From assembly GCF_001886715.1 (NCBI RefSeq), contig NZ_CP018082.1, positions 248,001 to 312,000 on the forward strand: a DNA stretch of 64,000 nt, in the 5' to 3' direction. The stretch is from Nocardia mangyaensis. Lineage in GTDB: Bacteria; Actinomycetota; Actinomycetes; Mycobacteriales; Mycobacteriaceae. The notes under the pieces were generated by a model. It worked only from the letters and a program-made list of their open reading frames with translations, ran no database searches and was not told the DNA's origin. Each line of letters begins with the position of its first letter. Positions within the stretch are counted from its first letter, which is position 1. The position numbers and the translations under genes are program-made. Shown piece after piece: positions 1 through 64,000 of this stretch.

Positions 1-2068
1 TGACATCGGATTCCATGATGAACGAACCGAACACCGAGATCATGATGATCGCCGCCGCGGTGACCACGCGGGCACCATGGTGGTAACCGGCCACCATCGC
101 TTCCTTGGGCGACTTGCCCTGCACGAATTCCTCGCGCATGCGGGTCACCAAAAACACCTGGTAGTCCATGGCGAGACCGAACACCAAGCCGATCAACATG
201 ATCGGCATGAAGCTGACCAGCGGTTGCGGATCCTCGATCAGACCGAACGCGCCCTCCTGGAAGATCAGCACGGTCGCGCCGAAGGTCGCGGCCATGGAGA
301 GCAGGAAGCCGAGCGCGGCGGTGAGCGGGACCAGGATCGAGCGGAACACCAGGATCAGCAGGATGAACGCGGCACCGGCCACGATCGCCAGGTACGGCAG
401 GATCTTGCTCAGCAGCACGTGGTCGACATCGGCGTAGATGGCGGTGGTGCCGGTGATGCCGTACTGCATGCCGTACTGCGCGTTCAGTTCGTCTTCGGCG
501 CCGCGCGCTTCCGCGACCAGGTCTTTGGTGTCCTGGTTGTTCGGGCCGGACTTCGGGACGCCGTTGAGCATGACGCCCTGCTTGTTCTCGCTCCACTGCG
601 GCTCGGTGACGTAGTCCATGCCGTCGTAGGACTCGAGCTTGTCGCGCAGCGCGCCGACGGCGGCTTCGCGCTCGCCCTCGGGCACTCCGCTGAGGTCGGC
701 CGCGACCATGAGCACGCCGTTGCTGCCCTCACCGAAGCCCTCGGTGCGCAGGTCGTAGGCCTTACGGATGGTCGAGGTGGTCGGCATGCTGTCTTCACCC
801 GGCAGACCGAGGTTCAGATTGATCGCCGGGGCGGCGAGCGCGGCGAGCGCGCCGATGGCGATGACCAGCGCGATCCACGGGCCCTTGCCGATCAGGCGGC
901 CGAAACGCTGACCGAGGGTGACCGAGTTGTCGTCCTCGGGGTCGTGCTGGGCGACCAGCGGCAACTTCGGCTTGAACAGCGACTTGCCGAAGGCGCCCAT
1001 CAGGGCGGGCATCAGGGTGACGGCGGTGAGCACGGCGAACCCGGCCGCGATGGCGCCACCGAGACCCATGAAGGTCAAGAACTCCACGCCGACGATGCCG
1101 AGCGCGCCGAGCGCGATGATGACGGTCAGACCGGCGAACACCACGGCCGAACCGGCGGTGCCGAGCGCGGTGCCCGCGGCTTCCTCGGGCGAGTCCTGCA
1201 CGGCGAGTTCGTGTTTGTACCGGGAGACGATGAACAGCGCGTAGTCGATCGAGAGCGCGATGCCGATCATCGAGGCGAGGAAGGTGGTGAAGGCGGGGAC
1301 TTCGATCACCGAGGTGCCGAGCAGAATCAGCGAGGTCGCCGCGCCGAGGCCGACGATGGCGGTGACGATGGGCACGACCGCGGCGACGAGGGCGCCGAAG
1401 GCCACGACCATCACGATCAGCGCGACACCCATGCCGATGATCTCGGACTTGCCGCTCGGCTGTTCCTGCTTCATCGCGATCGAGCCGCTGAGCTCGACGG
1501 TCAGGCCCGCGTTGCGGGCTTCGGCGCCGACGTCGAAGGCGGCGTCACGATCGGCGTCGGTCACATCGGTGACATTGGGGATGGTGAACGGCACGGTGAG
1601 CACGCCGACGGTGTCGGGCGCGGTCTCGTTCAGCACGTTGAGCGGGGCACCGGAGCAGGTCGACGGGTCAGGGGCCTCGAGGCAACCCATCGCGTCGGTC
1701 ATCTCCACCGGGCTGGTCAGCGGCTTGTCGTGATCGACGATGTCGAGACCGTCGAGCTTGGCGATGAACGCGTCGATCGCGGCGCGATTGGCCGGATCGG
1801 TGAGCTTCTGGCCTTCGGGGGCGCCGATCACGTAGGTGCCCGCCACGGCGTCGAACTCGAACTGTTCGGACATGCCGGGGAAGTGCTTGTCGAGGATCTC
1901 GTTGGCGCGGGCCGAGGGCAGCTCGGGCATGCTGAAGTCGTTGCTCATCGGCTTGCTGAGAGAGAAGCCGACGGAGCCGAGCAGCACGAACAACAGTAGC
2001 CAGACCGGCAACACGATCCATTTACGGCGGAAAGCGAACTTTCCCCATCGGTACAGGTATACGGACAC
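1..2068 (-). CDS. MMPL-family RND transporter, 3' end cut off by window
   Basis: Membrane exporter of the MMPL/RND superfamily, which in mycolata moves lipids or drugs across the inner membrane using proton motive force. About 689 N-terminal residues are visible and the frame runs off the left edge, so the end is missing. The protein opens with a short basic cytoplasmic stretch and a first membrane helix (about residues 14-36, KWIVLPVWLLLFVLLGSVGF), then a large extracytoplasmic loop and a cluster of hydrophobic segments, the usual MMPL plan. GTG at 2068 was chosen because AGGAG lies about 7 bases upstream. It is divergent from a TetR gene with tandem palindromes between them, so local TetR repression is inferred. 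The substrate cannot be read from sequence. Confidence 0.88.
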   Translation of the reverse strand, partial: MSVYLYRWGKFAFRRKWIVLPVWLLLFVLLGSVGFSLSKPMSNDFSMPELPSARANEILDKHFPGMSEQFEFDAVAGTYVIGAPEGQKLTDPANRAAIDAFIAKLDGLDIVDHDKPLTSPVEMTDAMGCLEAPDPSTCSGAPLNVLNETAPDTVGVLTVPFTIPNVTDVTDADRDAAFDVGAEARNAGLTVELSGSIAMKQEQPSGKSEIIGMGVALIVMVVAFGALVAAVVPIVTAIVGLGAATSLILLGTSVIEVPAFTTFLASMIGIALSIDYALFIVSRYKHELAVQDSPEEAAGTALGTAGSAVVFAGLTVIIALGALGIVGVEFLTFMGLGGAIAAGFAVLTAVTLMPALMGAFGKSLFKPKLPLVAQHDPEDDNSVTLGQRFGRLIGKGPWIALVIAIGALAALAAPAINLNLGLPGEDSMPTTSTIRKAYDLRTEGFGEGSNGVLMVAADLSGVPEGEREAAVGALRDKLESYDGMDYVTEPQWSENKQGVMLNGVPKSGPNNQDTKDLVAEARGAEDELNAQYGMQYGITGTTAIYADVDHVLLSKILPYLAIVAGAAFILLILVFRSILVPLTAALGFLLSMAATFGATVLIFQEGAFGLIEDPQPLVSFMPIMLIGLVFGLAMDYQVFLVTRMREEFVQGKSPKEAMVAGYHHGARVVTAAAIIMISVFGSFIMESDV

Positions 2069-2169
2069 GAGGGTGCTCCTAGCGCGAAGAACTCGGGTGG
2101 GATCAGGCTCGTAGACAGCACACGCGGGCCGCCGCTGACGGTCCCGCCTCCACATCGTCGTTTTCTGCC

Positions 2170-2201
2170 TACCGTGCGGTAGGTAGACTACCGAGACGGT
2201 A
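2170..2201. promoter_or_regulatory. Two tandem palindromic sites, probable TetR operators
   Basis: Two adjacent dyads share half-sites: TACCG-TG-CGGTA at 2170-2181 and TACCG-AGA-CGGTA at 2189-2201. They lie about 100 bases upstream of the MMPL start and about 70 upstream of the TetR start. This is a typical place for a TetR-family dimer to repress both divergent promoters. Binding is inferred, not shown. Confidence 0.65.
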
Positions 2202-2268
2202 AGTGGAGGGGCAACCTCGATATCGGCGGTCCCGGATGAGTCACACCGAATGATGGGAAGATCTGCGC

Positions 2269-2865
2269 ATGGCTGCCCGACACACCAACGACACCGTCGC
2301 CGCAGGTGGAGGCACCAAGCAGGCGATTCTCGATGCGGCGGTCCACCTGTTCGGGGCCAAGGGTTTCGAGCAGACGAGCCTGCGTGAGGTCGCCGATATG
2401 GTGGGAATCACAAAGGCGTCGCTCTACTACCACTACGCCTCGAAGCTCGACCTGCTGCTGGCGATCATCGATCCGATCATCGATCACATTCGCGACATCG
2501 TCACCGACATCGACGCCGTCCCCTACGACGACGAGGGTATCCGCGCGGTGTTGCGCACCTATCTGCGCGGGATGATCCGGCACCGTGCCGCGGGCGCGCT
2601 GTGCGTGCGCGACACCGCCGCCATCGTCAACGCCATCGCCGACCGCTATCCGGATCTGATGGAACCCACCAGGGAGCTGCGGCTGTGGCTGGCCGGACCC
2701 GAACCGACCGACCAGCGTCGCCTGCGCGCGTCGGCCGCGATCGAGGTGCTCGGGGTCGCCCTGCTGTCGACCGAGCTCGCCCCGGGCGTGGGTGACGAGG
2801 TGGTCGAGAAGACCCTGCTCGACGCGGCCACCTGCGTACTGACCGGCTGTGTCAACTCGGCATGA
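2269..2865 (+). CDS. TetR/AcrR-family transcriptional regulator
   Basis: A 198-residue one-component repressor. The N-terminal TetR DNA-binding domain is clear at about residues 17-62: ILDAAVHLFGAKGFEQTSLR followed by the recognition helix region VGITKASLYYHYASKLDLLL. The C-terminal part is an all-helical ligand-binding and dimerisation domain of ordinary length. It is divergent from the MMPL transporter, with two tandem palindromes in the shared intergenic region, so its likely job is to repress the transporter and itself until a ligand binds. The ATG at 2269 has a modest purine-rich stretch (GGGAAG) about 9 bases upstream. The ligand is unknown. Confidence 0.9.
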   Translation: MAARHTNDTVAAGGGTKQAILDAAVHLFGAKGFEQTSLREVADMVGITKASLYYHYASKLDLLLAIIDPIIDHIRDIVTDIDAVPYDDEGIRAVLRTYLRGMIRHRAAGALCVRDTAAIVNAIADRYPDLMEPTRELRLWLAGPEPTDQRRLRASAAIEVLGVALLSTELAPGVGDEVVEKTLLDAATCVLTGCVNSA

Positions 2866-2914
2866 TCGGGCGGCCCGCGTGGTCACGCCGCGCTACCGCC
2901 TCCGGCCGCTGACC
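2861..2914. repeat. Short dispersed intergenic repeat, copy A
   Basis: This stretch beginning CATGATCGGGCGGCCCGCG is about 80 percent identical, with one 1-bp gap, to 56345-56397 between murT and gatD. Both copies end in CGCTGACC. The TetR stop codon lies inside it. Its function is unknown. It is distinct from the larger palindromic repeat at 7145. Confidence 0.5.
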
Positions 2915-2947
2915 ACTCCTGCCCGGGGCAGCGCGTAAGTTCGACCC

Positions 2948-3424
2948 GTGCATATCACCGCCAGGGTCGACTACGCGGTGCGAACGTTGCTCGAGCTCGC
3001 GGCTGCCGACGGCGTCGTCAAGGCCGAGTCCATCGCCGCCGCCGCCCAGATCCCACCGAAGGTGCTGGAGTCTGTGCTGGCCGAGCTGCGCCGGGCCGAG
3101 CTCGTGCTCAGCAGGCGCGGTCCCGACGGCGGCTACCGGCTGGCCAGGCCCGCGCCGCAGATCTCGGTGGCCGATGTGATCCGCGCGGTGGAATCGCCGC
3201 TGGCCTCGGTGCGCGGGCAGCGACCCGAGGACGTGCGCTACCCGGGCGCGGCCGAGCCACTGCAGCAGGTGTGGATCGCGCTGCGGGTGAACATCCGCGC
3301 CGTGCTGGAGAACGTCTCCATCGCCGATATCGCCGACAACCAGCTGCCCGGCTTCATCGCCGAGCTCGTATCCGACCCCGGAGCGTGGGCGCGTCGCGAG
3401 CCGCGGACCTCCGCGGGGGCATGA
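2948..3424 (+). CDS. Rrf2-family transcriptional regulator
   Basis: A 158-residue winged-helix protein matching the Rrf2 pattern. It opens with MHITARVDYAVRTLLELAA, has the recognition region KAESIAAAAQIPPKVLESVL, and the wing GPDGGYRLARP at about residues 58-68. Iron-sulfur Rrf2 proteins such as IscR, NsrR and RsrR use cysteines for the cluster. This one contains no cysteine, so it is unlikely to bind a cluster in that way and probably senses something else or acts constitutively. It starts with GTG at 2948 and sits between a TetR gene and an ABC exporter pair on the same strand. The 82-base gap to the exporter leaves their relation open. Confidence 0.85.
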   Translation: MHITARVDYAVRTLLELAAADGVVKAESIAAAAQIPPKVLESVLAELRRAELVLSRRGPDGGYRLARPAPQISVADVIRAVESPLASVRGQRPEDVRYPGAAEPLQQVWIALRVNIRAVLENVSIADIADNQLPGFIAELVSDPGAWARREPRTSAGA

Positions 3425-3506
3425 GTACTCCACACCCCCCGGTTATCCACAGGTCGAGTAAAACTACGGGGCTTCACACTTCCCCACGCGGTAGCCTGCG
3501 ACCACC

Positions 3507-5240
3507 ATGTTGATCACCCTGCTGCGGACCTATCTGGCCCCGTACCGCGCCCAGCTGGCCGCGGTCCTCGTCCTCCAGCTGATCGCGGTCATCGCGATGC
3601 TCTACCTGCCCAGCCTCAACGCCGACCTCATCGACGACGGCGTCACCAAGGGCGACATCGGCTTCATCTGGACCACCGGCCTGTGGATGCTCGCGGTGAG
3701 CTTCGTGCAGATCGTGGCCTCGGCGGCCTCGGTGTACTTCGGCGCGCAGGCGGCGATGGGAGCCGGGCGCGACATGCGCGGCGGGGTACTGCACCGGGTC
3801 GAGACCTTCTCGGCACGGGAGGTCGGCGTGTTCGGCGCGCCCTCGCTGATCACTCGCTCCACCAACGACATCCAGCAGGTGCAGCTGCTCATCGTCATGT
3901 CGGTGACGATTCTGGTGATGGCACCGATCATGTGCATCGGCGGCATCGTGATGGCGCTGCGCGAGGATCTCGGGCTGTCCTGGCTGCTGCTCATCGCGGT
4001 GCCCGCCCTCGCGCTGTCGATGGGCACCATCGTGGCCCGCATGGTGCCCGGCTTCCGGCAGATGCAGACGCGCATCGACGAGGTCAATCGGGTGCTGCGC
4101 GAGCAGATCACCGGCATCCGGGTGGTGCGCGCCTTCGTGCGCGAGCGCCAGGAGATCTGGCGCTTCGGGATGGCCAACCGGTCGCTCACCGATGCCTCGC
4201 TGCGGGTCGGCAAGCTGGCGGCGCTGATGTTCCCCACGGTCATGCTGATCAGCAATGTCACCGCCGTCGCGGTGATCTGGTTCGGCGGGCACCACGTCGA
4301 CGAGGGGACCATGCAGATCGGTTCGCTCACCGCGCTGCTGTCCTACATCATGCAGATCCTGATGGCCGTCATGATGGCCTCGTTCCTGGCGATGATGGCC
4401 CCGCGCGCCGCCGTCTCGGCCGACCGGATCGCGGCCGTGCTCGAAACCGAGTCCTCGGTCCGCCCGCCGCGGCTGCCGCAGCCCTTCGCGGGCGACCCGG
4501 CCACCGTCGATGTGCAGTTCGCCGAATTCGCCTATCCCGGCGCGGAGAAGCCGGTGCTGCGCGGCATCCGCTTCCAGGTCGCGCCCGGCACCACCACCGC
4601 CGTCGTCGGTTCCACCGGCTCGGGCAAGTCCACGCTGATCAACCTGATCCCGCGGCTGATCGATGTCACCGACGGTGCGGTCCATGTCGGCGGCACCGAT
4701 GTGCGCCACCTCGATCTGGAACTGCTGCGCGGCGGCATCGGCCTCGTTCCGCAAAAGGCGTACCTGTTCTCCGGGACCATCGCCACCAACCTGCGCTACG
4801 GCAAGCCCGAGGCCACCGACGAGGAACTGTGGCACGCGCTCGAGGTCGCCCAGGCGGCCGATTTCGTGCGGGAGATGCCGCAGGGGCTCGATACCCCCGT
4901 CGCCCAGGGCGGGACCACGGTCTCGGGTGGTCAGCGACAGCGACTGTGCATCGCCCGCGCGCTGGTGCGGCGGCCGCGCGTCTACCTGTTCGACGACTCG
5001 TTCTCCGCACTCGACGTGGCCACCGACGCCCGCCTGCGCGCGGCGCTGAAGCCGGAGACGTCCGACGCGGCGGTGATCATCGTCGCCCAGCGGATCCAGA
5101 CCATTCGCGACGCCGACCAGATCGTCGTGCTCGATGACGGTGCCATGGCCGGCCTCGGCACACACGACCATTTGATGCAGCGATGTCCGCAGTACCGCGA
5201 GATCGTCGAGTCCCAGCTGAGTGTGGAGGAGGCTCGATGA
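3507..5240 (+). CDS. ABC exporter half-transporter, permease-ATPase fusion (subunit 1)
   Basis: A 577-residue type IV ABC half-transporter. The N-terminal six-helix transmembrane domain spans about residues 1-310. The nucleotide-binding domain carries Walker A GSTGSGKST (about 370-378), a Q-loop in GLVPQKAYLFSG and the signature SGGQRQRL. The expected catalytic Glu after Walker B is replaced: the motif reads YLFDDSFSALD, with Asp instead of Glu, which suggests a degenerate ATPase site. This is common in heterodimeric exporters, where one composite site is non-hydrolytic. The gene overlaps its partner by four bases (ATGA). The arrangement and sequence resemble the M. tuberculosis Rv1273c-Rv1272c pair. 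Substrate unknown. Confidence 0.92.
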   Translation: MLITLLRTYLAPYRAQLAAVLVLQLIAVIAMLYLPSLNADLIDDGVTKGDIGFIWTTGLWMLAVSFVQIVASAASVYFGAQAAMGAGRDMRGGVLHRVETFSAREVGVFGAPSLITRSTNDIQQVQLLIVMSVTILVMAPIMCIGGIVMALREDLGLSWLLLIAVPALALSMGTIVARMVPGFRQMQTRIDEVNRVLREQITGIRVVRAFVRERQEIWRFGMANRSLTDASLRVGKLAALMFPTVMLISNVTAVAVIWFGGHHVDEGTMQIGSLTALLSYIMQILMAVMMASFLAMMAPRAAVSADRIAAVLETESSVRPPRLPQPFAGDPATVDVQFAEFAYPGAEKPVLRGIRFQVAPGTTTAVVGSTGSGKSTLINLIPRLIDVTDGAVHVGGTDVRHLDLELLRGGIGLVPQKAYLFSGTIATNLRYGKPEATDEELWHALEVAQAADFVREMPQGLDTPVAQGGTTVSGGQRQRLCIARALVRRPRVYLFDDSFSALDVATDARLRAALKPETSDAAVIIVAQRIQTIRDADQIVVLDDGAMAGLGTHDHLMQRCPQYREIVESQLSVEEAR

Positions 5241-7144
5241 GGCCAGGCGCGCCGGGCCCCGGAGCCCCGGGGACCAAGCCGAAATCGTTCGGCCCGTCAC
5301 TGAAGCGGCTGCTGCGCAGACTCGCTCCCGAACGGTTCACCGTCGGCGTGATCATCGCGCTGGTGATCACCGCCGTCGTGCTCAACACGCTCGGCCCGTA
5401 TCTGCTCGGCAAGGCGACCAACCTCGTCTTCGACGGTTTCGTCGGCAAGGAGCTCGACCCCGGTCTCAGCAAGGAGCAGACCGTCGAGCTGCTGCGTCAG
5501 CAGGGCGAGAACACCCGCGCCGACATGCTCTCGGCGATGAACGTGATCCCCGGCACCGGCGTCGACTTCCATGCCGTCGGCCAGGTGCTGATCCTGGTGC
5601 TCTCCCTGTACGTGGCCGCCTCGGTCTTCGGCTGGCTGCAGGGCTATCTGCTCAACATCGTCATCAACCGGACGGTGAAGCGGTTGCGCGACGAGGTGGA
5701 GAACAAGCTGCACCGCCTCCCGTTGCGCTACTTCGACACCGCGCCCCGCGGTGACGTGCTCAGCCGCGTCACCAACGACGTCGACAATGTCTCGCAGAGC
5801 CTGCAGCAGACCATGAGCCAGCTGCTGGTCTCGCTGTTCACCGTGGTCGGCATCCTGATCATGATGTTCTGGATCTCGCCGCTGCTGGCGCTGATCGCGC
5901 TGCTCACCGTGCCCGCGGCGATCATCGTCACCGCGCAGATCGCCAAGCGGTCCAAGCCACACTTCGTCGACCAGTGGAAATTCACCGGTGAGGTGAACGC
6001 CTCGGTCGAGGAGGCCTACACCGGCCACGAGATCATCACCGCCTTCGGCCGCGGTCGCGAGGTCGGCGAGGAGTTCGACAAGCGCAACCAGAAGCTCTAT
6101 GACGCGAGCTTCAAGGCGCAGTTCATCTCCGGCCTGATCATGCCCGCGATCATGTTCCTCGGGAACATCAACTTCGTGTTCATCGCCCTCGTCGGCGGTC
6201 TGCGGGTGGCCACCGGCAACCTGTCACTCGGTGAAGTGCAGGCATTCATCCAGTACTCGCGCCAGTTCAGCCAGCCGCTCACCCAGATCGGCGCGATGGC
6301 GAATCTGCTGCAGTCCGGTGTCGCCTCCGCCGAGCGGATCTTCGAGATCCTCGACGCCGAGGAACAGAGCCCGGACCCGCTGGTGGAGAACCAGCGTCCG
6401 GTCGATCGCGGGCGCGTCGAATTCGAGGGGGTGTCCTTCGGCTACGACCCGCAGACCCCGATCATCGAACGACTCTCGCTGGTCGCCGACCCGGGCCACG
6501 TCATCGCCATCGTCGGGCCGACCGGCGCGGGCAAGACCACGCTGGTCAACCTGCTGATGCGGTTCTACGAACTCGACGCGGGCACCATCACGATCGACGA
6601 CGTCGACATCACCACCATCACCCGCGACCACCTGCGCTCGCGCATCGGCATGGTGCTGCAGGACACCTGGCTGTTCAAGGGCACCATCCGGGAGAACATC
6701 GCCTACGGCAACCCCAACGCCTCCGAACACGACATCCAGGCCGCGGCCCGCGCCGCCTACGTCGACCGATTCGTGCACTCCCTGCCGCGTGGCTACGACA
6801 CGGTGATCGACGAGGAGGGTGGCGGAGTCAGCGCGGGAGAGAAACAGCTGATCACCATCGCCCGCGCGTTCCTGGCCAAGCCGTCGATCCTGATCCTCGA
6901 CGAGGCGACCAGTTCGGTCGACACCCGCACCGAACTGCTGGTCCAGCAGGCCACTGCGGCCCTGCGCCGCGATCGCACGAGTTTCGTGATCGCGCACCGG
7001 TTGTCGACGATTCGCGACGCCGACCTGATCGTGGTGATGGAGAAGGGCCGCATCGTCGAACACGGCAACCACGAACGCCTGCTGACCGAGCGCGGCGCCT
7101 ACTACCGCCTCTACAACGCCCAGTTCGCGGCTGTGTTGGATTGA
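5237..7144 (+). CDS. ABC exporter half-transporter, permease-ATPase fusion (subunit 2)
   Basis: A 635-residue partner of the preceding half-transporter. ATG at 5237 is preferred over the upstream in-frame ATG at 5183 because it overlaps the previous stop as ATGA and follows GGAGGAGG. A proline/glycine-rich N-terminus leads into an extended first hairpin (about residues 60-110 lie outside the core helices), then the ABC transmembrane domain. The ATPase domain has Walker A GPTGAGKTT, a Q-loop in MVLQDTWLFKG, a signature region SAGEKQL and a canonical Walker B with catalytic Glu, LILDEATSSVD. Together the pair should form a heterodimer with one active and one degenerate site. Tight coupling implies co-translation. 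Confidence 0.92.
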   Translation: MRPGAPGPGAPGTKPKSFGPSLKRLLRRLAPERFTVGVIIALVITAVVLNTLGPYLLGKATNLVFDGFVGKELDPGLSKEQTVELLRQQGENTRADMLSAMNVIPGTGVDFHAVGQVLILVLSLYVAASVFGWLQGYLLNIVINRTVKRLRDEVENKLHRLPLRYFDTAPRGDVLSRVTNDVDNVSQSLQQTMSQLLVSLFTVVGILIMMFWISPLLALIALLTVPAAIIVTAQIAKRSKPHFVDQWKFTGEVNASVEEAYTGHEIITAFGRGREVGEEFDKRNQKLYDASFKAQFISGLIMPAIMFLGNINFVFIALVGGLRVATGNLSLGEVQAFIQYSRQFSQPLTQIGAMANLLQSGVASAERIFEILDAEEQSPDPLVENQRPVDRGRVEFEGVSFGYDPQTPIIERLSLVADPGHVIAIVGPTGAGKTTLVNLLMRFYELDAGTITIDDVDITTITRDHLRSRIGMVLQDTWLFKGTIRENIAYGNPNASEHDIQAAARAAYVDRFVHSLPRGYDTVIDEEGGGVSAGEKQLITIARAFLAKPSILILDEATSSVDTRTELLVQQATAALRRDRTSFVIAHRLSTIRDADLIVVMEKGRIVEHGNHERLLTERGAYYRLYNAQFAAVLD

Positions 7145-7304
7145 GCGCTGGCGCGCTCGAGTTCGCGCCCCCGGCGGTCCCGACGATCAGGCACCGTGGC
7201 TTGCTCCTTCGTCGCGTACGCCACGGCGCCTGATCGTCGGGACGGGCGCGAACCGCCGACTGCGTCGGCGATCCCTCCTCGAGGTCGGGATATGCGGGGT
7301 TGGG
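7145..7304 (+). repeat. Palindromic dispersed repeat, copy R1
   Basis: An intergenic element that starts right after the ABC stop codon. It holds a series of hairpins: GAGCGC-TGGC-GCGCTC at the left end, then a 24-bp stem with arms 7177-7200 and 7220-7243 (23 of 24 positions pair) around a 19-base loop, then CGCCGAC-TGC-GTCGGCG. A second copy follows in tandem, an inverted copy lies at 49331-49506 and a fragment at 63473-63520. There is no coding capacity with recognisable homology. It may also end transcription of the ABC pair. Confidence 0.8.
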
Positions 7305-7480
7305 TTTGTTGGAGCGGTGGCGGGTTCGGGGTTCGCGTTGCTGGGCGGTCCTGTTGATCGGGCACTGTTGCTTGCTCCTTCGTCGCCTGCGCCACGGCGC
7401 CTGATCGTCGGGACGGGCGTGAACCGCCGACTGCGTCGGTGGACCCTCCTCGAGGTCAGGTCGTGCGGGGGTGGGAGTGC
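7304..7480 (+). repeat. Palindromic dispersed repeat, copy R2, diverged
   Basis: Second tandem copy in the same orientation as R1, beginning GGTTTGTTGGAGCG. The right half (loop TTGCTCCTTCGTCGC and arm to GATCGTCGGGAC) is nearly identical to R1, but the left arm has changed and pairs poorly. A further partial echo of the element's right end appears near 7595-7640. The whole 7145-7664 gap therefore holds repeat copies and no supported gene; the tgt promoter must lie within or after it. Confidence 0.75.
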
Positions 7481-7664
7481 GGTCGGTGAACGGGTTGTCA
7501 ACGGGCTGGACGAATGGGTGCGTGCGTGCGGGCGGACCTGGACAGTTGGGCTGGGGGTTTCGCTCGGGGCGCGGGTGCCCGTCAGATGTGCGGTGGATGC
7601 TCTCGAGGTGGGGTCGTGCGGGGCTGGGTCTGGTGGGTGTCCAGGGACTTGGCACGATGAGTGG

Positions 7665-8927
7665 GTGGCTGATTGCAGTGAGTTCGCGTTCGCGGTGGGT
7701 ACCCGTCTCGATGGTGGGCGCCATGGTCGGACCGGGGTGATCAGTACCCCGCACGGGGAGATCGCCACGCCCGCCTTCATTCCGGTGGGAACCAAGGCCT
7801 CGGTGAAGGCGGTTCTGCCGGAGGCGATGAAGGAGCTGGGCGCGCAGGCGCTGCTGGCCAACGCCTATCACCTGTACCTGCAGCCCGGCGCGGACATCGT
7901 CGACGAAGCGGGCGGGCTCGGGAAGTTCATGAACTGGCCGGGGCCGACATTCACCGACAGCGGTGGCTTTCAGGTGATGTCGCTCGGGGTCGGGTTCAAG
8001 AAGGTGCTCGCGATGGAAGCCGTCGACATCCGCTCCGATCAGGTGATCGCCGCGGGCAAGGAACGGCTGGCCACCGTCGACGACGACGGGGTCACCTTCC
8101 GCTCGCACCTGGACGGCTCCAAGCACCGGTTCACGCCCGAGGTGTCGATGGGCATCCAGCACGAGCTCGGCGCCGACATCATGTTCGCCTTCGACGAGCT
8201 GACCACGCTGATGAACACCCGTGGCTACCAGGAGAAATCGCTGCAGCGCACGCACGAGTGGGCCCAGCGCTGCATCGACGAGCACGAACGTCTCACCGAC
8301 AAGCGGGCCCACCGCCCGTATCAGGCGCTGTTCGCGGTGATCCAGGGCGCGCAGTACGAAGACCTGCGGCGCAAGGCCTGTCGCGAGCTGGAGACGATCC
8401 GCGGCAGTGGCGGAACGGAATTCGACGGCTACGGCATCGGCGGTGCGCTGGAGAAGCACAATCTGGGCACCATCGTCGGCTGGTGCTGCGACGAGCTGCC
8501 CGAGCACAAGCCGCGCCACATGCTCGGCATCAGCGAACCCGAGGACATGTTCACCGCCATCGAGAACGGCGCGGACACCTTCGATTGCGTCAACCCCTCG
8601 CGGGTGGCCCGTAACGCGGCGATCTACGTGGACGAGGGCCGGTTCAACATCAACACCAGCCGGTTCCGTCGCGATTTCACCCCGATCGACGAGAACTGTG
8701 ACTGCTACACCTGCGCGCACTACACCCGCGCCTACCTGCATCACCTGTTCAAGGCCAAGGAGATGCTCTCGGCGACGCTGTGCACGATCCACAACGAGCG
8801 GTTCACCGTGCGGCTGGTCGACCGGATCAGGGCCAGCATCGAGGGCGGCTACTTCGACGCGTTCAAGGCCGAGTTCCTCGGGCAGTGGCAGGGCCGGATC
8901 AAGGCGCCCGGGTCGACGTCGTCGTGA
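7665..8927 (+). CDS. tgt: tRNA-guanine transglycosylase
   Basis: Swaps guanine 34 in the anticodon of tRNAs for Asp, Asn, His and Tyr for a queuine-type base. The protein is 420 residues from GTG 7665. The start is placed there because homology-like sequence begins soon after, and the open frame upstream runs through repeat DNA. Visible hallmarks are Asp98 in FTDSGGFQVMS (general base in the family), the nucleophile Asp in DTFDCVNPSR, and the zinc site CDCYTCAHYTRAYLHH near the C-terminus. The segment after MSLG contains an insertion typical of actinobacterial enzymes. A YhhQ transporter lies convergent and GluQRS is 2 kb away. No precursor synthesis genes are in the window, so salvage of imported precursor is inferred. 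Confidence 0.95.
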   Translation: MADCSEFAFAVGTRLDGGRHGRTGVISTPHGEIATPAFIPVGTKASVKAVLPEAMKELGAQALLANAYHLYLQPGADIVDEAGGLGKFMNWPGPTFTDSGGFQVMSLGVGFKKVLAMEAVDIRSDQVIAAGKERLATVDDDGVTFRSHLDGSKHRFTPEVSMGIQHELGADIMFAFDELTTLMNTRGYQEKSLQRTHEWAQRCIDEHERLTDKRAHRPYQALFAVIQGAQYEDLRRKACRELETIRGSGGTEFDGYGIGGALEKHNLGTIVGWCCDELPEHKPRHMLGISEPEDMFTAIENGADTFDCVNPSRVARNAAIYVDEGRFNINTSRFRRDFTPIDENCDCYTCAHYTRAYLHHLFKAKEMLSATLCTIHNERFTVRLVDRIRASIEGGYFDAFKAEFLGQWQGRIKAPGSTSS

Positions 8928-8943
8928 CCCGGGCGCCGCGCGC

Positions 8944-9717
8944 TCAGTCGTGCAGCGCGTCGCGTTTCGCCGGGGCGTAGGTGGGTTCGGACTTCTTGAG
9001 CAGCGCGATCACCCGATAGGTGACGGGCAGCATCACCACCTCGCACAGCGTCTTCCAGAGGAAGCCGATGATCACGAAGTTGACGAACGACTGCCAGGTA
9101 TCGATGCCGATGGCGGTGGCGGCGATCGAGCAGAAGATGAGGGTGTCGGCGAATTCGCCGATCACGGTGGAACCGATCAGCCGGGCCCACAGGTGCTTTT
9201 CCTTGGTGCGTTCCTTGATCAGCACCAGCGTCGCCGAGTTCAGCAGCTGGCCGACGAAATACCCGGCCAGGCCGGCGAGCACCAGTTGCGGCGTGGTGCC
9301 GATGACGGTGCGGAAGGCGTCCTGGTTGTCGTAGAAGCCCGCGGGTGGCAGCTGGATGGCGATCGCGAACGCGCCCACGGTGAGCAGCAGCGCGGCGAAG
9401 CCGGTGTAGATGGCGTGGCGGGTGGCGCGGAAGCCGTAGACCTCGCTGAGCACATCACCGAGGATGTAGGCCAGCGGGAACAGGAAGAAGGCGGCGTCGG
9501 TGGTGATCGGCAGGAGTTGCAGTGGTCCGAGCATCGCCGAGTGGTCGGCGAAGAACTCCACGCCCTTGGTGGCGCAGATGTTGGAGATGATCAGCGTCGC
9601 GGTGAACGCGGCGACGATGACCGGATAGAACCCCCGCGCAGCCTGGGCGAACGCCGCATGGTTCGGCGCGGGGTGCCCAGTTTCGGTGGGTTTGTCGAGA
9701 GCGTTTGCATCAGTCAC
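8944..9717 (-). CDS. VUT-family queuosine precursor transporter (YhhQ-like)
   Basis: A 257-residue integral membrane protein with about six hydrophobic segments. It carries family features such as FTATLIISNICATKGVEF near the N-terminus and ILGDVLSEVYGFRATRHAIY in the middle. YhhQ/QPTR proteins import queuosine precursors (queuine, preQ0 or preQ1). It is convergent with tgt, with only 16 bases between stop codons, which fits import followed by tRNA insertion. The GTG at 9717 has AGAGGG just upstream; a longer in-frame extension to 9945 would add a low-complexity arginine-rich tail and is not supported. Confidence 0.9.
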   Translation of the reverse strand: MTDANALDKPTETGHPAPNHAAFAQAARGFYPVIVAAFTATLIISNICATKGVEFFADHSAMLGPLQLLPITTDAAFFLFPLAYILGDVLSEVYGFRATRHAIYTGFAALLLTVGAFAIAIQLPPAGFYDNQDAFRTVIGTTPQLVLAGLAGYFVGQLLNSATLVLIKERTKEKHLWARLIGSTVIGEFADTLIFCSIAATAIGIDTWQSFVNFVIIGFLWKTLCEVVMLPVTYRVIALLKKSEPTYAPAKRDALHD

Positions 9718-9779
9718 GCCCTCTATCCAACCAAGGTCGCGCCGCGCCACGGGCCCGGGTTGTGGAATAGGCTGTAGTA

Positions 9780-10349
9780 ATGACGAATCCCGGCGATTCC
9801 GACGAGTGGTGGAAGCAGTACGGCGGCTCCGGCGTGTCGCCGGAGTCCGGCGCGCCGGGTTCGGTGCCGCAGTACCCGACCGCCCCGCCGTCGCAGCCTT
9901 CCCAGCCGCAGTCTCCCAGCTACCCGTCGGCGCCGCAGTACCCACAGCAATCCGCTCCGCCGCCCTCGCAGCCGCAGTACCCGAACTACCAGCAACCGCA
10001 GGCGGGGGCGCCGCAGTACCCGCAGCAGCCCGGCTACGGCGGGTACCCGCAGGCCGGTGGCTACCAGCCCTATGGCGCCTACCCCCAGCCGCAGGGCACC
10101 AATGGTCTGGCCATCGCCTCGCTGGTGACCTCGCTGATCGGCATGTGCACCTGCATCGGATCGATCGTCGGCATCGTGCTCGGTGTGATGGCGCTCAACC
10201 AGCTCAAGGAGCGCGGTGGTGAGGGTCGCGGGATGGCGCTGGCCGGCATCTGGATCGGTGCGATCACCCTGGTGCTCGGCCTTCTGTACGTGGTGTTCGT
10301 GATGGTCCTCGGCTTCGCCGGCGGGTGGGAAACCACGTCGACCTACTGA
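9780..10349 (+). CDS. DUF4190 membrane protein with Pro/Gln/Tyr-rich tail
   Basis: A 189-residue protein. The first about 105 residues are a disordered proline-, glutamine- and tyrosine-rich tail. Two membrane helices follow (NGLAIASLVTSLIGMCTCIG through the next hydrophobic run, and GIWIGAITLVLGLLYVVFVM), the DUF4190 double-helix pattern. Its function is unknown. Such proteins are abundant in actinobacteria, often beside RDD-domain proteins with similar tails, as here. It ends 16 bases before a strong bidirectional hairpin terminator. The tail resembles that of the convergent RDD protein, so the two may share a partner or localisation. Confidence 0.85.
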   Translation: MTNPGDSDEWWKQYGGSGVSPESGAPGSVPQYPTAPPSQPSQPQSPSYPSAPQYPQQSAPPPSQPQYPNYQQPQAGAPQYPQQPGYGGYPQAGGYQPYGAYPQPQGTNGLAIASLVTSLIGMCTCIGSIVGIVLGVMALNQLKERGGEGRGMALAGIWIGAITLVLGLLYVVFVMVLGFAGGWETTSTY

Positions 10350-10364
10350 CCCGCACAGACGACA

Positions 10365-10398
10365 ACAGGGGCGCTTCCGGATTCGGAAGCGCCCCTGT
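10365..10398. terminator. Bidirectional intrinsic terminator
   Basis: A perfect 15-bp stem (arms 10365-10379 and 10384-10398, AGGGGCGCTTCCG core) with a GATT loop, followed by TTTCTTTG on the plus strand. It sits between the convergent DUF4190 and RDD genes and can serve both. Confidence 0.9.
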
Positions 10399-10418
10399 TT
10401 CTTTGCGTCAGCCGCGAA

Positions 10419-11084
10419 TCAGCCCTTGACGACCTGCGTGCCGCCGGCGAACTTGTCGTGCCAGCCCTGCTTGTTCGGGTCCTGGGAGATGGTGACCATG
10501 ATGTAGATCGCCAGACCCAGACTGGCCAGGCTGCCGATGCAGGGGACCGCGCCGACGGCGACGAACAGGTTGCGCTTGAGCGACTGCTCCGGCGTCAGGT
10601 TCGGGGCGCCGCCGGGGGCGACGACGCGCAGCCCGAGGATCTTCTTGCCCAGCGAGGTGCCCTGGGTGACCTCCATGGCCACGAAGTAGCCGTAGAGCGC
10701 CAGCGAGCCGATGAATCCGGTTGCCAGCTGTACCGTGTTGCCGGAGAGGACGAGCGAGAGCACGATCGCGATCGGGATGCTCACGATCAGGTTGTCGATG
10801 ATGCGCGCACCGATCCGGATGCCCAGGTCGGCCGGGGTGACCCCACCGAATCCCTGCTGCCCGTAAGGGTCCTGACCGTAGCCCGCTTGCGGGTACGCTT
10901 CCTGCCCGTATCCGGGCTGTTGCTGCTGCTGGCCATAGGGATCGGCGCCGTAGCCGGGCTGAGGCTGGCCATAGGGCTGCTGCTGTCCGTATCCCGGCTG
11001 CTGCTGGCCGTAGGGATCCTGGCCGTAGCCGCCGGGCTGACCGCCCTGCGGGTACTGGTTGGGGTCGTAACCACCGCTGGTCAT
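10419..11084 (-). CDS. RDD-family membrane protein with Gly/Tyr/Gln-rich tail
   Basis: A 221-residue protein. The N-terminal 75 residues are repeats of the type [16 protein letters not shown], low-complexity and disordered. The RDD domain follows, with Arg in [12 protein letters not shown] and three hydrophobic segments ([28 protein letters not shown] and the last one ending [20 protein letters not shown]). RDD proteins are poorly defined; some are proposed to act in transport. It shares a terminator with the convergent DUF4190 gene, whose tail has a similar composition. Confidence 0.88.
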
Positions 11085-11127
11085 AGATTCGTCCTCGTCG
11101 TGATCAGTAGATCGGTCGATGCGTACG

Positions 11128-12063
11128 TTACGGACATCCCTCTGGTCGGAACAACCCGATAGGCTCGAGTATCCATGGTTTTCCGGGGATGTGTGTGGGG
11201 TCGAATACTTCGCGGAGCTCCGCTGTGGTCCGCGCGGAATACCCGAGCGAGTCGGCGATCGCGCTCAGTACGCCCTCGGGCGTGTTGCCCAGCGCGCGTT
11301 GATCCGAAAGGCTCACTGCCCCGTCACGTTTGGCCAATCGCTTGCCCTCCTGATTGAGCACGAGCGGCACGTGGGCGTAGGTCGGCGCGGCGTGTCCGAG
11401 TAGTTCGGCGAGGTAGGCCTGGCGGGGCGTGGACGGCAGCAAATCGTCACCGCGCACCACCTGGTCGATGCCTCCGGCGGCGTCGTCGACCACCACGGTC
11501 AGGTTGTAGGCGGGGATGCCGTCACCGCGGCGCAGCACCAGATCGTCGACGGCGCCGCGATAGCGGCCGTGCAGCTGATCGATGATCTCGTAGTCGGTGA
11601 CCTCGGCGCGCAAACGCAGGGCGGCGGGCCGACCTTCGGCGCGCCGGACGGCGCGCTGCGCCGCGGACAGGTGTCGGCAGGTGCCCGGATAGGCGCCCAT
11701 CGGGCCGTGCGGTGCCGTGGCGGCCTGCTGGATCTCGCGTCGGGTGCAGAAACACTCGTAGGTGTGTCCGGCGGTGATGAGTTCGGCGATGGCCGCCGCG
11801 TAGGCGGGCAGACGCTCGGACTGGTGGACGACGGGACCGTCCCAGTCGATGCCGATGGCGGCGAGGTCGTCGAGTTGACGCTCGGCGGCGCCGGGCCGGA
11901 CCCGGTCGAGGTCGTCGACCCGGAGAAGAAACCGCCGCCCGGTGGTTCGCGCGAACAACCAGGCGAGCACGGCGGTGCGCAGGTTCCCGATGTGCAGCTC
12001 ACCCGACGGGCTCGGGGCGTAGCGGCCCGCGCCCGGAGCATGGCTGGTCGACACTGCACCCAT
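11128..12063 (-). CDS. gluQ: Glutamyl-Q tRNA(Asp) synthetase
   Basis: GluQRS attaches glutamate to the queuosine base at position 34 of tRNA-Asp, not to the 3' end. The protein is 311 residues, has the class I HIGH-type signature [10 protein letters not shown] (about 21-30) and a KMSKS-like [10 protein letters not shown], and lacks the anticodon-binding domain of GluRS. A zinc site of the known YadB type is visible: Cys104, Cys106, Tyr125, Cys129. The start ATG at 12063 lies 1 base from the stop of the upstream DUF309 gene, so the two are probably co-transcribed. With tgt and the YhhQ transporter nearby, its substrate is made by the neighbourhood itself. Confidence 0.93.
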
Positions 12064-12064
12064 T

Positions 12065-12565
12065 CTAGGTGGATTCGGCGCGCAGCCTCGGCCGCAGCCG
12101 GTCCTCGGTGATCTCGGCGCCGGAATCGAGGGCGCCGAGCAGCTCGCGCGCGTGCGCGATCAGTCCGTCGCGGTCGACATCGTGGTGCTGGGCATTCGCC
12201 GGATACACCGTGAGCCGCTCGCTCGCGCGGCGCAGGAGGGTGCCCGCACCCTTGCGGTTTCCGCGCTGGATGTGGGTGATACCCACCGCGTATTGCGCCA
12301 GACCCTGCCAGAGCATCCGCTCGGCTACCGGCCCGTTCTTCCATGCCGCTTCCAATACCTCGTGCGCGTTGAATGCCAGACCATCGTCCAGCAGTTGCTG
12401 AGCGAAGGTCAGAGTTTGCTGGGGTGACAACTCGAGGTCGTCCGGAATTCGGGTCACTCCGGCACTGCCGGGCGGCAGTGGCCTGCCGAGTCGGTCGCGG
12501 GGACGGTCGTTGCGGGCACGACCTGCGGCGTCGCGGTCACGGGAGATCATTCCCCCATGATCCAT
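12065..12565 (-). CDS. DUF309 domain protein
   Basis: A 166-residue protein. The DUF309 core lies at about residues 50-120 (FAQQLLDDGLAFNAHEVLEA and MLWQGLAQYAVGITHIQRGN), an all-helical domain with conserved His-Glu and Gln residues and no established activity. The N-terminus is basic. The start is uncertain: ATG 12565 has GAGCAG upstream, whereas ATG 12550 would begin at MISRDRD, a more typical family start, but has its GGGGGA directly abutting. It ends 1 base before gluQ, so it is probably the first gene of that pair. No metabolic link to queuosine is known. Confidence 0.8.
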   Translation of the reverse strand: MDHGGMISRDRDAAGRARNDRPRDRLGRPLPPGSAGVTRIPDDLELSPQQTLTFAQQLLDDGLAFNAHEVLEAAWKNGPVAERMLWQGLAQYAVGITHIQRGNRKGAGTLLRRASERLTVYPANAQHHDVDRDGLIAHARELLGALDSGAEITEDRLRPRLRAEST

Positions 12566-12733
12566 GTCTGCTCACGATGGTGCCCATGGGGCGGGTGAGG
12601 TATCGCGGAAAGTGACGTATCACGGACTAATCACACCGGTGCAAAAGTTGATGTGTCAGCGGGCATTGGAATGGGTAAGGGTGGCTGGCAATGGTCCCGC
12701 AAACGTGAAACTTCGCAACATTGGCAAAAGGAT

Positions 12734-12814
12734 ATGAGAAAGCAAATTCTCATCCGCAAACTTGCGGAAGACCTGCTAGTGTCTCTTCCGCGGGGGCAGC
12801 CCCCGGAGGCGGAA
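12734..12814 (+). promoter_or_regulatory. Cluster of dyads and a strong stem-loop upstream of the DUF397 gene
   Basis: The 403-bp gap 12566-12968 has no convincing gene and is AT-richer than its surroundings. It holds three dyads in a row: ATGAGAA-N6-TTCTCAT (12734-12753), CCGCAA-AC-TTGCGG (12754-12767), and a hairpin TTCCGC-GGGGGC ... GCCCCC-GGAG-GCGGAA (12786-12814). There is no T-tract after the hairpin, so it looks more like leader structure or operators than a terminator. The rest of the gap shows nothing I can name. Confidence 0.45.
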
Positions 12815-12968
12815 ACGCCTCGATGCGCTGGTTCGTGCCGGTTGGTTGCGCGTGCCGTGTGGCAGTGTCTGTGTGCCACGAAGTAACTCGTCGGTCGCGC
12901 CGGAATCCGAAATATTGCAGCGATTCCAGGAGTAATCCCGTTCTCGATGACACAAAGGAGCAAGTGCC

Positions 12969-13178
12969 GTGGGAGTTGATGTGACGAACGCTGTGTGGCG
13001 GAAGAGCACCTACAGCGGACCTGATGGGAACTGCGTGGAAGTGGCCTTTCTGCCGGGCGCCGAGGTGGCGGTCCGTGACACGAAGGATCTCGGCAGCGGC
13101 CCCATCCTGGCCTTCGGACCGGGAGCGTGGGACGCCTTTCTGGCCGACGTCAACTCGGGAGTGTTCAGGCAAGACTGA
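12969..13178 (+). CDS. DUF397 small protein
   Basis: A 69-residue protein with the typical DUF397 pattern: WRKSTYSGPDGNCVEVAF, then VAVRDTKD and WDAFLADV. In actinobacteria DUF397 genes usually sit directly after an XRE-type regulator (Scr1/BldB-associated pairs), where the small protein modulates the regulator. Here no HTH gene precedes it, so it is solitary; the nearest XRE genes are 1.5 kb downstream on the other strand. GTG 12969 has AAAGGAG about 9 bases upstream. A second possible start at ATG 12978 is less well spaced. A long structured leader precedes it and a hairpin follows. Confidence 0.85.
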   Translation: MGVDVTNAVWRKSTYSGPDGNCVEVAFLPGAEVAVRDTKDLGSGPILAFGPGAWDAFLADVNSGVFRQD

Positions 13179-13210
13179 ATCCGCACCATGCGCGTCGCGC
13201 AGGCAGCCCC

Positions 13211-13237
13211 GGCCCCGGGTCGGTAGGACTCGGGGCC
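13211..13237 (+). terminator. Probable terminator of the DUF397 gene
   Basis: An 11-bp stem (13211-13221 with 13227-13237, one G-U pair) with loop GGTAG, followed by TTCTCG. It is placed between the DUF397 stop and the next gene on the same strand. The U-tract is weak. Confidence 0.6.
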
Positions 13238-13264
13238 TTCTCGTCGGTGGCCTATCGTGGCCGG

Positions 13265-14689
13265 ATGACGAGGATGGCCCCGCGCGACGCGACGATGTTC
13301 TGGCTGTCGCGCCGCACCGCCAATGATGTGTTCCTGCTCTACTCTTTCGCCGAAAACGCCACTGCCACCGATGAACTCCGCGCATTCGTCGCGGCGCGCG
13401 CCGCGCGCATTCCGGATCTGCGGATCCGGTTGCAGGAGATTCCGGGTGACCTCGACTATCCCCGGTGGATATCCACCGAATTCGTCGCCCAGCAATTCGT
13501 CACCCATCGGCCCGAGGGCCTGTCGTGGCACAGTCTGCTCGATCGCGTCGGCGAACTTCTGGGCACCGGCCTCGATGCCACCGAATACCCTTGGCGCATC
13601 CATGTTTTCCGCGCGGTGCGGGATGCGCCGGGGTGGTCAGGTCCGGTACTGGTGGCTATCCTTCAGGTTTCCCACGCGCTGGCCGATGGCACCAGGGCTG
13701 CCGCGATCGCTCGTTCTCTCTTCGGTTCGACATCCGAGGTTCTCCACAGCTCTCCCGTTGCGCCTGTGGATAACTCGGGAGACCACCCCGCCGTACCAGC
13801 GAAGACCCCCACGCGGCCTGTGTATTCCTGTGGACAAGTCTGTGGATGGACCCCGCTGACAGCGGCCGTGAGTGTGCTTGGGGTACTGCGGTTTCCCCAG
13901 CAGGCAGCGGAAACCATCTGGCGTGGTCACGCCGCCTATCGCGCACAGCGGGAGCTGGCCGAGCGAACCGCGACGGGCGAGGTCCCCGCGGCCGCAACCG
14001 GGTTCGCGCCCTGCGCACTCAACCCGGCAACGCCGGTCGCCGGTCACCGAGTCCGCTTGCTCGTCGTCGACGCGACCGAACTGCGCGTTCCCGGCCGCAC
14101 GGTGACTGTCGTTGCATTGACAGCGATTTCACGCGCACTCACCAGCTGTCTCGCCGAACGCGGCCAGCGCCCCGAGCGACTCGGTACCGCGCTCCCGATG
14201 GCGCTGCCCAGTCAAGGCGCCGCGCGCAACAACTACCGCGGCCTGTCGATCGACCTGCACATCGAGGAACCGGACCTGCGCCTGCGCGCCACCCTGATCG
14301 CCGACGGCCTCGCCACCCGCCGCGACCGAGCGCTCAATCCACTACTCGCCGCGCAGGATCGCGTGAGCGAGGTGGTGCCGGCCGTGCTGGCCGTGCGCGA
14401 TGTCGAGCGCGCCGATCTGCACAGCGTGCCCGACGCCCTCGACGGCAACACGGTCGTCTCCAGCGTCTACCGCGGCGCGGCCGATCTCGCCTTCGCCGGT
14501 GCGCCGGTGCTGTTCACCGGTGGCTTCCCCGCGCTCGGCACGGTCATGCACCTGACGCACGGCGTGCACGGCATCGGTGAAAAACTCACCCTGTCGGTAC
14601 ATTCCGATCCCCGGGTGCTGCCCGACCCGGATCGCTACCTGGAGCTGATCGCCGAGTCGCTGGCCGCCGTCGTCGCCGCGCACGGTTAG
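13265..14689 (+). CDS. WS/DGAT-like acyltransferase with altered active-site motif
   Basis: A 474-residue member of the wax ester synthase/diacylglycerol acyltransferase family, which acylates alcohols or diacylglycerol with acyl-CoA in storage-lipid synthesis. The N-terminal start (APRDATMFWLSRRTANDV) and the C-terminal half with SVHSDPRVLPDPDRYLE fit the family. The catalytic HHxxxDG motif reads SHALADG here (residues 136-142), keeping the second His and Asp but losing the first His. A proline-rich insert follows at about 160-190, with two Cys. It could be a low-activity or re-purposed paralogue. ATG 13265 begins at the expected family N-terminus. It overlaps the convergent XRE gene by 4 bases. 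Confidence 0.78.
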   Translation: MTRMAPRDATMFWLSRRTANDVFLLYSFAENATATDELRAFVAARAARIPDLRIRLQEIPGDLDYPRWISTEFVAQQFVTHRPEGLSWHSLLDRVGELLGTGLDATEYPWRIHVFRAVRDAPGWSGPVLVAILQVSHALADGTRAAAIARSLFGSTSEVLHSSPVAPVDNSGDHPAVPAKTPTRPVYSCGQVCGWTPLTAAVSVLGVLRFPQQAAETIWRGHAAYRAQRELAERTATGEVPAAATGFAPCALNPATPVAGHRVRLLVVDATELRVPGRTVTVVALTAISRALTSCLAERGQRPERLGTALPMALPSQGAARNNYRGLSIDLHIEEPDLRLRATLIADGLATRRDRALNPLLAAQDRVSEVVPAVLAVRDVERADLHSVPDALDGNTVVSSVYRGAADLAFAGAPVLFTGGFPALGTVMHLTHGVHGIGEKLTLSVHSDPRVLPDPDRYLELIAESLAAVVAAHG

Positions 14690-15162
14690 TGCTTCCCGAC
14701 GGTCCTGGCCAATTCGATGCTGACCGCGCGCAGCGCCGAGTGCAGCGCGGTCGCGGGGTCGGTGCCCGCGGCCTCGCCCTCGACCAACCCGTCGATGCGA
14801 AACGGGCAGAAATAGCCGGTTCCGGTGTCGCCCTGGTGCGGTCGGCCGATCTCGATGAGCGGATGTCCCGCGCGGTGCGCGGCCGCGATGGCCGTGGCGA
14901 GCGCGGCGTCGGCGGCGCGTGGGTCACGTCGGCGGGTGCGCGGTAGCGCGGGCACGGATTGGGAGTGGATGCGTTCGTACCAGGCGATCACCTCGGACGG
15001 TGCTGCGCGCGTACCGGTTTCGTAGTGACCGAGCGCGGCCCTGCTGTACGGGACGCGAGCCGCCAGCGCGGTCAGGGACAACCCGGATTCTTCGCGTAGC
15101 TGTCGCAACCGCGCTCCGACGATGGTGGTCGCGCCGTTCCCCTGCTCGCCCCGACTGGACAT
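14686..15162 (-). CDS. XRE-family HTH regulator
   Basis: A 158-residue protein. The N-terminal helix-turn-helix is clear at about residues 18-60 (RLRQLREESGLSLTALAARV, then YSRAALGHYETGTRAAPSEV). The remaining C-terminal domain (about 75-158) is unrecognised, though the pattern PFRIDGLVEGEAAGTDPATA is suggestive of a small alpha/beta fold. ATG 15162 was chosen because the HTH begins shortly after. Three GTAGA repeats at exact 10-bp spacing lie 10-34 bases upstream and are probably its own operator. It ends 4 bases inside the convergent acyltransferase gene. Confidence 0.85.
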   Translation of the reverse strand: MSSRGEQGNGATTIVGARLRQLREESGLSLTALAARVPYSRAALGHYETGTRAAPSEVIAWYERIHSQSVPALPRTRRRDPRAADAALATAIAAAHRAGHPLIEIGRPHQGDTGTGYFCPFRIDGLVEGEAAGTDPATALHSALRAVSIELARTVGKH

Positions 15163-15171
15163 GAGGCCATC

Positions 15172-15196
15172 GTAGAGAACTGTAGACGTTTGTAGA
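15172..15196. promoter_or_regulatory. Three helically phased GTAGA repeats
   Basis: GTAGA occurs at 15172, 15182 and 15192, exactly one helical turn apart; the last two are part of TGTAGACG direct repeats. They sit directly upstream of the XRE gene start at 15162 and 110 bases from the divergent small ORF. The likely role is cooperative binding of the adjacent XRE protein on one face of the DNA; this is inferred. Confidence 0.5.
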
Positions 15197-15305
15197 CGCT
15201 TTTTGCTGTCCAAAAGGTCTTGACGGCGACCATACTTTTCACCGGTGGCTTCGTCATCACCATACCGCGCCACCCGTGCGGCAGTGACTCGTTCGGAGGG
15301 GACCG

Positions 15306-15593
15306 ATGGACATCTACGTGTGGATTGCTCTGGGGCTGTTGGTGTTCGGGGCGCTGACCCGCTACCTATTACTCCTGCCGCCCCCGGAAACCGCCGCACG
15401 CCCGAGCGTGGCCGACATCCGGCTGCGGCTTCAGGCCGAGCGCGCCGTCCCCGGCCACGACTCGACGATGCCGTCGGTGCGCAACAGTTCCCACAGCAGC
15501 TTCTCGGCGTCGGACTTCTCCCTGGCCAGCGCACTCCAGCCGCGGACGAGGCCGTCGCCGCCGGATTTCGTCGTCCACGAGCCGACGGCGTGA
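15306..15593 (+). CDS. Possible small membrane protein, overlaps convergent gene
   Basis: A 95-residue ORF with a good Shine-Dalgarno (GGAGGGG, 5 bases before ATG). The N-terminus MDIYVWIALGLLVFGALTRY is a convincing membrane anchor, followed by a short polar region. The last about 55 codons run antisense to the 3' end of the XRE gene at 15431-16075. An overlap of 163 bp is unusual, so either the true stop was lost by mutation or only the first 40 residues matter. Unrecognised; function unknown. Confidence 0.45.
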   Translation: MDIYVWIALGLLVFGALTRYLLLLPPPETAARPSVADIRLRLQAERAVPGHDSTMPSVRNSSHSSFSASDFSLASALQPRTRPSPPDFVVHEPTA

Positions 15594-16075
15594 GCGCCTT
15601 GGGGGTGCAGCGAGTAGTAGATGGTGCCGACCGGGAACGCGATGTCCATGCCGCGAACCCAGCCGGTCAGTGCGTCACCGTCCCACACCCGCATCTCGCC
15701 ACGGACCTGCGCGACCGGCTCCGCCTCCGCCGCTGGGGTTTCCGCGTCCGAGTCGAGCAGCAGATGGTCACCCTCGTGCCGGATGTTCACCGCGGCCACC
15801 TCGACCTGCTCGCCGTGCTTCGCCGCCTTCTGCCAAGCCGCCCACCACCGACCGGCCAGGTCGACGCGGTTGTCCACAATCCCCGCCAACTCGGCCAGCG
15901 AGATCTGCAACGCCTCGGCCAGCCGGATCGCGACCGGCAGCGTGGGCGACTGCTCCTCGGATTCGTACCGGGTGATCTGTCGCGAGCTCACCCCGATCGC
16001 GGTGGCGAGCGCGGGCTGCGACAACCCGAGCAGCCGCCGCCGCTCCTGGATCACCTTCCCCGTCCCGGTGTTCAT
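15431..16075 (-). CDS. XRE-family HTH regulator with C-terminal sensor-like domain
   Basis: A 214-residue protein. The HTH is at residues 5-58 (IQERRRLLGLSQPALATAIG, then VSSRQITRYESEEQSPTLPV). The rest forms a family seen in actinobacterial regulators, with WWAAWQ, GEMRVWDGDALTGWV and GTIYYSLHPQGAHAVGSW, apparently a small beta-rich domain that may bind a ligand or partner. ATG 16075 is at the usual family start. The last 163 bp overlap the convergent small membrane ORF. This is the second XRE gene in 1.4 kb, and the two do not resemble each other outside the HTH. Confidence 0.85.
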   Translation of the reverse strand: MNTGTGKVIQERRRLLGLSQPALATAIGVSSRQITRYESEEQSPTLPVAIRLAEALQISLAELAGIVDNRVDLAGRWWAAWQKAAKHGEQVEVAAVNIRHEGDHLLLDSDAETPAAEAEPVAQVRGEMRVWDGDALTGWVRGMDIAFPVGTIYYSLHPQGAHAVGSWTTKSGGDGLVRGWSALAREKSDAEKLLWELLRTDGIVESWPGTARSA

Positions 16076-16114
16076 ACAGTCATCGCCTCCATCGCTGGCC
16101 CCTACCGTCACACC

Positions 16115-16336
16115 CTGCTGGACACATCCGCACCAGACCCGCCGACCTCGCGCGCCGCCCTGCGCGATCACGAAGACCGCTGGCGCGCCGCGCATGCCGA
16201 CTGCGTGGCCGATTCTCCCATTTCTTCGCTGCAGCAGGCCCGTTTCGTGCTGACTCAGCACGACGGGTGCGGTCCGCGCTGCCTGCAACACCTGGCGGCG
16301 ACGGCCTACAGCACCGGTTTGATCGACGACATCTGA
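16115..16336 (+). CDS. Possible small Cys-containing protein, start unresolved
   Basis: The frame ending at 16336 reads protein-like: DHEDRWRAAHADC, then RFVLTQHDGCGPRCLQHLAA and a C-terminus TGLIDDI. Codon use is GC3-rich like real genes. No ATG, GTG or TTG lies in frame between the divergent XRE start and the conserved part: the choices are CTG at 16115 (about 73 residues) or GTG at 16205 (43 residues). It may use a rare start, be leaderless, or be a truncated remnant. Function unknown. Confidence 0.35.
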   Translation: MLDTSAPDPPTSRAALRDHEDRWRAAHADCVADSPISSLQQARFVLTQHDGCGPRCLQHLAATAYSTGLIDDI

Positions 16337-16446
16337 GCCTACGACGCGCGGTGAGGTGCTCGGCGCGCGCCTGTGTAACAGGCGACACGTTGACGAACAC
16401 GTTGCGAGGAGCCGAACCCCCTTCGCACGCCATTACCGTCGTGGGT

Positions 16447-17895
16447 ATGAGTGTGGACCCTGAGGTGGAAGGCGACGGCGGTACGGCCACCGAGCGCCGA
16501 GGTCTGCGTTCCCGGTGGCGGCTGCGCCGCCCATTCATCCTGCCGTCGCAGCGCGCGACGGCCGACAACATCGTCGCCGCGCCCACCCCGCTGCAGCCGA
16601 TCGACCTCACCGACGACGCCGAGGTGTCGCAGGTGCTCGATCTCGCGGTGCGGGTGGGCGAGGTGGTGCTGGCCGCGGGCACCGGTGTCGGTGACACCTC
16701 GGCGCAGGTCCGGTTCATCGCCTCGACCTACGGCCTGGACAGATGCGATATCGACGTCACCTTCGACGCGATCCGCATCACGGCCGACCGTGGCCCCCGG
16801 CTACCACCGGCCAGCGACATGCGGGTGGTGAAGTACCGCTCGCTCGACTTCACCCGCCTCGCCGCGGTCGACCGGCTCACCCGACGGATCCGCAGCCAAG
16901 TCGTCCCCGTCGACGAGGCGCATGCCGCACTGGACGAGATCGTCTCGGCGCGGCACCCGTATCCGCGGTGGGCCTCGACCGCGGGCTGGTCGCTGCTGGC
17001 GGCCGCGATCGCGGTGCTGCTCGGCGGCGGGCTCGTCCTCGCCGCCATCAGTTTCGCGACCACCGCGCTGATCGATGTGGTCAATCGGGCGCTGCACCAG
17101 CTCGGTCTGCCGATGTTCTTCCAGCATCTGGTCGGCGGTGTCATCGCCGCCGCGCCCGCGATCGCGCTGGCCTCGATCAGCGATCACTGGCGCGCCGACG
17201 CGGCGCTGATCGTGGCCGCGGGCATCACGGTGCTGCTCAGTGGGCAGCAACTGGTCGGTTCGGTGCAGGACGCGATCACCGGCGCGCCGATCACCGCCGC
17301 TGCCCGCATGCTCGAGGTGCTGATGATGACCGGCGGCATCATCGCCGGTATCGGTCTGGCGCTGCGGGTGTCGACCATGCTCGGGATCGCGGTGCCCGAG
17401 ATCGCGGCCTCGGCCGGGCGCGACACCGAGTATCTGGGGATCAAACTCGCCGCCGGTGCGGTGGCGGCGATCGCCTTCACCCTGGCCTGCTACGCCGAGC
17501 GGCGAGCGCTGCTCGCGGCCGGGCTCAGCGGCGCGGGCGGCACCTTGGTCTTCCTCGGCGCGCAGGACATCGGCTTCGGCCCGGTCGTCGCCTCGGGCAT
17601 GGCGGCCACCGTGATCGGGCTGGCCGGTGGTCTGATGGCGCGGCGCGCGCTCACGCCGCCGCTGGTCGTCGCGGCCGCGGGAATCACGCCGCTGCTGCCG
17701 GGTCTGAAGGTGTATCGCGGCCTTTACGCCCTGCTGGAGGACGAGTCACTGATCGGGTTCAGTCAGCTGGTCGGCGCGTTCGGCGTCGGCTGCGCGCTGG
17801 CCGCGGGCGTCATCCTCGGTGAGTGGTTCGACCGGTTGCTCAGCCGCCGCGGTACCCCGCGCGACTTCGACCCGACCTATACCAGCGACCGCTGA
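16447..17895 (+). CDS. ThrE-family threonine/serine exporter
   Basis: A 482-residue protein with the two-part ThrE architecture. A cytoplasmic N-terminal region (about 1-165, containing VLDLAVRVGEVVLAAGTGVG and ITADRGPRLPPASD) is followed by about ten hydrophobic segments, with the C-terminal five repeating the pattern of the first five. ThrE of Corynebacterium exports L-threonine and L-serine by proton motive force, and this is the inferred role. ATG 16447 is the start nearest the conserved part; GTG 16441 is an alternative two codons upstream. It ends 1 base from the convergent DUF5994 gene. Confidence 0.9.
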   Translation: MSVDPEVEGDGGTATERRGLRSRWRLRRPFILPSQRATADNIVAAPTPLQPIDLTDDAEVSQVLDLAVRVGEVVLAAGTGVGDTSAQVRFIASTYGLDRCDIDVTFDAIRITADRGPRLPPASDMRVVKYRSLDFTRLAAVDRLTRRIRSQVVPVDEAHAALDEIVSARHPYPRWASTAGWSLLAAAIAVLLGGGLVLAAISFATTALIDVVNRALHQLGLPMFFQHLVGGVIAAAPAIALASISDHWRADAALIVAAGITVLLSGQQLVGSVQDAITGAPITAAARMLEVLMMTGGIIAGIGLALRVSTMLGIAVPEIAASAGRDTEYLGIKLAAGAVAAIAFTLACYAERRALLAAGLSGAGGTLVFLGAQDIGFGPVVASGMAATVIGLAGGLMARRALTPPLVVAAAGITPLLPGLKVYRGLYALLEDESLIGFSQLVGAFGVGCALAAGVILGEWFDRLLSRRGTPRDFDPTYTSDR

Positions 17896-17896
17896 C

Positions 17897-18325
17897 CTAG
17901 GTGCTCCGCACCAGAGTGCGTGGACCGTCGGCCGCGGTCTCGGCGGGCGCCGGGTCCTGGACGCGGGGTTTGCCCGCCGCCCAGCGCATCTGGCTGCGGG
18001 CCGCGGGCGCCTCGGTCGCTGCGGGGATGACGAGCAGCGCGAGCGTCGCGCCGTTGCTGCCCACGAGGTGCATGATGCGCGAGGCCTGCTCGCCGGTGGT
18101 GCCGGTGCCGGGTTCGCTGCTGTTCCAGTCGAATCCGAGCCGGGCCAACTTGCCGATGCGCGGTCCGACCGCGGCCACCAGTTGGTGCAGTTCGGTCATC
18201 GGCTGATCGGTACGCGGCCACCAGGCGCCGTCGATCGGGCCGGTGGTGGCATCGCGGTCGCGCAGCATCAACCGGATCGGCCCGGTCGCGTCGCGACCGA
18301 TGCTCGTTTCAGGTGCTGTATTCAC
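17897..18325 (-). CDS. DUF5994 family protein
   Basis: A 142-residue protein matching DUF5994, with PIRLMLRDRDA, the signature GPIDGAWWPRTDQPMTELHQ and RIMHLVGSNGATLALLVIPA. The family is confined to actinobacteria, is often present in several copies and has no known function. GTG 18325 is the first plausible start; a longer frame to 18541 would add a segment unlike the family. The 229-bp stretch between it and the tRNA terminator shows no further gene. Confidence 0.8.
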   Translation of the reverse strand: MNTAPETSIGRDATGPIRLMLRDRDATTGPIDGAWWPRTDQPMTELHQLVAAVGPRIGKLARLGFDWNSSEPGTGTTGEQASRIMHLVGSNGATLALLVIPAATEAPAARSQMRWAAGKPRVQDPAPAETAADGPRTLVRST

Positions 18326-18554
18326 TACGGATGTTTTCTTTCTCAAGTCTGTGCGGTCGACGCCGTCAACGACATCGACCGGCGCACGCCGTCCATCTGG
18401 GCCGGGCGCGAAGGTTGGGTACCCACTCCACTGTGTCGGCACGCACTTCTTTGTGAGGTGCGGCGACGCCGGTGGGTGGATGTGGTGGGGATCTCCCGCA
18501 CCATCGGGGTTCACTCTACGGATGCCTACCGACAGATCCACCGATTAAACGAAC

Positions 18555-18586
18555 AGGGCCCCGACCGGCGAACCGATCAGGGCCCT
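18555..18586 (-). terminator. Intrinsic terminator of tRNA-Ser
   Basis: On the minus strand a 14-bp stem (AGGGCCCTGATCGG with its partner, two G-U pairs) closes a TTCG loop and is followed by GTTCGTTTAATC. It begins 4 bases after the encoded CCA of the tRNA. Confidence 0.85.
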
Positions 18587-18590
18587 GCTG

Positions 18591-18678
18591 TGGCGGAGGA
18601 TAGGGGATTTGAACCCCTGAGGGCGTTAACCCAACCCGCGTTCCAGGCGAGCGCCATAGGCCACTAGGCGAATCCTCC
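18591..18678 (-). tRNA. tRNA-Ser (GGA anticodon)
   Basis: An 88-nt gene including an encoded CCA. The acceptor stem GGAGGAT pairs with ATCCTCC, with discriminator G. The anticodon arm CTCGC-CTGGAAC-GCGGG gives anticodon GGA, reading UCC and UCU. A long variable arm of the serine type (GGGTTAACGCCC region) and the T-loop GGTTCAAATCC are visible. A terminator follows at once, so it is a stand-alone transcription unit. Confidence 0.95.
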
Positions 18679-18825
18679 GTGGAGCAGCATAGCGGCAGCG
18701 GTGCCCCGGTGTAAAAACGGGTCGGGTCGGCGAGGCCGGATCCGGGCACTATACGGCTGCGTACACTGAGTGCCCCGGCCGCTCTTGCTGCGGTCATCGT
18801 CGAGCGATATGAGGTGGGACACGTC

Positions 18826-19386
18826 GTGGGCGCCGCGCGAACTCCCCGAGCCAGATGGGTCGAGGAAGGTCTGCGAGTGCTGGCCGCCTCGGGCGTCGAC
18901 GCCGTCCGGGTGGAGGCGCTTGCCAAGCGCATCGGCGTCACCAAGGGTGGGTTCTACGGATACTTCGCCGACCGCGACGCCCTGCTCACCGAGATGCTCG
19001 ACGAGTGGGAGCGCGAGGCCGTCGACCAGGTGATCGACCAGGTCGACCAGCCCGGCATCGACGCCAAGACCAAGGCCAGGATGGCCGGACTGCTCACCTT
19101 CTCCAGCCAGCGGCTGCTGCCGATCGACCTCGCGATCCGCGGCTGGGCCCGCCGCGACACTGCCGTCGCCGAGCGTCTGCGCCGGGTCGACAATCGGCGA
19201 ATGGCCTTGCTGCGCGAGACGATCGGTGAATTCTGCGATGATCCCGACGAAGTCGAGGCGCGCAGTCTGCTCGCGTTCTGCGCGGTCATCGGCGGACACT
19301 TCCTCGCCGCCGATCACGAGGGCCGCACCCGCGCCGAGGTGTTCGATCGGGCCACCGACCTGCTGTTCGACACCCGTGATCGCTAG
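18826..19386 (+). CDS. TetR-family transcriptional regulator
   Basis: A 186-residue regulator. The HTH is at about residues 8-52 (WVEEGLRVLAASGVDAVRVE, then RIGVTKGGFYGYFADRDALL). The C-terminal domain contains DLAIRGWARRDTAVAERLRR, typical of a TetR group in mycobacteria and nocardiae with no assigned ligand. GTG 18826 is preferred because GAGGTGGG lies 7 bases upstream; GTG 18814 is in frame but overlaps that site. The gene stands alone between tRNA-Ser and the SRP RNA, with no obvious divergent target, so its regulon may be elsewhere. Confidence 0.88.
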   Translation: MGAARTPRARWVEEGLRVLAASGVDAVRVEALAKRIGVTKGGFYGYFADRDALLTEMLDEWEREAVDQVIDQVDQPGIDAKTKARMAGLLTFSSQRLLPIDLAIRGWARRDTAVAERLRRVDNRRMALLRETIGEFCDDPDEVEARSLLAFCAVIGGHFLAADHEGRTRAEVFDRATDLLFDTRDR

Positions 19387-19414
19387 TGCGCTCGTTTACC
19401 GCTACACTGGCCGA

Positions 19415-20945
<1,531 letters not shown>

Positions 20946-20952
20946 CCGTGCG

Positions 20953-20978
20953 GCCGGGCACGTTCGCACGTGCCCGGC
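20953..20978. terminator. Bidirectional hairpin terminator
   Basis: A perfect 11-bp stem GCCGGGCACGT / ACGTGCCCGGC with TCGC loop, lying exactly between the convergent aminotransferase and methyltransferase stops. No T-run follows, as is frequent in actinobacterial terminators. Confidence 0.75.
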
Positions 20979-20984
20979 ACCGGC

Positions 20985-21791
20985 TCAGTTCGGCTTGTGC
21001 ACCAGTGTGCCGAACAGGGTGACCGAGATGTGGATGTCGCCACGGTCGGCGCCCGCCTGCAGATCGACGATGAGCTGGTCGCGCTCGGCGCTGGTGATCA
21101 CCCCGCGCAGGGCGGCCAGCCCCGCGATCCTGGTGACCAGCGCACCCGCCCCCACCGTGCGATCCTGCACCAGTGCGTGCGAGCCGATCCCGTCGACGAC
21201 CAGGCCGGCCCCGCTGAGTAGCCCCGCGATCCGGCGCCCCGACAGCGGGTTGGTGGTGGACGAGATCAGGGTGTCGATCACGGCGCCGACCACCCGCTGA
21301 TCGCCCGGGTGCACGATCGCGGTTGCCCAGTCGGCATCGACCACCACCGCGCGACCACCCGGCCGCAGCACCCTGGCGATCTCGGCCGCCGCCCGCGCCG
21401 GCGCGGTGAGGTGCTGGAACACCCGCTCGCACAGGACCGCGTCGAAGCTGTCGGTGCCGAAGGGCAGACCGTAGGCGTCACCGGAGACGAAGGCCGCCGT
21501 CGAGCCACGCTCGGTGCCGCGCCGCTCGGCCGAGGCCAGCAGGTTCGGATCGGGTTCGACACCGACGGCCGTGCCGGTCGGCCCGACCGCGTCGGCGAAG
21601 GCGAACACCTCCGAGCCGGTGCCGGAGCCGATGTCGAGCGCGGTCTCGCCGGGGCGCAGCGCCAGCGCGTCGTGACTCCAGGTGCGTAGCGCGCTCATCC
21701 CCGGCTGGGTGACTTCCAGGTCGTGCGCGTCGATCAGCTGATCCTGGCCCGCTTGATCGAAGCGGGCGGGTCGTGGGCTGTAGTTGGTCAT
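20985..21791 (-). CDS. Class I SAM-dependent methyltransferase
   Basis: A 268-residue methyltransferase with motif I LDIGSGTGSEVFAF at about residues 46-59, an acidic end of the next strand (VGVEPDPN), motif II FDAVLCERVFQHL and motif III RVLRPGGRAVVVD. This is the UbiE/COQ5-like small-molecule group. The substrate is not predictable. ATG 21791 (MTNYSPRPARFDQ) was chosen as the closest start to the conserved part; further in-frame starts lie up to 21863. It is divergent from the HhH-GPD gene, with 112 bp between them. Confidence 0.87.
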   Translation of the reverse strand: MTNYSPRPARFDQAGQDQLIDAHDLEVTQPGMSALRTWSHDALALRPGETALDIGSGTGSEVFAFADAVGPTGTAVGVEPDPNLLASAERRGTERGSTAAFVSGDAYGLPFGTDSFDAVLCERVFQHLTAPARAAAEIARVLRPGGRAVVVDADWATAIVHPGDQRVVGAVIDTLISSTTNPLSGRRIAGLLSGAGLVVDGIGSHALVQDRTVGAGALVTRIAGLAALRGVITSAERDQLIVDLQAGADRGDIHISVTLFGTLVHKPN

Positions 21792-21903
21792 GCGTACCGC
21801 CATCATCGAGATATCGAGACTGTGTGGGCGCGGTTCGGTGGGCGCCGTAGTCCTCGGGAGCATGGGTCATGAGGGTACTAGTGAAATGTGTCACGATGAA
21901 CGC

Positions 21904-22482
21904 ATGACTCGTACGCTGTGTCTGGCCCAGGACCCCGAGGCCGACGAACTCCTCAGCACCGATGATTTCGCGTTGCTGCTGGGAATGCTGCTCGATCAGC
22001 AGTACCCGATGGAACATGCGTTTCGCGGTCCCCGGAAACTCGCGGAACGCATGGGCGGATTCGATCTGCGCCGGATCGCCGAGGCTGATCCCGCCGACTT
22101 CGAGGAACTCGCCGCGACCCCACCCGCCATCCACCGCTACGGCCGGTCGATGGCGCGGCGTGCGCAGGCGCTCGCCCAGTACGTGATCGAGCACTACGAC
22201 GGCGTCCCCGCCGGGATCTGGACCGACGGCGATCCCGACGGCAAGGAGGTGCTGCGCAGGTTGCAGGAACTGCCGGGGTTCGGCGCGCAGAAGGCGAAGA
22301 TCTTCCTCGCGCTGCTCGGCAAACAGCGTGACGTGCGTCCCACCGGCTGGCAGAAGGCCGCGGGAGCCTACGGTGACGAGAACTCGCGACGTTCGGTCGC
22401 CGATGTCGTCGATGCCGAAACACTCGCCGAAGTAAGGGAATTCAAGAAGCAGGCCAAGGCCGCCGCGAAAACGTCCGGGTGA
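21904..22482 (+). CDS. HhH-GPD-type base excision repair protein
   Basis: A 192-residue protein of the HhH-GPD glycosylase superfamily. The helix-hairpin-helix is visible as LQELPGFGAQKAKIFLALLG (about residues 113-132). It lacks the four-Cys iron-sulfur loop of EndoIII and the obvious catalytic Lys, placing it in the short actinobacterial branch often labelled HhH-GPD or Fe-S assembly protein HesB by transfer. The N-terminus FALLLGMLLDQQYPMEHAFR matches that branch. Activity on damaged DNA is inferred only from the fold. ATG 21904 is the natural start. Confidence 0.82.
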   Translation: MTRTLCLAQDPEADELLSTDDFALLLGMLLDQQYPMEHAFRGPRKLAERMGGFDLRRIAEADPADFEELAATPPAIHRYGRSMARRAQALAQYVIEHYDGVPAGIWTDGDPDGKEVLRRLQELPGFGAQKAKIFLALLGKQRDVRPTGWQKAAGAYGDENSRRSVADVVDAETLAEVREFKKQAKAAAKTSG

Positions 22483-22621
22483 ATCACCATGATCGATGAG
22501 CCCTGCACCCCGTCGGCCGAGTAGCAACACTCGGTCGCCCGGCGAAGCCTCATTCGGGTCATCGGGAGGCGCAATCGGCCAATTCGTGCGCTGCCACGTC
22601 CCACGTGTAGGAACACCCACC

Positions 22622-22890
22622 ACGGCAGCAGCCTGTACTTCTACGTCCGGGAGATCGCGGGCATCGCGGTCACCCTCGACGGCCGGGTGCACACGCATTC
22701 ACCGGTTACCGGCCCACGTGGCTCGGGCGTTCACACAGAGTACTCAGCTGCCGCCCACCGACCTTCGGATCAGTGAGTTCGGTGGGAAGGTGCAGGAATT
22801 CGCGGCGGTGGTCACCTCGCTGAGCGCGCTGTACGCCGATCCGCTGGCTGCTGTGCGACGAGTCCGAACTCCCGAACATCCCATTCGCTG
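22622..22890 (+). pseudogene. Possible decayed gene in two frames
   Basis: The 412-bp gap 22483-22894 has no intact gene. Two pieces read like protein with normal GC3 bias: SSLYFYVREIAGIAVTLDGR (about 22630-22690, ending at a stop near 22772) and, in another frame, ISEFGGKVQEFAAVVTSLSA followed by LYADPLAAVRR (about 22750-22870). The frame change and lack of a start or a common stop suggest a remnant. The family is not recognised. Confidence 0.3.
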
Positions 22891-22894
22891 TCGT

Positions 22895-24520
22895 TCAGCG
22901 GGGGTTGAAGGCGCCTTCCAAGGCCGTGATGAAGAAGGGGAACTGGGAGGCGAAGCGGTGCAGGTTGTGGTCTCGGTCGTAGCCCGCGAACCAATAGAGG
23001 CCGGGTTGGGAGTCGGCGGAGGGGTCCATGTCGCGGAAGGTGCGGATCCAGTTGTCGGCTCGGCCGCTGATGAGGGTGTAGGGCAGCGCTCGGGAGAAGA
23101 CTGTTTCCTGGTCGATGGGGGGGATCTGGTCCCGGGCGATGGTGTCGAGGCCGCGCTGCATGGCGCGGACCCGGCCTGCGACGGTGTCGCCGAAGGGGGT
23201 TCGGGTCGGTAGGTAGTTGGGGAGCAGCATCGCGGCGGCACCTGCCAGGGCGATGGCGACGCCCACCAGGGCGTGGCCGGAGGTCAGGGCGAGCACGACG
23301 GTGGCGACGGCGCCGACGACGATCAGGGCCCCGCCGATCCAGCGGGGCAGTGCGCGCTGCTTCGGGTCGGCGAAGGCGCCGGTGGCGACCGCGTCGGCGC
23401 GCATGGCGGCGCGGATGGGGTCGAGTTGCACGCGGCCGGGGGCGCGTAGTTCGCGGACGGCGACGGTGTCGGTGCCCTCGGGCAGCAGCATGTCGTAGAC
23501 GGCGCGTTCGTAGTCGCGGAGCTGGTCGTCGGGGGCGTTGACGCGGCTGATCCGCCAGTCGTCCTCGCCGCGCGCGTTCACCGGCGTGATCCACAGGTAG
23601 CGCCGCGCCGCGAGATCGACGACGGTGGCGGCGATGTCGACGGGATCGACCTGCGCATCGAGCAGCAAGCCCGCCTCGCCGGGCAGCACGCCGTCAGGGG
23701 AGGTGAAGTCCACCCGGCCGCCCTGCTGGACGAGCGGATCGAAGTTCGCACCGCCCGCGGTCGCCGTGGCGGCGCGCTTGCGGGCGGCCAGCAGGTAGGC
23801 GAACATTGCCGCCAGGGCCAGCAGTAGCGCGCCGAAGGCGGCGTAGACGGGCGCGGTCAGCGAGAACGCGCCCGCCGAACTGCCGTCGCGGATATCGGCA
23901 TTGGCGGGCACCGTGCTGGGCGGCATCTGCAGGGTGAGATCGATCGCGTCGCCCTTGCGCAGGTCGGTCTGACTCAGATACAGCACGCCGTCGGGTTCGA
24001 CGTGTACATCGGCGCACGGCCTGGAATTGCCCGCGGGGCCGAGTTTGCAGTCGACGATGCCCATCTGGAAGCTCGGGCTGATCACCGAGACGTCCAGTGC
24101 GGCGATATCGGCGTTGAGCACGCCAAGCCAGTGGAACACCTGGGTGCCCGGTGCGTCGGAGACCGTGTTGTGTACGGAGTAGGTGAACTTCGATTCACCA
24201 GGGTTGGCCTCGACGACGAACTGATCGTTGGCCGTCGTCGCGGTGCCCGCCCCGGTCGCGGTGACGTCGGTGACCTTGAACACCCGCTCGACATCGTCGC
24301 CGATCTTCAGGCGCAGCGGCAGTGACATCGTGAAGCTGCCATCAGCGGGCACTCCGACGGTCTCGACAACCTCGAGCACGCCGTCATCGGTGAGGGTGAG
24401 GTCGGCGGTGATCGTCACACCGGCGGGTGCGGGCTGCGTGTGGGCAACCGGGGCGGCCGCGAACAAGCCCGCTGAAGCGAGCAGCAGCGCGCCCGCGGCG
24501 CCCCCCCGAAAAGTCAGCAT
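22895..24520 (-). CDS. DUF2207 membrane protein
   Basis: A 541-residue protein. A signal peptide (about residues 1-29, ending AHTQP) leads to an extracytoplasmic DUF2207 beta-domain (about 30-210, ITADLTLTDDGVLEVVETVG). A membrane helix near 225-248 follows (YAAFGALLLALAAMFAYLLA), then a cytoplasmic region with VDFTSPDGVLPGEAGLLLD. Two further helices sit at about 385-435, and the C-terminus ends in WFAGYDRDHNLHRFASQFPF. The family is widespread and of unknown function. It is divergent from two membrane-anchored metallopeptidases with 76 bp between, so a shared envelope role is possible but unproven. Confidence 0.87.
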   Translation of the reverse strand: MLTFRGGAAGALLLASAGLFAAAPVAHTQPAPAGVTITADLTLTDDGVLEVVETVGVPADGSFTMSLPLRLKIGDDVERVFKVTDVTATGAGTATTANDQFVVEANPGESKFTYSVHNTVSDAPGTQVFHWLGVLNADIAALDVSVISPSFQMGIVDCKLGPAGNSRPCADVHVEPDGVLYLSQTDLRKGDAIDLTLQMPPSTVPANADIRDGSSAGAFSLTAPVYAAFGALLLALAAMFAYLLAARKRAATATAGGANFDPLVQQGGRVDFTSPDGVLPGEAGLLLDAQVDPVDIAATVVDLAARRYLWITPVNARGEDDWRISRVNAPDDQLRDYERAVYDMLLPEGTDTVAVRELRAPGRVQLDPIRAAMRADAVATGAFADPKQRALPRWIGGALIVVGAVATVVLALTSGHALVGVAIALAGAAAMLLPNYLPTRTPFGDTVAGRVRAMQRGLDTIARDQIPPIDQETVFSRALPYTLISGRADNWIRTFRDMDPSADSQPGLYWFAGYDRDHNLHRFASQFPFFITALEGAFNPR

Positions 24521-24596
24521 GGCTGCTTACTCTAGACAGCTTGCTATTCTGCGTCAGCGGCTGTCGGCGACTCAGGAGACGAGGGGGTACGGGGGA

Positions 24597-25700
24597 GTGA
24601 CCCAACCACCGTACGGTTATGGCCCACGCGGGCCTGGTGGACGACAGGTTCCGCCGCCTCCTGGCTATGGGCCGCCCCCGGGATATCGCCCACAACCCGG
24701 ATACGGTCCGCCCGGATACCCGCAGCCGCAGAGTTATCCACAGGGCTACGTACAGCGTCCCCCCGGCCCACCGCCGGGATACCGGCCACCGCCGATGCCG
24801 TACGGTCCGCCCGGTCGTCCGACTCCGCCACCGCGCAAGAGCGGCGGCGGATTCCTTTCGACGCTGATCGTGATCATCATCGTCGTGGTGGTCGGTGGTC
24901 TGGTGCGCTACGCGGTGAACACCGGTTTCGACGGGGCCATCGGCCCGAGACCGACCACGACCTACACGCCCGGGTCCGGTGAAGCCCCCGCCGCGACCGG
25001 TGACAATCCCCTGGTCACCGACACCGACGGCACGCTGGTGCCCGCCTCCTGCGACTACGCGCCGTGGGGCACCCAGGTGGAGCGGGCTCGTGCGTTCTTC
25101 GAATCGGCCGCGGTCTGCCTGGAGGCGGCGTGGAAACCGGTGATGGAGCGGAACAGTCTGCCGTTCGAGGCGCCGACGCTCAGCGTCACCGCCTCCACCG
25201 CGGGCATCACCACCCCGTGCACCGGCTCGACGAGCAATTTCGCCGCCTTCTACTGCCCGGCGAACAAGACCATCTACATGCCGATCAGCCAGCTGCAGAC
25301 CGACTACTTCCGCGACAACTGGATCGTGTACCTGTCGGTGTTCGCGCACGAGTACGGCCACCACATCCAGGCGCAGTCGGGCATCCTGATCAAGGCCAAC
25401 AGTGAACGCCGCGCCGCGGGTGTGCACTCGGACAGGGGGTTGGAGCTCTCCCGCCGTGTCGAGTTGCAGGCCAACTGTTTCGACGGGATGTTCATCTCCT
25501 CGACCAGCGACGGCGGCTCACTGACCGCCGATCAGGTCGGCCTGGCCACCGAGGACTCCTACGGTCGTGGCGATCGCGTCGGTGACATGCGCGATCACGG
25601 CTCGTCCGAGAACGGCGGCCGGTGGTTCGAGAACGGTCTCGCGCACAATCTGACCTCGCGCTGCAACACCTTCACGGCATCCGCGAGCGAAGTGAGCTGA
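24597..25700 (+). CDS. Membrane-anchored neutral zinc metallopeptidase (YpfJ-type), first of pair
   Basis: A 367-residue protein. The first 80 residues are Pro/Gly/Tyr-rich and cytoplasmic, then a membrane helix (about 85-105, FLSTLIVIIIVVVVGGLVRY), a linker, and an extracytoplasmic peptidase domain of the YpfJ family. The zinc motif is HEYGHHIQAQSG with the first His at residue 251, and the third ligand Glu is in VELQANCFDGM. Paired cysteines (SCDYAP and later AVCLEAAW) probably form disulfides. GTG 24597 has GAGGGGG about 9 bases upstream. It is followed after 6 bases by a paralogue. Substrate unknown. Confidence 0.88.
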   Translation: MTQPPYGYGPRGPGGRQVPPPPGYGPPPGYRPQPGYGPPGYPQPQSYPQGYVQRPPGPPPGYRPPPMPYGPPGRPTPPPRKSGGGFLSTLIVIIIVVVVGGLVRYAVNTGFDGAIGPRPTTTYTPGSGEAPAATGDNPLVTDTDGTLVPASCDYAPWGTQVERARAFFESAAVCLEAAWKPVMERNSLPFEAPTLSVTASTAGITTPCTGSTSNFAAFYCPANKTIYMPISQLQTDYFRDNWIVYLSVFAHEYGHHIQAQSGILIKANSERRAAGVHSDRGLELSRRVELQANCFDGMFISSTSDGGSLTADQVGLATEDSYGRGDRVGDMRDHGSSENGGRWFENGLAHNLTSRCNTFTASASEVS

Positions 25701-25706
25701 TTCGGT

Positions 25707-26861
25707 TTGTCCCAACCGCCCGGCTACGGCCCCTACGGACCTCCCGGGGTGCCGCCGTACGGCCATCCGCAGCAGGGCCGAGGGCCCTACGGCTACCCGG
25801 CGCCGTACGGCAGGCCGATGCCGCCGCCGTACCCTCGGCCGTTGCCGCCGCCGTACGGCTATGCGCCGCAGGGGTATCGGCCGTATCCACCGCCGCGCCG
25901 TGGCGGCTCGGGCACGCTCGGCGCGGTGCTCGCGGTGCTGGCGGTCTTCGGTGTCGTCGGGACGCTGCTGGTCGCGGTGGGGATCTCCGAGCAGTCTTCG
26001 CGTGACGTCGCCATGACCACCCCGCCCAGCTTCACCTACACCCCGCATTCGACGGTGCCGACGACGGCGACGGCCGCGCCCAGCGCGACCACCGCGCGCA
26101 CCTCGGCACCCACCACCGCGCCGACCACGGTGAAACCCGTTGGCCCGCAACCGGTGATCGCGCTCGGTCAGCATCCGATGTTTCACGACGACAGCGCGTA
26201 CCTGCCCAATATGGACTGCGACCTGCCGCGCTGGTCGACCGACGCCGCCACCGCCACGGCGTTCTTCGCCGCGGCCCAGGTGTGCCTCGATCAGATGTGG
26301 CGCACCAACCTCGCCGCCGCGAATCTGCCGTTCAGCAGTCCGGGGCTGGTCGTCACGGAGAGGCCGGGGGAGCTGTCCTCACCGTGTGGTGGCGCCAGCA
26401 GCGACGCGTTCTACTGCAGCGCGTCGAGCACCATCTACATGTCGACGGCCGGGCTGGTCATCAACAACACCCCGTTTCCGCCGATGGAGGCGTTGTCGAT
26501 CTACGCCCATGAATACGGGCACCACGTGCAGGGCATCACCGGGCTGCTGCAGGCCTCGTCGAACCAGCGCCGTGGTCAGGGCGCCATGTCGGACGGCGGA
26601 CTGGAGACCTCACGCCGAATGGAGTTGCAGGCCAGCTGTTTCGGTGGGATGTACATCGGTTCCGCGGAGGCGGGCGGTTCGTGGACCTCGCAGGAGGGCT
26701 ACGCCGCGGTCCGGCACAACTACGACCGTGGTGACGGCAACGGCCGCCACCGCGATCACGGCACTCCCGAGCACAACGGGAACTGGTACAACCACGGCTA
26801 TTCGAAGAACCGCAACTTCGAATGCAATACCTGGCTGGCCCCGGCCAACGAGGTCAGCTAG
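25707..26861 (+). CDS. Membrane-anchored neutral zinc metallopeptidase (YpfJ-type), second of pair
   Basis: A 384-residue paralogue of the upstream gene with the same plan: Pro/Gly/Tyr-rich tail (about 1-65), membrane helix (TLGAVLAVLAVFGVVGTLLV), a Thr/Ala/Pro-rich stalk (about 105-145), and the peptidase domain with HEYGHHVQGITG (first His at residue 268) and MELQASCFGGM. It starts with TTG 25707, only 6 bases after the previous stop and with a weak ribosome site, so translation is probably coupled. The stalk is longer than in the first copy. It overlaps the convergent gene by 8 bases. Confidence 0.87.
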   Translation: MSQPPGYGPYGPPGVPPYGHPQQGRGPYGYPAPYGRPMPPPYPRPLPPPYGYAPQGYRPYPPPRRGGSGTLGAVLAVLAVFGVVGTLLVAVGISEQSSRDVAMTTPPSFTYTPHSTVPTTATAAPSATTARTSAPTTAPTTVKPVGPQPVIALGQHPMFHDDSAYLPNMDCDLPRWSTDAATATAFFAAAQVCLDQMWRTNLAAANLPFSSPGLVVTERPGELSSPCGGASSDAFYCSASSTIYMSTAGLVINNTPFPPMEALSIYAHEYGHHVQGITGLLQASSNQRRGQGAMSDGGLETSRRMELQASCFGGMYIGSAEAGGSWTSQEGYAAVRHNYDRGDGNGRHRDHGTPEHNGNWYNHGYSKNRNFECNTWLAPANEVS

Positions 26862-27696
26862 ACGCGGTCAGCGAGCCCGACTTGTCCTTCGCCACCGCGC
26901 GTGCGCCGCGCTTGCCGGGAACGGGCAGGTCATCGCTGTCGGCGAGCCATTCCGCTGTGGTGAGCCAGCGGCGCTGGGCGTGGGCGTCGGCGACGTCGAA
27001 GAAGACGCGACGGCCGCGGTCGTCGCGGGTGTCACGGGCCAGGGCCGCCCAGCTCGGCGGCCTGCCGCGCTCGGCCGTGTGCGCGATGACGAAGCCCGCC
27101 ACCAGCTTGCCGATCATGTTGACCGGCTTCTGCGAGACCCGGTTGCCGTACTTGGTGGTGTGCCAGCGCCGGGCCGGGCACAGCGAACCAGCGCTCGCGT
27201 TCGAGGCGATCCAGCCCGCACGCTGTGCGCGTTCGATCAGCCACAGATGCTTGACCGCCGAGGGCGCGATCTCGCCGACCCGCTCGGCGATGAGTTCGGT
27301 GATCTCGGCGTCGGCGAGGATGTCGCGCCGAGTCGGGCCGATGCCGTGATCGGCCCAATGCGCGGCGGCCAGGCGGGCCAGGATGCGGCCGAACTCGTCG
27401 ATGCTGCGCTGGGCGCGACGGCCGAGGCGTTCGATCCGTTCGGCTTCGCGGCGCATCTCGTTCTGCGCGGTCAGGGTGCGAATCGCCGCCATCGTCGGCA
27501 CCTGCCCGCGTTCGAGCAGTTGCAGGATGGCGGCCGCGGTCGCCGGATCCGCCGCGGCGGCGACGGGTAGCGAATCGCGTTTGATGTCGAAGTCCTGGGG
27601 GCTGATCGCCCGGCTCAGCAGTCCGACCGCGGCGTTGTCGCCGGCGAAGTCGGTATGGGCCAGCCAGGCGGCTGCGATGTCATCACACGACAGCAC
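26854..27696 (-). CDS. Conserved hypothetical protein, unrecognised
   Basis: A 280-residue basic protein with no family I can name. It is mostly helical; a segment RREAERIERLGRRAQRSIDE (about 93-112) may be a coiled coil, and RRWHTTKYGNRVSQKPVNMI and WLTTAEWLADSDDLPVP follow. The composition (Arg/Ala) suggests nucleic-acid contact, but no motif supports it. The start is decided by the ribosome site: GTG 27696 has GGAGGAA 9 bases upstream, while the longest frame (GTG 27828) has none. Its promoter region also contains, further away, a CRP-type palindrome at 28040. Confidence 0.65.
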   Translation of the reverse strand: MLSCDDIAAAWLAHTDFAGDNAAVGLLSRAISPQDFDIKRDSLPVAAAADPATAAAILQLLERGQVPTMAAIRTLTAQNEMRREAERIERLGRRAQRSIDEFGRILARLAAAHWADHGIGPTRRDILADAEITELIAERVGEIAPSAVKHLWLIERAQRAGWIASNASAGSLCPARRWHTTKYGNRVSQKPVNMIGKLVAGFVIAHTAERGRPPSWAALARDTRDDRGRRVFFDVADAHAQRRWLTTAEWLADSDDLPVPGKRGARAVAKDKSGSLTASS

Positions 27697-28039
27697 GGTG
27701 AAACGTTCCTCCGGTCGGTGCGGTGGGGGAGCGATCGGTGCGCGAAGGTTGTGCCCCGGTCGGGATGAGGGACCGGCCGGGGTCACCAACCTGATGAAGG
27801 TTTGGCCACCGAAGTTGCCGAGATCCACGGTAGCCAGACGCTTGCGCCGCTGTCACGATGATTGACGCTTTCGTTACATCCGGAATGCGATCGTTAAGCG
27901 GGGACTAGGTCTGTATTACCGCCATAACCAGGGTTGACTGTCGGCCGATGGCGCGAGTAGCTGCTCCTGCAGCAGTCGATAGCTCACCTGTTGCACCTGA
28001 ATGACCCGCTTTGTCCATACTCTCCAGACCGCGGTATTC

Positions 28040-28059
28040 AATGTGATTCACATCACATT
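28040..28059. promoter_or_regulatory. CRP/FNR-type palindrome
   Basis: AATGTGAT-TCAC-ATCACATT, a perfect 8-bp dyad that contains TGTGA-N6-TCACA, the consensus for cAMP-receptor-type regulators. It lies 178 bases upstream of dnaX and 344 upstream of the divergent hypothetical gene. The target gene is uncertain. The surrounding gap 27697-28217 shows no supported ORF. Confidence 0.65.
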
Positions 28060-28071
28060 ACTGACGGCCAC

Positions 28072-28164
28072 GGGTTTTCGGCCGCCTCGCACCCGAAGGG
28101 CGAGACGGAACGCCGAAGGCGCAGTATCGCCCTTCGGGTGTGAGGCCCTCAGGGCCGAAAACCC
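28072..28164. repeat. Long imperfect inverted repeat (possible mobile hairpin element)
   Basis: Left arm 28072-28103 (GGGTTTTCGGCC then GCCTCGCACCCGAAGGGCGA) pairs almost fully with right arm 28127-28164, interrupted by a CCTCA bulge, around a 23-base loop. One position differs (CGCACC versus GTGTGAG). The result is a stem of about 32 bp directly upstream of dnaX. It could be a REP-like element or a terminator for upstream transcripts. No second copy was noticed in this window. Confidence 0.65.
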
Positions 28165-28217
28165 CGCGGCACCAGCCGCCAAAAAATACTGTCGGATGTA
28201 GTCGGTAGCCTTTGGCC

Positions 28218-31037
28218 GTGGCTCTGTACCGGAAGTATCGACCGGCGACGTTTGCTGAGGTAGTGGGGCAGGAGCACGTCACCGACCCGCTGAGTATCGC
28301 GCTGGACACCGGGCGGATCAGTCACGCGTACCTGTTCTCCGGGCCGCGTGGTTGTGGAAAGACTTCCTCCGCACGGATTCTCGCGCGCTCGCTGAACTGC
28401 GTGGACGGTCCGACCTCGACGCCGTGCGGCACCTGCGCGTCCTGTGTGGCGCTCGGGCCGGGCGGCTCGGGCAATCTCGACGTCATCGAGCTCGACGCGG
28501 CCAGCCACGGTGGCGTCGACGACACCCGTGAGCTGCGTGACCGGGCGTTCTACGCGCCGGCCGAGTCGCGCTATCGCGTGTTCATCGTCGACGAGGCGCA
28601 CATGGTCACCACGGCCGGTTTCAACGCGTTGCTCAAGATCGTCGAGGAGCCGCCGGCGCATCTGATCTTCATCTTCGCCACCACCGAGCCGGACAAGGTG
28701 CTGCCGACGATTCGTTCGCGCACCCACCACTATCCGTTCCGGCTGTTGCCACCGGCCACCATGCGCGGGCTGCTCGGCAAGATCTGCGAGCAGGAGAACG
28801 TGCCAGTGGAAGAAGCGGTGTACCCGCTGGTCATCCGGGCCGGTGGTGGTTCGCCGCGCGACAGTCTGAGCGTGCTCGACCAGCTGCTGGCCGGTGCCGG
28901 ACCCGACGGGGTCACCTATCCGCGCGCGGTCGCGTTGCTCGGCGTCACCGATGTGGCGCTGATCGACAACGCCGTCGACGCGCTGGCCACCGACGACGGC
29001 GCCGCCCTGTTCGGCACCATCGACCAGGTGATGGAGGCGGGCCACGACCCTCGCCGATTCGCCGTCGACCTGCTCGAACGCCTGCGCGACCTGATCCTGA
29101 TGCGCGCGGTCCCCGATGCCGTCGACCGCGGCCTGGTGGCCGGCCCCGGTGACGTCCTGGACCGGATGCGCGACCAGGCCGGCCGCATCGGCCCCGCCAC
29201 CCTCACCCGCTACGCCGAACTCCTGCACGAGGGCCTCGGCGAGATGCGCGGCGCCACCGCCCCCCGCCTCCTGCTCGAGGTCATCTGCGCGCGCATGCTC
29301 CTGCCCTCGGTCTCCGACACCGAATCCGCCACCCTGCAGCGCCTGGAACGCCTGGAACGCGGATTCGCCGGGGGCGCCGTCCCCCCTGCCCGCCCGGTCT
29401 CCGCCTCGAACGACACCCCTGCCGAACGCCCGGCCCCTCGTTCCGCACCGCCGGCGAGCGGCGGCGGTCGTCCCCGCGGCGCTGAACTCCTCGCCGCCGC
29501 GCTCGCCGAAAAGGACGCCGCGACCCGGCCCCCCACCCCGGCGCCCCCGCGCGACGCACAGGCGGCCATGCCGCCGTCGCCTGGCGCCGGTCCGACTACG
29601 CAGTCGCCGTCACCGCCAAGTGCGGCCCCATCGGCACCAACCGCACAGTCGCCTGCCGCAGGTTCGTCGGGGCCTCGGTCGGCGTCCGCTTCGTCTGCTG
29701 CTGAGCGGTCCGCGCAGGTCGCGCCGGCCGCCGCTGGTTCGTCGGCCCCGGTCGATCGGTCGGCGCAGACCGCGCCTGCTGCCGCTGTGCCGGTCGTGCC
29801 CGCGGATGCCGCCGCGCCTACTGCTGCCGCGCCTACTGCTGCTGCCGCGCCGCCTGCTGCTGCGGCTCCGGTGGCTCGGTCGACGCCGTCCGCCGGTGGG
29901 CCGGCCGCGCCGGTCGCGGAATCCGAGGCCACTGTTACCGCGCCGCCTACCGCTGGTTCCTCGGCCGCCCCGTCGGCACCGTCCGGTCGGGGCGCCGCGC
30001 CTGCTGGTGAGCCGTCCGCGGAGACCGCCGCACCCGCTGACGCGCCGCCAGTGCAGGCCGCGCCGCCCGAAGTCGCCGCGTCGGCTCCGCGAAACGAGCA
30101 AGGCGACACCGCGATCTCGGAGAAGGTCGCTGCTCAGCCAACTTCGGTCGGCGAGATCGCTCCGCCGACAGTCGATCCGCGCGCGTCGACTGTGGAACCG
30201 TCGGCGGTGCAGGGTGATTCCCGCAACCGGGTGACGCCGGACCGGCGGCCTACTGCGCCGGATGGGACAGCCCCCACGCAGACGGAGGCGCGGGTCGGCA
30301 CCGCGCCGGAGCCGAGCGCGCCGGCCACCCAGCCGTCGACCGGAGGGTCGGCCGCGCCTGTCGAGGATCTGCTCGGTGTCGTCGAGGCGGCGTGGCCGGA
30401 GATCAAGGGGAAGGTGCGGGAGTTCGGGGCGACGTTGCAGGCATTGTTGTCCGGGGCGGCGGTATCGCGGGTGGACGGGGGCGTGGTCGTCTTCGCGCAT
30501 CAGAGTCCGCCGTTGGCGCAGCGATTGTCGGATCCGCGCAATATCGACGCGGTGCGGTCGGCGGTGCGGGCGGTGCTCGGGCGGGAGCTGGATGTGCGCT
30601 GGGAGACGGGGATGCCCGCGCCTCGGCCCGCGCCGGTGGTCAAGGGCTCGGGTGCGCCGGCGCGGGGGCCGGGGGAGGACAAGCCCGCGGCGCGGCCGCG
30701 GTTCTCGCGGCCGAGTCAGGCCAAGGGCAATCAGGGACGTCCGTCCGGCCAGAGCGGGCCGGGCGAGGACGACATTCCGCCACCGGACTTCCCCGACCTC
30801 CCCGACGACCCCGGTCCGGAGGAAAGCTACGGGCCTGATTCGGGCCGGTCGGGCGGCGAACCGGGGCGCGCGGGCAAGCCGGGCGGTGGTGTTCCCGCGC
30901 CGCCGACGCCGGAGGAGGAACAGGAGATGCTGGCCGCCGCTGCGGAGCCGGTGGCTCCGGGTGATCGGCAGGACCCGGACGAGGTCGCCCTGGCGTTGCT
31001 GCGCGACGAGCTCGGAGCAAAGAGTCTGGATGGTTGA
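28218..31037 (+). CDS. dnaX: DNA polymerase III subunit gamma/tau
   Basis: Clamp-loader ATPase of the replisome, 939 residues from GTG 28218 (ALYRKYRPATFAEVVGQ is the usual N-terminus; TTG 28212 would add two codons). Walker A is GPRGCGKTSSA, the four-Cys zinc module is at about 60-77 (LNCVDGPTSTPCGTCASC), the DExH box is VDEAHMV and the SRC-like motif TIRSRTHHYPFR. After the AAA+ and collar domains, residues about 388-714 are almost pure Ala/Pro/Ser/Thr, an unusually long linker. A compact C-terminal domain (DLLGVVEAAWPEIKGKVREF) and a Pro/Gly/Asp-rich end follow. In actinobacteria only the full-length tau form is expected; no frameshift signal was seen. Confidence 0.95.
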   Translation: MALYRKYRPATFAEVVGQEHVTDPLSIALDTGRISHAYLFSGPRGCGKTSSARILARSLNCVDGPTSTPCGTCASCVALGPGGSGNLDVIELDAASHGGVDDTRELRDRAFYAPAESRYRVFIVDEAHMVTTAGFNALLKIVEEPPAHLIFIFATTEPDKVLPTIRSRTHHYPFRLLPPATMRGLLGKICEQENVPVEEAVYPLVIRAGGGSPRDSLSVLDQLLAGAGPDGVTYPRAVALLGVTDVALIDNAVDALATDDGAALFGTIDQVMEAGHDPRRFAVDLLERLRDLILMRAVPDAVDRGLVAGPGDVLDRMRDQAGRIGPATLTRYAELLHEGLGEMRGATAPRLLLEVICARMLLPSVSDTESATLQRLERLERGFAGGAVPPARPVSASNDTPAERPAPRSAPPASGGGRPRGAELLAAALAEKDAATRPPTPAPPRDAQAAMPPSPGAGPTTQSPSPPSAAPSAPTAQSPAAGSSGPRSASASSAAERSAQVAPAAAGSSAPVDRSAQTAPAAAVPVVPADAAAPTAAAPTAAAAPPAAAAPVARSTPSAGGPAAPVAESEATVTAPPTAGSSAAPSAPSGRGAAPAGEPSAETAAPADAPPVQAAPPEVAASAPRNEQGDTAISEKVAAQPTSVGEIAPPTVDPRASTVEPSAVQGDSRNRVTPDRRPTAPDGTAPTQTEARVGTAPEPSAPATQPSTGGSAAPVEDLLGVVEAAWPEIKGKVREFGATLQALLSGAAVSRVDGGVVVFAHQSPPLAQRLSDPRNIDAVRSAVRAVLGRELDVRWETGMPAPRPAPVVKGSGAPARGPGEDKPAARPRFSRPSQAKGNQGRPSGQSGPGEDDIPPPDFPDLPDDPGPEESYGPDSGRSGGEPGRAGKPGGGVPAPPTPEEEQEMLAAAAEPVAPGDRQDPDEVALALLRDELGAKSLDG

Positions 31038-31067
31038 CAGTCGCCGTCCGTACCGCGTTAAGTTAAC
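31034..31067 (+). promoter_or_regulatory. Probable fadA-fadB promoter with small dyad
   Basis: TTGACA at 31034-31039 and TTAAGT at 31058-31063 are 18 bp apart, a plausible housekeeping promoter that overlaps the dnaX stop codon. GTTAA-G-TTAAC at 31057-31067 is a dyad over the -10 that could be an operator. The leader to fadA would be about 155 bases. Confidence 0.45.
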
Positions 31068-31226
31068 CGGAGTTCGCACACCACGGTAGTATGAACGGGT
31101 GGCCGGGAACACCGGATGGGCATGGTTCTATGCTCCGCTGGTGCTTGCCGGGATTTGTACGGCGTCGAGACGATCGGTCGTGGCGTTCGTGCGGCCACCG
31201 CACCCCAAGGAAGGAAACACTCCGAT

Positions 31227-32441
31227 ATGACCACAGAGGCCTACATCTACGAGGCCATCCGCACTCCGCGCGGCCGCGGCAAGAAGAACGGCTCGCTGCA
31301 CTCGGTCAAGCCGATCGATCTGACTGTTGGTCTGATCCAGGAGCTGCGTGGCCGCTTCCCGAACCTCGACGAGGACCAGATCTCGGACCTGATCCTCGGC
31401 GTCGTGACCCCCGTCGGTGACCAGGGCATGGACATCGCCCGCACCGCGGCCACCATCGCGGGTCTGCCCGACACCGTCGGCGGCTTCCAGCTCAATCGCT
31501 TCTGTGCTTCCGGCCTCGAGGCCGTGAACCTGGCGGCGCAGAAGGTTCGCTCCGGCTTCGACGATCTGGTCATCGCCGGTGGCGTCGAGTCGATGTCGCG
31601 CGTGCCGATGGGCTCCGACGGCGGCCCGTGGGCGCTGGACCCGGCCACCAACTACGACGGCTACTTCGTGCCGCAGGGCGTCTCGGCCGACCTGATCGCC
31701 ACCATCGAGGGCTTCACCCGCGACGATGTCGATGCCTACGCCGTGCGTTCGCAGGATCTGGCCGCCGCGGCGACCACCGGCGGCTACTTCGCCAAGTCGA
31801 TCGTCCCGGTCAAGGACATCAACGGCCTGGTCGTGCTGGACCGTGACGAGCACATGCGCCCCGGCACCACCGCCGCCGACCTCGGCAAGCTCAACCCCTC
31901 CTTCGCCGGTGTCGGTGAGATGGGTGGCTTCGACGCGGTCGCGCTGCAGAAGTTCACCTACATCGAGAAGATCAACCACGTCCACCACGGTGGCAACAGC
32001 TCGGGCATCGTCGACGGCGCCGCCCTGGTGCTGGTCGGTTCCGAAGAGGCCGGCAAGAACTCGGGTCTGACCCCGCGTGCCCGCGTCGTCGCCACCGCCA
32101 CCTCCGGCGCGGACTCCACGATCATGCTGACCGGCCCCACCCCGGCCGCGCAGAAGGCGCTGGCCAAGGCCGGTCTGACGATCGAGGACATGGACCTCGT
32201 CGAGATCAACGAGGCGTTCGCCTCCGTGGTGCTGAAGTTCCAGAAGGACCTGAACGTCCCGGACGAGAAGCTGAACGTCAACGGTGGCGCGATCGCGATG
32301 GGCCACCCGCTGGGTGCCACCGGCGCGATGATCACCGGCACCATGGTCGACGAGCTCGAGCGTCGCAACGCCCGCTACGCGCTGATCACGCTGTGCATCG
32401 GTGGCGGCATGGGCGTTGCCACCATCATCGAGCGCGTCTGA
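31227..32441 (+). CDS. fadA: Acetyl-CoA C-acyltransferase (3-ketoacyl-CoA thiolase)
   Basis: Last step of fatty acid beta-oxidation: thiolytic release of acetyl-CoA from 3-ketoacyl-CoA. The protein is 404 residues, the usual thiolase length. Nucleophile Cys93 lies in [10 protein letters not shown], His360 in [15 protein letters not shown] and the second Cys (390) in [12 protein letters not shown] 31227 follows AAGGAAGG. The fadB gene begins 38 bases downstream, so the two should form the alpha2-beta2 trifunctional complex as in M. tuberculosis FadA-FadB (Rv0859-Rv0860). This pair is not part of the surrounding conserved block in mycobacteria and appears inserted between dnaX and the methyltransferase genes. 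Confidence 0.95.
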
Positions 32442-32479
32442 TCCCCGGCCGAACTTTCTCATAGGAGAGAACAAAAACT

Positions 32480-34636
32480 ATGACTGACAACATCATCGGC
32501 TGGGAGAAGGACGCCGACGGCGTGGTCGTCCTCACCATCGACGACCCCAGCCAGGGCGCCAACACCATGAACGACGCGTACCTCGCGTCGATGAACGCGA
32601 CCGTGGAGCGGCTCGAGGCGGAGAAGGACGACATCACCGGTGTCATCCTCACCTCGGGCAAGAAGACCTTCTTCGCCGGCGGCGATCTGAAGAACATGAT
32701 GAAGGTCGGCCCGGACAACGCGGCCGAGGTCGTGCAGATGGTCACCGACGTCAAGGCTCCGCTGCGTCGCCTCGAGCAGCTCGGCAAGCCGGTCGTCGCC
32801 GCCATCAACGGCGCTGCCCTCGGTGGCGGCCTCGAGATCGCGCTGGCGACCCATTACCGCATCGCGGCCGACGTCAAGGGTTCGGCCATCGGCCTGCCCG
32901 AGGTCTCCCTGGGCCTGCTGCCCGGTGGCGGCGGCGTGACCCGCACCGTGCGCATGCTCGGCCTGCAGAACGCGCTGATGCAGGTGCTGCTGCAGGGCCA
33001 GCGTCACCGCGTCACCAAGGCCAAGGAAATCGGCCTGATCGACGAGGTCGTCGCCACTGTCGAGGAGCTCGTCCCCGCCGCCAAGGCGTGGATCGCGGCC
33101 AACCCCGAAGCGGCCCAGCCGTGGGACAAGAAGGGCTACCGGATTCCCGGCGGCACCCCGTCCACTCCGGCCTTCGCGGCGAACCTGCCCGCGTTCCCGG
33201 CCAACCTGCGCAAGCAGATCAAGGGCACCAACATGCCCGCCCCGCGCGCCATCATGGCCGCGGCGGTCGAGGGTGCGCAGGTCGACATCGACAACGCGCT
33301 GGTCATCGAGGGCCGCTACTTCACGAGCCTGCTGACCGGCCCGGTCGCGAAGAACATGATCCAGGCGTTCTTCTTCGACCTGAACCACATCAACGGTGGC
33401 GGTTCGCGTCCGTCCGTCGCTGATGTGCCCAAGCGCGACATCAAGAAGATCGGTGTCATCGGCGCCGGCATGATGGGCGCGGGCATCGCCTACGTCTCAG
33501 CCAAGGCCGGTTACGAGGTCGTCCTCAAGGACGTCAAGCTCGAAGCCGCCGAGAAGGGCAAGGCGTACTCGGAGGCCATCGAGAAGAAGGCCCTCGCGCG
33601 TGGCAAGACCACCCAGGAGAAGTCCGACGCGCTGCTGGCTCGGATCACTCCGACCGCCGACGCCGCCGACTTCAAGGGCGTCGACTTCGTGATCGAGGCC
33701 GTGTTCGAGAACCCCGAGCTCAAGAACAAGGTCTTCCAGGAGATCGAGGACATCGTCGATCCCGACGCGCTGCTCGGCTCGAACACCTCGACCCTGCCGA
33801 TCACCCTGCTCTCGGAGGGCGTGAAGCGCTCCGAGGACTTCATCGGTATCCACTTCTTCTCCCCTGTGGACAAGATGCCGCTGGTGGAGATCATCAAGGG
33901 TGAGAACACCTCCGACGAGGCGCTGGCCCGGGTGTACGACTACACCCTCGCCATCAAGAAGACCCCGATCGTCGTCAACGACAGCCGTGGCTTCTTCACC
34001 TCGCGCGTGATCGGCACCTTCATCAACGAGGCCATCTCCATGGTCGCCGAGGGCATCGACCCCTCGACGGTCGAGCAGGCCGGTCTGCAGGCGGGCTACC
34101 CGGCCGCGCCGCTGAAGCTCAGCGACGAGCTGAACTTCACCACCATGCAGAAGATCTACAAGGAGACCCAGGCCGCGATCCTCGCCGCGGGTGGCGAGCT
34201 CAACGCCGCTTCCGCCGAGACCGCCAAGGTCCTCGACACCCTGGTCGACAAGTATGACCGCACGGGCAAGCTGGGCGGCGCGGGCTTCTACGACTACGCC
34301 GACGGCAAGGCCACCGGCCTGTGGGACGACCTGCGTTCGATCTTCAACTCGAGCCGTGAGCTCCCGGAGGGTGTCACCTTCCAGGACCTCAAGGACCGGA
34401 TGATGTTCGCCGAGGCCATCGAGACCCAGAAGTGCTTCGACGAAGGCGTGCTCACCAGCACCGCTGACGCGAACATCGGCTCGATCTTCGGCATCGGCTT
34501 CCCGGCCTGGTCGGGTGGCTCGCACCAGTTCATCGTCGGCTACCCCGGTGGCCAGGAGGCCTTCGTGGCCCGCGCCGACGAACTGGCCAAGAAGTTCGGC
34601 CCGCGCTTCGAGGTCCCGGCTTCCCTGCGCAAGTAA
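32480..34636 (+). CDS. fadB: Trifunctional enzyme alpha subunit: enoyl-CoA hydratase / 3-hydroxyacyl-CoA dehydrogenase
   Basis: A 718-residue fusion. The N-terminal crotonase domain (about 1-190) has the oxyanion-hole patterns KKTFFAGGDLKNMM and NGAALGGGLEIALA and the catalytic-Glu regions. After a linker, the Rossmann domain begins at about residue 324 (KKIGVIGAGMMGAGIAYVSA). The dehydrogenase has FIGIHFFSPVDKMPLVEII with the catalytic His, and two C-terminal helical domains complete it. The ribosome site is TAGGAGAG. It works with FadA directly upstream and is followed by a strong terminator, which marks fadA-fadB as a complete operon. Substrate chain length cannot be read. Confidence 0.95.
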   Translation: MTDNIIGWEKDADGVVVLTIDDPSQGANTMNDAYLASMNATVERLEAEKDDITGVILTSGKKTFFAGGDLKNMMKVGPDNAAEVVQMVTDVKAPLRRLEQLGKPVVAAINGAALGGGLEIALATHYRIAADVKGSAIGLPEVSLGLLPGGGGVTRTVRMLGLQNALMQVLLQGQRHRVTKAKEIGLIDEVVATVEELVPAAKAWIAANPEAAQPWDKKGYRIPGGTPSTPAFAANLPAFPANLRKQIKGTNMPAPRAIMAAAVEGAQVDIDNALVIEGRYFTSLLTGPVAKNMIQAFFFDLNHINGGGSRPSVADVPKRDIKKIGVIGAGMMGAGIAYVSAKAGYEVVLKDVKLEAAEKGKAYSEAIEKKALARGKTTQEKSDALLARITPTADAADFKGVDFVIEAVFENPELKNKVFQEIEDIVDPDALLGSNTSTLPITLLSEGVKRSEDFIGIHFFSPVDKMPLVEIIKGENTSDEALARVYDYTLAIKKTPIVVNDSRGFFTSRVIGTFINEAISMVAEGIDPSTVEQAGLQAGYPAAPLKLSDELNFTTMQKIYKETQAAILAAGGELNAASAETAKVLDTLVDKYDRTGKLGGAGFYDYADGKATGLWDDLRSIFNSSRELPEGVTFQDLKDRMMFAEAIETQKCFDEGVLTSTADANIGSIFGIGFPAWSGGSHQFIVGYPGGQEAFVARADELAKKFGPRFEVPASLRK

Positions 34637-34675
34637 GTCGCCGACAGCGCTTTCACGGCGCTGATCTGCACGAAC

Positions 34676-34705
34676 GGCCCCGTCTCGCCATCGCGAGGCG
34701 GGGCC
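34676..34705 (+). terminator. Terminator of the fadA-fadB operon
   Basis: A 13-bp stem GGCCCCGTCTCGC / GCGAGGCGGGGCC with one G-U pair and CATC loop, 40 bases after the fadB stop. The remaining 34706-34975 before the kinase gene holds no supported ORF and only a generic upstream region. Confidence 0.8.
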
Positions 34706-34975
34706 TTCGCGGTGGTCTGGGTTGGATACACCGGAACTCGGCATCCGAAGGCCACGGCTGAACGTTGTTGAGTTCCAGTCCGACCCGGCGCTGCGGCCGA
34801 CACGCGCGCCAACGATTCTGGCGGACAACCGTTGCCGCCACAGCATCGAATCTCCACCCGATGGATGCCGAATCGCGCTAGCTTGGATACGTACGGACAA
34901 ATCGGGTGTGCCCGATGGGTCTGTATGCCGACCGAGATACGCCGGTGACGCCGATTCGATTCGTGAGGTGGTCAC

Positions 34976-37900
34976 GTGGATCCGCAGCAGACGCGCACAG
35001 CGAATACGCAGCGCCAGCGGGCTCCCGGCGAGGTCGATGAATCAGTGGTCGCGGAGCTCGAGGCCATGGGGCTGACCGGTGCCAAGGAGATCGGGCGCGG
35101 CGGGTTCGGCGTGGTGTACCGGTGTCTGCAACCCGCGCTGGATCGCGTGGTGGCGGTGAAGGTGCTGTCCTCGGAGATCGATGCGGAGAGTCGAGAGCGG
35201 TTCCTGCGCGAGGAACAGGCGATGGGCAGGCTGTCGGGGCACCCGAACATCGTCGACATCCTGCAGGTCGACGTGACCGAGACCGGGTTGCCGCTGATCG
35301 TCATGCCGTACTGTTCGCGCGGTTCCCTGGAGCGTCTCATCCATGATCGTGGCCCGCTGACCTGGGCGGACACCCTGCGCGCCGGGGTCAAGCTGGCCGC
35401 GGCGATCGAATCGGCGCACCGGGCGGGCATCTTGCACCGAGATGTGAAACCGGCGAATGTGCTGATCAGCGGATACGGCGAACCGCAGCTCACCGATTTC
35501 GGCATCGCCCGTATTCCCGGTGGTTTTCAGACCTCGAGCAGCTTGATCACGGGCTCGCCCGCGTTCACCGCGCCGGAGGTGCTCCAAGGCCGTGAACCGA
35601 CCGTGCAGTCCGATATCTACGGGCTGGGTGCGACTCTGTTCGCGCTGCTCACCGGTCATGCCGCCTTCGAACGGCAGGCGGGGGAGAAGGTGGTCGCGCA
35701 GTTCCTGCGGATCACCACCCAGCCCGTGCCCGACCTGCGCGATCAGGACATCCCCGACGATGTGGCCGCCGTGATCGAGCAGGCCATGTCGTCCGAATCC
35801 GCCGAGCGTCCCGCCTCGGCCTACGCATTCGGTGAGCTGCTGCGCGAGGTCCAGCGTGCCCATGGGCAGATGCCCGACGAGATGGCCCTGCTCGACACCG
35901 AAGAAGACACCGATGAGTCCGCTCCGGAGGTTTTGAAGGCCGTCACCGCCCGCCGCAGCTGGCCGTTGACCCTGCAGCCCGCGGGTGCCTCGGTCCCGAT
36001 GCGCACCGCCACCACCGGCCCGACCGGCACCCTGCCGCCGACCGCGGCCACCAAATTCCGGCCACCGACCCCGGCCCGCGAGCCCTTCCCTCGCCAGCGC
36101 CTGCTCGATGTCCTGCGCGAGGGCGGCAATCGCCGGCTCGCCCTGATCCACGCGCCCGCCGGTTTCGGCAAGAGCACCGTCGCCACGCAATGGCGGGCCG
36201 ACCTGGTCGCCCGCCACATTCCGGTGGCCTGGCTCGGCGTCGACCAGGACGACGACAGCGAGATCTGGTTCCTCGCCCACCTCATCGAAGCCATTCGCCG
36301 GGTGCGTCCCGATGTGGGCGCCGGCCTCGAACAGGTGCTCGAGGAGCGGCCCGCCGACGCGGTCGCCTATGTCATCGCCACCCTCATCGACGAGATCCAC
36401 GCCAGCGACCGCCCGGTGGTGGTCTTCGTCGACGACTGGCATCGCGTCCGCGACCCCGGCGTGCACCGCGCCATGGCGACACTGCTCGACAACGGCTGCC
36501 ACCATGTCCGTTTCGTGGTGACCAGTCGCGATCAGTCCGGACTGCCGATCAGCAGGCTGCGGGTGCGCGACGAGCTGGTCGAACTCGGCGCGGCGGCGCT
36601 GCGGCTCACCGAGGCCGAGACCCGCCAGATCCTGGTGGAGCGCAACGGTTTCGCGCTCACCGACGAACAGATCGAGCAGATCCACCTGGCGACCGAGGGC
36701 TGGCCCGCCGCCATCCAGCTGGTGAGCCTGACCCTGCGCGGCAAGGCCGATCCGGTGCAGCTGCTGAGTTCGCTGGCCGAAGGCGGCCACGGCCTGCGCG
36801 AATACCTGGCCGAGAACGTGCTCGACGCGCTGGAACCGGAGCAGCTCGAGTTCCTGATGGCGATCTCGGTGGTCGAACGGGTGAACGGTTCGCTGGCCGG
36901 GCTACTCGCCGAGGTCGAGGACGGCGCGGCGCAGCTGGAACAGGCCGAGCAGCGCGAGCTGTTCGTGCACCGGATCGAGCACGATCCCGAGTGGTACCGG
37001 ATGCAACCGCTGTTCGCCGAGCACCTGCGCGCCCGGCTCGAGCGCGCTCACCCCGGACGCTCGAAGGTCCTGCACCGCAAGGCCGCTCGCTGGTACGCCG
37101 AGCATCAGTTGCTGCGCAAGTCGGTCGACCACGCGCTCGCGGCCACCGACCTCAAACTCGCCGCCGACCTGCTCGAGAGCGGCGGCATGGACCTGATCGA
37201 CGGCTCCCGGCTGGCCACCCTGCTCGGCAGCGTCTCGAAACTGCCGGTCCAACAGGTGACTTCACGGTCCAAGCTGCTGATGGCGGTCGCCAGGGCGAAC
37301 ATGAACCTGCAGCAGACCGGCTCCGCGCGCACCGCGCTCGGCAGGCTGTCGAATCTGCTCGCCCGCGGGTCCGCCGGTGGCCCCGAGGACGCCGAACAGC
37401 GCTGCGCCGCGACGGTGCTCGACGCGGCGGATCGGGTGGCGCACGACGACACCGCCGGTGTGGCCGACAAGCTGGCCGCCTGCCTGGCCGCGCCCGACGA
37501 TCTGCCCGCGTGGATCGTCTCGACGGCGGCCAACCTGATGTCGTTCGTGCGGCTGTGCGAGTTCGATTTCGCCGGGGTGACCGCGATGCAGGACTGGGCC
37601 ACCGAGTTCCACGATCGGTCCAAGGACCCGCTCGGCCCGGTGTTCGGCCTGTGCGCCCGCGGTGACGCCGCCTACGAACAGCTCGACATCACCACCGCCA
37701 CCGCCTGTTTCGAGCAGGCCTACGAGGTCGCCCGCACCAGGGCCGGTCCACGTTCGGACGCCGTGCGCGTCGCGGCGGCGCTCCTGGGCGAAGTGGCGTA
37801 TCGCCGGGGGGATCTGACCCTGGCCGACCGGCTGCTCGACGAGAGCCACGAGCTGCTCACCCGCGTCGGCCCGGTCGACTTCCTCGTCGCGACCTTCGTG

Positions 37901-38494
37901 ATCGGGGCCAGGGTGAAGGCCGCGCTGGGCGATCAGTACACCGCGGCGGCACGCCTGGACGAGGGCGCCAGGGTGGCCGAGTCGAATGGACTGGCCCGGT
38001 TGGACGCGCACGTGCGCGCCGAACGGTCCCGACTCGGCCTGCCCGTCGGTGACACCGACCGCTTCCCCACCGACGTGACCGGTAACGGCGCGCGCCGCAA
38101 GTCGGGCGCGGTCGCCCTCATCGCCGAGGCCCGAGAGTACGCCGATATCCGGGCGCTGATGACCGAGCAACGGCTGCGGGCCGACGACCGCGCCGCCCGC
38201 CACGCGCGCGTGCTCTACTCCCGCGTGCTCGACCAGGACCGTCCCCGTGCGGAATTGGACGCCACCCTGCTGCTCGCCGAGTGTCTGGCCGCCGCGGGAT
38301 GGGTCGGCGAGGCGACCGGGCTGGTGCTGCCGGTCCTGCGCACCTGCGCCGAACTCGGCTGGACCCGGCCGCTGCTCGACGCCGGACCGGGTGTCGTCGG
38401 CCTGCTACACGTCCTGCGTACCCAGGCCCACGACGGCCACCAACACCCGATCCTCGACGACCTACCCGGCCACTTCCTCGCCGAACTGCTGTGA
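34976..38494 (+). CDS. PknK-like Ser/Thr kinase fused to a MalT-type STAND ATPase
   Basis: A 1172-residue protein. The kinase domain at about 36-290 has all key residues: glycine loop GRGGFGVVY, Lys62, HRD 154-156 and DFG 174-176. A Pro/Thr linker follows, then a MalT/LuxR-type NTPase with Walker A HAPAGFGKST (about 392-401) and Walker B VVVFVDDWHR. The last about 550 residues are TPR-like helical repeats. The architecture matches M. tuberculosis PknK (about 1110 residues). No LuxR-type DNA-binding HTH is seen at the C-terminus, so it probably signals through phosphorylation or partners. GTG 34976 has GAGGTGG upstream. Convergent with the methyltransferase operon. Confidence 0.9.
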   Translation: MDPQQTRTANTQRQRAPGEVDESVVAELEAMGLTGAKEIGRGGFGVVYRCLQPALDRVVAVKVLSSEIDAESRERFLREEQAMGRLSGHPNIVDILQVDVTETGLPLIVMPYCSRGSLERLIHDRGPLTWADTLRAGVKLAAAIESAHRAGILHRDVKPANVLISGYGEPQLTDFGIARIPGGFQTSSSLITGSPAFTAPEVLQGREPTVQSDIYGLGATLFALLTGHAAFERQAGEKVVAQFLRITTQPVPDLRDQDIPDDVAAVIEQAMSSESAERPASAYAFGELLREVQRAHGQMPDEMALLDTEEDTDESAPEVLKAVTARRSWPLTLQPAGASVPMRTATTGPTGTLPPTAATKFRPPTPAREPFPRQRLLDVLREGGNRRLALIHAPAGFGKSTVATQWRADLVARHIPVAWLGVDQDDDSEIWFLAHLIEAIRRVRPDVGAGLEQVLEERPADAVAYVIATLIDEIHASDRPVVVFVDDWHRVRDPGVHRAMATLLDNGCHHVRFVVTSRDQSGLPISRLRVRDELVELGAAALRLTEAETRQILVERNGFALTDEQIEQIHLATEGWPAAIQLVSLTLRGKADPVQLLSSLAEGGHGLREYLAENVLDALEPEQLEFLMAISVVERVNGSLAGLLAEVEDGAAQLEQAEQRELFVHRIEHDPEWYRMQPLFAEHLRARLERAHPGRSKVLHRKAARWYAEHQLLRKSVDHALAATDLKLAADLLESGGMDLIDGSRLATLLGSVSKLPVQQVTSRSKLLMAVARANMNLQQTGSARTALGRLSNLLARGSAGGPEDAEQRCAATVLDAADRVAHDDTAGVADKLAACLAAPDDLPAWIVSTAANLMSFVRLCEFDFAGVTAMQDWATEFHDRSKDPLGPVFGLCARGDAAYEQLDITTATACFEQAYEVARTRAGPRSDAVRVAAALLGEVAYRRGDLTLADRLLDESHELLTRVGPVDFLVATFVIGARVKAALGDQYTAAARLDEGARVAESNGLARLDAHVRAERSRLGLPVGDTDRFPTDVTGNGARRKSGAVALIAEAREYADIRALMTEQRLRADDRAARHARVLYSRVLDQDRPRAELDATLLLAECLAAAGWVGEATGLVLPVLRTCAELGWTRPLLDAGPGVVGLLHVLRTQAHDGHQHPILDDLPGHFLAELL

Positions 38495-38515
38495 CCTTCG
38501 CGGGCGGCGGACGGC

Positions 38516-39841
38516 CTACGGCTGCCACCAGGGGCGCAGCGGCACGTCCCAGCGACCGTCGCGTCCCAGCTTCACGCCGAGCACATGGTGCAGCTGCACC
38601 ACATCGCGTTGGAAGCCCAGGCGGCAACCCGCCATGTACAGCCCCCACACCTTCGCGGTGCCCTCGCCGACCTCGGCCACGCACGCGTCCCAGTTCTCGA
38701 CCAGGTTCTTGCACCATTCGTGCAGGGTCAGCGCGTAGTGCTCGCGCAGGTTCTCCTCGTGCAGCACCTCGAGCCCGACGTCCTGGGCCTCGGAGACGAT
38801 GCGGCCCGAGCCGATCAGCTCGCCGTCGGGGAACACGTAGCGGTCGATGAAATCGCCCGCCTTGGTGGTGCGGGTGTTGTCGGGGCGGGTGATGCAGTGG
38901 TTGAGGAACAAGCCGCCGTCGCGCAGCTTGTCCTTGATGTAGCCGAAGTAGAACGGGTAGTTGTGCACGCCGATGTGCTCGGTGAGCCCGATCGAGGACA
39001 CCGCGTCGAATTCGCCCTCGGGAATGTCGCGGTAGTCGCTGTACCTGACTTCGGCCAGCTCACCCAGTCCTTCTTCGGTGATCTTCTGCTGCGCCCAGGC
39101 CGCCTGCTCGGCCGACAGCGTCGCACCGATCACCTTCACCCCGCGTTTGGCCGCGTAGCGGACCATGCCGCCCCAGCCGCAGCCGATGTCGAGCAGCCGG
39201 TCGCCCTCCTGCAGGCGCAGCTTCTCGAAGATCAGCCGGTACTTGTTCTCCTGCGCCTGCTCGAGCGTCCAGTCGGGATCGCCGTAGACCGCGCAGGTGT
39301 AGGTCATCGACGGGCCGAGCACGTACTCGTAGAAGGTGTTGGAGACGTCGTAGTGGTGGTGGATCGCCTCGGCGTCCCGAGTCTTGGAGTGGCGTAGGCC
39401 CTCCAGTGCGATTCGGCGCCAGCGCGGCAGCGTCTCCTGCGGCGGCGGAGCGATCGGCTTGAGCCGCTCCCAGCCCAGCGAGCGGGCGATGGTGACCAGC
39501 GACAGGGCCGAAGGACGATGGAACTTCATGTCCTGCATGGCCTTCAAGATGTCGTACGGGTCGCCCGGATGCACGCCCTCGGCGACCATGTCACCGGCGA
39601 TGTAGGCGCGCGCCATGCCGAGGTCGCCCGGCGCGGTGGCCAGGTAGTTGATCCCGCGCGGCGTCTTGATGTCGAGGGTGTAGGGCGCATCGGCCGGCCC
39701 GGTCGCGCTGCCGTCGTAAGCGGTCAGGCGGATCGGGACCTCACCGTCGATGAGTGTCTCGACCACCTCGGCGATGCTGAGGCGGGCTCCCAGCTCGGGG
39801 AGCCCCACGGATTTGTCTGCACGGTCCTTGAATGTCGTCAC
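38516..39841 (-). CDS. CFA-type S-adenosylmethionine methyltransferase (candidate 10-methyl fatty acid synthase)
   Basis: A 441-residue protein of the cyclopropane fatty acid synthase family, which methylates double bonds of phospholipid acyl chains. A basic N-terminal lipid-binding part (about 1-150) precedes the SAM domain with RLLDIGCGWGG (about 213-223), YRDIPEGEFDAVSSIGLTEH and a C-terminal WGLYMAGCRLGF. GTG 39841 overlaps the stop of the upstream FAD oxidase gene by four bases. A coupled oxidase and methyltransferase of this type (BfaA/BfaB or TmsA/TmsB) makes 10-methylstearate (tuberculostearate), a marker lipid of Nocardia and mycobacteria. M. tuberculosis has the same pair as Rv3719-Rv3720. 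The role is inferred. Confidence 0.88.
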   Translation of the reverse strand: MTTFKDRADKSVGLPELGARLSIAEVVETLIDGEVPIRLTAYDGSATGPADAPYTLDIKTPRGINYLATAPGDLGMARAYIAGDMVAEGVHPGDPYDILKAMQDMKFHRPSALSLVTIARSLGWERLKPIAPPPQETLPRWRRIALEGLRHSKTRDAEAIHHHYDVSNTFYEYVLGPSMTYTCAVYGDPDWTLEQAQENKYRLIFEKLRLQEGDRLLDIGCGWGGMVRYAAKRGVKVIGATLSAEQAAWAQQKITEEGLGELAEVRYSDYRDIPEGEFDAVSSIGLTEHIGVHNYPFYFGYIKDKLRDGGLFLNHCITRPDNTRTTKAGDFIDRYVFPDGELIGSGRIVSEAQDVGLEVLHEENLREHYALTLHEWCKNLVENWDACVAEVGEGTAKVWGLYMAGCRLGFQRDVVQLHHVLGVKLGRDGRWDVPLRPWWQP

Positions 39842-41286
39842 TTGCGTTGCACCGCCTTCGCATACAGATTCAGCAGTCGTTGGTCCGGGTCGTAACGGGT
39901 CTTCAGTTCGGTGTAGGTGGCGCCGCCGTAGAGCTGGGCGAATTCGGCTTCGCCGTAGTAGGAATCGGAGTACAGCGACTTGTGTCCGTCGAATTCGGAC
40001 ACGACCTTCTCGATCGCGCGGTTGGCCGCCCCTTCCGGTTTCCCCTGATCGGACGGGACCGCCGACCAGAATCCGACATTGACATAGGTGCGCTGCGGTT
40101 CCAGCGGATACAGCGGCCACGGACGGTCCTCGTCCGTGGCCGGGGCACCGTCGACCGCGCGCAACCGCAACGGGCACAACCAGATCGGCTCGATCGGTAT
40201 TTCCCGCAGGAACCATTCGACGAAGTCGGCGGTGTGCTGCACGGGTACCTCGATGTCCTGCACCACCCGTTCCTGCGGCGGGTTGCCCTTGCGGGCCTCC
40301 AGCCGGTCACCGATGTGGTACTTGCGGTCGAGGGCCACGAGCTTCCAGTAGAAACTGCTGCGCCGGTAGGCCTTCGGCCAGAATCGGCGGATCTTCGGGT
40401 TCTGGGTGCCGAAGGCGCGCGAGCACCAGAACCAGTCGGTGTCCCAGCGCCACAGGTAGTCGTGGATGGTCAGCCGGTCGCGTTTCACCCCGTCGGCGTG
40501 CTGGAGTGAGCGGTAATAGATGTCCATGCCGGTGTAGTCGCTGACCGGGCCGGGTTCGTCGGTCTGCCTGCCCAGGGTCAGGTAGGACTCCTCGGCGGTG
40601 AACACCACACCGTCGAGGTAGTCGACGCGCTCGCCGTCGTGACTGCGCTCGGTGACGATCCTGGCCAGTTCCGATTCCAGTGCGCGCAGATCGTGGAAGC
40701 GCAGATGACGCAGCGCGACGTAGGGCTGGACGGGTTCGAGCTCGATCTTCAAGCGGACGGAGTAGCCGAGGGTGCCGTAGGAGTTGGGGAAACCGTGGAA
40801 CAGCTCGGCGTGCGCGCCGTCGGGGGTCGCGGTGATGATCTCGCCGGAACCGGTCAGGATGTCCATCTCCAGCACGGATTCGTGCGGCAGCCCGTTGCGG
40901 AACGAGCTCGACTCGATCCCGAGACCGGTGACGGCGCCACCCAGGGTGATGGTCTTGAGCTGGGGCACCACCAGCGGTGCCAGGCCGTAGGGGAGGGTGG
41001 CAGCCACCAGATCCTCGTAGGTGGTCATGCCCGCGACATCCGCGGTTCTCGCGACCGGGTCCACCGCGATCACCTGCCCGAGGCCCGAAACGTCCAGCCC
41101 GGGCGCGGTGGTGGCCGCCCTGGCTCGGAACAGGTTCGACGTCTTCTTCGCCAAGCGGACGACGGCACCGGGCGGAATGGCACGATAGCTTTCCAGCAAT
41201 CGCGCCACACCCGCTCGATGCGCGGCATAGCCGGACTCGCGCGCGGCCGGATCGTGACCGGCCCTACCCAAAAGACTCACTGCCAC
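39838..41286 (-). CDS. FAD-binding oxidoreductase (candidate 10-methylene fatty acid reductase)
   Basis: A 482-residue protein. The N-terminal FAD_binding_4 domain (about 40-215) has VVRLAKKTSNLFR, the region TLGGAVTGLGIESSSFRNGL and FHGFPNSYGTLGYSVRL. The family relatives are DHCR24-like reductases and the BfaA/TmsA group, which reduce the 10-methylene intermediate formed by the partner methyltransferase. The C-terminal half carries WRWDTDWFWCSRAFGTQNP and ends YDPDQRLLNLYAKAVQRK. The gene is upstream in the operon and overlaps the methyltransferase by GTGA, so co-translation is likely. Start ATG 41286 is followed by a plausible N-terminus. Catalytic assignment is by resemblance and context. 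Confidence 0.87.
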   Translation of the reverse strand: MAVSLLGRAGHDPAARESGYAAHRAGVARLLESYRAIPPGAVVRLAKKTSNLFRARAATTAPGLDVSGLGQVIAVDPVARTADVAGMTTYEDLVAATLPYGLAPLVVPQLKTITLGGAVTGLGIESSSFRNGLPHESVLEMDILTGSGEIITATPDGAHAELFHGFPNSYGTLGYSVRLKIELEPVQPYVALRHLRFHDLRALESELARIVTERSHDGERVDYLDGVVFTAEESYLTLGRQTDEPGPVSDYTGMDIYYRSLQHADGVKRDRLTIHDYLWRWDTDWFWCSRAFGTQNPKIRRFWPKAYRRSSFYWKLVALDRKYHIGDRLEARKGNPPQERVVQDIEVPVQHTADFVEWFLREIPIEPIWLCPLRLRAVDGAPATDEDRPWPLYPLEPQRTYVNVGFWSAVPSDQGKPEGAANRAIEKVVSEFDGHKSLYSDSYYGEAEFAQLYGGATYTELKTRYDPDQRLLNLYAKAVQRK

Positions 41287-41453
41287 GGTTCGACGCTAGT
41301 ACGACCCTGGTCGCCGGGCCACCCGATACTTCCGCGTCGCCACGAAATGTCACGCATATGTATCCGTTATCGCCTCCCTGGTCGGGCGATCGGTTGGGGG
41401 ACAGGGCAGGATGTAACCCGGTCGAGATATCGCACCCCGACAAGGAGTCAACA

Positions 41454-41888
41454 GTGGGACAGGTCAACGCCAGCAGTTCGATCGTCGTCGCAGCGGATCC
41501 GCAGCGCGCGCTCGAAGCGATCGGCGACTACGAGACGATCCGGCCGCGCATTCTCTCCTCGCACTACCGCGACTACAAGGTTGTCGAAGGCGGCAAGGGC
41601 GCGGGCACCGTGGTGGAGTGGACGCTGCAGGCCACCGAGAAGCGTTCCCGCAACGTGCGCGCGAGCGTGACGGTGTCGGATTCCCTCCTCACCGAGCGGG
41701 ATGCCAATTCCTCCATGGTCAACACCTGGACCGTCACCCCCGAGGGCGCCGGTTCCCGAGTCACCATCCGCACCACCTGGCAGGGCGCGGGTGGCGTCTC
41801 GGGCATCTTCGAGGGCATCTTCGCTCCGCTCGGCCTGAAGAAGATCCAGGCCGAGGTGCTGGGCAACCTGGCGCGCGAGCTGGCCTGA
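41454..41888 (+). CDS. SRPBCC-fold protein (Rv3718c-like)
   Basis: A 144-residue protein of the polyketide cyclase/START-like SRPBCC fold. It opens SSSIVVAADPQRALEAIGDY and has ILSSHYRDYKVVEGGKGAG, a WTLQA strand and a C-terminal helix LGLKKIQAEVLGNLARELA. This fold encloses a hydrophobic pocket and binds lipid-like ligands. It is divergent from the fatty-acid-modifying operon, and the same arrangement occurs in mycobacteria, so a lipid ligand is plausible but not shown. GTG 41454 is supported by CAAGGAG about 7 bases upstream. It ends 2 bases from the convergent VOC gene. Confidence 0.87.
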   Translation: MGQVNASSSIVVAADPQRALEAIGDYETIRPRILSSHYRDYKVVEGGKGAGTVVEWTLQATEKRSRNVRASVTVSDSLLTERDANSSMVNTWTVTPEGAGSRVTIRTTWQGAGGVSGIFEGIFAPLGLKKIQAEVLGNLARELA

Positions 41889-41890
41889 GC

Positions 41891-42241
41891 TCAGTCCTTG
41901 CCGATGTCGAAGAGATTTCCTTCGGGGTCGGCAAGGGTGGCCCAGACCTTGCCGTACTCGTCGAAGTCGGCGATGTGTTCGGCGCCGAGGCCGACCGCGT
42001 GTTCGATGGACTCGAGCCACTCGGCGGTGTGGAAGTCCAGGTGGATCGAGTTCTTGCCGGGTGTCCGCTCTGGAACCTGGGTGAACATCAGTACCGGTGA
42101 CACGCCCGCGGTCGCGCCCACGGTGGCGAAGAACTCGTTGGCATCCGGGTCGACGGCGCGGTCGAGCAGCCGGGCGTAGAACTCGGCCAGTGCGGCGGCG
42201 TTGTGGCAGTCGAACGTGACATTGCCGAGGTCGAGGGTCAT
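41891..42241 (-). CDS. VOC-family (glyoxalase/bleomycin resistance-like) protein
   Basis: A 116-residue single-domain VOC protein. Elements of the paired beta-alpha-beta units are visible: LGNVTFDCHNAAALAEFYAR, HLDFHTAEWLESIE and the C-terminal WATLADPEGNLFDIGKD with the usual metal-ligand Glu position. It could bind a small ligand or metal, or give resistance. ATG 42241 overlaps the MerR stop by four bases (ATGA), so it is translated together with the regulator and probably belongs to its regulon. The substrate is unknown. Confidence 0.87.
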   Translation of the reverse strand: MTLDLGNVTFDCHNAAALAEFYARLLDRAVDPDANEFFATVGATAGVSPVLMFTQVPERTPGKNSIHLDFHTAEWLESIEHAVGLGAEHIADFDEYGKVWATLADPEGNLFDIGKD

Positions 42242-43068
42242 TCGTCTTCTCCTTCGGTGATGGGCCAACACACTTCGGTGCGGTAGTCGGCGGGGTCGTC
42301 GGTGCGGTCGGGTCCGACGAGATAGCGCTCGCGGACCGGTTCGTCGGGTACGGCGGTGTCGTGCTCGGCGACGTGGCTGCCGAGTGCGCCGTAGGTGCGG
42401 TCGAAGTCCTCGAACGCGCCGGTGTGCACGGTGACGGCATAGCGGTGCGCCGGGAAGTCGGCGACGGTCAGACCCGAGATCGGGACGAAGTCGGCCCCGG
42501 GCGGCAGCGGCACGTACGCGGTGACCGACCCGTTGTCCTCGGTGAAGAACTCGGTCGAATAGGTCGCGCCCGCAACACCTCCCGGGGTGATGCCTGCCTC
42601 GAGCAGGGTCACATAGAGCTGTTCGAACGTGGTGGCACACCAGTCGGCGATGCCGGACCGATCGACCTTCTCGGTGACGGTGAGCGCGGTGAACGCCGGT
42701 TCCACGCGATAGTCGACCTTCGGTGGTGCGGCGGGCACGGTGAGCAGCGCGCGCAGCGAGGCGACCACGTCCCTGGTGCGCTGCAACTCGGCTTCCATCC
42801 TGGTCAGGTGCTCGCGCAGCGCGGCATCGCGGTCGGCGGGATCGGTGGTGGCGAGCACCGTACGGATCTGCGGCAGCGGCATGTCCAGATCGCGGAGCCT
42901 GCGGATCAGATGCGCCTGCTCCACCTGGTCGACCGAATAGCGGCGATAGCCGGTGCCCGCGTCCACCGCGACCGGCTCGAGTAACTCGATCGCGTGATAG
43001 TGACGCAGGGTCTTGACGCTCAGGAGGGTGAGGCGGGCGAATTCGCCGATCGCCACGGTGGCTGTCAT
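42238..43068 (-). CDS. MerR-family regulator with GyrI-like effector domain (BmrR type)
   Basis: A 276-residue regulator. The N-terminal MerR HTH (about 5-72) has IGEFARLTLLSVKTLRHYHA and GYRRYSVDQVEQAHLIRRLR. A coiled coil (about 85-115) follows, then a GyrI/SOUL-like effector domain (about 125-276) with RVEPAFTALTVTEKVDRS and FPAHRYAVTVHTGAFEDF. BmrR-type proteins bind cationic drugs and activate their own promoters by untwisting a long spacer. A promoter with a 19-bp spacer and a dyad lies just upstream, which fits. The downstream VOC gene is translationally coupled. Confidence 0.92.
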   Translation of the reverse strand: MTATVAIGEFARLTLLSVKTLRHYHAIELLEPVAVDAGTGYRRYSVDQVEQAHLIRRLRDLDMPLPQIRTVLATTDPADRDAALREHLTRMEAELQRTRDVVASLRALLTVPAAPPKVDYRVEPAFTALTVTEKVDRSGIADWCATTFEQLYVTLLEAGITPGGVAGATYSTEFFTEDNGSVTAYVPLPPGADFVPISGLTVADFPAHRYAVTVHTGAFEDFDRTYGALGSHVAEHDTAVPDEPVRERYLVGPDRTDDPADYRTEVCWPITEGEDE

Positions 43069-43075
43069 GGAGACC

Positions 43076-43106
43076 AGACAACACCCTCCAACGAGGGGAG
43101 AGTCAA
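43076..43106 (-). promoter_or_regulatory. MerR-type promoter with 19-bp spacer
   Basis: On the minus strand: -35 TTGACT (43106-43101), a 19-bp spacer (43100-43082) and TTGTCT (43081-43076). The dyad ACTCTCC-N7-GGAGGGT spans the spacer (6 of 7 positions match). The elongated spacer is the hallmark of MerR-activated promoters. The ATG begins 7 bases after the -10, so the mRNA would be leaderless or nearly so. Confidence 0.75.
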
Positions 43107-43114
43107 CCCGCCGA

Positions 43115-43690
43115 TCAGGCGGGGGCCAGGACGAAGGCCGCGATCAGGGGCCAGTCGCCTTCGCGCCACCAGGAGTACCCGAACCAGACGCCGGGGCTGA
43201 CCTCGCGGATCTCGTCGTAGACCTGCGGGGTGGGGGAGGGGGCGTAGTTCAGTGCCCAGGTGGGCCCGGCGTCGAGGATCGACGGGGCGCGGTAGACATC
43301 GGCGGGAAAGGCCTCGATCCCGGCGCCGGTGACCCGATTGGTCAGCCAGCCACCGTCGGGGCCGGTGTGGAACACCTTGCCGATCCAGAGGGCGGGGGCG
43401 ACGCCGGTGAGGTTCGTCGGGCGGGTCACCCAACCGTTCACGACGCCCATCGGCACGGCGCCCGCCTGCGAGTCGCGGTAGATCTGATCCTGCTGGGTGA
43501 CGCTGCAGCGAAAACGCAGCGAATCGATGGTCGCCGCTGGATTGCCGGGATCGACAACGCAGCCGCCGCCGTAATCGGCGACTCCGGCGCCGGGCTGGGC
43601 CGACGCGGTGACGGGGGTGAGAACGAGCAGGCCGACAACGGATGCGCACAGGGCCGCGGTGGTGACCAGGCGCGCGCGGATGGCATTCAT
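43115..43690 (-). CDS. Secreted protein of unknown function
   Basis: A 191-residue protein with a clear Sec signal peptide (LVTTAALCASVVGLLVLTPV, cleavage after TASA, about residue 31). The mature part has two Cys spaced for a disulfide (GGGCVVD and RFRCSV), then motifs GWVTRPTNLTGVAPALWIGK and WALNYAPSPTPQVYDEIREV. I do not recognise the family; the context gives no pathway. ATG 43690 has GGGAGAA upstream. The gene is followed directly by the MerR promoter region, 9 bases away, on the same strand. Confidence 0.78.
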   Translation of the reverse strand: MNAIRARLVTTAALCASVVGLLVLTPVTASAQPGAGVADYGGGCVVDPGNPAATIDSLRFRCSVTQQDQIYRDSQAGAVPMGVVNGWVTRPTNLTGVAPALWIGKVFHTGPDGGWLTNRVTGAGIEAFPADVYRAPSILDAGPTWALNYAPSPTPQVYDEIREVSPGVWFGYSWWREGDWPLIAAFVLAPA

Positions 43691-43915
43691 CGTATTCTCC
43701 CTACGGTTGCTGAACCCGGGCCCGACCATGTTCGATCGTAGGCGGATAGGCAACGAGCGGAACCGATGCGACAGTCCAGCAATCAATCTGTTATCCGCTC
43801 GGCTGCCGACGACAGCCCGGCCGGTAGGTGGGTGTGCAGGGTCGGATGTGGGACCATCCCCGCGACGCGTCAGTACTAGGCTGAAACGCGACGGACTTCT
43901 CAGAGAGGACTTGTT

Positions 43916-44260
43916 GTGCAACCCGGTGATGGTCAGTTCGACATGCAGGCACTTCTTGCCCAGGCCCAGCAGATGCAGCAGGCGGTGATGCAGGCCCAGG
44001 CCGAGCTGGCCGAGTCCGAGGTGCAGGGACAGGCCGGTGGCGGTCTGGTCCAGGCCACCATCAAGGTGAGCGGCGAGATCACCGCTCTGACCATCGATCC
44101 GAAGGTCGTCGATCCCGAGGACGTCGACGGTCTGCAGGACCTGGTGATCGGCGCGGTCAACGACGCGATGGCCAACGCGCAGAAGCTGGCGGCCGAGCGC
44201 CTCGGCCCGCTCTCGGCCGGTCTCGGTGGCGGTTCGCTGCCCGGTCTGCCCGACTTCTGA
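43916..44260 (+). CDS. YbaB/EbfC-family nucleoid-associated protein
   Basis: A 114-residue small DNA-binding protein. A helical tweezer N-terminus ([20 protein letters not shown]) and the beta strand core [21 protein letters not shown] are typical. YbaB/EbfC dimers bind DNA and are almost always encoded just before recR, as here; overlapping stop and start (TGATG) shows coupling. GTG 43916 is preceded by AGAGAGGA. Its exact role is not settled. Equivalent to Rv3716c. Confidence 0.92.
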
Positions 44261-44868
44261 TGTATGAGGGTCCGGTTCAGGATCTGATCGACGAGCTGGG
44301 CAAACTGCCCGGCGTCGGTCCGAAGAGCGCGCAGCGCATCGCCTTTCACCTGCTCGGGGTGGAGCCGCCGGAGATCGACCGGCTGCAGGCCGCGTTGCAG
44401 AAGGTGCGCGACGGCGTGCAGTTCTGTGTCTCGTGCGGCACCGTCGCCGACGGCGAACTGTGCCGGATCTGTGCCGACCCGCGCCGCGACCGCACGATGA
44501 TCTGTGTGGTCGAGGAACCCAAGGACGTCCAGGCGATCGAGCGCACCCGCGAGTTCCGTGGTCGCTACCACGTGCTCGGCGGTGCGCTCGATCCGCTCAG
44601 CGGTGTCGGTCCCGATCAGCTGCGGATCCGGGAACTGCTCACCCGCATCGGCAATCAGGACGACGGCGTCGACGTGAGCGAGGTGATCATCGCGACCGAC
44701 CCGAACACCGAAGGCGAGGCGACGGCCACCTATCTGGTGCGCATGCTGCGCGATTTCCCCGGTCTGTCGGTCACCCGGCTGGCCTCGGGCCTGCCGATGG
44801 GCGGTGACCTGGAATTCGCCGACGAGCTGACCCTCGGCCGCGCCCTGTCGGGCCGACGGGCACTGTAG
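44260..44868 (+). CDS. recR: Recombination mediator protein RecR
   Basis: RecFOR-pathway protein that forms a clamp-like ring and helps RecA load on gapped DNA. A 202-residue full-length protein: helix-hairpin-helix [20 protein letters not shown] at 11-30, C4 zinc finger Cys56, Cys59, Cys68, Cys71 ([19 protein letters not shown]), then the Toprim domain from about residue 79 with [14 protein letters not shown] and [15 protein letters not shown]. Starts with ATG 44260 inside the stop of the YbaB gene. It ends 3 bases before a convergent gene. Confidence 0.96.
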
Positions 44869-44871
44869 CGG

Positions 44872-45513
44872 TCAGAACTCGACGCGGGTCCAGCCGGCCG
44901 CGTCGGCCACGTCGGACTTGCCGGTGGTCCATTCCCAGATGATTCTCGCCACCTGCGCCGGATCGTCGATGGTGGTGCCGAAGTGGCGCTCCGGCGACCC
45001 GTCGCGGTATTCGAGGGTGTAGGGACCGTCGGGATCTCGATAGGTCTGGATGTAGCTCTGGTCGCCACGTTCGACGATCAGGTACGGGTTGGGGTCGGCC
45101 AGGCCGGCCACCCAGCGGTACGCCAATTCCTCGGTGAGATAAGGGAATTCGCCCGCACCGCCGTGAGTGACGGCGACCGGCACGTAGCCGGCCGGGTCGA
45201 TCAGCCAGGACAGCTGAGGGTCGTAGACGGCGTAGCCGCGCGGGGTGGCGAGGTCGAAGAGCAGGTTGCGGACGAAGCCGATCGCGTCGTAGGGCGAGGG
45301 CACGTAGAGCGTGTCCCCACTGGGACCGCCCACGGATTCGACGCTGAGGAACGTGTCGTCCACCGGTAGCTCGCTGTTGCGGGCGTTCAACTCGATGGTG
45401 ATCTCGGCGATCGCCTCGGACTCGGGCAGACCTTCCTGGGCGGCCAGGTACGCGTCCACCTCGTCGACGGAGCTGGCGACGCCGGACGGCAGAAGAATGT
45501 GGTCGTAGCTCAC
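44872..45513 (-). CDS. Conserved hypothetical protein, unrecognised
   Basis: A 213-residue acidic protein without a family I can name. No signal peptide or membrane helix is seen. Notable patterns are HILLPSGVASSVDEVDAYLA at the start, a predicted beta-rich middle (ELAYRWVAGLADPNPYLIVE) and a C-terminal FGTTIDDPAQVARIIWEWTT. The composition suggests a soluble domain, perhaps a two-repeat fold. GTG 45513 has GGGGG upstream. It is convergent with recR and divergent from the transglutaminase gene. Confidence 0.7.
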   Translation of the reverse strand: MSYDHILLPSGVASSVDEVDAYLAAQEGLPESEAIAEITIELNARNSELPVDDTFLSVESVGGPSGDTLYVPSPYDAIGFVRNLLFDLATPRGYAVYDPQLSWLIDPAGYVPVAVTHGGAGEFPYLTEELAYRWVAGLADPNPYLIVERGDQSYIQTYRDPDGPYTLEYRDGSPERHFGTTIDDPAQVARIIWEWTTGKSDVADAAGWTRVEF

Positions 45514-45687
45514 GGCCCCCACCCTACGGGGCGGTCGGTTCCTGGAAGGCCGCCAGGCCGAGCCCGCGGCGCCGGCCGCCACCACTATTGTGCGGCTGTG
45601 TTGCCTGCGGGTTTCGGGTTGGTGCCCGTCGGGAAACTCCGGTTTCGTCGGCCCGCGTGGCGCGGGTGGTCTGTGGTGAACTGGGTC

Positions 45688-48600
45688 ATGGGTATCAAGG
45701 TGTCACTCGAGCACCGGACCGCGTACTCCTTCGATCGGCTCGTCGAGGTGCATCCACACGAGGTCCGGCTGCGGCCCGCGCCACACTCGCGGACACCGAT
45801 CGAGGCGTATTCGCTCCAGGTGTCACCGGCCGAGCACTATGTGAACTGGCAGCAGGACGCGTTCGGTAATTTCGTTGCGCGCCTGGTGTTTCCGGAGCCG
45901 ACGCGGGAGCTGTCGATCACCGTCGGGTTGATCGCCGATCTCGAGGTGGTCAACCCGTTCGACTTCTTCGTCGAGGACTACGCCGAGTACTTCCCCTTCG
46001 GCTACCCCGACGCGCTGGCCGACGACCTGGAGCCGTATCTGCGCCCGGTCGACGAGGGCGAGCCGGGATCGGGGCCGGGGGACCTGCTGCTGGACTGGGT
46101 GCGGGTGCACCGCGCGCAGGGGCGGATCCGTTCCATCGACTACCTGGTGGAACTCAACTACGCGCTGCGCAACACCGTCGACTACACCGTGCGGATGGAA
46201 CCGGGCGTGCAATCGCCGGACCACACGCTGCGCGCCGCGCTCGGCTCCTGCCGTGATTCGGCGTGGTTGCTCGTCGGCATCCTGCGTGAGCTGGGGCTGG
46301 CGGCACGCTTCGTCTCCGGCTACCTGGTGCAGCTGACCTCGGACACCCCCGCCCTGGACGGACCGTCCGGGCCGAGCGCCGACTTCACCGACCTGCACGC
46401 CTGGACCGAGGTGTACCTACCCGGCGCCGGGTGGATCGGCATGGACCCCACCTCGGGTCTGTTCGCCGGTGAGGGCCACATTCCGCTGGCCGCGACCCCG
46501 CATCCCGGCGCCGCCGCGCCGATCACCGGCGCCACCGGAATCACCGAGGCCACCCTGGATTTCAGCAATGTGGTGCGCCGGGTCCACGAGGACCCGCGAG
46601 TCACGCTGCCCTACACCGAATCCCAGTGGGAACGCATCACCGCCTCCGGCGCGGCCATCGACGCGCGGATGGCGGCCGCCGACGTCGGCCTCACCATGGG
46701 CGGCGAGCCCACCTTCGTCTCCATCGACGACCAGATGAGCGCCCAGTGGACCACCGACGCCGACGGGCCCCACAAACGCGAACGTGCCGTCGATCTCGCC
46801 GACCGTCTCCGCTCGATCTACGCCCCCACCGGGCTGGTCCAGTACCGCCAGGGCAAGTGGTATCCCGGAGAGCCGTTGCCCCGCTGGGAGATCGCCATCG
46901 CCTGGCGTGCGGACGGGGAGCCGGTGTGGAAACGCCAGGATCTCCTCGCCGACCCGTGGACCCCGGTCGTGGGTTCGGCGCCGGGCACGGTTGTCGGCCG
47001 GTCGTCCGACGCGGGTGCCTCATCGAGCGCGGTCCGCCCGCCGAATCCGAAACCAGACGATTCCGGCGGCCTCGGCTCCGCGATGTCGACCGCAGGCCGA
47101 CCCGTCGACGGCAAGCAGATCGCCGCATCCCAACCGCTCAACGCCGCGCCTGTCCGTTCGGCCGGTGCGCAGCCGCTCCACGCCTCGACCGGGCTGCTGG
47201 CACCACAGAATTCGGCCGCTGATGCCGATGCGGCGAAGTCGCTGATCGCCCACATCGCGGGCACGCTGGGTCTCCCCGACGGACAGGTGCGCCCGGCCTT
47301 CGAGGACCCTCTGGCTCGGCTCGCCGCCACCGTCACCGCCCCCTACGGCGAACCGCCCGCGGCCGATCTCGATCCGGTCGCGGATTCCCCCGAGGCTCGC
47401 CGCACCCTGCTCGGCCGCCTCGACGAGTCCGTCAATGAGCCGACCGCCTTCGTACTGCCCATCCATCGCAGAGCTGACGGCGCGGGCTGGGCCAGTGCCG
47501 ATTGGCAGTTGCGCCGCGGTCGCGACGACGACGGTGGTCCGGGGCGGATCGTGCTCGCCGACGGTGATTCCCCTGCGGGGCTTCGTCTTCCGCTGAACTC
47601 GGTATCCTGGCACACCCCGCCGGTACTCCCCGAGGCCGATCCGCTCTTCCAGGGCCCCCTGCGGCTGCCGCGCGAAGAACCACCGGCCGTGCTCGAATCG
47701 GCGGACTTCACGCCGACCACCGCGCTCGTCGCCGAGGTCAGGGCGGGCCGGTTGCATGTGTTCCTGCCGCCGGTCACCGAGCTGGACGACTTCCTCGACC
47801 TGATCGCCAAGGTGGAACAAGCCGCGGCGGCGATCGGTCAGCCGGTGGTGCTCGAGGGCTACGCGCCGCCGAGTGACGCACGCCTGCACACCTTCTCGGT
47901 GACGCCCGACCCCGGCGTGATCGAGGTGAACATCATGCCGACCAGCTCCTTCGCCGAGCAGGCCGACGTGCTGAGCACCCTCTACGAGCAGGCCAGGCTG
48001 GCCCGGCTGAGCACCGAGTCCTTCGATGTCGACGGCACCCACGGTGGCACCGGCGGCGGCAATCACATCACCCTCGGCGGGATCAGTCCCGCGCGCTCAC
48101 CGCTGCTGCGCCGCCCCGATCTGCTGGTCTCGATGCTCACCTACTGGCAACGTCATCCGGCGCTGTCCTACCTGTTCGCCGGTCGCTTCATCGGCCCGAC
48201 CTCGCAGGCGCCTCGCGCCGACGAGGGGCGCGAGGGCGCGCTCTACGAACTCGAGATCGCCTTCGCCGAGATCGCCCGCCTCACTGCCGAGCAGGCGGTG
48301 GGTGCGGCCACGCCGTCGGAGATCCAGTCGGCCCCTTGGCATATCGACCGCGCTCTGCGACACCTGCTCACCGACCTCACCGGCAACACCCACCGGGCCG
48401 AGTTCTGCATCGACAAGCTCTACAGTCCCGATTCCGCGCGCGGTCGCCTCGGGCTGCTGGAACTGCGCGGCTTCGAGATGCCACCGCACTTCCAGATGGC
48501 GATGGTGCAGTCCCTGCTGGTTCGCGGCCTGGTCGCCATGTTCTGGGACCAGCCCTACCGCGCCTCCCTGCTCCGCCACGGCGACAACCTGCACGGCCGC

Positions 48601-49302
48601 TACCTGCTGCCGCACTTCCTGATGAGCGATATCGCCGAGGTGGCGGCCGACCTGCGCGCCAACGGCATCGACTTCGACACCAGCTGGCTCGACCCGTTCA
48701 CCGAATTCCGCTTCCCCCGGATCGGAACGGCGATGATCGGCGACGTCGAACTGGAACTGCGCGGCGCGATCGAACCCTGGCTGACCCTCGGCGAGCAGAC
48801 CACCGGCCAAGGCACCGCCCGCTACGTCGACTCCTCGGTCGAGCGTCTCCAGGTGCGTGTGGTCGGCGCCGACCGCGGCCGCTACGTGGTGACCTGCAAC
48901 GGCATGCCGATTCCCCTGCTGGCCACCGACAAGACCGACGTGCAGGTGGCCGGAGTCCGCTACCGCGCCTGGCAACCTCCGAACTCCCTGCACCCCTCCA
49001 TCACAGTCGACGCCCCCTTGGTCTTCGACCTGGTGGACGCCGCCACCGGCCTGTCCCACGGCGGCTGCACCTACCACGTCGTCCACCCAGGTGGTCGCGC
49101 CTTCGACGACGCCCCCGTCAACGCGGTAGCCGCCCAATCCCGCCGAAATCGCCGTTTCGAAGCAGCCGGACATACGGTGAACCCGATGGACCCCGCCGAA
49201 CTCCGTGCGAAAATCGCCGCACAGTCGACCGACCTGGGCGCGCCAGGCATCCTGGACCTACGCCGCGCAAGAACCGTGTGGAACTGGACAACCAACAGAT
49301 AG
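45688..49302 (+). CDS. Transglutaminase-like protein fused to DUF2126
   Basis: A 1204-residue protein. The N-terminal bacterial transglutaminase-associated domain and papain-like core carry the full triad: Cys188 in GSCRDSAWLL, His237 in DLHAWTEVYLPG and Asp253 in GMDPTSG. The large DUF2126 domain follows (GLTMGGEPTFVSIDDQMSAQW, later GTGGGNHITLGG and TSSFAEQADVLSTLYEQARL). An Ala/Ser/Pro-rich insert lies at about 430-530. Such proteins are found with ATP-grasp/alpha-E proteins and have been proposed to make or cut amide bonds in an uncharacterised peptide or peptide-tagging pathway. ATG 45688 has no clear ribosome site; GTG 45676 is in frame. Confidence 0.88.
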   Translation: MGIKVSLEHRTAYSFDRLVEVHPHEVRLRPAPHSRTPIEAYSLQVSPAEHYVNWQQDAFGNFVARLVFPEPTRELSITVGLIADLEVVNPFDFFVEDYAEYFPFGYPDALADDLEPYLRPVDEGEPGSGPGDLLLDWVRVHRAQGRIRSIDYLVELNYALRNTVDYTVRMEPGVQSPDHTLRAALGSCRDSAWLLVGILRELGLAARFVSGYLVQLTSDTPALDGPSGPSADFTDLHAWTEVYLPGAGWIGMDPTSGLFAGEGHIPLAATPHPGAAAPITGATGITEATLDFSNVVRRVHEDPRVTLPYTESQWERITASGAAIDARMAAADVGLTMGGEPTFVSIDDQMSAQWTTDADGPHKRERAVDLADRLRSIYAPTGLVQYRQGKWYPGEPLPRWEIAIAWRADGEPVWKRQDLLADPWTPVVGSAPGTVVGRSSDAGASSSAVRPPNPKPDDSGGLGSAMSTAGRPVDGKQIAASQPLNAAPVRSAGAQPLHASTGLLAPQNSAADADAAKSLIAHIAGTLGLPDGQVRPAFEDPLARLAATVTAPYGEPPAADLDPVADSPEARRTLLGRLDESVNEPTAFVLPIHRRADGAGWASADWQLRRGRDDDGGPGRIVLADGDSPAGLRLPLNSVSWHTPPVLPEADPLFQGPLRLPREEPPAVLESADFTPTTALVAEVRAGRLHVFLPPVTELDDFLDLIAKVEQAAAAIGQPVVLEGYAPPSDARLHTFSVTPDPGVIEVNIMPTSSFAEQADVLSTLYEQARLARLSTESFDVDGTHGGTGGGNHITLGGISPARSPLLRRPDLLVSMLTYWQRHPALSYLFAGRFIGPTSQAPRADEGREGALYELEIAFAEIARLTAEQAVGAATPSEIQSAPWHIDRALRHLLTDLTGNTHRAEFCIDKLYSPDSARGRLGLLELRGFEMPPHFQMAMVQSLLVRGLVAMFWDQPYRASLLRHGDNLHGRYLLPHFLMSDIAEVAADLRANGIDFDTSWLDPFTEFRFPRIGTAMIGDVELELRGAIEPWLTLGEQTTGQGTARYVDSSVERLQVRVVGADRGRYVVTCNGMPIPLLATDKTDVQVAGVRYRAWQPPNSLHPSITVDAPLVFDLVDAATGLSHGGCTYHVVHPGGRAFDDAPVNAVAAQSRRNRRFEAAGHTVNPMDPAELRAKIAAQSTDLGAPGILDLRRARTVWNWTTNR

Positions 49303-49330
49303 CAACCACCTACAGGAAAACCGATCCACC

Positions 49331-49506
49331 CCCACCCAGCCACGCACATCCCGACCCCGAGGAGGGATCGCCGACGCAGTCGGCGGTTCGCGCCCGTCCC
49401 GACGATCAGGCGCCGTTTCGTCCGCGACGAAGGAGCAAGAAACGGTGCTTGATCGTCGGGACCGCCGGGGGCGCGAACCTCGAGCGCGCCAGCGCTCCAA
49501 CAAACA
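49331..49506 (-). repeat. Palindromic dispersed repeat, copy R3, inverted
   Basis: Inverted relative to R1, with about 90 percent identity along most of its length. The stem arms are 49396-49419 and 49439-49462. Two adjacent base pairs that are G-C in R1 (GTGGC/GCCAC) are T-A here (GTTTC/GAAAC), so pairing is kept although the bases changed. The element fills the 218-bp gap between the DUF2126 gene and the ATP-grasp gene, ending just before the latter's AGGAGG. Confidence 0.8.
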
Positions 49507-49520
49507 CAGGAGGCCCTTCG

Positions 49521-52500
49521 GTGACTGAGCGCGACGAGGCGCTACGGGACGGGAACCGGCAGCCACCGGGCATCCGAGCCCAGGTGGCCGAACAGTTCGC
49601 CCGGTATCGAGCCGAGAGCAAGAGGGGGTCGCGGTTCGACGAGTGCGGCAGGCCGACCGAGACCTACTACGACGAGCTCGTCGACGGGCGCGGCCGGGTC
49701 AGGTCGATGTGGTCGGAGCTGTCGGCCGACTTCGTCGACCAGGGCACCGGCGGGATCAGCCGAATCGACCACCGGGTGCGCAGGCAGATCGAGGACGACG
49801 GCGTCACCTACACCGAGGTCGGCCTCGGCGACGACACCGCCACCCCACGCCCCTGGCGCCTCGACCCCATCCCGCTGCTGGTCTCCGCCGACGACTGGAC
49901 CCGCCTCGAAACCGGTCTCGTGCAGCGCTCACTGGTCCTCGACGAGGTCCTCACCGATGTCTACGGCCCGCGCAGGCTGCTGAGTTCGGGCCTGCTGCCG
50001 CCGCAGGTGGTGTTCGGCAGCACCGGTTATGTCCGTGCCGCGCACGGCATCATGATCCCCGGCACCCACCAGTTGTTCCTGCACGCGTGTGACATCAGCC
50101 GCTGGAGCGACGGCCGGTTCCGGGTGCTGGCCGACTGGGCACAGGCTCCCTCGGGCGCCGGGTACGCGCTGGCCGACCGGCGGGTGGTCGCCGAGGCCAT
50201 TCCCGAGGCGTTCGAGCACGCGGGCCCGCGCCCGCTCACCCCGTTCGCCCGCGCCATGCGGTTGATGCTCGAGGAAGCCGCACCCGAGCTGGCCGATGGT
50301 GCGGAACCGGTGGTCGTGGTGCTGAGCCCGGGCTCGCACTCCGAAACCGCGTTCGATCAGGCGTATCTGGCGCAGATGCTCGGATTTCCGCTGGTCGAGA
50401 GCGCTGATCTGGTGGTGCGCGACGGCGCGCTGTGGATGCGCTCACTGGGCAGTCTGGAACGGGTCGACGTGGTGCTGCGGCGGGTGGACGCCGAGTTCTC
50501 CGATCCGCTGGATCTGCGTCCCGATTCGCGCCTCGGGGTGGTCGGGCTGGTCGAGGTGCTGCGCCGTGGTGCGGTCACCGTGGTGAACACCCTCGGCAGC
50601 GGACTGCTGGAATCGCCCGCGCTGAGCGCGTTCCTGCCGCGCATCGCCCGCTCGATCCTCGGCGAGGACCTGCAGCTCGACGGCACGCCCGCATACTGGG
50701 GCGGCGATGACACCGAGCGCGCGCACCTGGTGTCGCACGTCGGTGACCTGGTCATCCGGTCCGCCGTCGACGGGTCGACGATCTTCGGTCCCAGCCTGGC
50801 CGCGGCCGAACGGGACGAGCTCGCCGCCCGGATCGAGGCCGAGCAGTGGAAGTGGGTGGGCCAGGAACCCGCCGAATTCTCGGTCGCCCCCGCGGTCGAA
50901 GACGAGGCCGGGATCGCGCCGGTGCCGGTCGGCATGCGGCTGTTCTCGCTGGCTCGCCGCGGTGGATACACCGCGATGTCGGGCGGGCTCGGTCAGCAGC
51001 GGATGCGGCTGGAACCGACCCGCAGCGTGATCAAGGTGGCGGCCAAGGACATCTGGGTGCGCGCCGCCCCCGCCACGGCGCCCGCCGTGGGCGCCGAGGC
51101 CCCGCACGAGGAGCGCCTGCGACGCGCCGTGCCGGTCGTCGAGGCGATCAGCTCCCCGCGCGTGCTCAACGACCTGTTCTGGATGGGCCGCTACAGCGAA
51201 CGCGCCGAATCGGTGGTCCGCTTGCTCGCCGCCACCCACGACGTCTACCAGGACTACCGCTACCGCCCCTGGCTCGACGGCGCCGAGGCCCTGCCGATCC
51301 TCATGCGCGCTCTCTCGGTCACCACCGGAACCGTCGCCCCGGAATCGGTGCTGCCGAGTGCCCGCGCGGCCGCCCTGGTCCGCGTCCACTCGCCGATCGA
51401 GGCGACGACGCCGGGACCCGCCGTCGACCCGGAATCGGCTGCGGCACCCGTCGGTTCGCCGGAACCCGCGGCAGCGCGACCTTCCCCGGCGCCGACCCGC
51501 GACCCCGATGCCTCGGCCGCCGAGGTGTCGGCACGAGACGACGGGGACTCGGGTGCGGCTGAATCGGATACCGACGACGCCGACACCGAGTCGCCATGGG
51601 AGCGCGCGGGCACCAGCGCTTTGGCTCGTGCGCTGCGGACCACGGGTACTACGGCCGAACGCGGTGCCGAGCCGGTGGCAGCGGGCGAACCGCCCATCGC
51701 GCGAACCAGGCAGACGCAGGGGCAGTTCACCCATCGAGCAATGGATTCCAGTGGTGAAGGCGGAGCCACGCGACGAGCGGTGGCCGGCGCGTCGGCCGAG
51801 GGGTTCCACTACCTGGCCGCCCTCACCGGCAATCGGGAGTTGCCGGGATCGTTGTCGCATGCCGTCGACCGCTATGGCGCGGCCGCGCGTGCCGTGCGTG
51901 ACCAGCTCTCCGGGGACACCTGGATGATCGTCGGCGCGGTGGACCGCGCGCTGGCCGAATTCCGCAGTGCCAACAGCGAACAGGAGAACGCGCTCTCGGC
52001 GGTGCACTCGTTGACGTTGGCCGCGCTGCTGTCGCTGTCGGGGATCGGCGCGGAATCGCTGGTGCGCGACACCGGCTGGTACGTCACGGATATCGGCAAG
52101 CGGGTCGAACGCGGACTCGCGCTCACGTCGCTGTTCAATTCCGCGCTGACGCAGGCGAAATCGGCGGAGGTCGAGCGGGTGGTGGCCGAGGCGGTGCTCG
52201 CCGCCACCGAGTCGGCCGTGAGTTACCGTCGCCGCCACCGCGGTTCGGCCCACGTCGCCGCGCTGGCGGGCCTGCTGCTGTTCGACCCGGGAAACCCGCG
52301 CTCGCTGGTGTATCAGCTCGACCGCCTCGAAGCCGACTTCCAGGCGCTGCCGGGTGGTTCCGGCGCGTCCCGGTCCCAGCGGCTGCTCGCCGATGCCCAG
52401 CGCATGCTGCGCCGCGTCGACCCGGCCGATCTGGAACAGACCGACGACGACGGCGTCCGCACCGAACTGGTGGAGCTGCTGGAAGGGGTGCACTTGCGAT

Positions 52501-52592
52501 TGCGCAAGCTGTCCGAATCGTTCGAGACCACCAAACTCGCTGCCCCGGCCAGCATCCAGCCGCTGTGGGGCAACACCAGGATGGTCGGATGA
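49521..52592 (+). CDS. Circularly permuted ATP-grasp (type 2) fused to alpha-E domain
   Basis: A 1023-residue fusion. The N-terminal ATP-grasp-like part (about 30-510) shows PRPWRLDPIPLLVSADDW, VFGSTGYVRAAHGIMIPGTH, VLSPGSHSETAFDQAYLAQM and LGSGLLESPALSAFLPRIAR. The all-helical alpha-E domain begins near 540 with LNDLFWMGRYSERAESVVRL and resumes at about 755-1010, the two parts being separated by an Ala/Pro/Thr/Asp-rich insert of roughly 150 residues. Fused or adjacent pairs of these domains are the core of a proposed ATP-dependent amide-bond-forming system. GTG 49521 has AGGAGG 7 bases upstream; it overlaps the next gene by ATGA. Confidence 0.88.
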   Translation: MTERDEALRDGNRQPPGIRAQVAEQFARYRAESKRGSRFDECGRPTETYYDELVDGRGRVRSMWSELSADFVDQGTGGISRIDHRVRRQIEDDGVTYTEVGLGDDTATPRPWRLDPIPLLVSADDWTRLETGLVQRSLVLDEVLTDVYGPRRLLSSGLLPPQVVFGSTGYVRAAHGIMIPGTHQLFLHACDISRWSDGRFRVLADWAQAPSGAGYALADRRVVAEAIPEAFEHAGPRPLTPFARAMRLMLEEAAPELADGAEPVVVVLSPGSHSETAFDQAYLAQMLGFPLVESADLVVRDGALWMRSLGSLERVDVVLRRVDAEFSDPLDLRPDSRLGVVGLVEVLRRGAVTVVNTLGSGLLESPALSAFLPRIARSILGEDLQLDGTPAYWGGDDTERAHLVSHVGDLVIRSAVDGSTIFGPSLAAAERDELAARIEAEQWKWVGQEPAEFSVAPAVEDEAGIAPVPVGMRLFSLARRGGYTAMSGGLGQQRMRLEPTRSVIKVAAKDIWVRAAPATAPAVGAEAPHEERLRRAVPVVEAISSPRVLNDLFWMGRYSERAESVVRLLAATHDVYQDYRYRPWLDGAEALPILMRALSVTTGTVAPESVLPSARAAALVRVHSPIEATTPGPAVDPESAAAPVGSPEPAAARPSPAPTRDPDASAAEVSARDDGDSGAAESDTDDADTESPWERAGTSALARALRTTGTTAERGAEPVAAGEPPIARTRQTQGQFTHRAMDSSGEGGATRRAVAGASAEGFHYLAALTGNRELPGSLSHAVDRYGAAARAVRDQLSGDTWMIVGAVDRALAEFRSANSEQENALSAVHSLTLAALLSLSGIGAESLVRDTGWYVTDIGKRVERGLALTSLFNSALTQAKSAEVERVVAEAVLAATESAVSYRRRHRGSAHVAALAGLLLFDPGNPRSLVYQLDRLEADFQALPGGSGASRSQRLLADAQRMLRRVDPADLEQTDDDGVRTELVELLEGVHLRLRKLSESFETTKLAAPASIQPLWGNTRMVG

Positions 52593-53485
52593 GCAGGCGT
52601 TATCGGGTGGTGCACCGGACCACCTACAGCTACTCCGACGAGGTCACCAGCTCCTACGGCCGCGCCTATCTCACCCCGCGCGAATTCGCCGGGCAGCGCT
52701 CGCTCGAACACGACATCTACATCGACCCGGTGCCCTCGGACCGTTCCGTCGGTACCGACGTCTACGGCAACACGACCACGTATTTCCATGTGACAGCCGA
52801 ACATCGCAAGCTCGAGGTCACCGGCGAATCGCTCGTCGACGTCGACGGTGCCCATCCGGCGACGATCGAGGGCGCCGACATCCCGTGGGAATCGGCGCGG
52901 CCGAGCACTACCACGGGGCCGCTCGCCGTCGAGTTCACCCTGGACCTGCTGCCGGCCGAGATCACCCCGGAGGTGGTGGCCTACGCCGCGCAGAGCTTCC
53001 CGCCGGGTCGCCCGCTGCTCGCGGCGGTCACCGAGCTCAACACCCGCATCCACGACGATTTCCGCTACCGCTCCGGCTCGACCACGGTGAGCACCAGCGT
53101 CGCGGACGTGTTCGCCGCGCGCGAGGGCGTCTGCCAGGACTTCGCCCGAATCGGCGCCGCCTGCCTGCGCGCGGTGGGCCTCGCCGCCCGCTACGTCTCG
53201 GGGTATCTGGCCACCGATCCGCCGCCGGGCAAGGAACACATGGTCGGCGTGGACGCCACCCACGCGTGGGCCGCGGTCTGGCTACCCGGCGCCGACGAGA
53301 CCGACCGCGCCGGCCGCTGGATCGCCTTCGACCCCACCAACGACCAGTTCGCCGACGAGCGGTACGTGACGGTGGCGTGGGGTCGCGATTATCAGGACGT
53401 TCCGCCCCTGCGTGGCATCATCTACACCGACGCCAAACAGTCCACAATCACGGTTTCGGTCGATGTAGCCCCGGTGGAGGTGTAG
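52589..53485 (+). CDS. Transglutaminase-family protein
   Basis: A 298-residue protein. The N-terminal transglutaminase-associated beta-domain opens with RRYRVVHRTTYSYSDEVTSS, the core carries Cys182 in REGVCQDFARIG, His in DATHAWAAVWLPG and Asp in AFDPTNDQF. It is the second transglutaminase of the operon, shorter and without DUF2126. ATG 52589 overlaps the ATP-grasp gene stop; an earlier in-frame start at 52565 would lie inside that gene. In the proposed system it would hydrolyse or transfer peptide/amide linkages; no substrate is known. Confidence 0.92.
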   Translation: MSRRYRVVHRTTYSYSDEVTSSYGRAYLTPREFAGQRSLEHDIYIDPVPSDRSVGTDVYGNTTTYFHVTAEHRKLEVTGESLVDVDGAHPATIEGADIPWESARPSTTTGPLAVEFTLDLLPAEITPEVVAYAAQSFPPGRPLLAAVTELNTRIHDDFRYRSGSTTVSTSVADVFAAREGVCQDFARIGAACLRAVGLAARYVSGYLATDPPPGKEHMVGVDATHAWAAVWLPGADETDRAGRWIAFDPTNDQFADERYVTVAWGRDYQDVPPLRGIIYTDAKQSTITVSVDVAPVEV

Positions 53486-53489
53486 TCCC

Positions 53490-54545
53490 TTGCGTGATTT
53501 CGTGTGCCCGAACTGCGGTCAGCAGTTGGCTTTCGAGAATTCGGTCTGTCTGTCGTGCTCGAGCCGGCTCGGTTTCAGCCTGCACGAGCGTGCCCTCGTG
53601 GTGATCGGTGATCCGCCCGGTGACGCGGCCGTCGACCACGCGGGCGGTGTCGTCGACCGCGATCGGTTCCGGCTGTGCGACAACCTGCATGTGGCGCAAT
53701 GCAATTGGCTGGTCTCGGAAGGGAACGCCCCCGGGCCGAAGCTGTGTGCCTCCTGCGCACTCACCCGGACCAGGCCCAACGATGCCGACGTGGCCGGTCT
53801 GGCCGCCTTCGCCGAGGCCGAAGCGGCCAAGCGGCGGTTGATCTTCGAACTGGCCGAACTCGGCCTGCCGATCGTCGGGCGTGACAGCGACCCGCACGGC
53901 CTGGCCTTCGACCTGCTCTCCAGCCGCACCGACGGCGTCATGACCGGTCACGTCGACGGGGTGATCACCCTCGACCTGGCCGAGGCCGACGACCCGCATC
54001 GTGAACAGTTGCGCATCGAGATGGCCGAGCCCTACCGCACCCTGCTCGGCCATTTCCGCCACGAGATCGGCCACTATTACTTCCCGGTCCTGGTCACCGA
54101 GGACGACGAGTTGCGACGCTTCCGTGATCTGTTCGGCGACCCCTTCGCCGACTACCAGGCGGCACTGGACCGGCACTACTCCCAGGGCGCGCCCGCGGGC
54201 TGGGAACGCGACTACGTGTCCTCCTACGCCACCATGCACGCCGCCGAGGACTGGGCCGAGACCTTCGCCCACTACCTGCACGTCCGCGACACCCTCGACA
54301 CCGCGGCCGCCTTCGGCCTCGCCCCCGCGGGCGCCACGCTCGACCGGCCCCAGGTCGGCCGCGCCGGATTCGACAAGATCATCGAGCTGTGGCTGCCGCT
54401 GGCCTGGTCGCTGAACATGGTCAACCGCTCGATGGGGCGCGACGACCTGTACCCCTTCGTCCTCCCGGAGCGGGTGCTGGAGAAGATGCGCTTCGTGCAC
54501 GACCTGTGCACCGCCACCGCGCCGGAGGCGCTCGCCTCGGCGTAG
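53490..54545 (+). CDS. Zinc-ribbon domain zinc metallopeptidase
   Basis: A 351-residue protein. The N-terminal zinc ribbon has Cys6, Cys9, Cys20, Cys23 (FVCPNCGQQLAFENSVCLSC) and further Cys in CASCALTR. The metallopeptidase domain carries HEIGHYYFPVL, with the first His at about residue 191 and a downstream acidic helix HAAEDWAETFAHYLH that should give the third ligand. Genes of this family accompany the transglutaminase/ATP-grasp/alpha-E cluster. TTG 53490 starts 4 bases after the previous stop, so it is the last gene of the operon. Cytoplasmic: no signal or membrane segment. Confidence 0.88.
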   Translation: MRDFVCPNCGQQLAFENSVCLSCSSRLGFSLHERALVVIGDPPGDAAVDHAGGVVDRDRFRLCDNLHVAQCNWLVSEGNAPGPKLCASCALTRTRPNDADVAGLAAFAEAEAAKRRLIFELAELGLPIVGRDSDPHGLAFDLLSSRTDGVMTGHVDGVITLDLAEADDPHREQLRIEMAEPYRTLLGHFRHEIGHYYFPVLVTEDDELRRFRDLFGDPFADYQAALDRHYSQGAPAGWERDYVSSYATMHAAEDWAETFAHYLHVRDTLDTAAAFGLAPAGATLDRPQVGRAGFDKIIELWLPLAWSLNMVNRSMGRDDLYPFVLPERVLEKMRFVHDLCTATAPEALASA

Positions 54546-54608
54546 ACGCGCGGTGATGCCTCGCGATTTCTGGTGCGACCGGGGTCACATTCAGCTATCC
54601 TCCCACTT

Positions 54609-54626
54609 TGAGACGATCGCGTCTCA
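54609..54626. promoter_or_regulatory. Inverted-repeat operator upstream of the BASS transporter
   Basis: TGAGACG-ATCG-CGTCTCA, a perfect 7-bp dyad located 44 bases before the transporter start and about 10 bases after a possible -10 (TATCCT at 54594-54599). Its position fits a repressor site of TetR or similar type. No regulator gene is adjacent. Confidence 0.55.
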
Positions 54627-54670
54627 GAACCCGGCGGTTCCCGCGTCCGGGCTGCTCGATGAGGATGGCT

Positions 54671-55555
54671 ATGAACTCTCCCTTGGTGTCCGTCGGACTC
54701 CCGCTGGCACTCGCGGTGATCATGTTCGGACTCGGTCTGTCGCTGACCGTCGCCGACTTCACCCGGATCGCGAAGACCCCGCGCATCGTCGCCATCGCCC
54801 TGATCTGCCAGGTGCTCCTGCTCCCGGCGATCGCGTTCGGGCTGGTGCTGCTGTTCGGGCTGTCGCCGATCCTCGCGGTCGGCATGATGCTGCTCGCCGC
54901 CTCGCCCGGCGGGACCACCGCGAATCTGTACAGTCACCTGTTCCGTGGTGACGTGGCGCTGAACGTGTCACTGACCGCGGTCAATTCGGTGATCGCGGTG
55001 ATCACCGTGCCGGTGGTGACCAACTTCGCCATCGGCTACTTCGAGCCCGACGACGGTGCCGGTTCGCTCGGACTGCAACTGGGCAAAGTGGTGCAGGTGT
55101 TCGCCATCGTGCTCGTGCCGGTCGCGATCGGCATGCTGGTGCGTCACCTCTGGCCCGCGTTCGCCGATCGGATGGACCGGCCGGTGCGCATCGGTTCGGC
55201 GCTGGTCCTGCTGCTGGTGATCGTGGGAACCGTCGTCGCCGAACGCGACACCCTCGGTTCCTCGCTGGCCGACGTCGGCGCCATCGCCGTGGCCTTCTGC
55301 CTGTTCAGCCTGACCATCGGCTACTTCGTACCGCGCCTGCTCGGCGCGGCCGAAAGGCAGTCCATCGCGTGCTCGATGGAGATCGGCATCCACAACAGCA
55401 CCATCGCCATCACCATCGCCATCAGCGTGCTCGACAGCACCGAGATGGCGATCCCCGCGGCCGTGTACGGCGTGCTGATGTTCCCGCTCGCGGCGATCTT
55501 CGGCTGGCTGATCACTCGTCGCCGGGTGCGCTCGGCACCGGTCACCGTCGAGTGA
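54671..55555 (+). CDS. Bile acid:sodium symporter (BASS) family transporter
   Basis: A 294-residue membrane protein with about nine hydrophobic helices. BASS hallmarks are MFGLGLSLTVADFTRIAKTP, the crossing-region ASPGGTTANLYSHLFRGDVA and EIGIHNSTIAITIAISVL with conserved Glu and Asn. Family members move bile acids, pyruvate, pantothenate or other organic anions with sodium; the substrate here is unknown. ATG 54671 was chosen because GAGG lies 6 bases upstream; the frame before it (from 54608) is arginine-rich and lies over the operator. Convergent with gatD. Confidence 0.9.
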   Translation: MNSPLVSVGLPLALAVIMFGLGLSLTVADFTRIAKTPRIVAIALICQVLLLPAIAFGLVLLFGLSPILAVGMMLLAASPGGTTANLYSHLFRGDVALNVSLTAVNSVIAVITVPVVTNFAIGYFEPDDGAGSLGLQLGKVVQVFAIVLVPVAIGMLVRHLWPAFADRMDRPVRIGSALVLLLVIVGTVVAERDTLGSSLADVGAIAVAFCLFSLTIGYFVPRLLGAAERQSIACSMEIGIHNSTIAITIAISVLDSTEMAIPAAVYGVLMFPLAAIFGWLITRRRVRSAPVTVE

Positions 55556-55612
55556 GCTCTGAACCCGGAATCGGCTGCCTCCAGTACGCGGTGGACACCC
55601 CGCGCTGCTGAT

Positions 55613-56326
55613 TCAGGCGCGGAGGCGTTCCCTGCGGAGGCGGGTGACCTCGGGGAGGTCGAGAGGGGACAGTTCGGTGGCGGGGATGCCGAGGGCCTTG
55701 GCGATGAGGTGATCGGCCAGTTCGGGGTTGCGGGCCAGGGCCGGCCCGTGGAGGTAGGTGCCGATGACCGAGCCCTGGACGACGCCTTCGGTGCCGTCGC
55801 CGACACCGTTGCCGACGCCGCGGGTGACCCGGGCCAGTGGCGTGGCGTCTGGGCCGAGGGTGGTGCCGCCGCGGTGGTTCTCGAAGCCGGTGAGGGGGGC
55901 GGAGAGGCCGTCGAGCAGGGGGGTGGTGGTGACCTCGCCGATGGCGCGGACGTCCTGGGGGGCGGTGGTGACGTCGAACAGGCTCACGCCATCGACCTTC
56001 TCGCCCGCCGAGGTCTCGTACCAGTTGCCGAGCACCTGGATGGCGGCGCAGATGGCGAGCACCGGCGCACCCTTGGCGGCGGCCTGCTGCAGGCCGGGGT
56101 ACTTCCGCAGGTGCCGGGTGGCCAGGCGCTGGGCGGAGTCCTCGGCGCCGCCGAGGGTGTAGATGTCGAAGGAGTCGGGGACCGGGTCGGCCAGGGTGAT
56201 GTCGATGATCTCGGCGTCGTAGCCGCGCATGCGCAACCGCTGCCGCAGGACCAGGGCATTGCCGCCGTCGCCGTAGGTGCCCATCACATCGGGCAGCACC
56301 AGACCGATACGGATGGTCGAGCTCAT
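55613..56326 (-). CDS. gatD: Lipid II isoglutaminyl synthase, glutaminase subunit
   Basis: GatD hydrolyses glutamine and passes ammonia to MurT, which amidates the alpha-carboxyl of D-Glu in lipid II. The protein is 237 residues, class I glutaminase fold of the CobQ/CobB type. Cys93 lies in APVLAICAAIQVLGNW and His in VIGTYLHGPALARN; LVLPDVMGTYGDGGNA is a typical start. ATG 56326 has GAGGAGG upstream. It follows murT on the same strand after 73 bases that contain a short repeat. In mycobacteria the same pair lies near leuA. Confidence 0.95.
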   Translation of the reverse strand: MSSTIRIGLVLPDVMGTYGDGGNALVLRQRLRMRGYDAEIIDITLADPVPDSFDIYTLGGAEDSAQRLATRHLRKYPGLQQAAAKGAPVLAICAAIQVLGNWYETSAGEKVDGVSLFDVTTAPQDVRAIGEVTTTPLLDGLSAPLTGFENHRGGTTLGPDATPLARVTRGVGNGVGDGTEGVVQGSVIGTYLHGPALARNPELADHLIAKALGIPATELSPLDLPEVTRLRRERLRA

Positions 56327-56344
56327 GCTGTGGCCTCCTCGTGG

Positions 56345-56397
56345 CATGCTCGGGCGCCCCGCGTGGTTACGCGAGCTGCCGCCTCCGGGCGCTGACC
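56345..56397. repeat. Short dispersed intergenic repeat, copy B
   Basis: Matches 2861-2914 at about 80 percent: CATGCTCGGGCG, CCCGCGTGGTTACGC, CCGCCTCCGGGCGCTGACC. In both places it lies directly at the 3' end of a gene (here the murT stop is 3 bases away). Function unknown. Confidence 0.5.
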
Positions 56398-56399
56398 GA

Positions 56400-57635
56400 T
56401 CATGCCAGTGCCTCCAGGTCGCGGTTGAGGTCGCGGAACGCGGTGTAGTTGGCCAGCACCTCGACGTGGCCGGGCGGGCACGACTCGATGGCACGCACCG
56501 GATCGGGGATCAGCGTGTGCTCGACACCGGCGTAGGTCAGGCGCACGGCCAGGTCGGTGCCGCGCTCACCCGAGGCCACCACCTGCACGCCTTCGAAGTG
56601 CTCGAACCGCACGTCCCACAGCCACGACAGGTCCTCACCGTCGGGCACCTGCCCGTTCACCGCGATCACCAGGCCGGCCGAGGTCGGCTCGATCATCGAC
56701 AGCGCTTCCTGCCAGCCCGCGGGGTTCTTCGCCAGCAGCAGCCGCGCGTCGTGCTCGCCGACGGTCACCGTGCGGTAGCGGCCCGCGATCTCGCGGACGG
56801 TGCCGGTCGCGTCGGTCGCCTTGACCGCGTCGGCGCCCAGCGCCACCGCCGCCGCCACGGCCTGGGCCGCGTTGCCGCGGTTCGCCCGGCCCGGCAGCGC
56901 CAGATGCAGGGCCGCGCGGAAACCGTCGGGCCCGCACAGGTCTTCGCCCTCGAGCCACCACTGCGGTCGCGGCCGATGGAAATCGGCGCCGGTCGAACGC
57001 CAGTTCTCGCCCTCCCAGACAATCGGCTCGCCACTACGCGGGCAACTCGTCGCGTCGACGGCCCAGCCGCTGCCCGCCGACACCCACACGACCTTCGGAT
57101 GGTCGTAGGCGATGGAGGCGATCAGCACGTCGTCGCAGTTGGCGATGACCACCGCGTCGGGATGACGTGCCAGCCCGGCGCGCAGCTTGCGCTCGATCAT
57201 GTTGATCTCGCCGACCCGGTCGAGCTGGTCGCGGCTCAGATTCAGCAGCACGATGGCGGCGGGGTCGAGCGCGTCGCTGACGTGCGGCAGATGCAGCTCG
57301 TCGACTTCGATCGCGGCCAGCGCCACACCGGGGTGCACGCTCAGCGCGGCGACGATGCCCGCGTCCATGTTCGCGCCGTCGGCCTGCGTGGCGACCGCGC
57401 CCAGCGTGCCGAGGGCGGCGGTGGTCATGCGGGTGGTGGTCGACTTGCCGTTGGTGCCGGTGATCAGCACCGTCTGCCTGCCGCGCCCGAGCTGGGTCAT
57501 GATCGTCGGATCGATCTTCACGGCGATCAGGCCGCCGATCATCGAACCCTTGCCGCGGCCCGCCTTCTGCGAAGCCCACGACGCTGCCGCCGCCGCTCGC
57601 AAAGCCAGGCGCCCACGCACCGAGATGTCTGCCAC
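56400..57635 (-). CDS. murT: Lipid II isoglutaminyl synthase, Mur ligase-type subunit
   Basis: A 411-residue Mur ligase-like protein that activates lipid II with ATP and, with GatD, makes D-isoglutamine in peptidoglycan. The ATP loop is ITGTNGKSTTTRM (Lys64), AIEVDELHLPHV carries the Walker B region, and NLSRDQLDRVGEI and the C-terminal DUF1727 part (WLWDVRFEHFEGVQVVASGE) fit. S. aureus MurT has a four-Cys zinc ribbon; here only CPRSG is left, as I recall for mycobacterial MurT, so the ribbon is not a metal site. Genes run murT then gatD. Confidence 0.95.
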   Translation of the reverse strand: MADISVRGRLALRAAAAASWASQKAGRGKGSMIGGLIAVKIDPTIMTQLGRGRQTVLITGTNGKSTTTRMTTAALGTLGAVATQADGANMDAGIVAALSVHPGVALAAIEVDELHLPHVSDALDPAAIVLLNLSRDQLDRVGEINMIERKLRAGLARHPDAVVIANCDDVLIASIAYDHPKVVWVSAGSGWAVDATSCPRSGEPIVWEGENWRSTGADFHRPRPQWWLEGEDLCGPDGFRAALHLALPGRANRGNAAQAVAAAVALGADAVKATDATGTVREIAGRYRTVTVGEHDARLLLAKNPAGWQEALSMIEPTSAGLVIAVNGQVPDGEDLSWLWDVRFEHFEGVQVVASGERGTDLAVRLTYAGVEHTLIPDPVRAIESCPPGHVEVLANYTAFRDLNRDLEALA

Positions 57636-57692
57636 GCCGCGAGTCTATGTGCGCGGTGTCGCGGTCCGCGTGCGGGAGCGGTGTGAGCTGCG

Positions 57693-59444
57693 TCAGACGG
57701 GCACGTCGAACATGTTGGGCAGGCCCTTGGCGTAGCGATCCGCGTCGATGACCCGCAGCGGTTCCAGCTCCGGCGTGCGACGCAGCGTGACGATGTCGCA
57801 GCGCGGCGCCGACGAGCCCGACACGTCGAGCAGCGCGTTCACCGCGGCGCGCGCCGATTCGTTGGCGCCCTCCATGGTGGCCAGGTCGACATCGGTGCGC
57901 ACGTAATCACCGGCCAGGAACAGGTTTTCGATCGGGCCGTGCGCAACAGGTCGCGAGTCCCAGGAGCCGGCGGTGTTGATCAGCAGCGGATCGGCGTTGG
58001 CATTGCGCGCGCCCTGCCAGGTGATTCCGGGATCGAGGAACCACGAGTGCACCTCGGCCGGGCGCAGCAGTTGTTCGCGGTCGTTGAGATGGGCGGTGAG
58101 CTGGGCCCAGACCTCGCGGTAGATCTCCTCGTGCGTGCATGCCACGGCGGGTTTGCCGTAGAGCACGCCGGGGGTGTGCCAGTCGGAGATGTCGATCGAG
58201 AGGCAGTCGGCGACCGTGCCGTCGCCGAAGGAGCTCAGCTCGCGGGTCCACAGCTGGTTCTGGCTGATCGAGGTGAGCGACCACGGTGAATCCACGTATG
58301 CGGTGTGCCCGCGCGCAATGTGCAGTGGGCTGCGGAAATAGATCTGAATGCCGTTCATCCAGTCGACGAACAGCCGGTCCATCGCCGCGAATTCCGGTGC
58401 GAGCGCGAGTATCTGCGGCGACCACAGCTTGCGCGCCTGCTCGACCGGCAGCGCCACCACGTAGTGGTCCGCTTCCACCATGCCGACGCCGCTGATCCGC
58501 GCGCCACCGATGCGCTTGTCGCGCACCACGAGTTCGGTGACCCGCGCGCCGAGCTCGAAGCGAACGCCCAGTCCGCGCAGGTGCTCGACCCACGGATCGA
58601 TCCAGGCGATATTGGTCGCGTTGTTCAGCACCCGGTCCAGGCCGCCGTCGTTGCCGATGCCGAGCGGATTGCCGAGGAACTGCTCGCCCATGCCGCCGAT
58701 GGTGCGGGTGCTGGCCAGGTCCGCCTTGGCCGCGACCATGATGCTGGTCAGCGAGCGGGACACGATCGCGCGGAACTCGTGCGAGCGCTGGTGTCCCCGC
58801 ACGAAGTCGTGCCAGGAGGTGTGTTCCCACTGGCCGAACCGGCGGGCCTCGCAGCTGCTGTTGAACACCAGCAGCCGGTTGGCGAAAAACGCGCTCTCCT
58901 CGGCGGGCATCCTGCTCAGCGTCGTGATGGCGCCCGCGAGGGTCTCCCTGATCGCCTCCGGTGTGGTCGCGGCGGGGAAGCCCTCCCCGGGCAGGGCGAG
59001 AGTGATGTCGTCGCCGTCGTGACGGGAGAAGCGCGCCTCGGGAACCGTGACGAGGTTGTTCCACACGCCCTCGGCATTGCCCGTGACCGGAATCCGGCGC
59101 ATCGTGTCGGGCAGGTTCTGATAGAAGCCGGGGAAGAAGCGGAACCCGTGTTCACCGGGGAGATCGGGTCGGCCGTCGCGACCGGTGCCGGGCACGCCGA
59201 CGCTGCGGGCCTTGCCACCGAAGGCCCGCGCCTCGTAGACGGTCACCTCGAACCCGCGCTCGATCAGTTCGTGCGCCGCGCTCAGCCCGGCGACGCCACC
59301 ACCGAGGACGGCGACCCGGCGTCCGCGAGGGGCGCCGAGTGCGACACCGGGCGCTCCCGCTACGGCCCCCGCCGATGCCACCCCCGCTGCGACCGTGCCA
59401 CGAAGAAAGGATCTTCGCGAAACGGGCCACCGCTGTTCCGCCAT
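57693..59444 (-). CDS. Tat-exported FAD-dependent amine oxidase-like oxidoreductase
   Basis: A 583-residue protein. The N-terminus is a twin-arginine signal (SRRSFLRGTVAAGVASAGAV), then the dinucleotide-binding fold VAVLGGGVAGLSAAHELIER and the ending fingerprint LAGDYVRTDVDLATMEGANE. In between is GEHGFRFFPGFYQNLPDTMR, a motif of the phytoene desaturase/hydroxysqualene dehydroxylase group. It probably oxidises or dehydrogenates a lipid-like substrate outside the cytoplasm. ATG 59444 puts the RR motif near residue 10; GTG 59492 is in frame but adds a charged stretch before it. No partner gene is adjacent. Confidence 0.85.
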   Translation of the reverse strand: MAEQRWPVSRRSFLRGTVAAGVASAGAVAGAPGVALGAPRGRRVAVLGGGVAGLSAAHELIERGFEVTVYEARAFGGKARSVGVPGTGRDGRPDLPGEHGFRFFPGFYQNLPDTMRRIPVTGNAEGVWNNLVTVPEARFSRHDGDDITLALPGEGFPAATTPEAIRETLAGAITTLSRMPAEESAFFANRLLVFNSSCEARRFGQWEHTSWHDFVRGHQRSHEFRAIVSRSLTSIMVAAKADLASTRTIGGMGEQFLGNPLGIGNDGGLDRVLNNATNIAWIDPWVEHLRGLGVRFELGARVTELVVRDKRIGGARISGVGMVEADHYVVALPVEQARKLWSPQILALAPEFAAMDRLFVDWMNGIQIYFRSPLHIARGHTAYVDSPWSLTSISQNQLWTRELSSFGDGTVADCLSIDISDWHTPGVLYGKPAVACTHEEIYREVWAQLTAHLNDREQLLRPAEVHSWFLDPGITWQGARNANADPLLINTAGSWDSRPVAHGPIENLFLAGDYVRTDVDLATMEGANESARAAVNALLDVSGSSAPRCDIVTLRRTPELEPLRVIDADRYAKGLPNMFDVPV

Positions 59445-59633
59445 ATACTGTTCAGCTGCCTTGCTCGAGTATTGCCTGCGATTTGCTACCACTCTAGAGC
59501 GCGGCGAAGACCTGGCTGTTGCGACCTGTGTGCCGTTCGCCCGCGCCTGATACCGACCGGTCGCGCGGAAAACGCAGCGCGCGATCGGTCACATGCTAGC
59601 CATAACGTGCGCGATCGTGCGTCGAATTGGACG

Positions 59634-60587
59634 TTAGACCTGGATGGGGCGTGGGCTCGGCGCGGGTTCGGCCGTCGGGCGGGCGCCGCGAGTGGTCGTC
59701 GCCGCGAAGGCGCCCGCGATCACGATCACGCCGCCCAGGAGCGCGGCCACCGTCGGCTGCTCGCCGAACGCCATCCACGCCGCGGCGATGCCGACCACCG
59801 GGACGAGCAGCGTCAACGGCGCCACCGTGCCCGCCGGATAGCGGCTCATCAGATAGGTCCACAGGCCCGAACCGCACACGGTGGCGAGGATCGCGATGTA
59901 GGCCAGCGCGCCCAGCGCGGGCAGGCCCGCCGCGGAGAAGGACGCGCCGAGCGCGCGCAATCCGGTATCAGGGCCCTCGACAACCATCGACAGCGCCAGC
60001 ATCGGCACGACCGGCACCACCGACATCCACAGCGTCAAGTGCAGCGGATCGACGCCGGGGGAGTCGGCACCGGCCTTGCGCGCGCCGATGTTGCCGAAGG
60101 CCCAGCCCAATCCGGCCGCCAGGGTCAGCAGCACGGGGAGCAGCGTGGCATGCGCCATCCGGTCCGCGCCGATCACGACCATCCCCAGCACAGCGACCAC
60201 CAGCCCCGCGATCTGCACCGGCCGCAAGCGCTCGCGCAGCAGGACCGCGCCGAGCAGCACGGTGAACGGCGCCGAGGACTGCAGCACCAGCGAGGCCAGC
60301 CCGGTCGGCATGCCGACGCGCATCGCGGTGAACAGGAACGCGAACTGCAGGATGCCGAATCCGGTGCCATAGAGCAGTAGCCACCGGGTGCGCACGGCCG
60401 GACGCGGGATGAACATCAGCACGGGGATCGCGATGACGGCGAAACGCAGGGCGCCGAAGAAGAAGGGCGGGAAGTGATCGAGGCCGATCCGGATGGCGAG
60501 GAAGTTCAGGCCCCAGAGCACGACGACGGTCAGTCCGAGGAGGCGATCGCGGGTGGTCACGTCCCTATCGTGCGGTTCGCTAAGCAT
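59634..60587 (-). CDS. EamA-family (DMT) transporter
   Basis: A 317-residue membrane protein with ten predicted helices in two EamA repeats (GLTVVVLWGLNFLAIRIGLD and the second from LLPVLLTLAAGLGWAFGNIG). Relatives such as RhtA and YddG export amino acids or metabolites; the substrate is unknown. It is divergent from a LysR regulator with 44 bp between, so the regulator probably controls it. The first in-frame start, ATG 60587, is given; GTG 60560 (TTRDRLLGL) is an alternative nearer the first helix. Confidence 0.88.
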   Translation of the reverse strand: MLSEPHDRDVTTRDRLLGLTVVVLWGLNFLAIRIGLDHFPPFFFGALRFAVIAIPVLMFIPRPAVRTRWLLLYGTGFGILQFAFLFTAMRVGMPTGLASLVLQSSAPFTVLLGAVLLRERLRPVQIAGLVVAVLGMVVIGADRMAHATLLPVLLTLAAGLGWAFGNIGARKAGADSPGVDPLHLTLWMSVVPVVPMLALSMVVEGPDTGLRALGASFSAAGLPALGALAYIAILATVCGSGLWTYLMSRYPAGTVAPLTLLVPVVGIAAAWMAFGEQPTVAALLGGVIVIAGAFAATTTRGARPTAEPAPSPRPIQV

Positions 60588-60631
60588 CAGGACAATCGAA
60601 TAAAAGTTGACTGATAACGTAGATTTACTTC

Positions 60632-61525
60632 ATGTTCTCGATCGAGCGGCTGCGGATCCTGCGCGAACTCGCCGATCGCGGCACGGTCGCCGCCGTCGCC
60701 GAGGTGCTCTCGATGACGCCGTCGGCGGTCTCGCAGCAGTTGAAGGTGCTCGCCAGAGAGGCCGGGGTCGCGCTACTCGAACCCGATGGGCGACGGGTCC
60801 GCCTCACCGATGCCGGGCAGGCACTGGTCCTGCGTGCCGACGACGTACTCGCCGCGATGGAGCGCGCCACCGCCGAGATGGCCATCTACCGTGGTTCCCC
60901 GCGCGGTCAGGTGCGGGTGGCCTCGTTCCCCTCCGGCGCCGCCCTGCTGCTGCCGCCGGTCTTCGCCGCGCTGGCGGGCAGCGGCGTCGAGATCGTCGCC
61001 GGTGATGAGGACCTGCCGCCCACCGAGGCGCCGAAACTACTGGCCGACTACGACATCGTCCTGACCCATCGCGACGAACGCGCGCCCTCGTTGACCGGGC
61101 CGCGGCTCTCGGCGCGGGTGCTGATGCGCGAGCCGATCGATGTCGTCGTGGCGCCGACCCATCCACTGGCGGGCAGGCGATCGGTGCGACCGGAGGAACT
61201 GGCCGAGGAGACCTGGGTGAGCGTACGCGGCGGCTTCCCGGTCGACGACGTGCTCGAGTCCATCGCCACCGTCACCGGGGTGCAGCCACGGATCGGGCAG
61301 CGGCTCAACGATTTCCGGGTGATCGAGACCGTGGTGGCATCGGGCTACGGCGTCGCGCTGATGCCGCGCTTCGCCGTCGTCCATCCGGCGCTGTCGGTAC
61401 TGCGGCTGGCCGGGGTGCGCGCGGCGCGGGTGTACGAGATCGTCACCCGGCCGCAGGCGCACCGGCGCCCCGCGATCGCCACGGTGCTCGATGCGTTCGA
61501 GACCGCGGCGCGCGGGATGAGTTAG
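60632..61525 (+). CDS. LysR-family transcriptional regulator
   Basis: A 297-residue regulator. The winged HTH at residues 1-60 has MFSIERLRILRELADRGTVA and LSMTPSAVSQQLKVLAREAG. The effector domain (about 90-297) is the type 2 periplasmic-binding fold, ending in AHRRPAIATVLDAFETAAR. Divergent from the EamA exporter, which is the likely target; the 44-bp intergenic region is AT-rich (AATAAAAGTTGACTGATAAC) and probably holds the site. The inducer is unknown. Ends 4 bases before the convergent MinD-like gene. Confidence 0.9.
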   Translation: MFSIERLRILRELADRGTVAAVAEVLSMTPSAVSQQLKVLAREAGVALLEPDGRRVRLTDAGQALVLRADDVLAAMERATAEMAIYRGSPRGQVRVASFPSGAALLLPPVFAALAGSGVEIVAGDEDLPPTEAPKLLADYDIVLTHRDERAPSLTGPRLSARVLMREPIDVVVAPTHPLAGRRSVRPEELAEETWVSVRGGFPVDDVLESIATVTGVQPRIGQRLNDFRVIETVVASGYGVALMPRFAVVHPALSVLRLAGVRAARVYEIVTRPQAHRRPAIATVLDAFETAARGMS

Positions 61526-61529
61526 GACC

Positions 61530-63335
61530 TCAGAACTGCTGGCCCGGCTGGTAGGGCTGCTGTCCCTGGTAGGGCTGCCCCTGCTGGAACTGCTGGCCCG
61601 GCTGGAACGACTGCTGTGGCGGCTGCCCGTGGTAGCCGAAATCGTCGGCGACCATGGCGGCCAGTTCCAGCAGGGCCCGCCGGGTCGGCTTGCTGACCAG
61701 CTCGAGGTCGATCTCGGCGCCCTCGGCCAGGTGATCGTCGAACGGGACGATCTGCACGGCGCGGGTGCGGTCGAGGAACAACTTGCGCAGCTGGTCCAGG
61801 TCGACCGTCGAGGCGCCGCGGCGCGAAGCGTTGACCACCACGACCGTGCGCTCGACCAGCTTGCTGTAGCCGTGGTGATCGAGCCAGTCCAGCGTCGCCG
61901 AGGCGCTGCGGGCACCGTCGATGGCCGGGGAGGTGACCAGCACCAGCGAGCTCGCCATGTCCAGCACACCCGACATCGCCGAGTGCATCAGACCGGTACC
62001 GCAGTCGGTGAGGATGATGTTGTAGAACGACTGCAGGATGCCGATGGCCTTGCGGTAATCAGCCTCGCTGAAAGCTTCCGACACCGCCGGATCCTGCTCG
62101 GAGGCCAGCACTTCCAGTCGGCTCGGGGCCTGCGAAGTGTGCGCGCGAACATCGGAGTAGCGGGTGATGTTCTGGTCTTCGAGCAGGTTGCGCACCGTCG
62201 AACGGGTCTGGCGCGGTACCCGATGGGCGAGCGTGCCCAGGTCGGGGTTGGCGTCGATGGCGATCACGCGGTCACCGCGCTGGGAGGCGAAGGTGGACCC
62301 GAGACCGACGGTGGTGGTGGTCTTGCCGACACCACCCTTGAGCGAGAGGATCGCGATCCGGTAGTCACCGCGCACCGGCTGGTTGACCCGCTCACCCAGA
62401 TCACGATGGACGACGTCGGCCGCCGACTCACCCGGGTTGATCACACCACCCGAGGCCTTGTGCACGGCCCGGCGCCACCCGCTGCGCGGCGCCTTGCGCG
62501 CCCGCTTGAGCAGGTTCAGGTCGTTGACCGAATGACCGGGCTGGCCCGGTGCGGCCACGTGCTGTGGTTGGAACGGCTGATGCTGCTGACCCGGTCCGCC
62601 CTGTCCCCACTGCGGGCCGGGCGGGGCGACCAGCGGCGCGGGCTGACCGGGCAGGTGCCCCGGTGGCATGCCGCCCTGCATCGGCGGCTGATACATCGGC
62701 GGTGGCGGCGGTGCCCAGCTGTAGATGGCATCGGACTGCGGCGGTTGCGCCTGCTGCTCCTGGCCCGGGTACTGCGGCTGCTCCTGACCGGGGAATTGTG
62801 GCTGTTCGGCGCCCGGATACTGCGGCTGCTCGGCGCCGGGGAACTGAGGCTGTTCGGCGCCCGGATACTGCGGCTGCTCGGCGCCGGGGAACTGAGGCTG
62901 TTCGGCGCCAGGGTACTGCGGCGCAGCGCTCGGGTAGGGCTGCTCGCCGGTCGAATGCGGGCCGGGGTAGGGCTGCTCACCGGGCCCCGGCTGGCCCTGC
63001 CACTGCTGCTCGGGCGCGTTCACCAGGGGATGCGCGCCACCGCTCTGATACGGATCGGGCACCGAATAGGTGTTCTGCGCGAACGGACCCGGCGCGAAAC
63101 CTCCGGGCTGGAACACAGTGGTCTGCTCGGCTGTCCCCGCCTGCGGCTCGAGCTCGGCACTGGGCTGCTCGGGCTGATCGGTACGCTCGCCGACCGCTTC
63201 GGCCGTCGCGGCGGACTCGATGTCGGCTTCGGTCGCGGTCTGCACACCGGTGGGACCGGACGCAGCCTCGGCCGTATCTGCCGACGGACTCTGCAGCCAG
63301 GGCGGAGAGGTCGGATTGTGGTCGTTGTTGGTCAC
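61530..63335 (-). CDS. MinD/ParA-like ATPase with long Pro/Gln-rich N-terminal tail
   Basis: A 601-residue protein. Residues 1-270 are acidic and then Pro/Gln-rich and disordered, including seven tandem units of PGAEQPQY/F at 141-195. The deviant Walker ATPase domain starts near residue 315 (YRIAILSLKGGVGKTTTTVG, P-loop about 332) and has IAIDANPDLGTLAHR and VLVTSPAIDGARSASATLDW. The C-terminus is again Gln/Pro-rich. This plan resembles ESX-associated EspI and other actinobacterial MinD-like proteins that act in secretion or positioning. No ESX gene lies here. GTG 63335 has GGGGGAA upstream. Confidence 0.85.
   Translation of the reverse strand: MTNNDHNPTSPPWLQSPSADTAEAASGPTGVQTATEADIESAATAEAVGERTDQPEQPSAELEPQAGTAEQTTVFQPGGFAPGPFAQNTYSVPDPYQSGGAHPLVNAPEQQWQGQPGPGEQPYPGPHSTGEQPYPSAAPQYPGAEQPQFPGAEQPQYPGAEQPQFPGAEQPQYPGAEQPQFPGQEQPQYPGQEQQAQPPQSDAIYSWAPPPPPMYQPPMQGGMPPGHLPGQPAPLVAPPGPQWGQGGPGQQHQPFQPQHVAAPGQPGHSVNDLNLLKRARKAPRSGWRRAVHKASGGVINPGESAADVVHRDLGERVNQPVRGDYRIAILSLKGGVGKTTTTVGLGSTFASQRGDRVIAIDANPDLGTLAHRVPRQTRSTVRNLLEDQNITRYSDVRAHTSQAPSRLEVLASEQDPAVSEAFSEADYRKAIGILQSFYNIILTDCGTGLMHSAMSGVLDMASSLVLVTSPAIDGARSASATLDWLDHHGYSKLVERTVVVVNASRRGASTVDLDQLRKLFLDRTRAVQIVPFDDHLAEGAEIDLELVSKPTRRALLELAAMVADDFGYHGQPPQQSFQPGQQFQQGQPYQGQQPYQPGQQF
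62751..62915 (-). repeat. Tandem octapeptide repeat inside the MinD-like gene
   Basis: About seven 24-bp units coding PG(A/Q)EQPQ(Y/F), alternating Y and F so that the true DNA period is 48 bp. The near-identity of the 48-bp copies suggests recent expansion by slippage or unequal exchange. Copy number likely varies between strains. Confidence 0.75.
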
Positions 63336-63472
63336 AGTTCCCCCACTTGCTCGCTGAACGAGCAGGAAGCTCGGCGCTGAATGTGCACCAAAACGCTAGC
63401 ACGGAGCAAATTGCTCTGCTGTGGCGTGCTTGTGGGCTTCGGGGTCTACCTGTCCAAGGTGGTATACGGCTG

Positions 63473-63520
63473 TGTTTGTTGGAGCGCTGGCGCGCTCGAG
63501 TCGCGGCCCCTGGGGCGACC
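63473..63520 (+). repeat. Palindromic dispersed repeat, fragment R4
   Basis: Left end of the same element as R1-R3: TTTGTTGGAGCGCTGGCGCG followed by CTCGAG and then divergence. Only the first hairpin is kept. It sits between the MinD-like gene and the leuA terminator. Confidence 0.7.
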
Positions 63521-63543
63521 GGGATGTGAGTCATGGCATGACA

Positions 63544-63578
63544 AAGGCCGAGCTCCGTGGTGGACGGAACCCGGCCTT
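63544..63578 (-). terminator. Terminator of leuA
   Basis: A 15-bp stem on the minus strand (AAGGCCGGGTTCCGT with its partner, two G-U pairs), CCACC loop, followed by TTTGTC. It lies 17 bases after the leuA stop. Confidence 0.85.
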
Positions 63579-63595
63579 CGCGATGGCGAATCCGA

Positions 63596-64000
<405 letters not shown>

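What the first reader, a model, noticed from the sequence alone, without database searches (positions are those of the whole stretch)
45688..54545. Four-gene transglutaminase, ATP-grasp/alpha-E, transglutaminase, metallopeptidase system
DUF2126-transglutaminase, circularly permuted ATP-grasp fused to alpha-E, a second transglutaminase and a zinc-ribbon metallopeptidase lie in one direction, three of them overlapping or within 4 bases. The families are established as genomic partners and have been proposed to build and cut amide bonds, but no product is known. All catalytic residues I can check (two Cys-His-Asp triads, HExxH, zinc ribbon) are intact, so the system is probably active. This is the best candidate for an undescribed biochemical pathway here.
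Basis: partly seen in the sequence, partly recalled or inferred. Interest (0 to 1): 0.75.

Follow-up and report, generated by a model that had tools for sequence, protein, structure and literature searches.

The report
Nocardia amide-ligase operon with pseudo-ATP-grasp
A known but unexplained set of bacterial amide-bond enzymes sits here; one of its two supposed bond-making domains has lost key catalytic residues yet is strongly conserved, and an intact relative lies far away on the same chromosome.

Summary
The four genes are real, intact and collinear. They belong to a system predicted in print since 2008, so this is no undescribed pathway; its product is unknown. Two corrections. DUF2126 is itself a ligase-type domain with a predicted glutamine-synthetase-like fold. 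And the window's ATP-grasp is very probably dead: the Mg-site Glu and Asn are Ala and Trp, the Lys is Arg, the Gly-rich loop is gone. Glu and Asn are replaced in 76 of 79 fused ORFs from loci (2 unaligned, 1 keeps them) and 120 of 120 database proteins; 141 of 141 stand-alone relatives keep all. The altered domain is the most or second most constrained of six parts compared. In 148 Nocardia genomes all 53 with DUF2126 and all 51 with the peptidase also carry the intact stand-alone ATP-grasp cluster, here 1.23 Mb away; 24 keep the fused protein without it. Best reading: DUF2126 and the stand-alone ATP-grasp make an amide product, and the pseudo-ligase with its transglutaminase binds and cuts it. 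No function is shown.

The parts
45688..49302 (+). Transglutaminase-like domain fused to DUF2126 (~330-1204), a domain with predicted glutamine-synthetase-like fold: the only ligase-type domain of the window whose conserved residues are in place
49521..52592 (+). Circularly permuted ATP-grasp domain with degenerate active site, fused to Alpha-E, which carries a long low-complexity insert
   Evidence: Pfam; phmmer hit to PDB 3n6x, 213 bits, E 6.9e-62; 3n6x E161 and N163 are A and W here, K368 is R, GGYG is lost; dN/dS 0.059-0.101 over the ATP-grasp codons in 5 pairs
52589..53485 (+). Stand-alone transglutaminase-like (papain-fold) enzyme; start overlaps previous stop (ATGA)
   Evidence: Pfam; Cys-His-Asp in 85 of 85 matches
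53490..54545 (+). Double zinc ribbon + Peptidase_Mx HExxH metallopeptidase
54608..55555 (+). SBF/BASS-family transporter gene 62 bp downstream; candidate fifth gene in this clade only
   Evidence: Pfam SBF; seen in the locus of 11 of 141 genomes, all with DUF2126 and the peptidase; not in the locus of 4 sister genomes that lack both

Best explanation
The locus is a Nocardia copy of the predicted circularly permuted amidoligase system. The GS-like DUF2126 domain (window) and an intact stand-alone CP-ATP-grasp (1.23 Mb away) are the ATP-driven makers of an amide-linked product. The window's ATP-grasp-Alpha-E protein is a conserved pseudo-ligase that keeps fold and a binding or assembly role but not ATP chemistry; with the adjacent transglutaminase-like cysteine enzyme it recognises and cuts or exchanges the amide. 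The zinc peptidase serves the DUF2126 branch. Published transcriptomics in other bacteria place related clusters under nitrogen-limitation control, so a nitrogen-linked peptide or amine conjugate is the likeliest product class. Shown here: gene content, residue losses and their spread, strong constraint, correlated presence. Inferred: loss of catalysis, the make and cut roles, the nitrogen link in Nocardia. Unknown: the product.
For: Residues: stand-alone proteins keep E, N, K and GGxG in 141 of 141 (21 from loci, 120 database, the latter mostly Nocardia and relatives); fused ORFs from loci have another residue at E and at N in 76 of 79, and database proteins in 120 of 120. A stand-alone homologue from the Yersinia bercovieri Anbu operon releases phosphate from ATP (PMC6376114, passages; its residues not checked here). 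Constraint: ATP-grasp codons dN/dS 0.059-0.101, peptidase 0.128-0.166, 5 pairs. 148 Nocardia genomes: DUF2126 with stand-alone 53/53, peptidase with stand-alone 51/51, DUF2126 with peptidase 49 (4 and 2 alone). Dependent models preferred on a murT tree, LR 38-76. G060, counted as lacking DUF2126, keeps a broken scrap of its C-terminal end just before the fused gene, a sign of loss. Both ATP-grasp kinds lie in one cluster in L129, L134, L145, L150, L158-L160, L162-L165. Nitrogen: P. putida PP_2688 and PP_2685 log2 3.99 and 4.44 on nitrate versus ammonium (PMC8050072); B. cenocepacia DUF404/407, DUF403, transglutaminase and large transglutaminase genes -6.0 to -9.4 in an ntrC mutant (PMC5491218).
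Against: No biochemistry of a window protein or close orthologue of the ligases turned up. Lost residues do not prove loss of all ATP chemistry: Lys is kept in 18 of 79 fused ORFs and a GG pair stands in the loop stretch of 17 of the 78 that lack GGxG, L152 even reading SGGRG. One fused ORF keeps all residues (L167). 24 genomes keep the fused protein with no stand-alone one, so it is no obligate subunit of it; 7 have the reverse. Co-expression pull-downs with the Yersinia Anbu operon proteins found no specific interaction (PMC6376114). The nitrogen evidence is from other phyla; I did not verify that the B. cenocepacia 'large protein' is DUF2126; a GlnR-motif test in Nocardia was inconclusive. 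The DUF2126 model is of moderate confidence and its Z barely exceeds what unrelated models reach.
Confidence: 0.5

Rival explanations
1. All four window enzymes are active and the ATP-grasp is a ligase: a self-contained make-and-cut system.
For: Domain scores are high; the DUF2126 family is predicted to form peptide bonds (PMC2588565); Lys is kept in 18 of 79 fused relatives.
Against: Mg-site Glu and Asn are replaced in the window protein, in 76 of 79 fused ORFs and 120 of 120 database proteins; DUF2126 never occurs without the unlinked stand-alone cluster in 148 genomes.
Confidence: 0.12
2. The fused ATP-grasp still binds a nucleotide and uses it otherwise (sensor or non-canonical transferase), as some pseudokinases do (recalled analogy).
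For: Lowest or second lowest dN/dS of six parts; first Asp kept in 119 of 120 database proteins and 75 of 79 loci ORFs; replaced Asn site is Trp in 119 of 120 database proteins.
Against: In the wider set the replaced positions differ (W 39, R 31, L 4 of 79) and the Lys site is R, K, A, V, T or I, so no alternative site is shared by all.
Confidence: 0.2
3. The genes work in peptidoglycan amidation with the neighbouring MurT/GatD pair.
For: In 56 of 67 Nocardia loci with the fused gene in the fetched stretch it lies directly before gatD-murT; in 11 it lies on their far side.
Against: 18 of 141 loci read ybaB-recR-orphan-gatD-murT with none of the system genes between (20 of the 141 were fetched as murT only); 56 of 148 genomes lack the set; of 80 named peptidase loci only 3, all Nocardia, have gatD or murT in the flanks.
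Confidence: 0.05
4. The second transglutaminase is chiefly a surface serine protease, as claimed for M. tuberculosis Rv2569c.
For: PMC11081392 (abstract and passages) reports cleavage of casein and E-cadherin and a cell-wall location.
Against: The family here has Cys-His-Asp in 85 of 85 matches and its start overlaps the ATP-grasp-Alpha-E stop; by eye no signal peptide. Orthology to Rv2569c is recalled, its sequence was not compared.
Confidence: 0.07

Closest known systems
Predicted CP-ATP-grasp / GS-like ligase / Alpha-E / transglutaminase system of Iyer et al. (Rv2566 named in PMC2588565, 2008; 2009 paper recalled)
   Same: Same domain set: transglutaminase+DUF2126, CP-ATP-grasp, Alpha-E, transglutaminase
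   Different: The window's CP-ATP-grasp is fused to Alpha-E and degenerate, and the intact partner is unlinked. Whether the 2009 paper noted inactive members I could not check (not held)
Anbu operon (ATP-grasp, Alpha-E, transglutaminase, Anbu; PMC5666114 and PMC6376114, passages)
   Same: Stand-alone ATP-grasp, Alpha-E and transglutaminase, as in the unlinked cluster L026
   Different: No Anbu gene recognised by eye beside either cluster (no profile searched); DUF2126 and Peptidase_Mx are added
PDB 3n6x, putative glutathionylspermidine synthase
   Same: Homologous CP-ATP-grasp domain, 213 bits
   Different: 3n6x has E161, N163, K368 and GGYG; the window protein has A, W, R and no such loop
Glutathionylspermidine synthetase/amidase (recalled)
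   Same: Logic of a ligase paired with a cysteine amidase
   Different: No sequence test made here; its amidase is of another family (recalled)

Membership tests
Predicted CP-amidoligase system (Iyer et al.) | DUF2126 fused to transglutaminase-like domain | tested here: met
Predicted CP-amidoligase system (Iyer et al.) | CP-ATP-grasp with Alpha-E and transglutaminase in the neighbourhood | tested here: met
Predicted CP-amidoligase system (Iyer et al.) | Anbu-type NTN peptidase | not tested
   No Anbu profile was searched
Catalytic ATP-grasp ligase | Mg2+-site Glu and Asn | tested here: not met
   A and W in the window; role of the residues recalled from glutathionylspermidine synthetase
Catalytic ATP-grasp ligase | ATP-site Lys and Gly-rich loop | tested here: not met
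   R and no GGxG in the window
Catalytic ATP-grasp ligase | ATP turnover | not testable with these tools
   Needs protein
GS-fold carboxylate-amine ligase (DUF2126) | Glutamine-synthetase-like fold | tested here: met
GS-fold carboxylate-amine ligase (DUF2126) | Conserved acidic, His and Arg site residues | tested here: inconclusive
   E340, E746, N748, H793, E925, R927 invariant in 48; mapping onto GS sites is by motif from memory
Papain-fold transglutaminase-like enzyme | Cys-His-Asp triad | tested here: met
Papain-fold transglutaminase-like enzyme | Acyl transfer rather than hydrolysis | not testable with these tools
   Needs protein
Peptidase_Mx zinc peptidase | HExxH and zinc ribbon | tested here: met

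The most novel reading that the evidence does not exclude
The pseudo-ATP-grasp-Alpha-E protein is a product reader: an ATP-grasp fold that gave up catalysis to bind the amide product and present it to its transglutaminase partner for cleavage. Nocardia species with the full set are producers; the 24 that keep the fused protein without any stand-alone ligase, DUF2126 or peptidase (in 21 of 21 examined with transglutaminase 2 beside it) would be consumers or detoxifiers of a product made by others.
Probability: 0.13. Interest if true: 0.8.

Novelty: new variant of a known kind. Interest (0 to 1): 0.52.

Why it matters
The product of this widespread system has stayed unknown since it was predicted in 2008-2009. 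The data here say which proteins to assay (stand-alone ATP-grasp and DUF2126 rather than the fused ATP-grasp), that two unlinked loci must be studied together, and point to natural knock-outs: Nocardia species with the full set, with partial sets and with an empty site at the same position. If the pseudo-ligase is a product reader it would be a new use of the ATP-grasp fold.

Tried and rejected

A loss order: I had thought the fits gave peptidase, DUF2126, stand-alone, fused. They do not bear that out. They say that the stand-alone cluster is not lost while DUF2126 or the peptidase is present (rate 0.000), but in the stand-alone/fused fit the fused gene is lost faster from the joint state (0.068) than the stand-alone one (0.020). 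The claim is withdrawn and the probability of the novel case lowered a little for it.

The sets were typed from the tables; the fused set took in the DUF2126 genomes as given, because the hit list was cut; one search shows at least two CP-ATP-grasp matches in each of those 53 genomes, of which one is the stand-alone kind, so DUF2126-with-fused (and its LR of 51.4) rests on match counts rather than on a listed hit for each. G016 and G052 have further weaker CP-ATP-grasp matches not looked at. In 'fused' is defined by alignment (over 150 residues beyond the Alpha-E start). L159_6413 was misaligned. One search stopped with an error in the sixth pair after one row; five pairs are used. In the phylum sample 21 genomes match Peptidase_Mx at E 0.001, 17 over cut-off; only the 17 are counted.

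Full report
Observation. The window is 248001-312000 of a 7.31-Mb single-contig genome. Close relatives of its proteins are named Nocardia, e.g. 98% to N. mangyaensis for the fused protein. The four genes are intact and collinear.

The ATP-grasp. The nearest solved relative by sequence is 3n6x (213 bits). Where 3n6x has VLEDN...PSG and VVK...GSGGYG, the window has VLADW...PSG and VIR...DGSTIFG. I extracted CP-ATP-grasp frames from the loci at hand and aligned 100 of them with 240 database proteins. Stand-alone proteins: E, N, K and GGxG in 21 of 21 from loci and 120 of 120 from the database. Proteins running on into Alpha-E: Ala at the Glu site in 120 of 120 database proteins (all listed ones close to the window). 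In 79 ORFs from loci of Actinomycetota, Caballeronia/Paraburkholderia and an Enterobacter plasmid, Glu and Asn are both replaced in 76, unaligned in 2 and kept in 1 (L167, a 736-aa frame with only part of Alpha-E). Exact GGxG is absent in 78 of 79, but a GG pair remains in that stretch in 17 of these, mostly Mycobacterium (L152 reads SGGRG), and Lys is kept in 18 of 79. The Glu/Asn loss therefore marks a family, not a recent decay. Between the window and five relatives the ATP-grasp codons have dN/dS 0.095, 0.087, 0.059, 0.091 and 0.101: the lowest of six parts in three pairs and second lowest, after the first transglutaminase domain (0.090 and 0.083), in two. It is a kept pseudo-ligase. A stand-alone homologue of the Yersinia Anbu operon does release phosphate from ATP (PMC6376114, passages).

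Where the intact one is. The same genome has ATP-grasp, Alpha-E and transglutaminase genes in L026 (about 1531200-1534700), 1.23 Mb from the window cluster. In other Actinomycetota (L158-L160, L162-L165), in Caballeronia (L129, L134, L145) and on an Enterobacter plasmid (L150) both kinds stand in one cluster.

Co-occurrence. In 148 genomes of the genus: DUF2126 in 53, Peptidase_Mx in 51, Alpha-E in 92, CP-ATP-grasp over cut-off in 92. Sorting the Alpha-E and ATP-grasp hits gives stand-alone in 68 (the same 68) and fused in 85 (partly by match counts, see Tried and rejected). All 53 and all 51 are within the stand-alone set; 49 genomes have both DUF2126 and peptidase, 4 only the first, 2 only the second; 24 have the fused protein without a stand-alone one, 7 the reverse, 56 nothing. 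On a murT tree of 141 genomes parsimony needs 16, 19, 20 and 12 changes for DUF2126, peptidase, stand-alone and fused, and dependent models beat independent ones: DUF2126 with stand-alone LR 62.5, peptidase with stand-alone 66.1, DUF2126 with peptidase 76.4, DUF2126 with fused 51.4, stand-alone with fused 38.3 (4 df). This is a one-gene FastTree, midpoint rooted, with several rates at their bounds. G060 keeps a scrap of the DUF2126 C-terminal end (residues 1137-1204, in two pieces) before the fused gene although no DUF2126 match is scored there, which speaks for loss.

Site. Of the Nocardia loci fetched, the fused gene lies directly before gatD-murT in 56 and on their far side in 11; 18 show ybaB-recR-orphan-gatD-murT with none of the system genes between (20 of 141 were fetched as murT alone). 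In the 21 of 24 fused-only genomes that could be read, transglutaminase 2 stands beside the fused gene in all 21.

Wider sample. In 296 genomes of the phylum (own genome included) 17 of 17 with Peptidase_Mx over cut-off and 12 of 12 with DUF2126 also have Alpha-E, against 48 of 296 overall; 11 of the 12 DUF2126 genomes have the peptidase. The peptidase is over a megabase from the rest in G407 and G448. Of the 80 best named Peptidase_Mx loci (of 454 candidates) 47 have an ATP-grasp of either kind and 39 DUF2126 in the flanks; of the 51 with both 10-kb flanks 31 have either.

Mechanism. Shown: gene set, residue losses, constraint, correlated presence. Inferred: DUF2126 and the stand-alone ATP-grasp make an amide product; the pseudo-ligase with transglutaminase 2 binds and cuts or exchanges it; the peptidase works in the DUF2126 branch. 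The fused-only genomes argue that the pseudo-ligase is not merely a subunit of the stand-alone ligase. Nitrogen: PP_2685 and PP_2688 of P. putida rise on nitrate (PMC8050072, table passage); a DUF404/407, DUF403, transglutaminase, large-transglutaminase cluster of B. cenocepacia falls in an ntrC mutant (PMC5491218, passages); a marine survey groups the same domains with urea metabolism (PMC3597751, passages). None of this is Nocardia. Against a stable complex: pull-downs with the Yersinia Anbu operon proteins found no specific interaction.

What is in print. Library searches: (listings), with passages read. No product for this system and no statement that the fused ATP-grasp is inactive turned up in what I saw. 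Iyer et al. 2009 is not held, so I cannot say that it did not note this. Rv2569c, which I recall as the orthologue of transglutaminase 2, was reported as a serine protease (PMC11081392, abstract and passages); a Cys-His-Asp triad fits that label poorly. The Pseudomonas rlo operon (ATP-grasp, inactive membrane transglutaminase, aspartic protease; PMC12239564, passages) is an analogue in logic, with a RimK-related ATP-grasp, not this family.

Verdict. Real, a known kind, part of a larger set, with one non-obvious feature: a strongly conserved pseudo-ligase. Interest 0.52.

Noticed in passing
L150 (NZ_CP116251.1, Enterobacter roggenkampii plasmid) 3153-12344: Five-gene version (intact ATP-grasp, Alpha-E, transglutaminase family protein with DUF2126, fused ATP-grasp-Alpha-E, transglutaminase) on a 90-kb IncFII plasmid from blood, between arsC and an IS26 transposase.
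   Followed up: partly
window 54608-55555: SBF/BASS transporter gene next to the peptidase in 11 Nocardia loci; not in the locus of 4 sister genomes lacking DUF2126 and the peptidase.
   Followed up: partly
L267 (G060) 8159-8361: Scrap of the DUF2126 C-terminal end in two pieces before the fused gene, in a genome without a scored DUF2126 gene: trace of a lost gene. Described only.
   Followed up: partly
L029 (G087) 5005-8338: DUF2126 gene reads in more than one frame; this genome also lacks the peptidase: possibly a decaying copy. Not mended.
   Followed up: no
L167 (G261), frame at 7125 on the minus strand: The one long ATP-grasp frame that keeps the catalytic residues and runs on into a partial Alpha-E match: a separate fusion.
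   Followed up: no
window 44872-45585 (-): Orphan gene without Pfam or NCBIfam match, kept next to recR in genomes with and without the system.
   Followed up: partly
L036 and L037 (G006): Peptidase_Mx lies on another contig than the other three genes in this genome.
   Followed up: no
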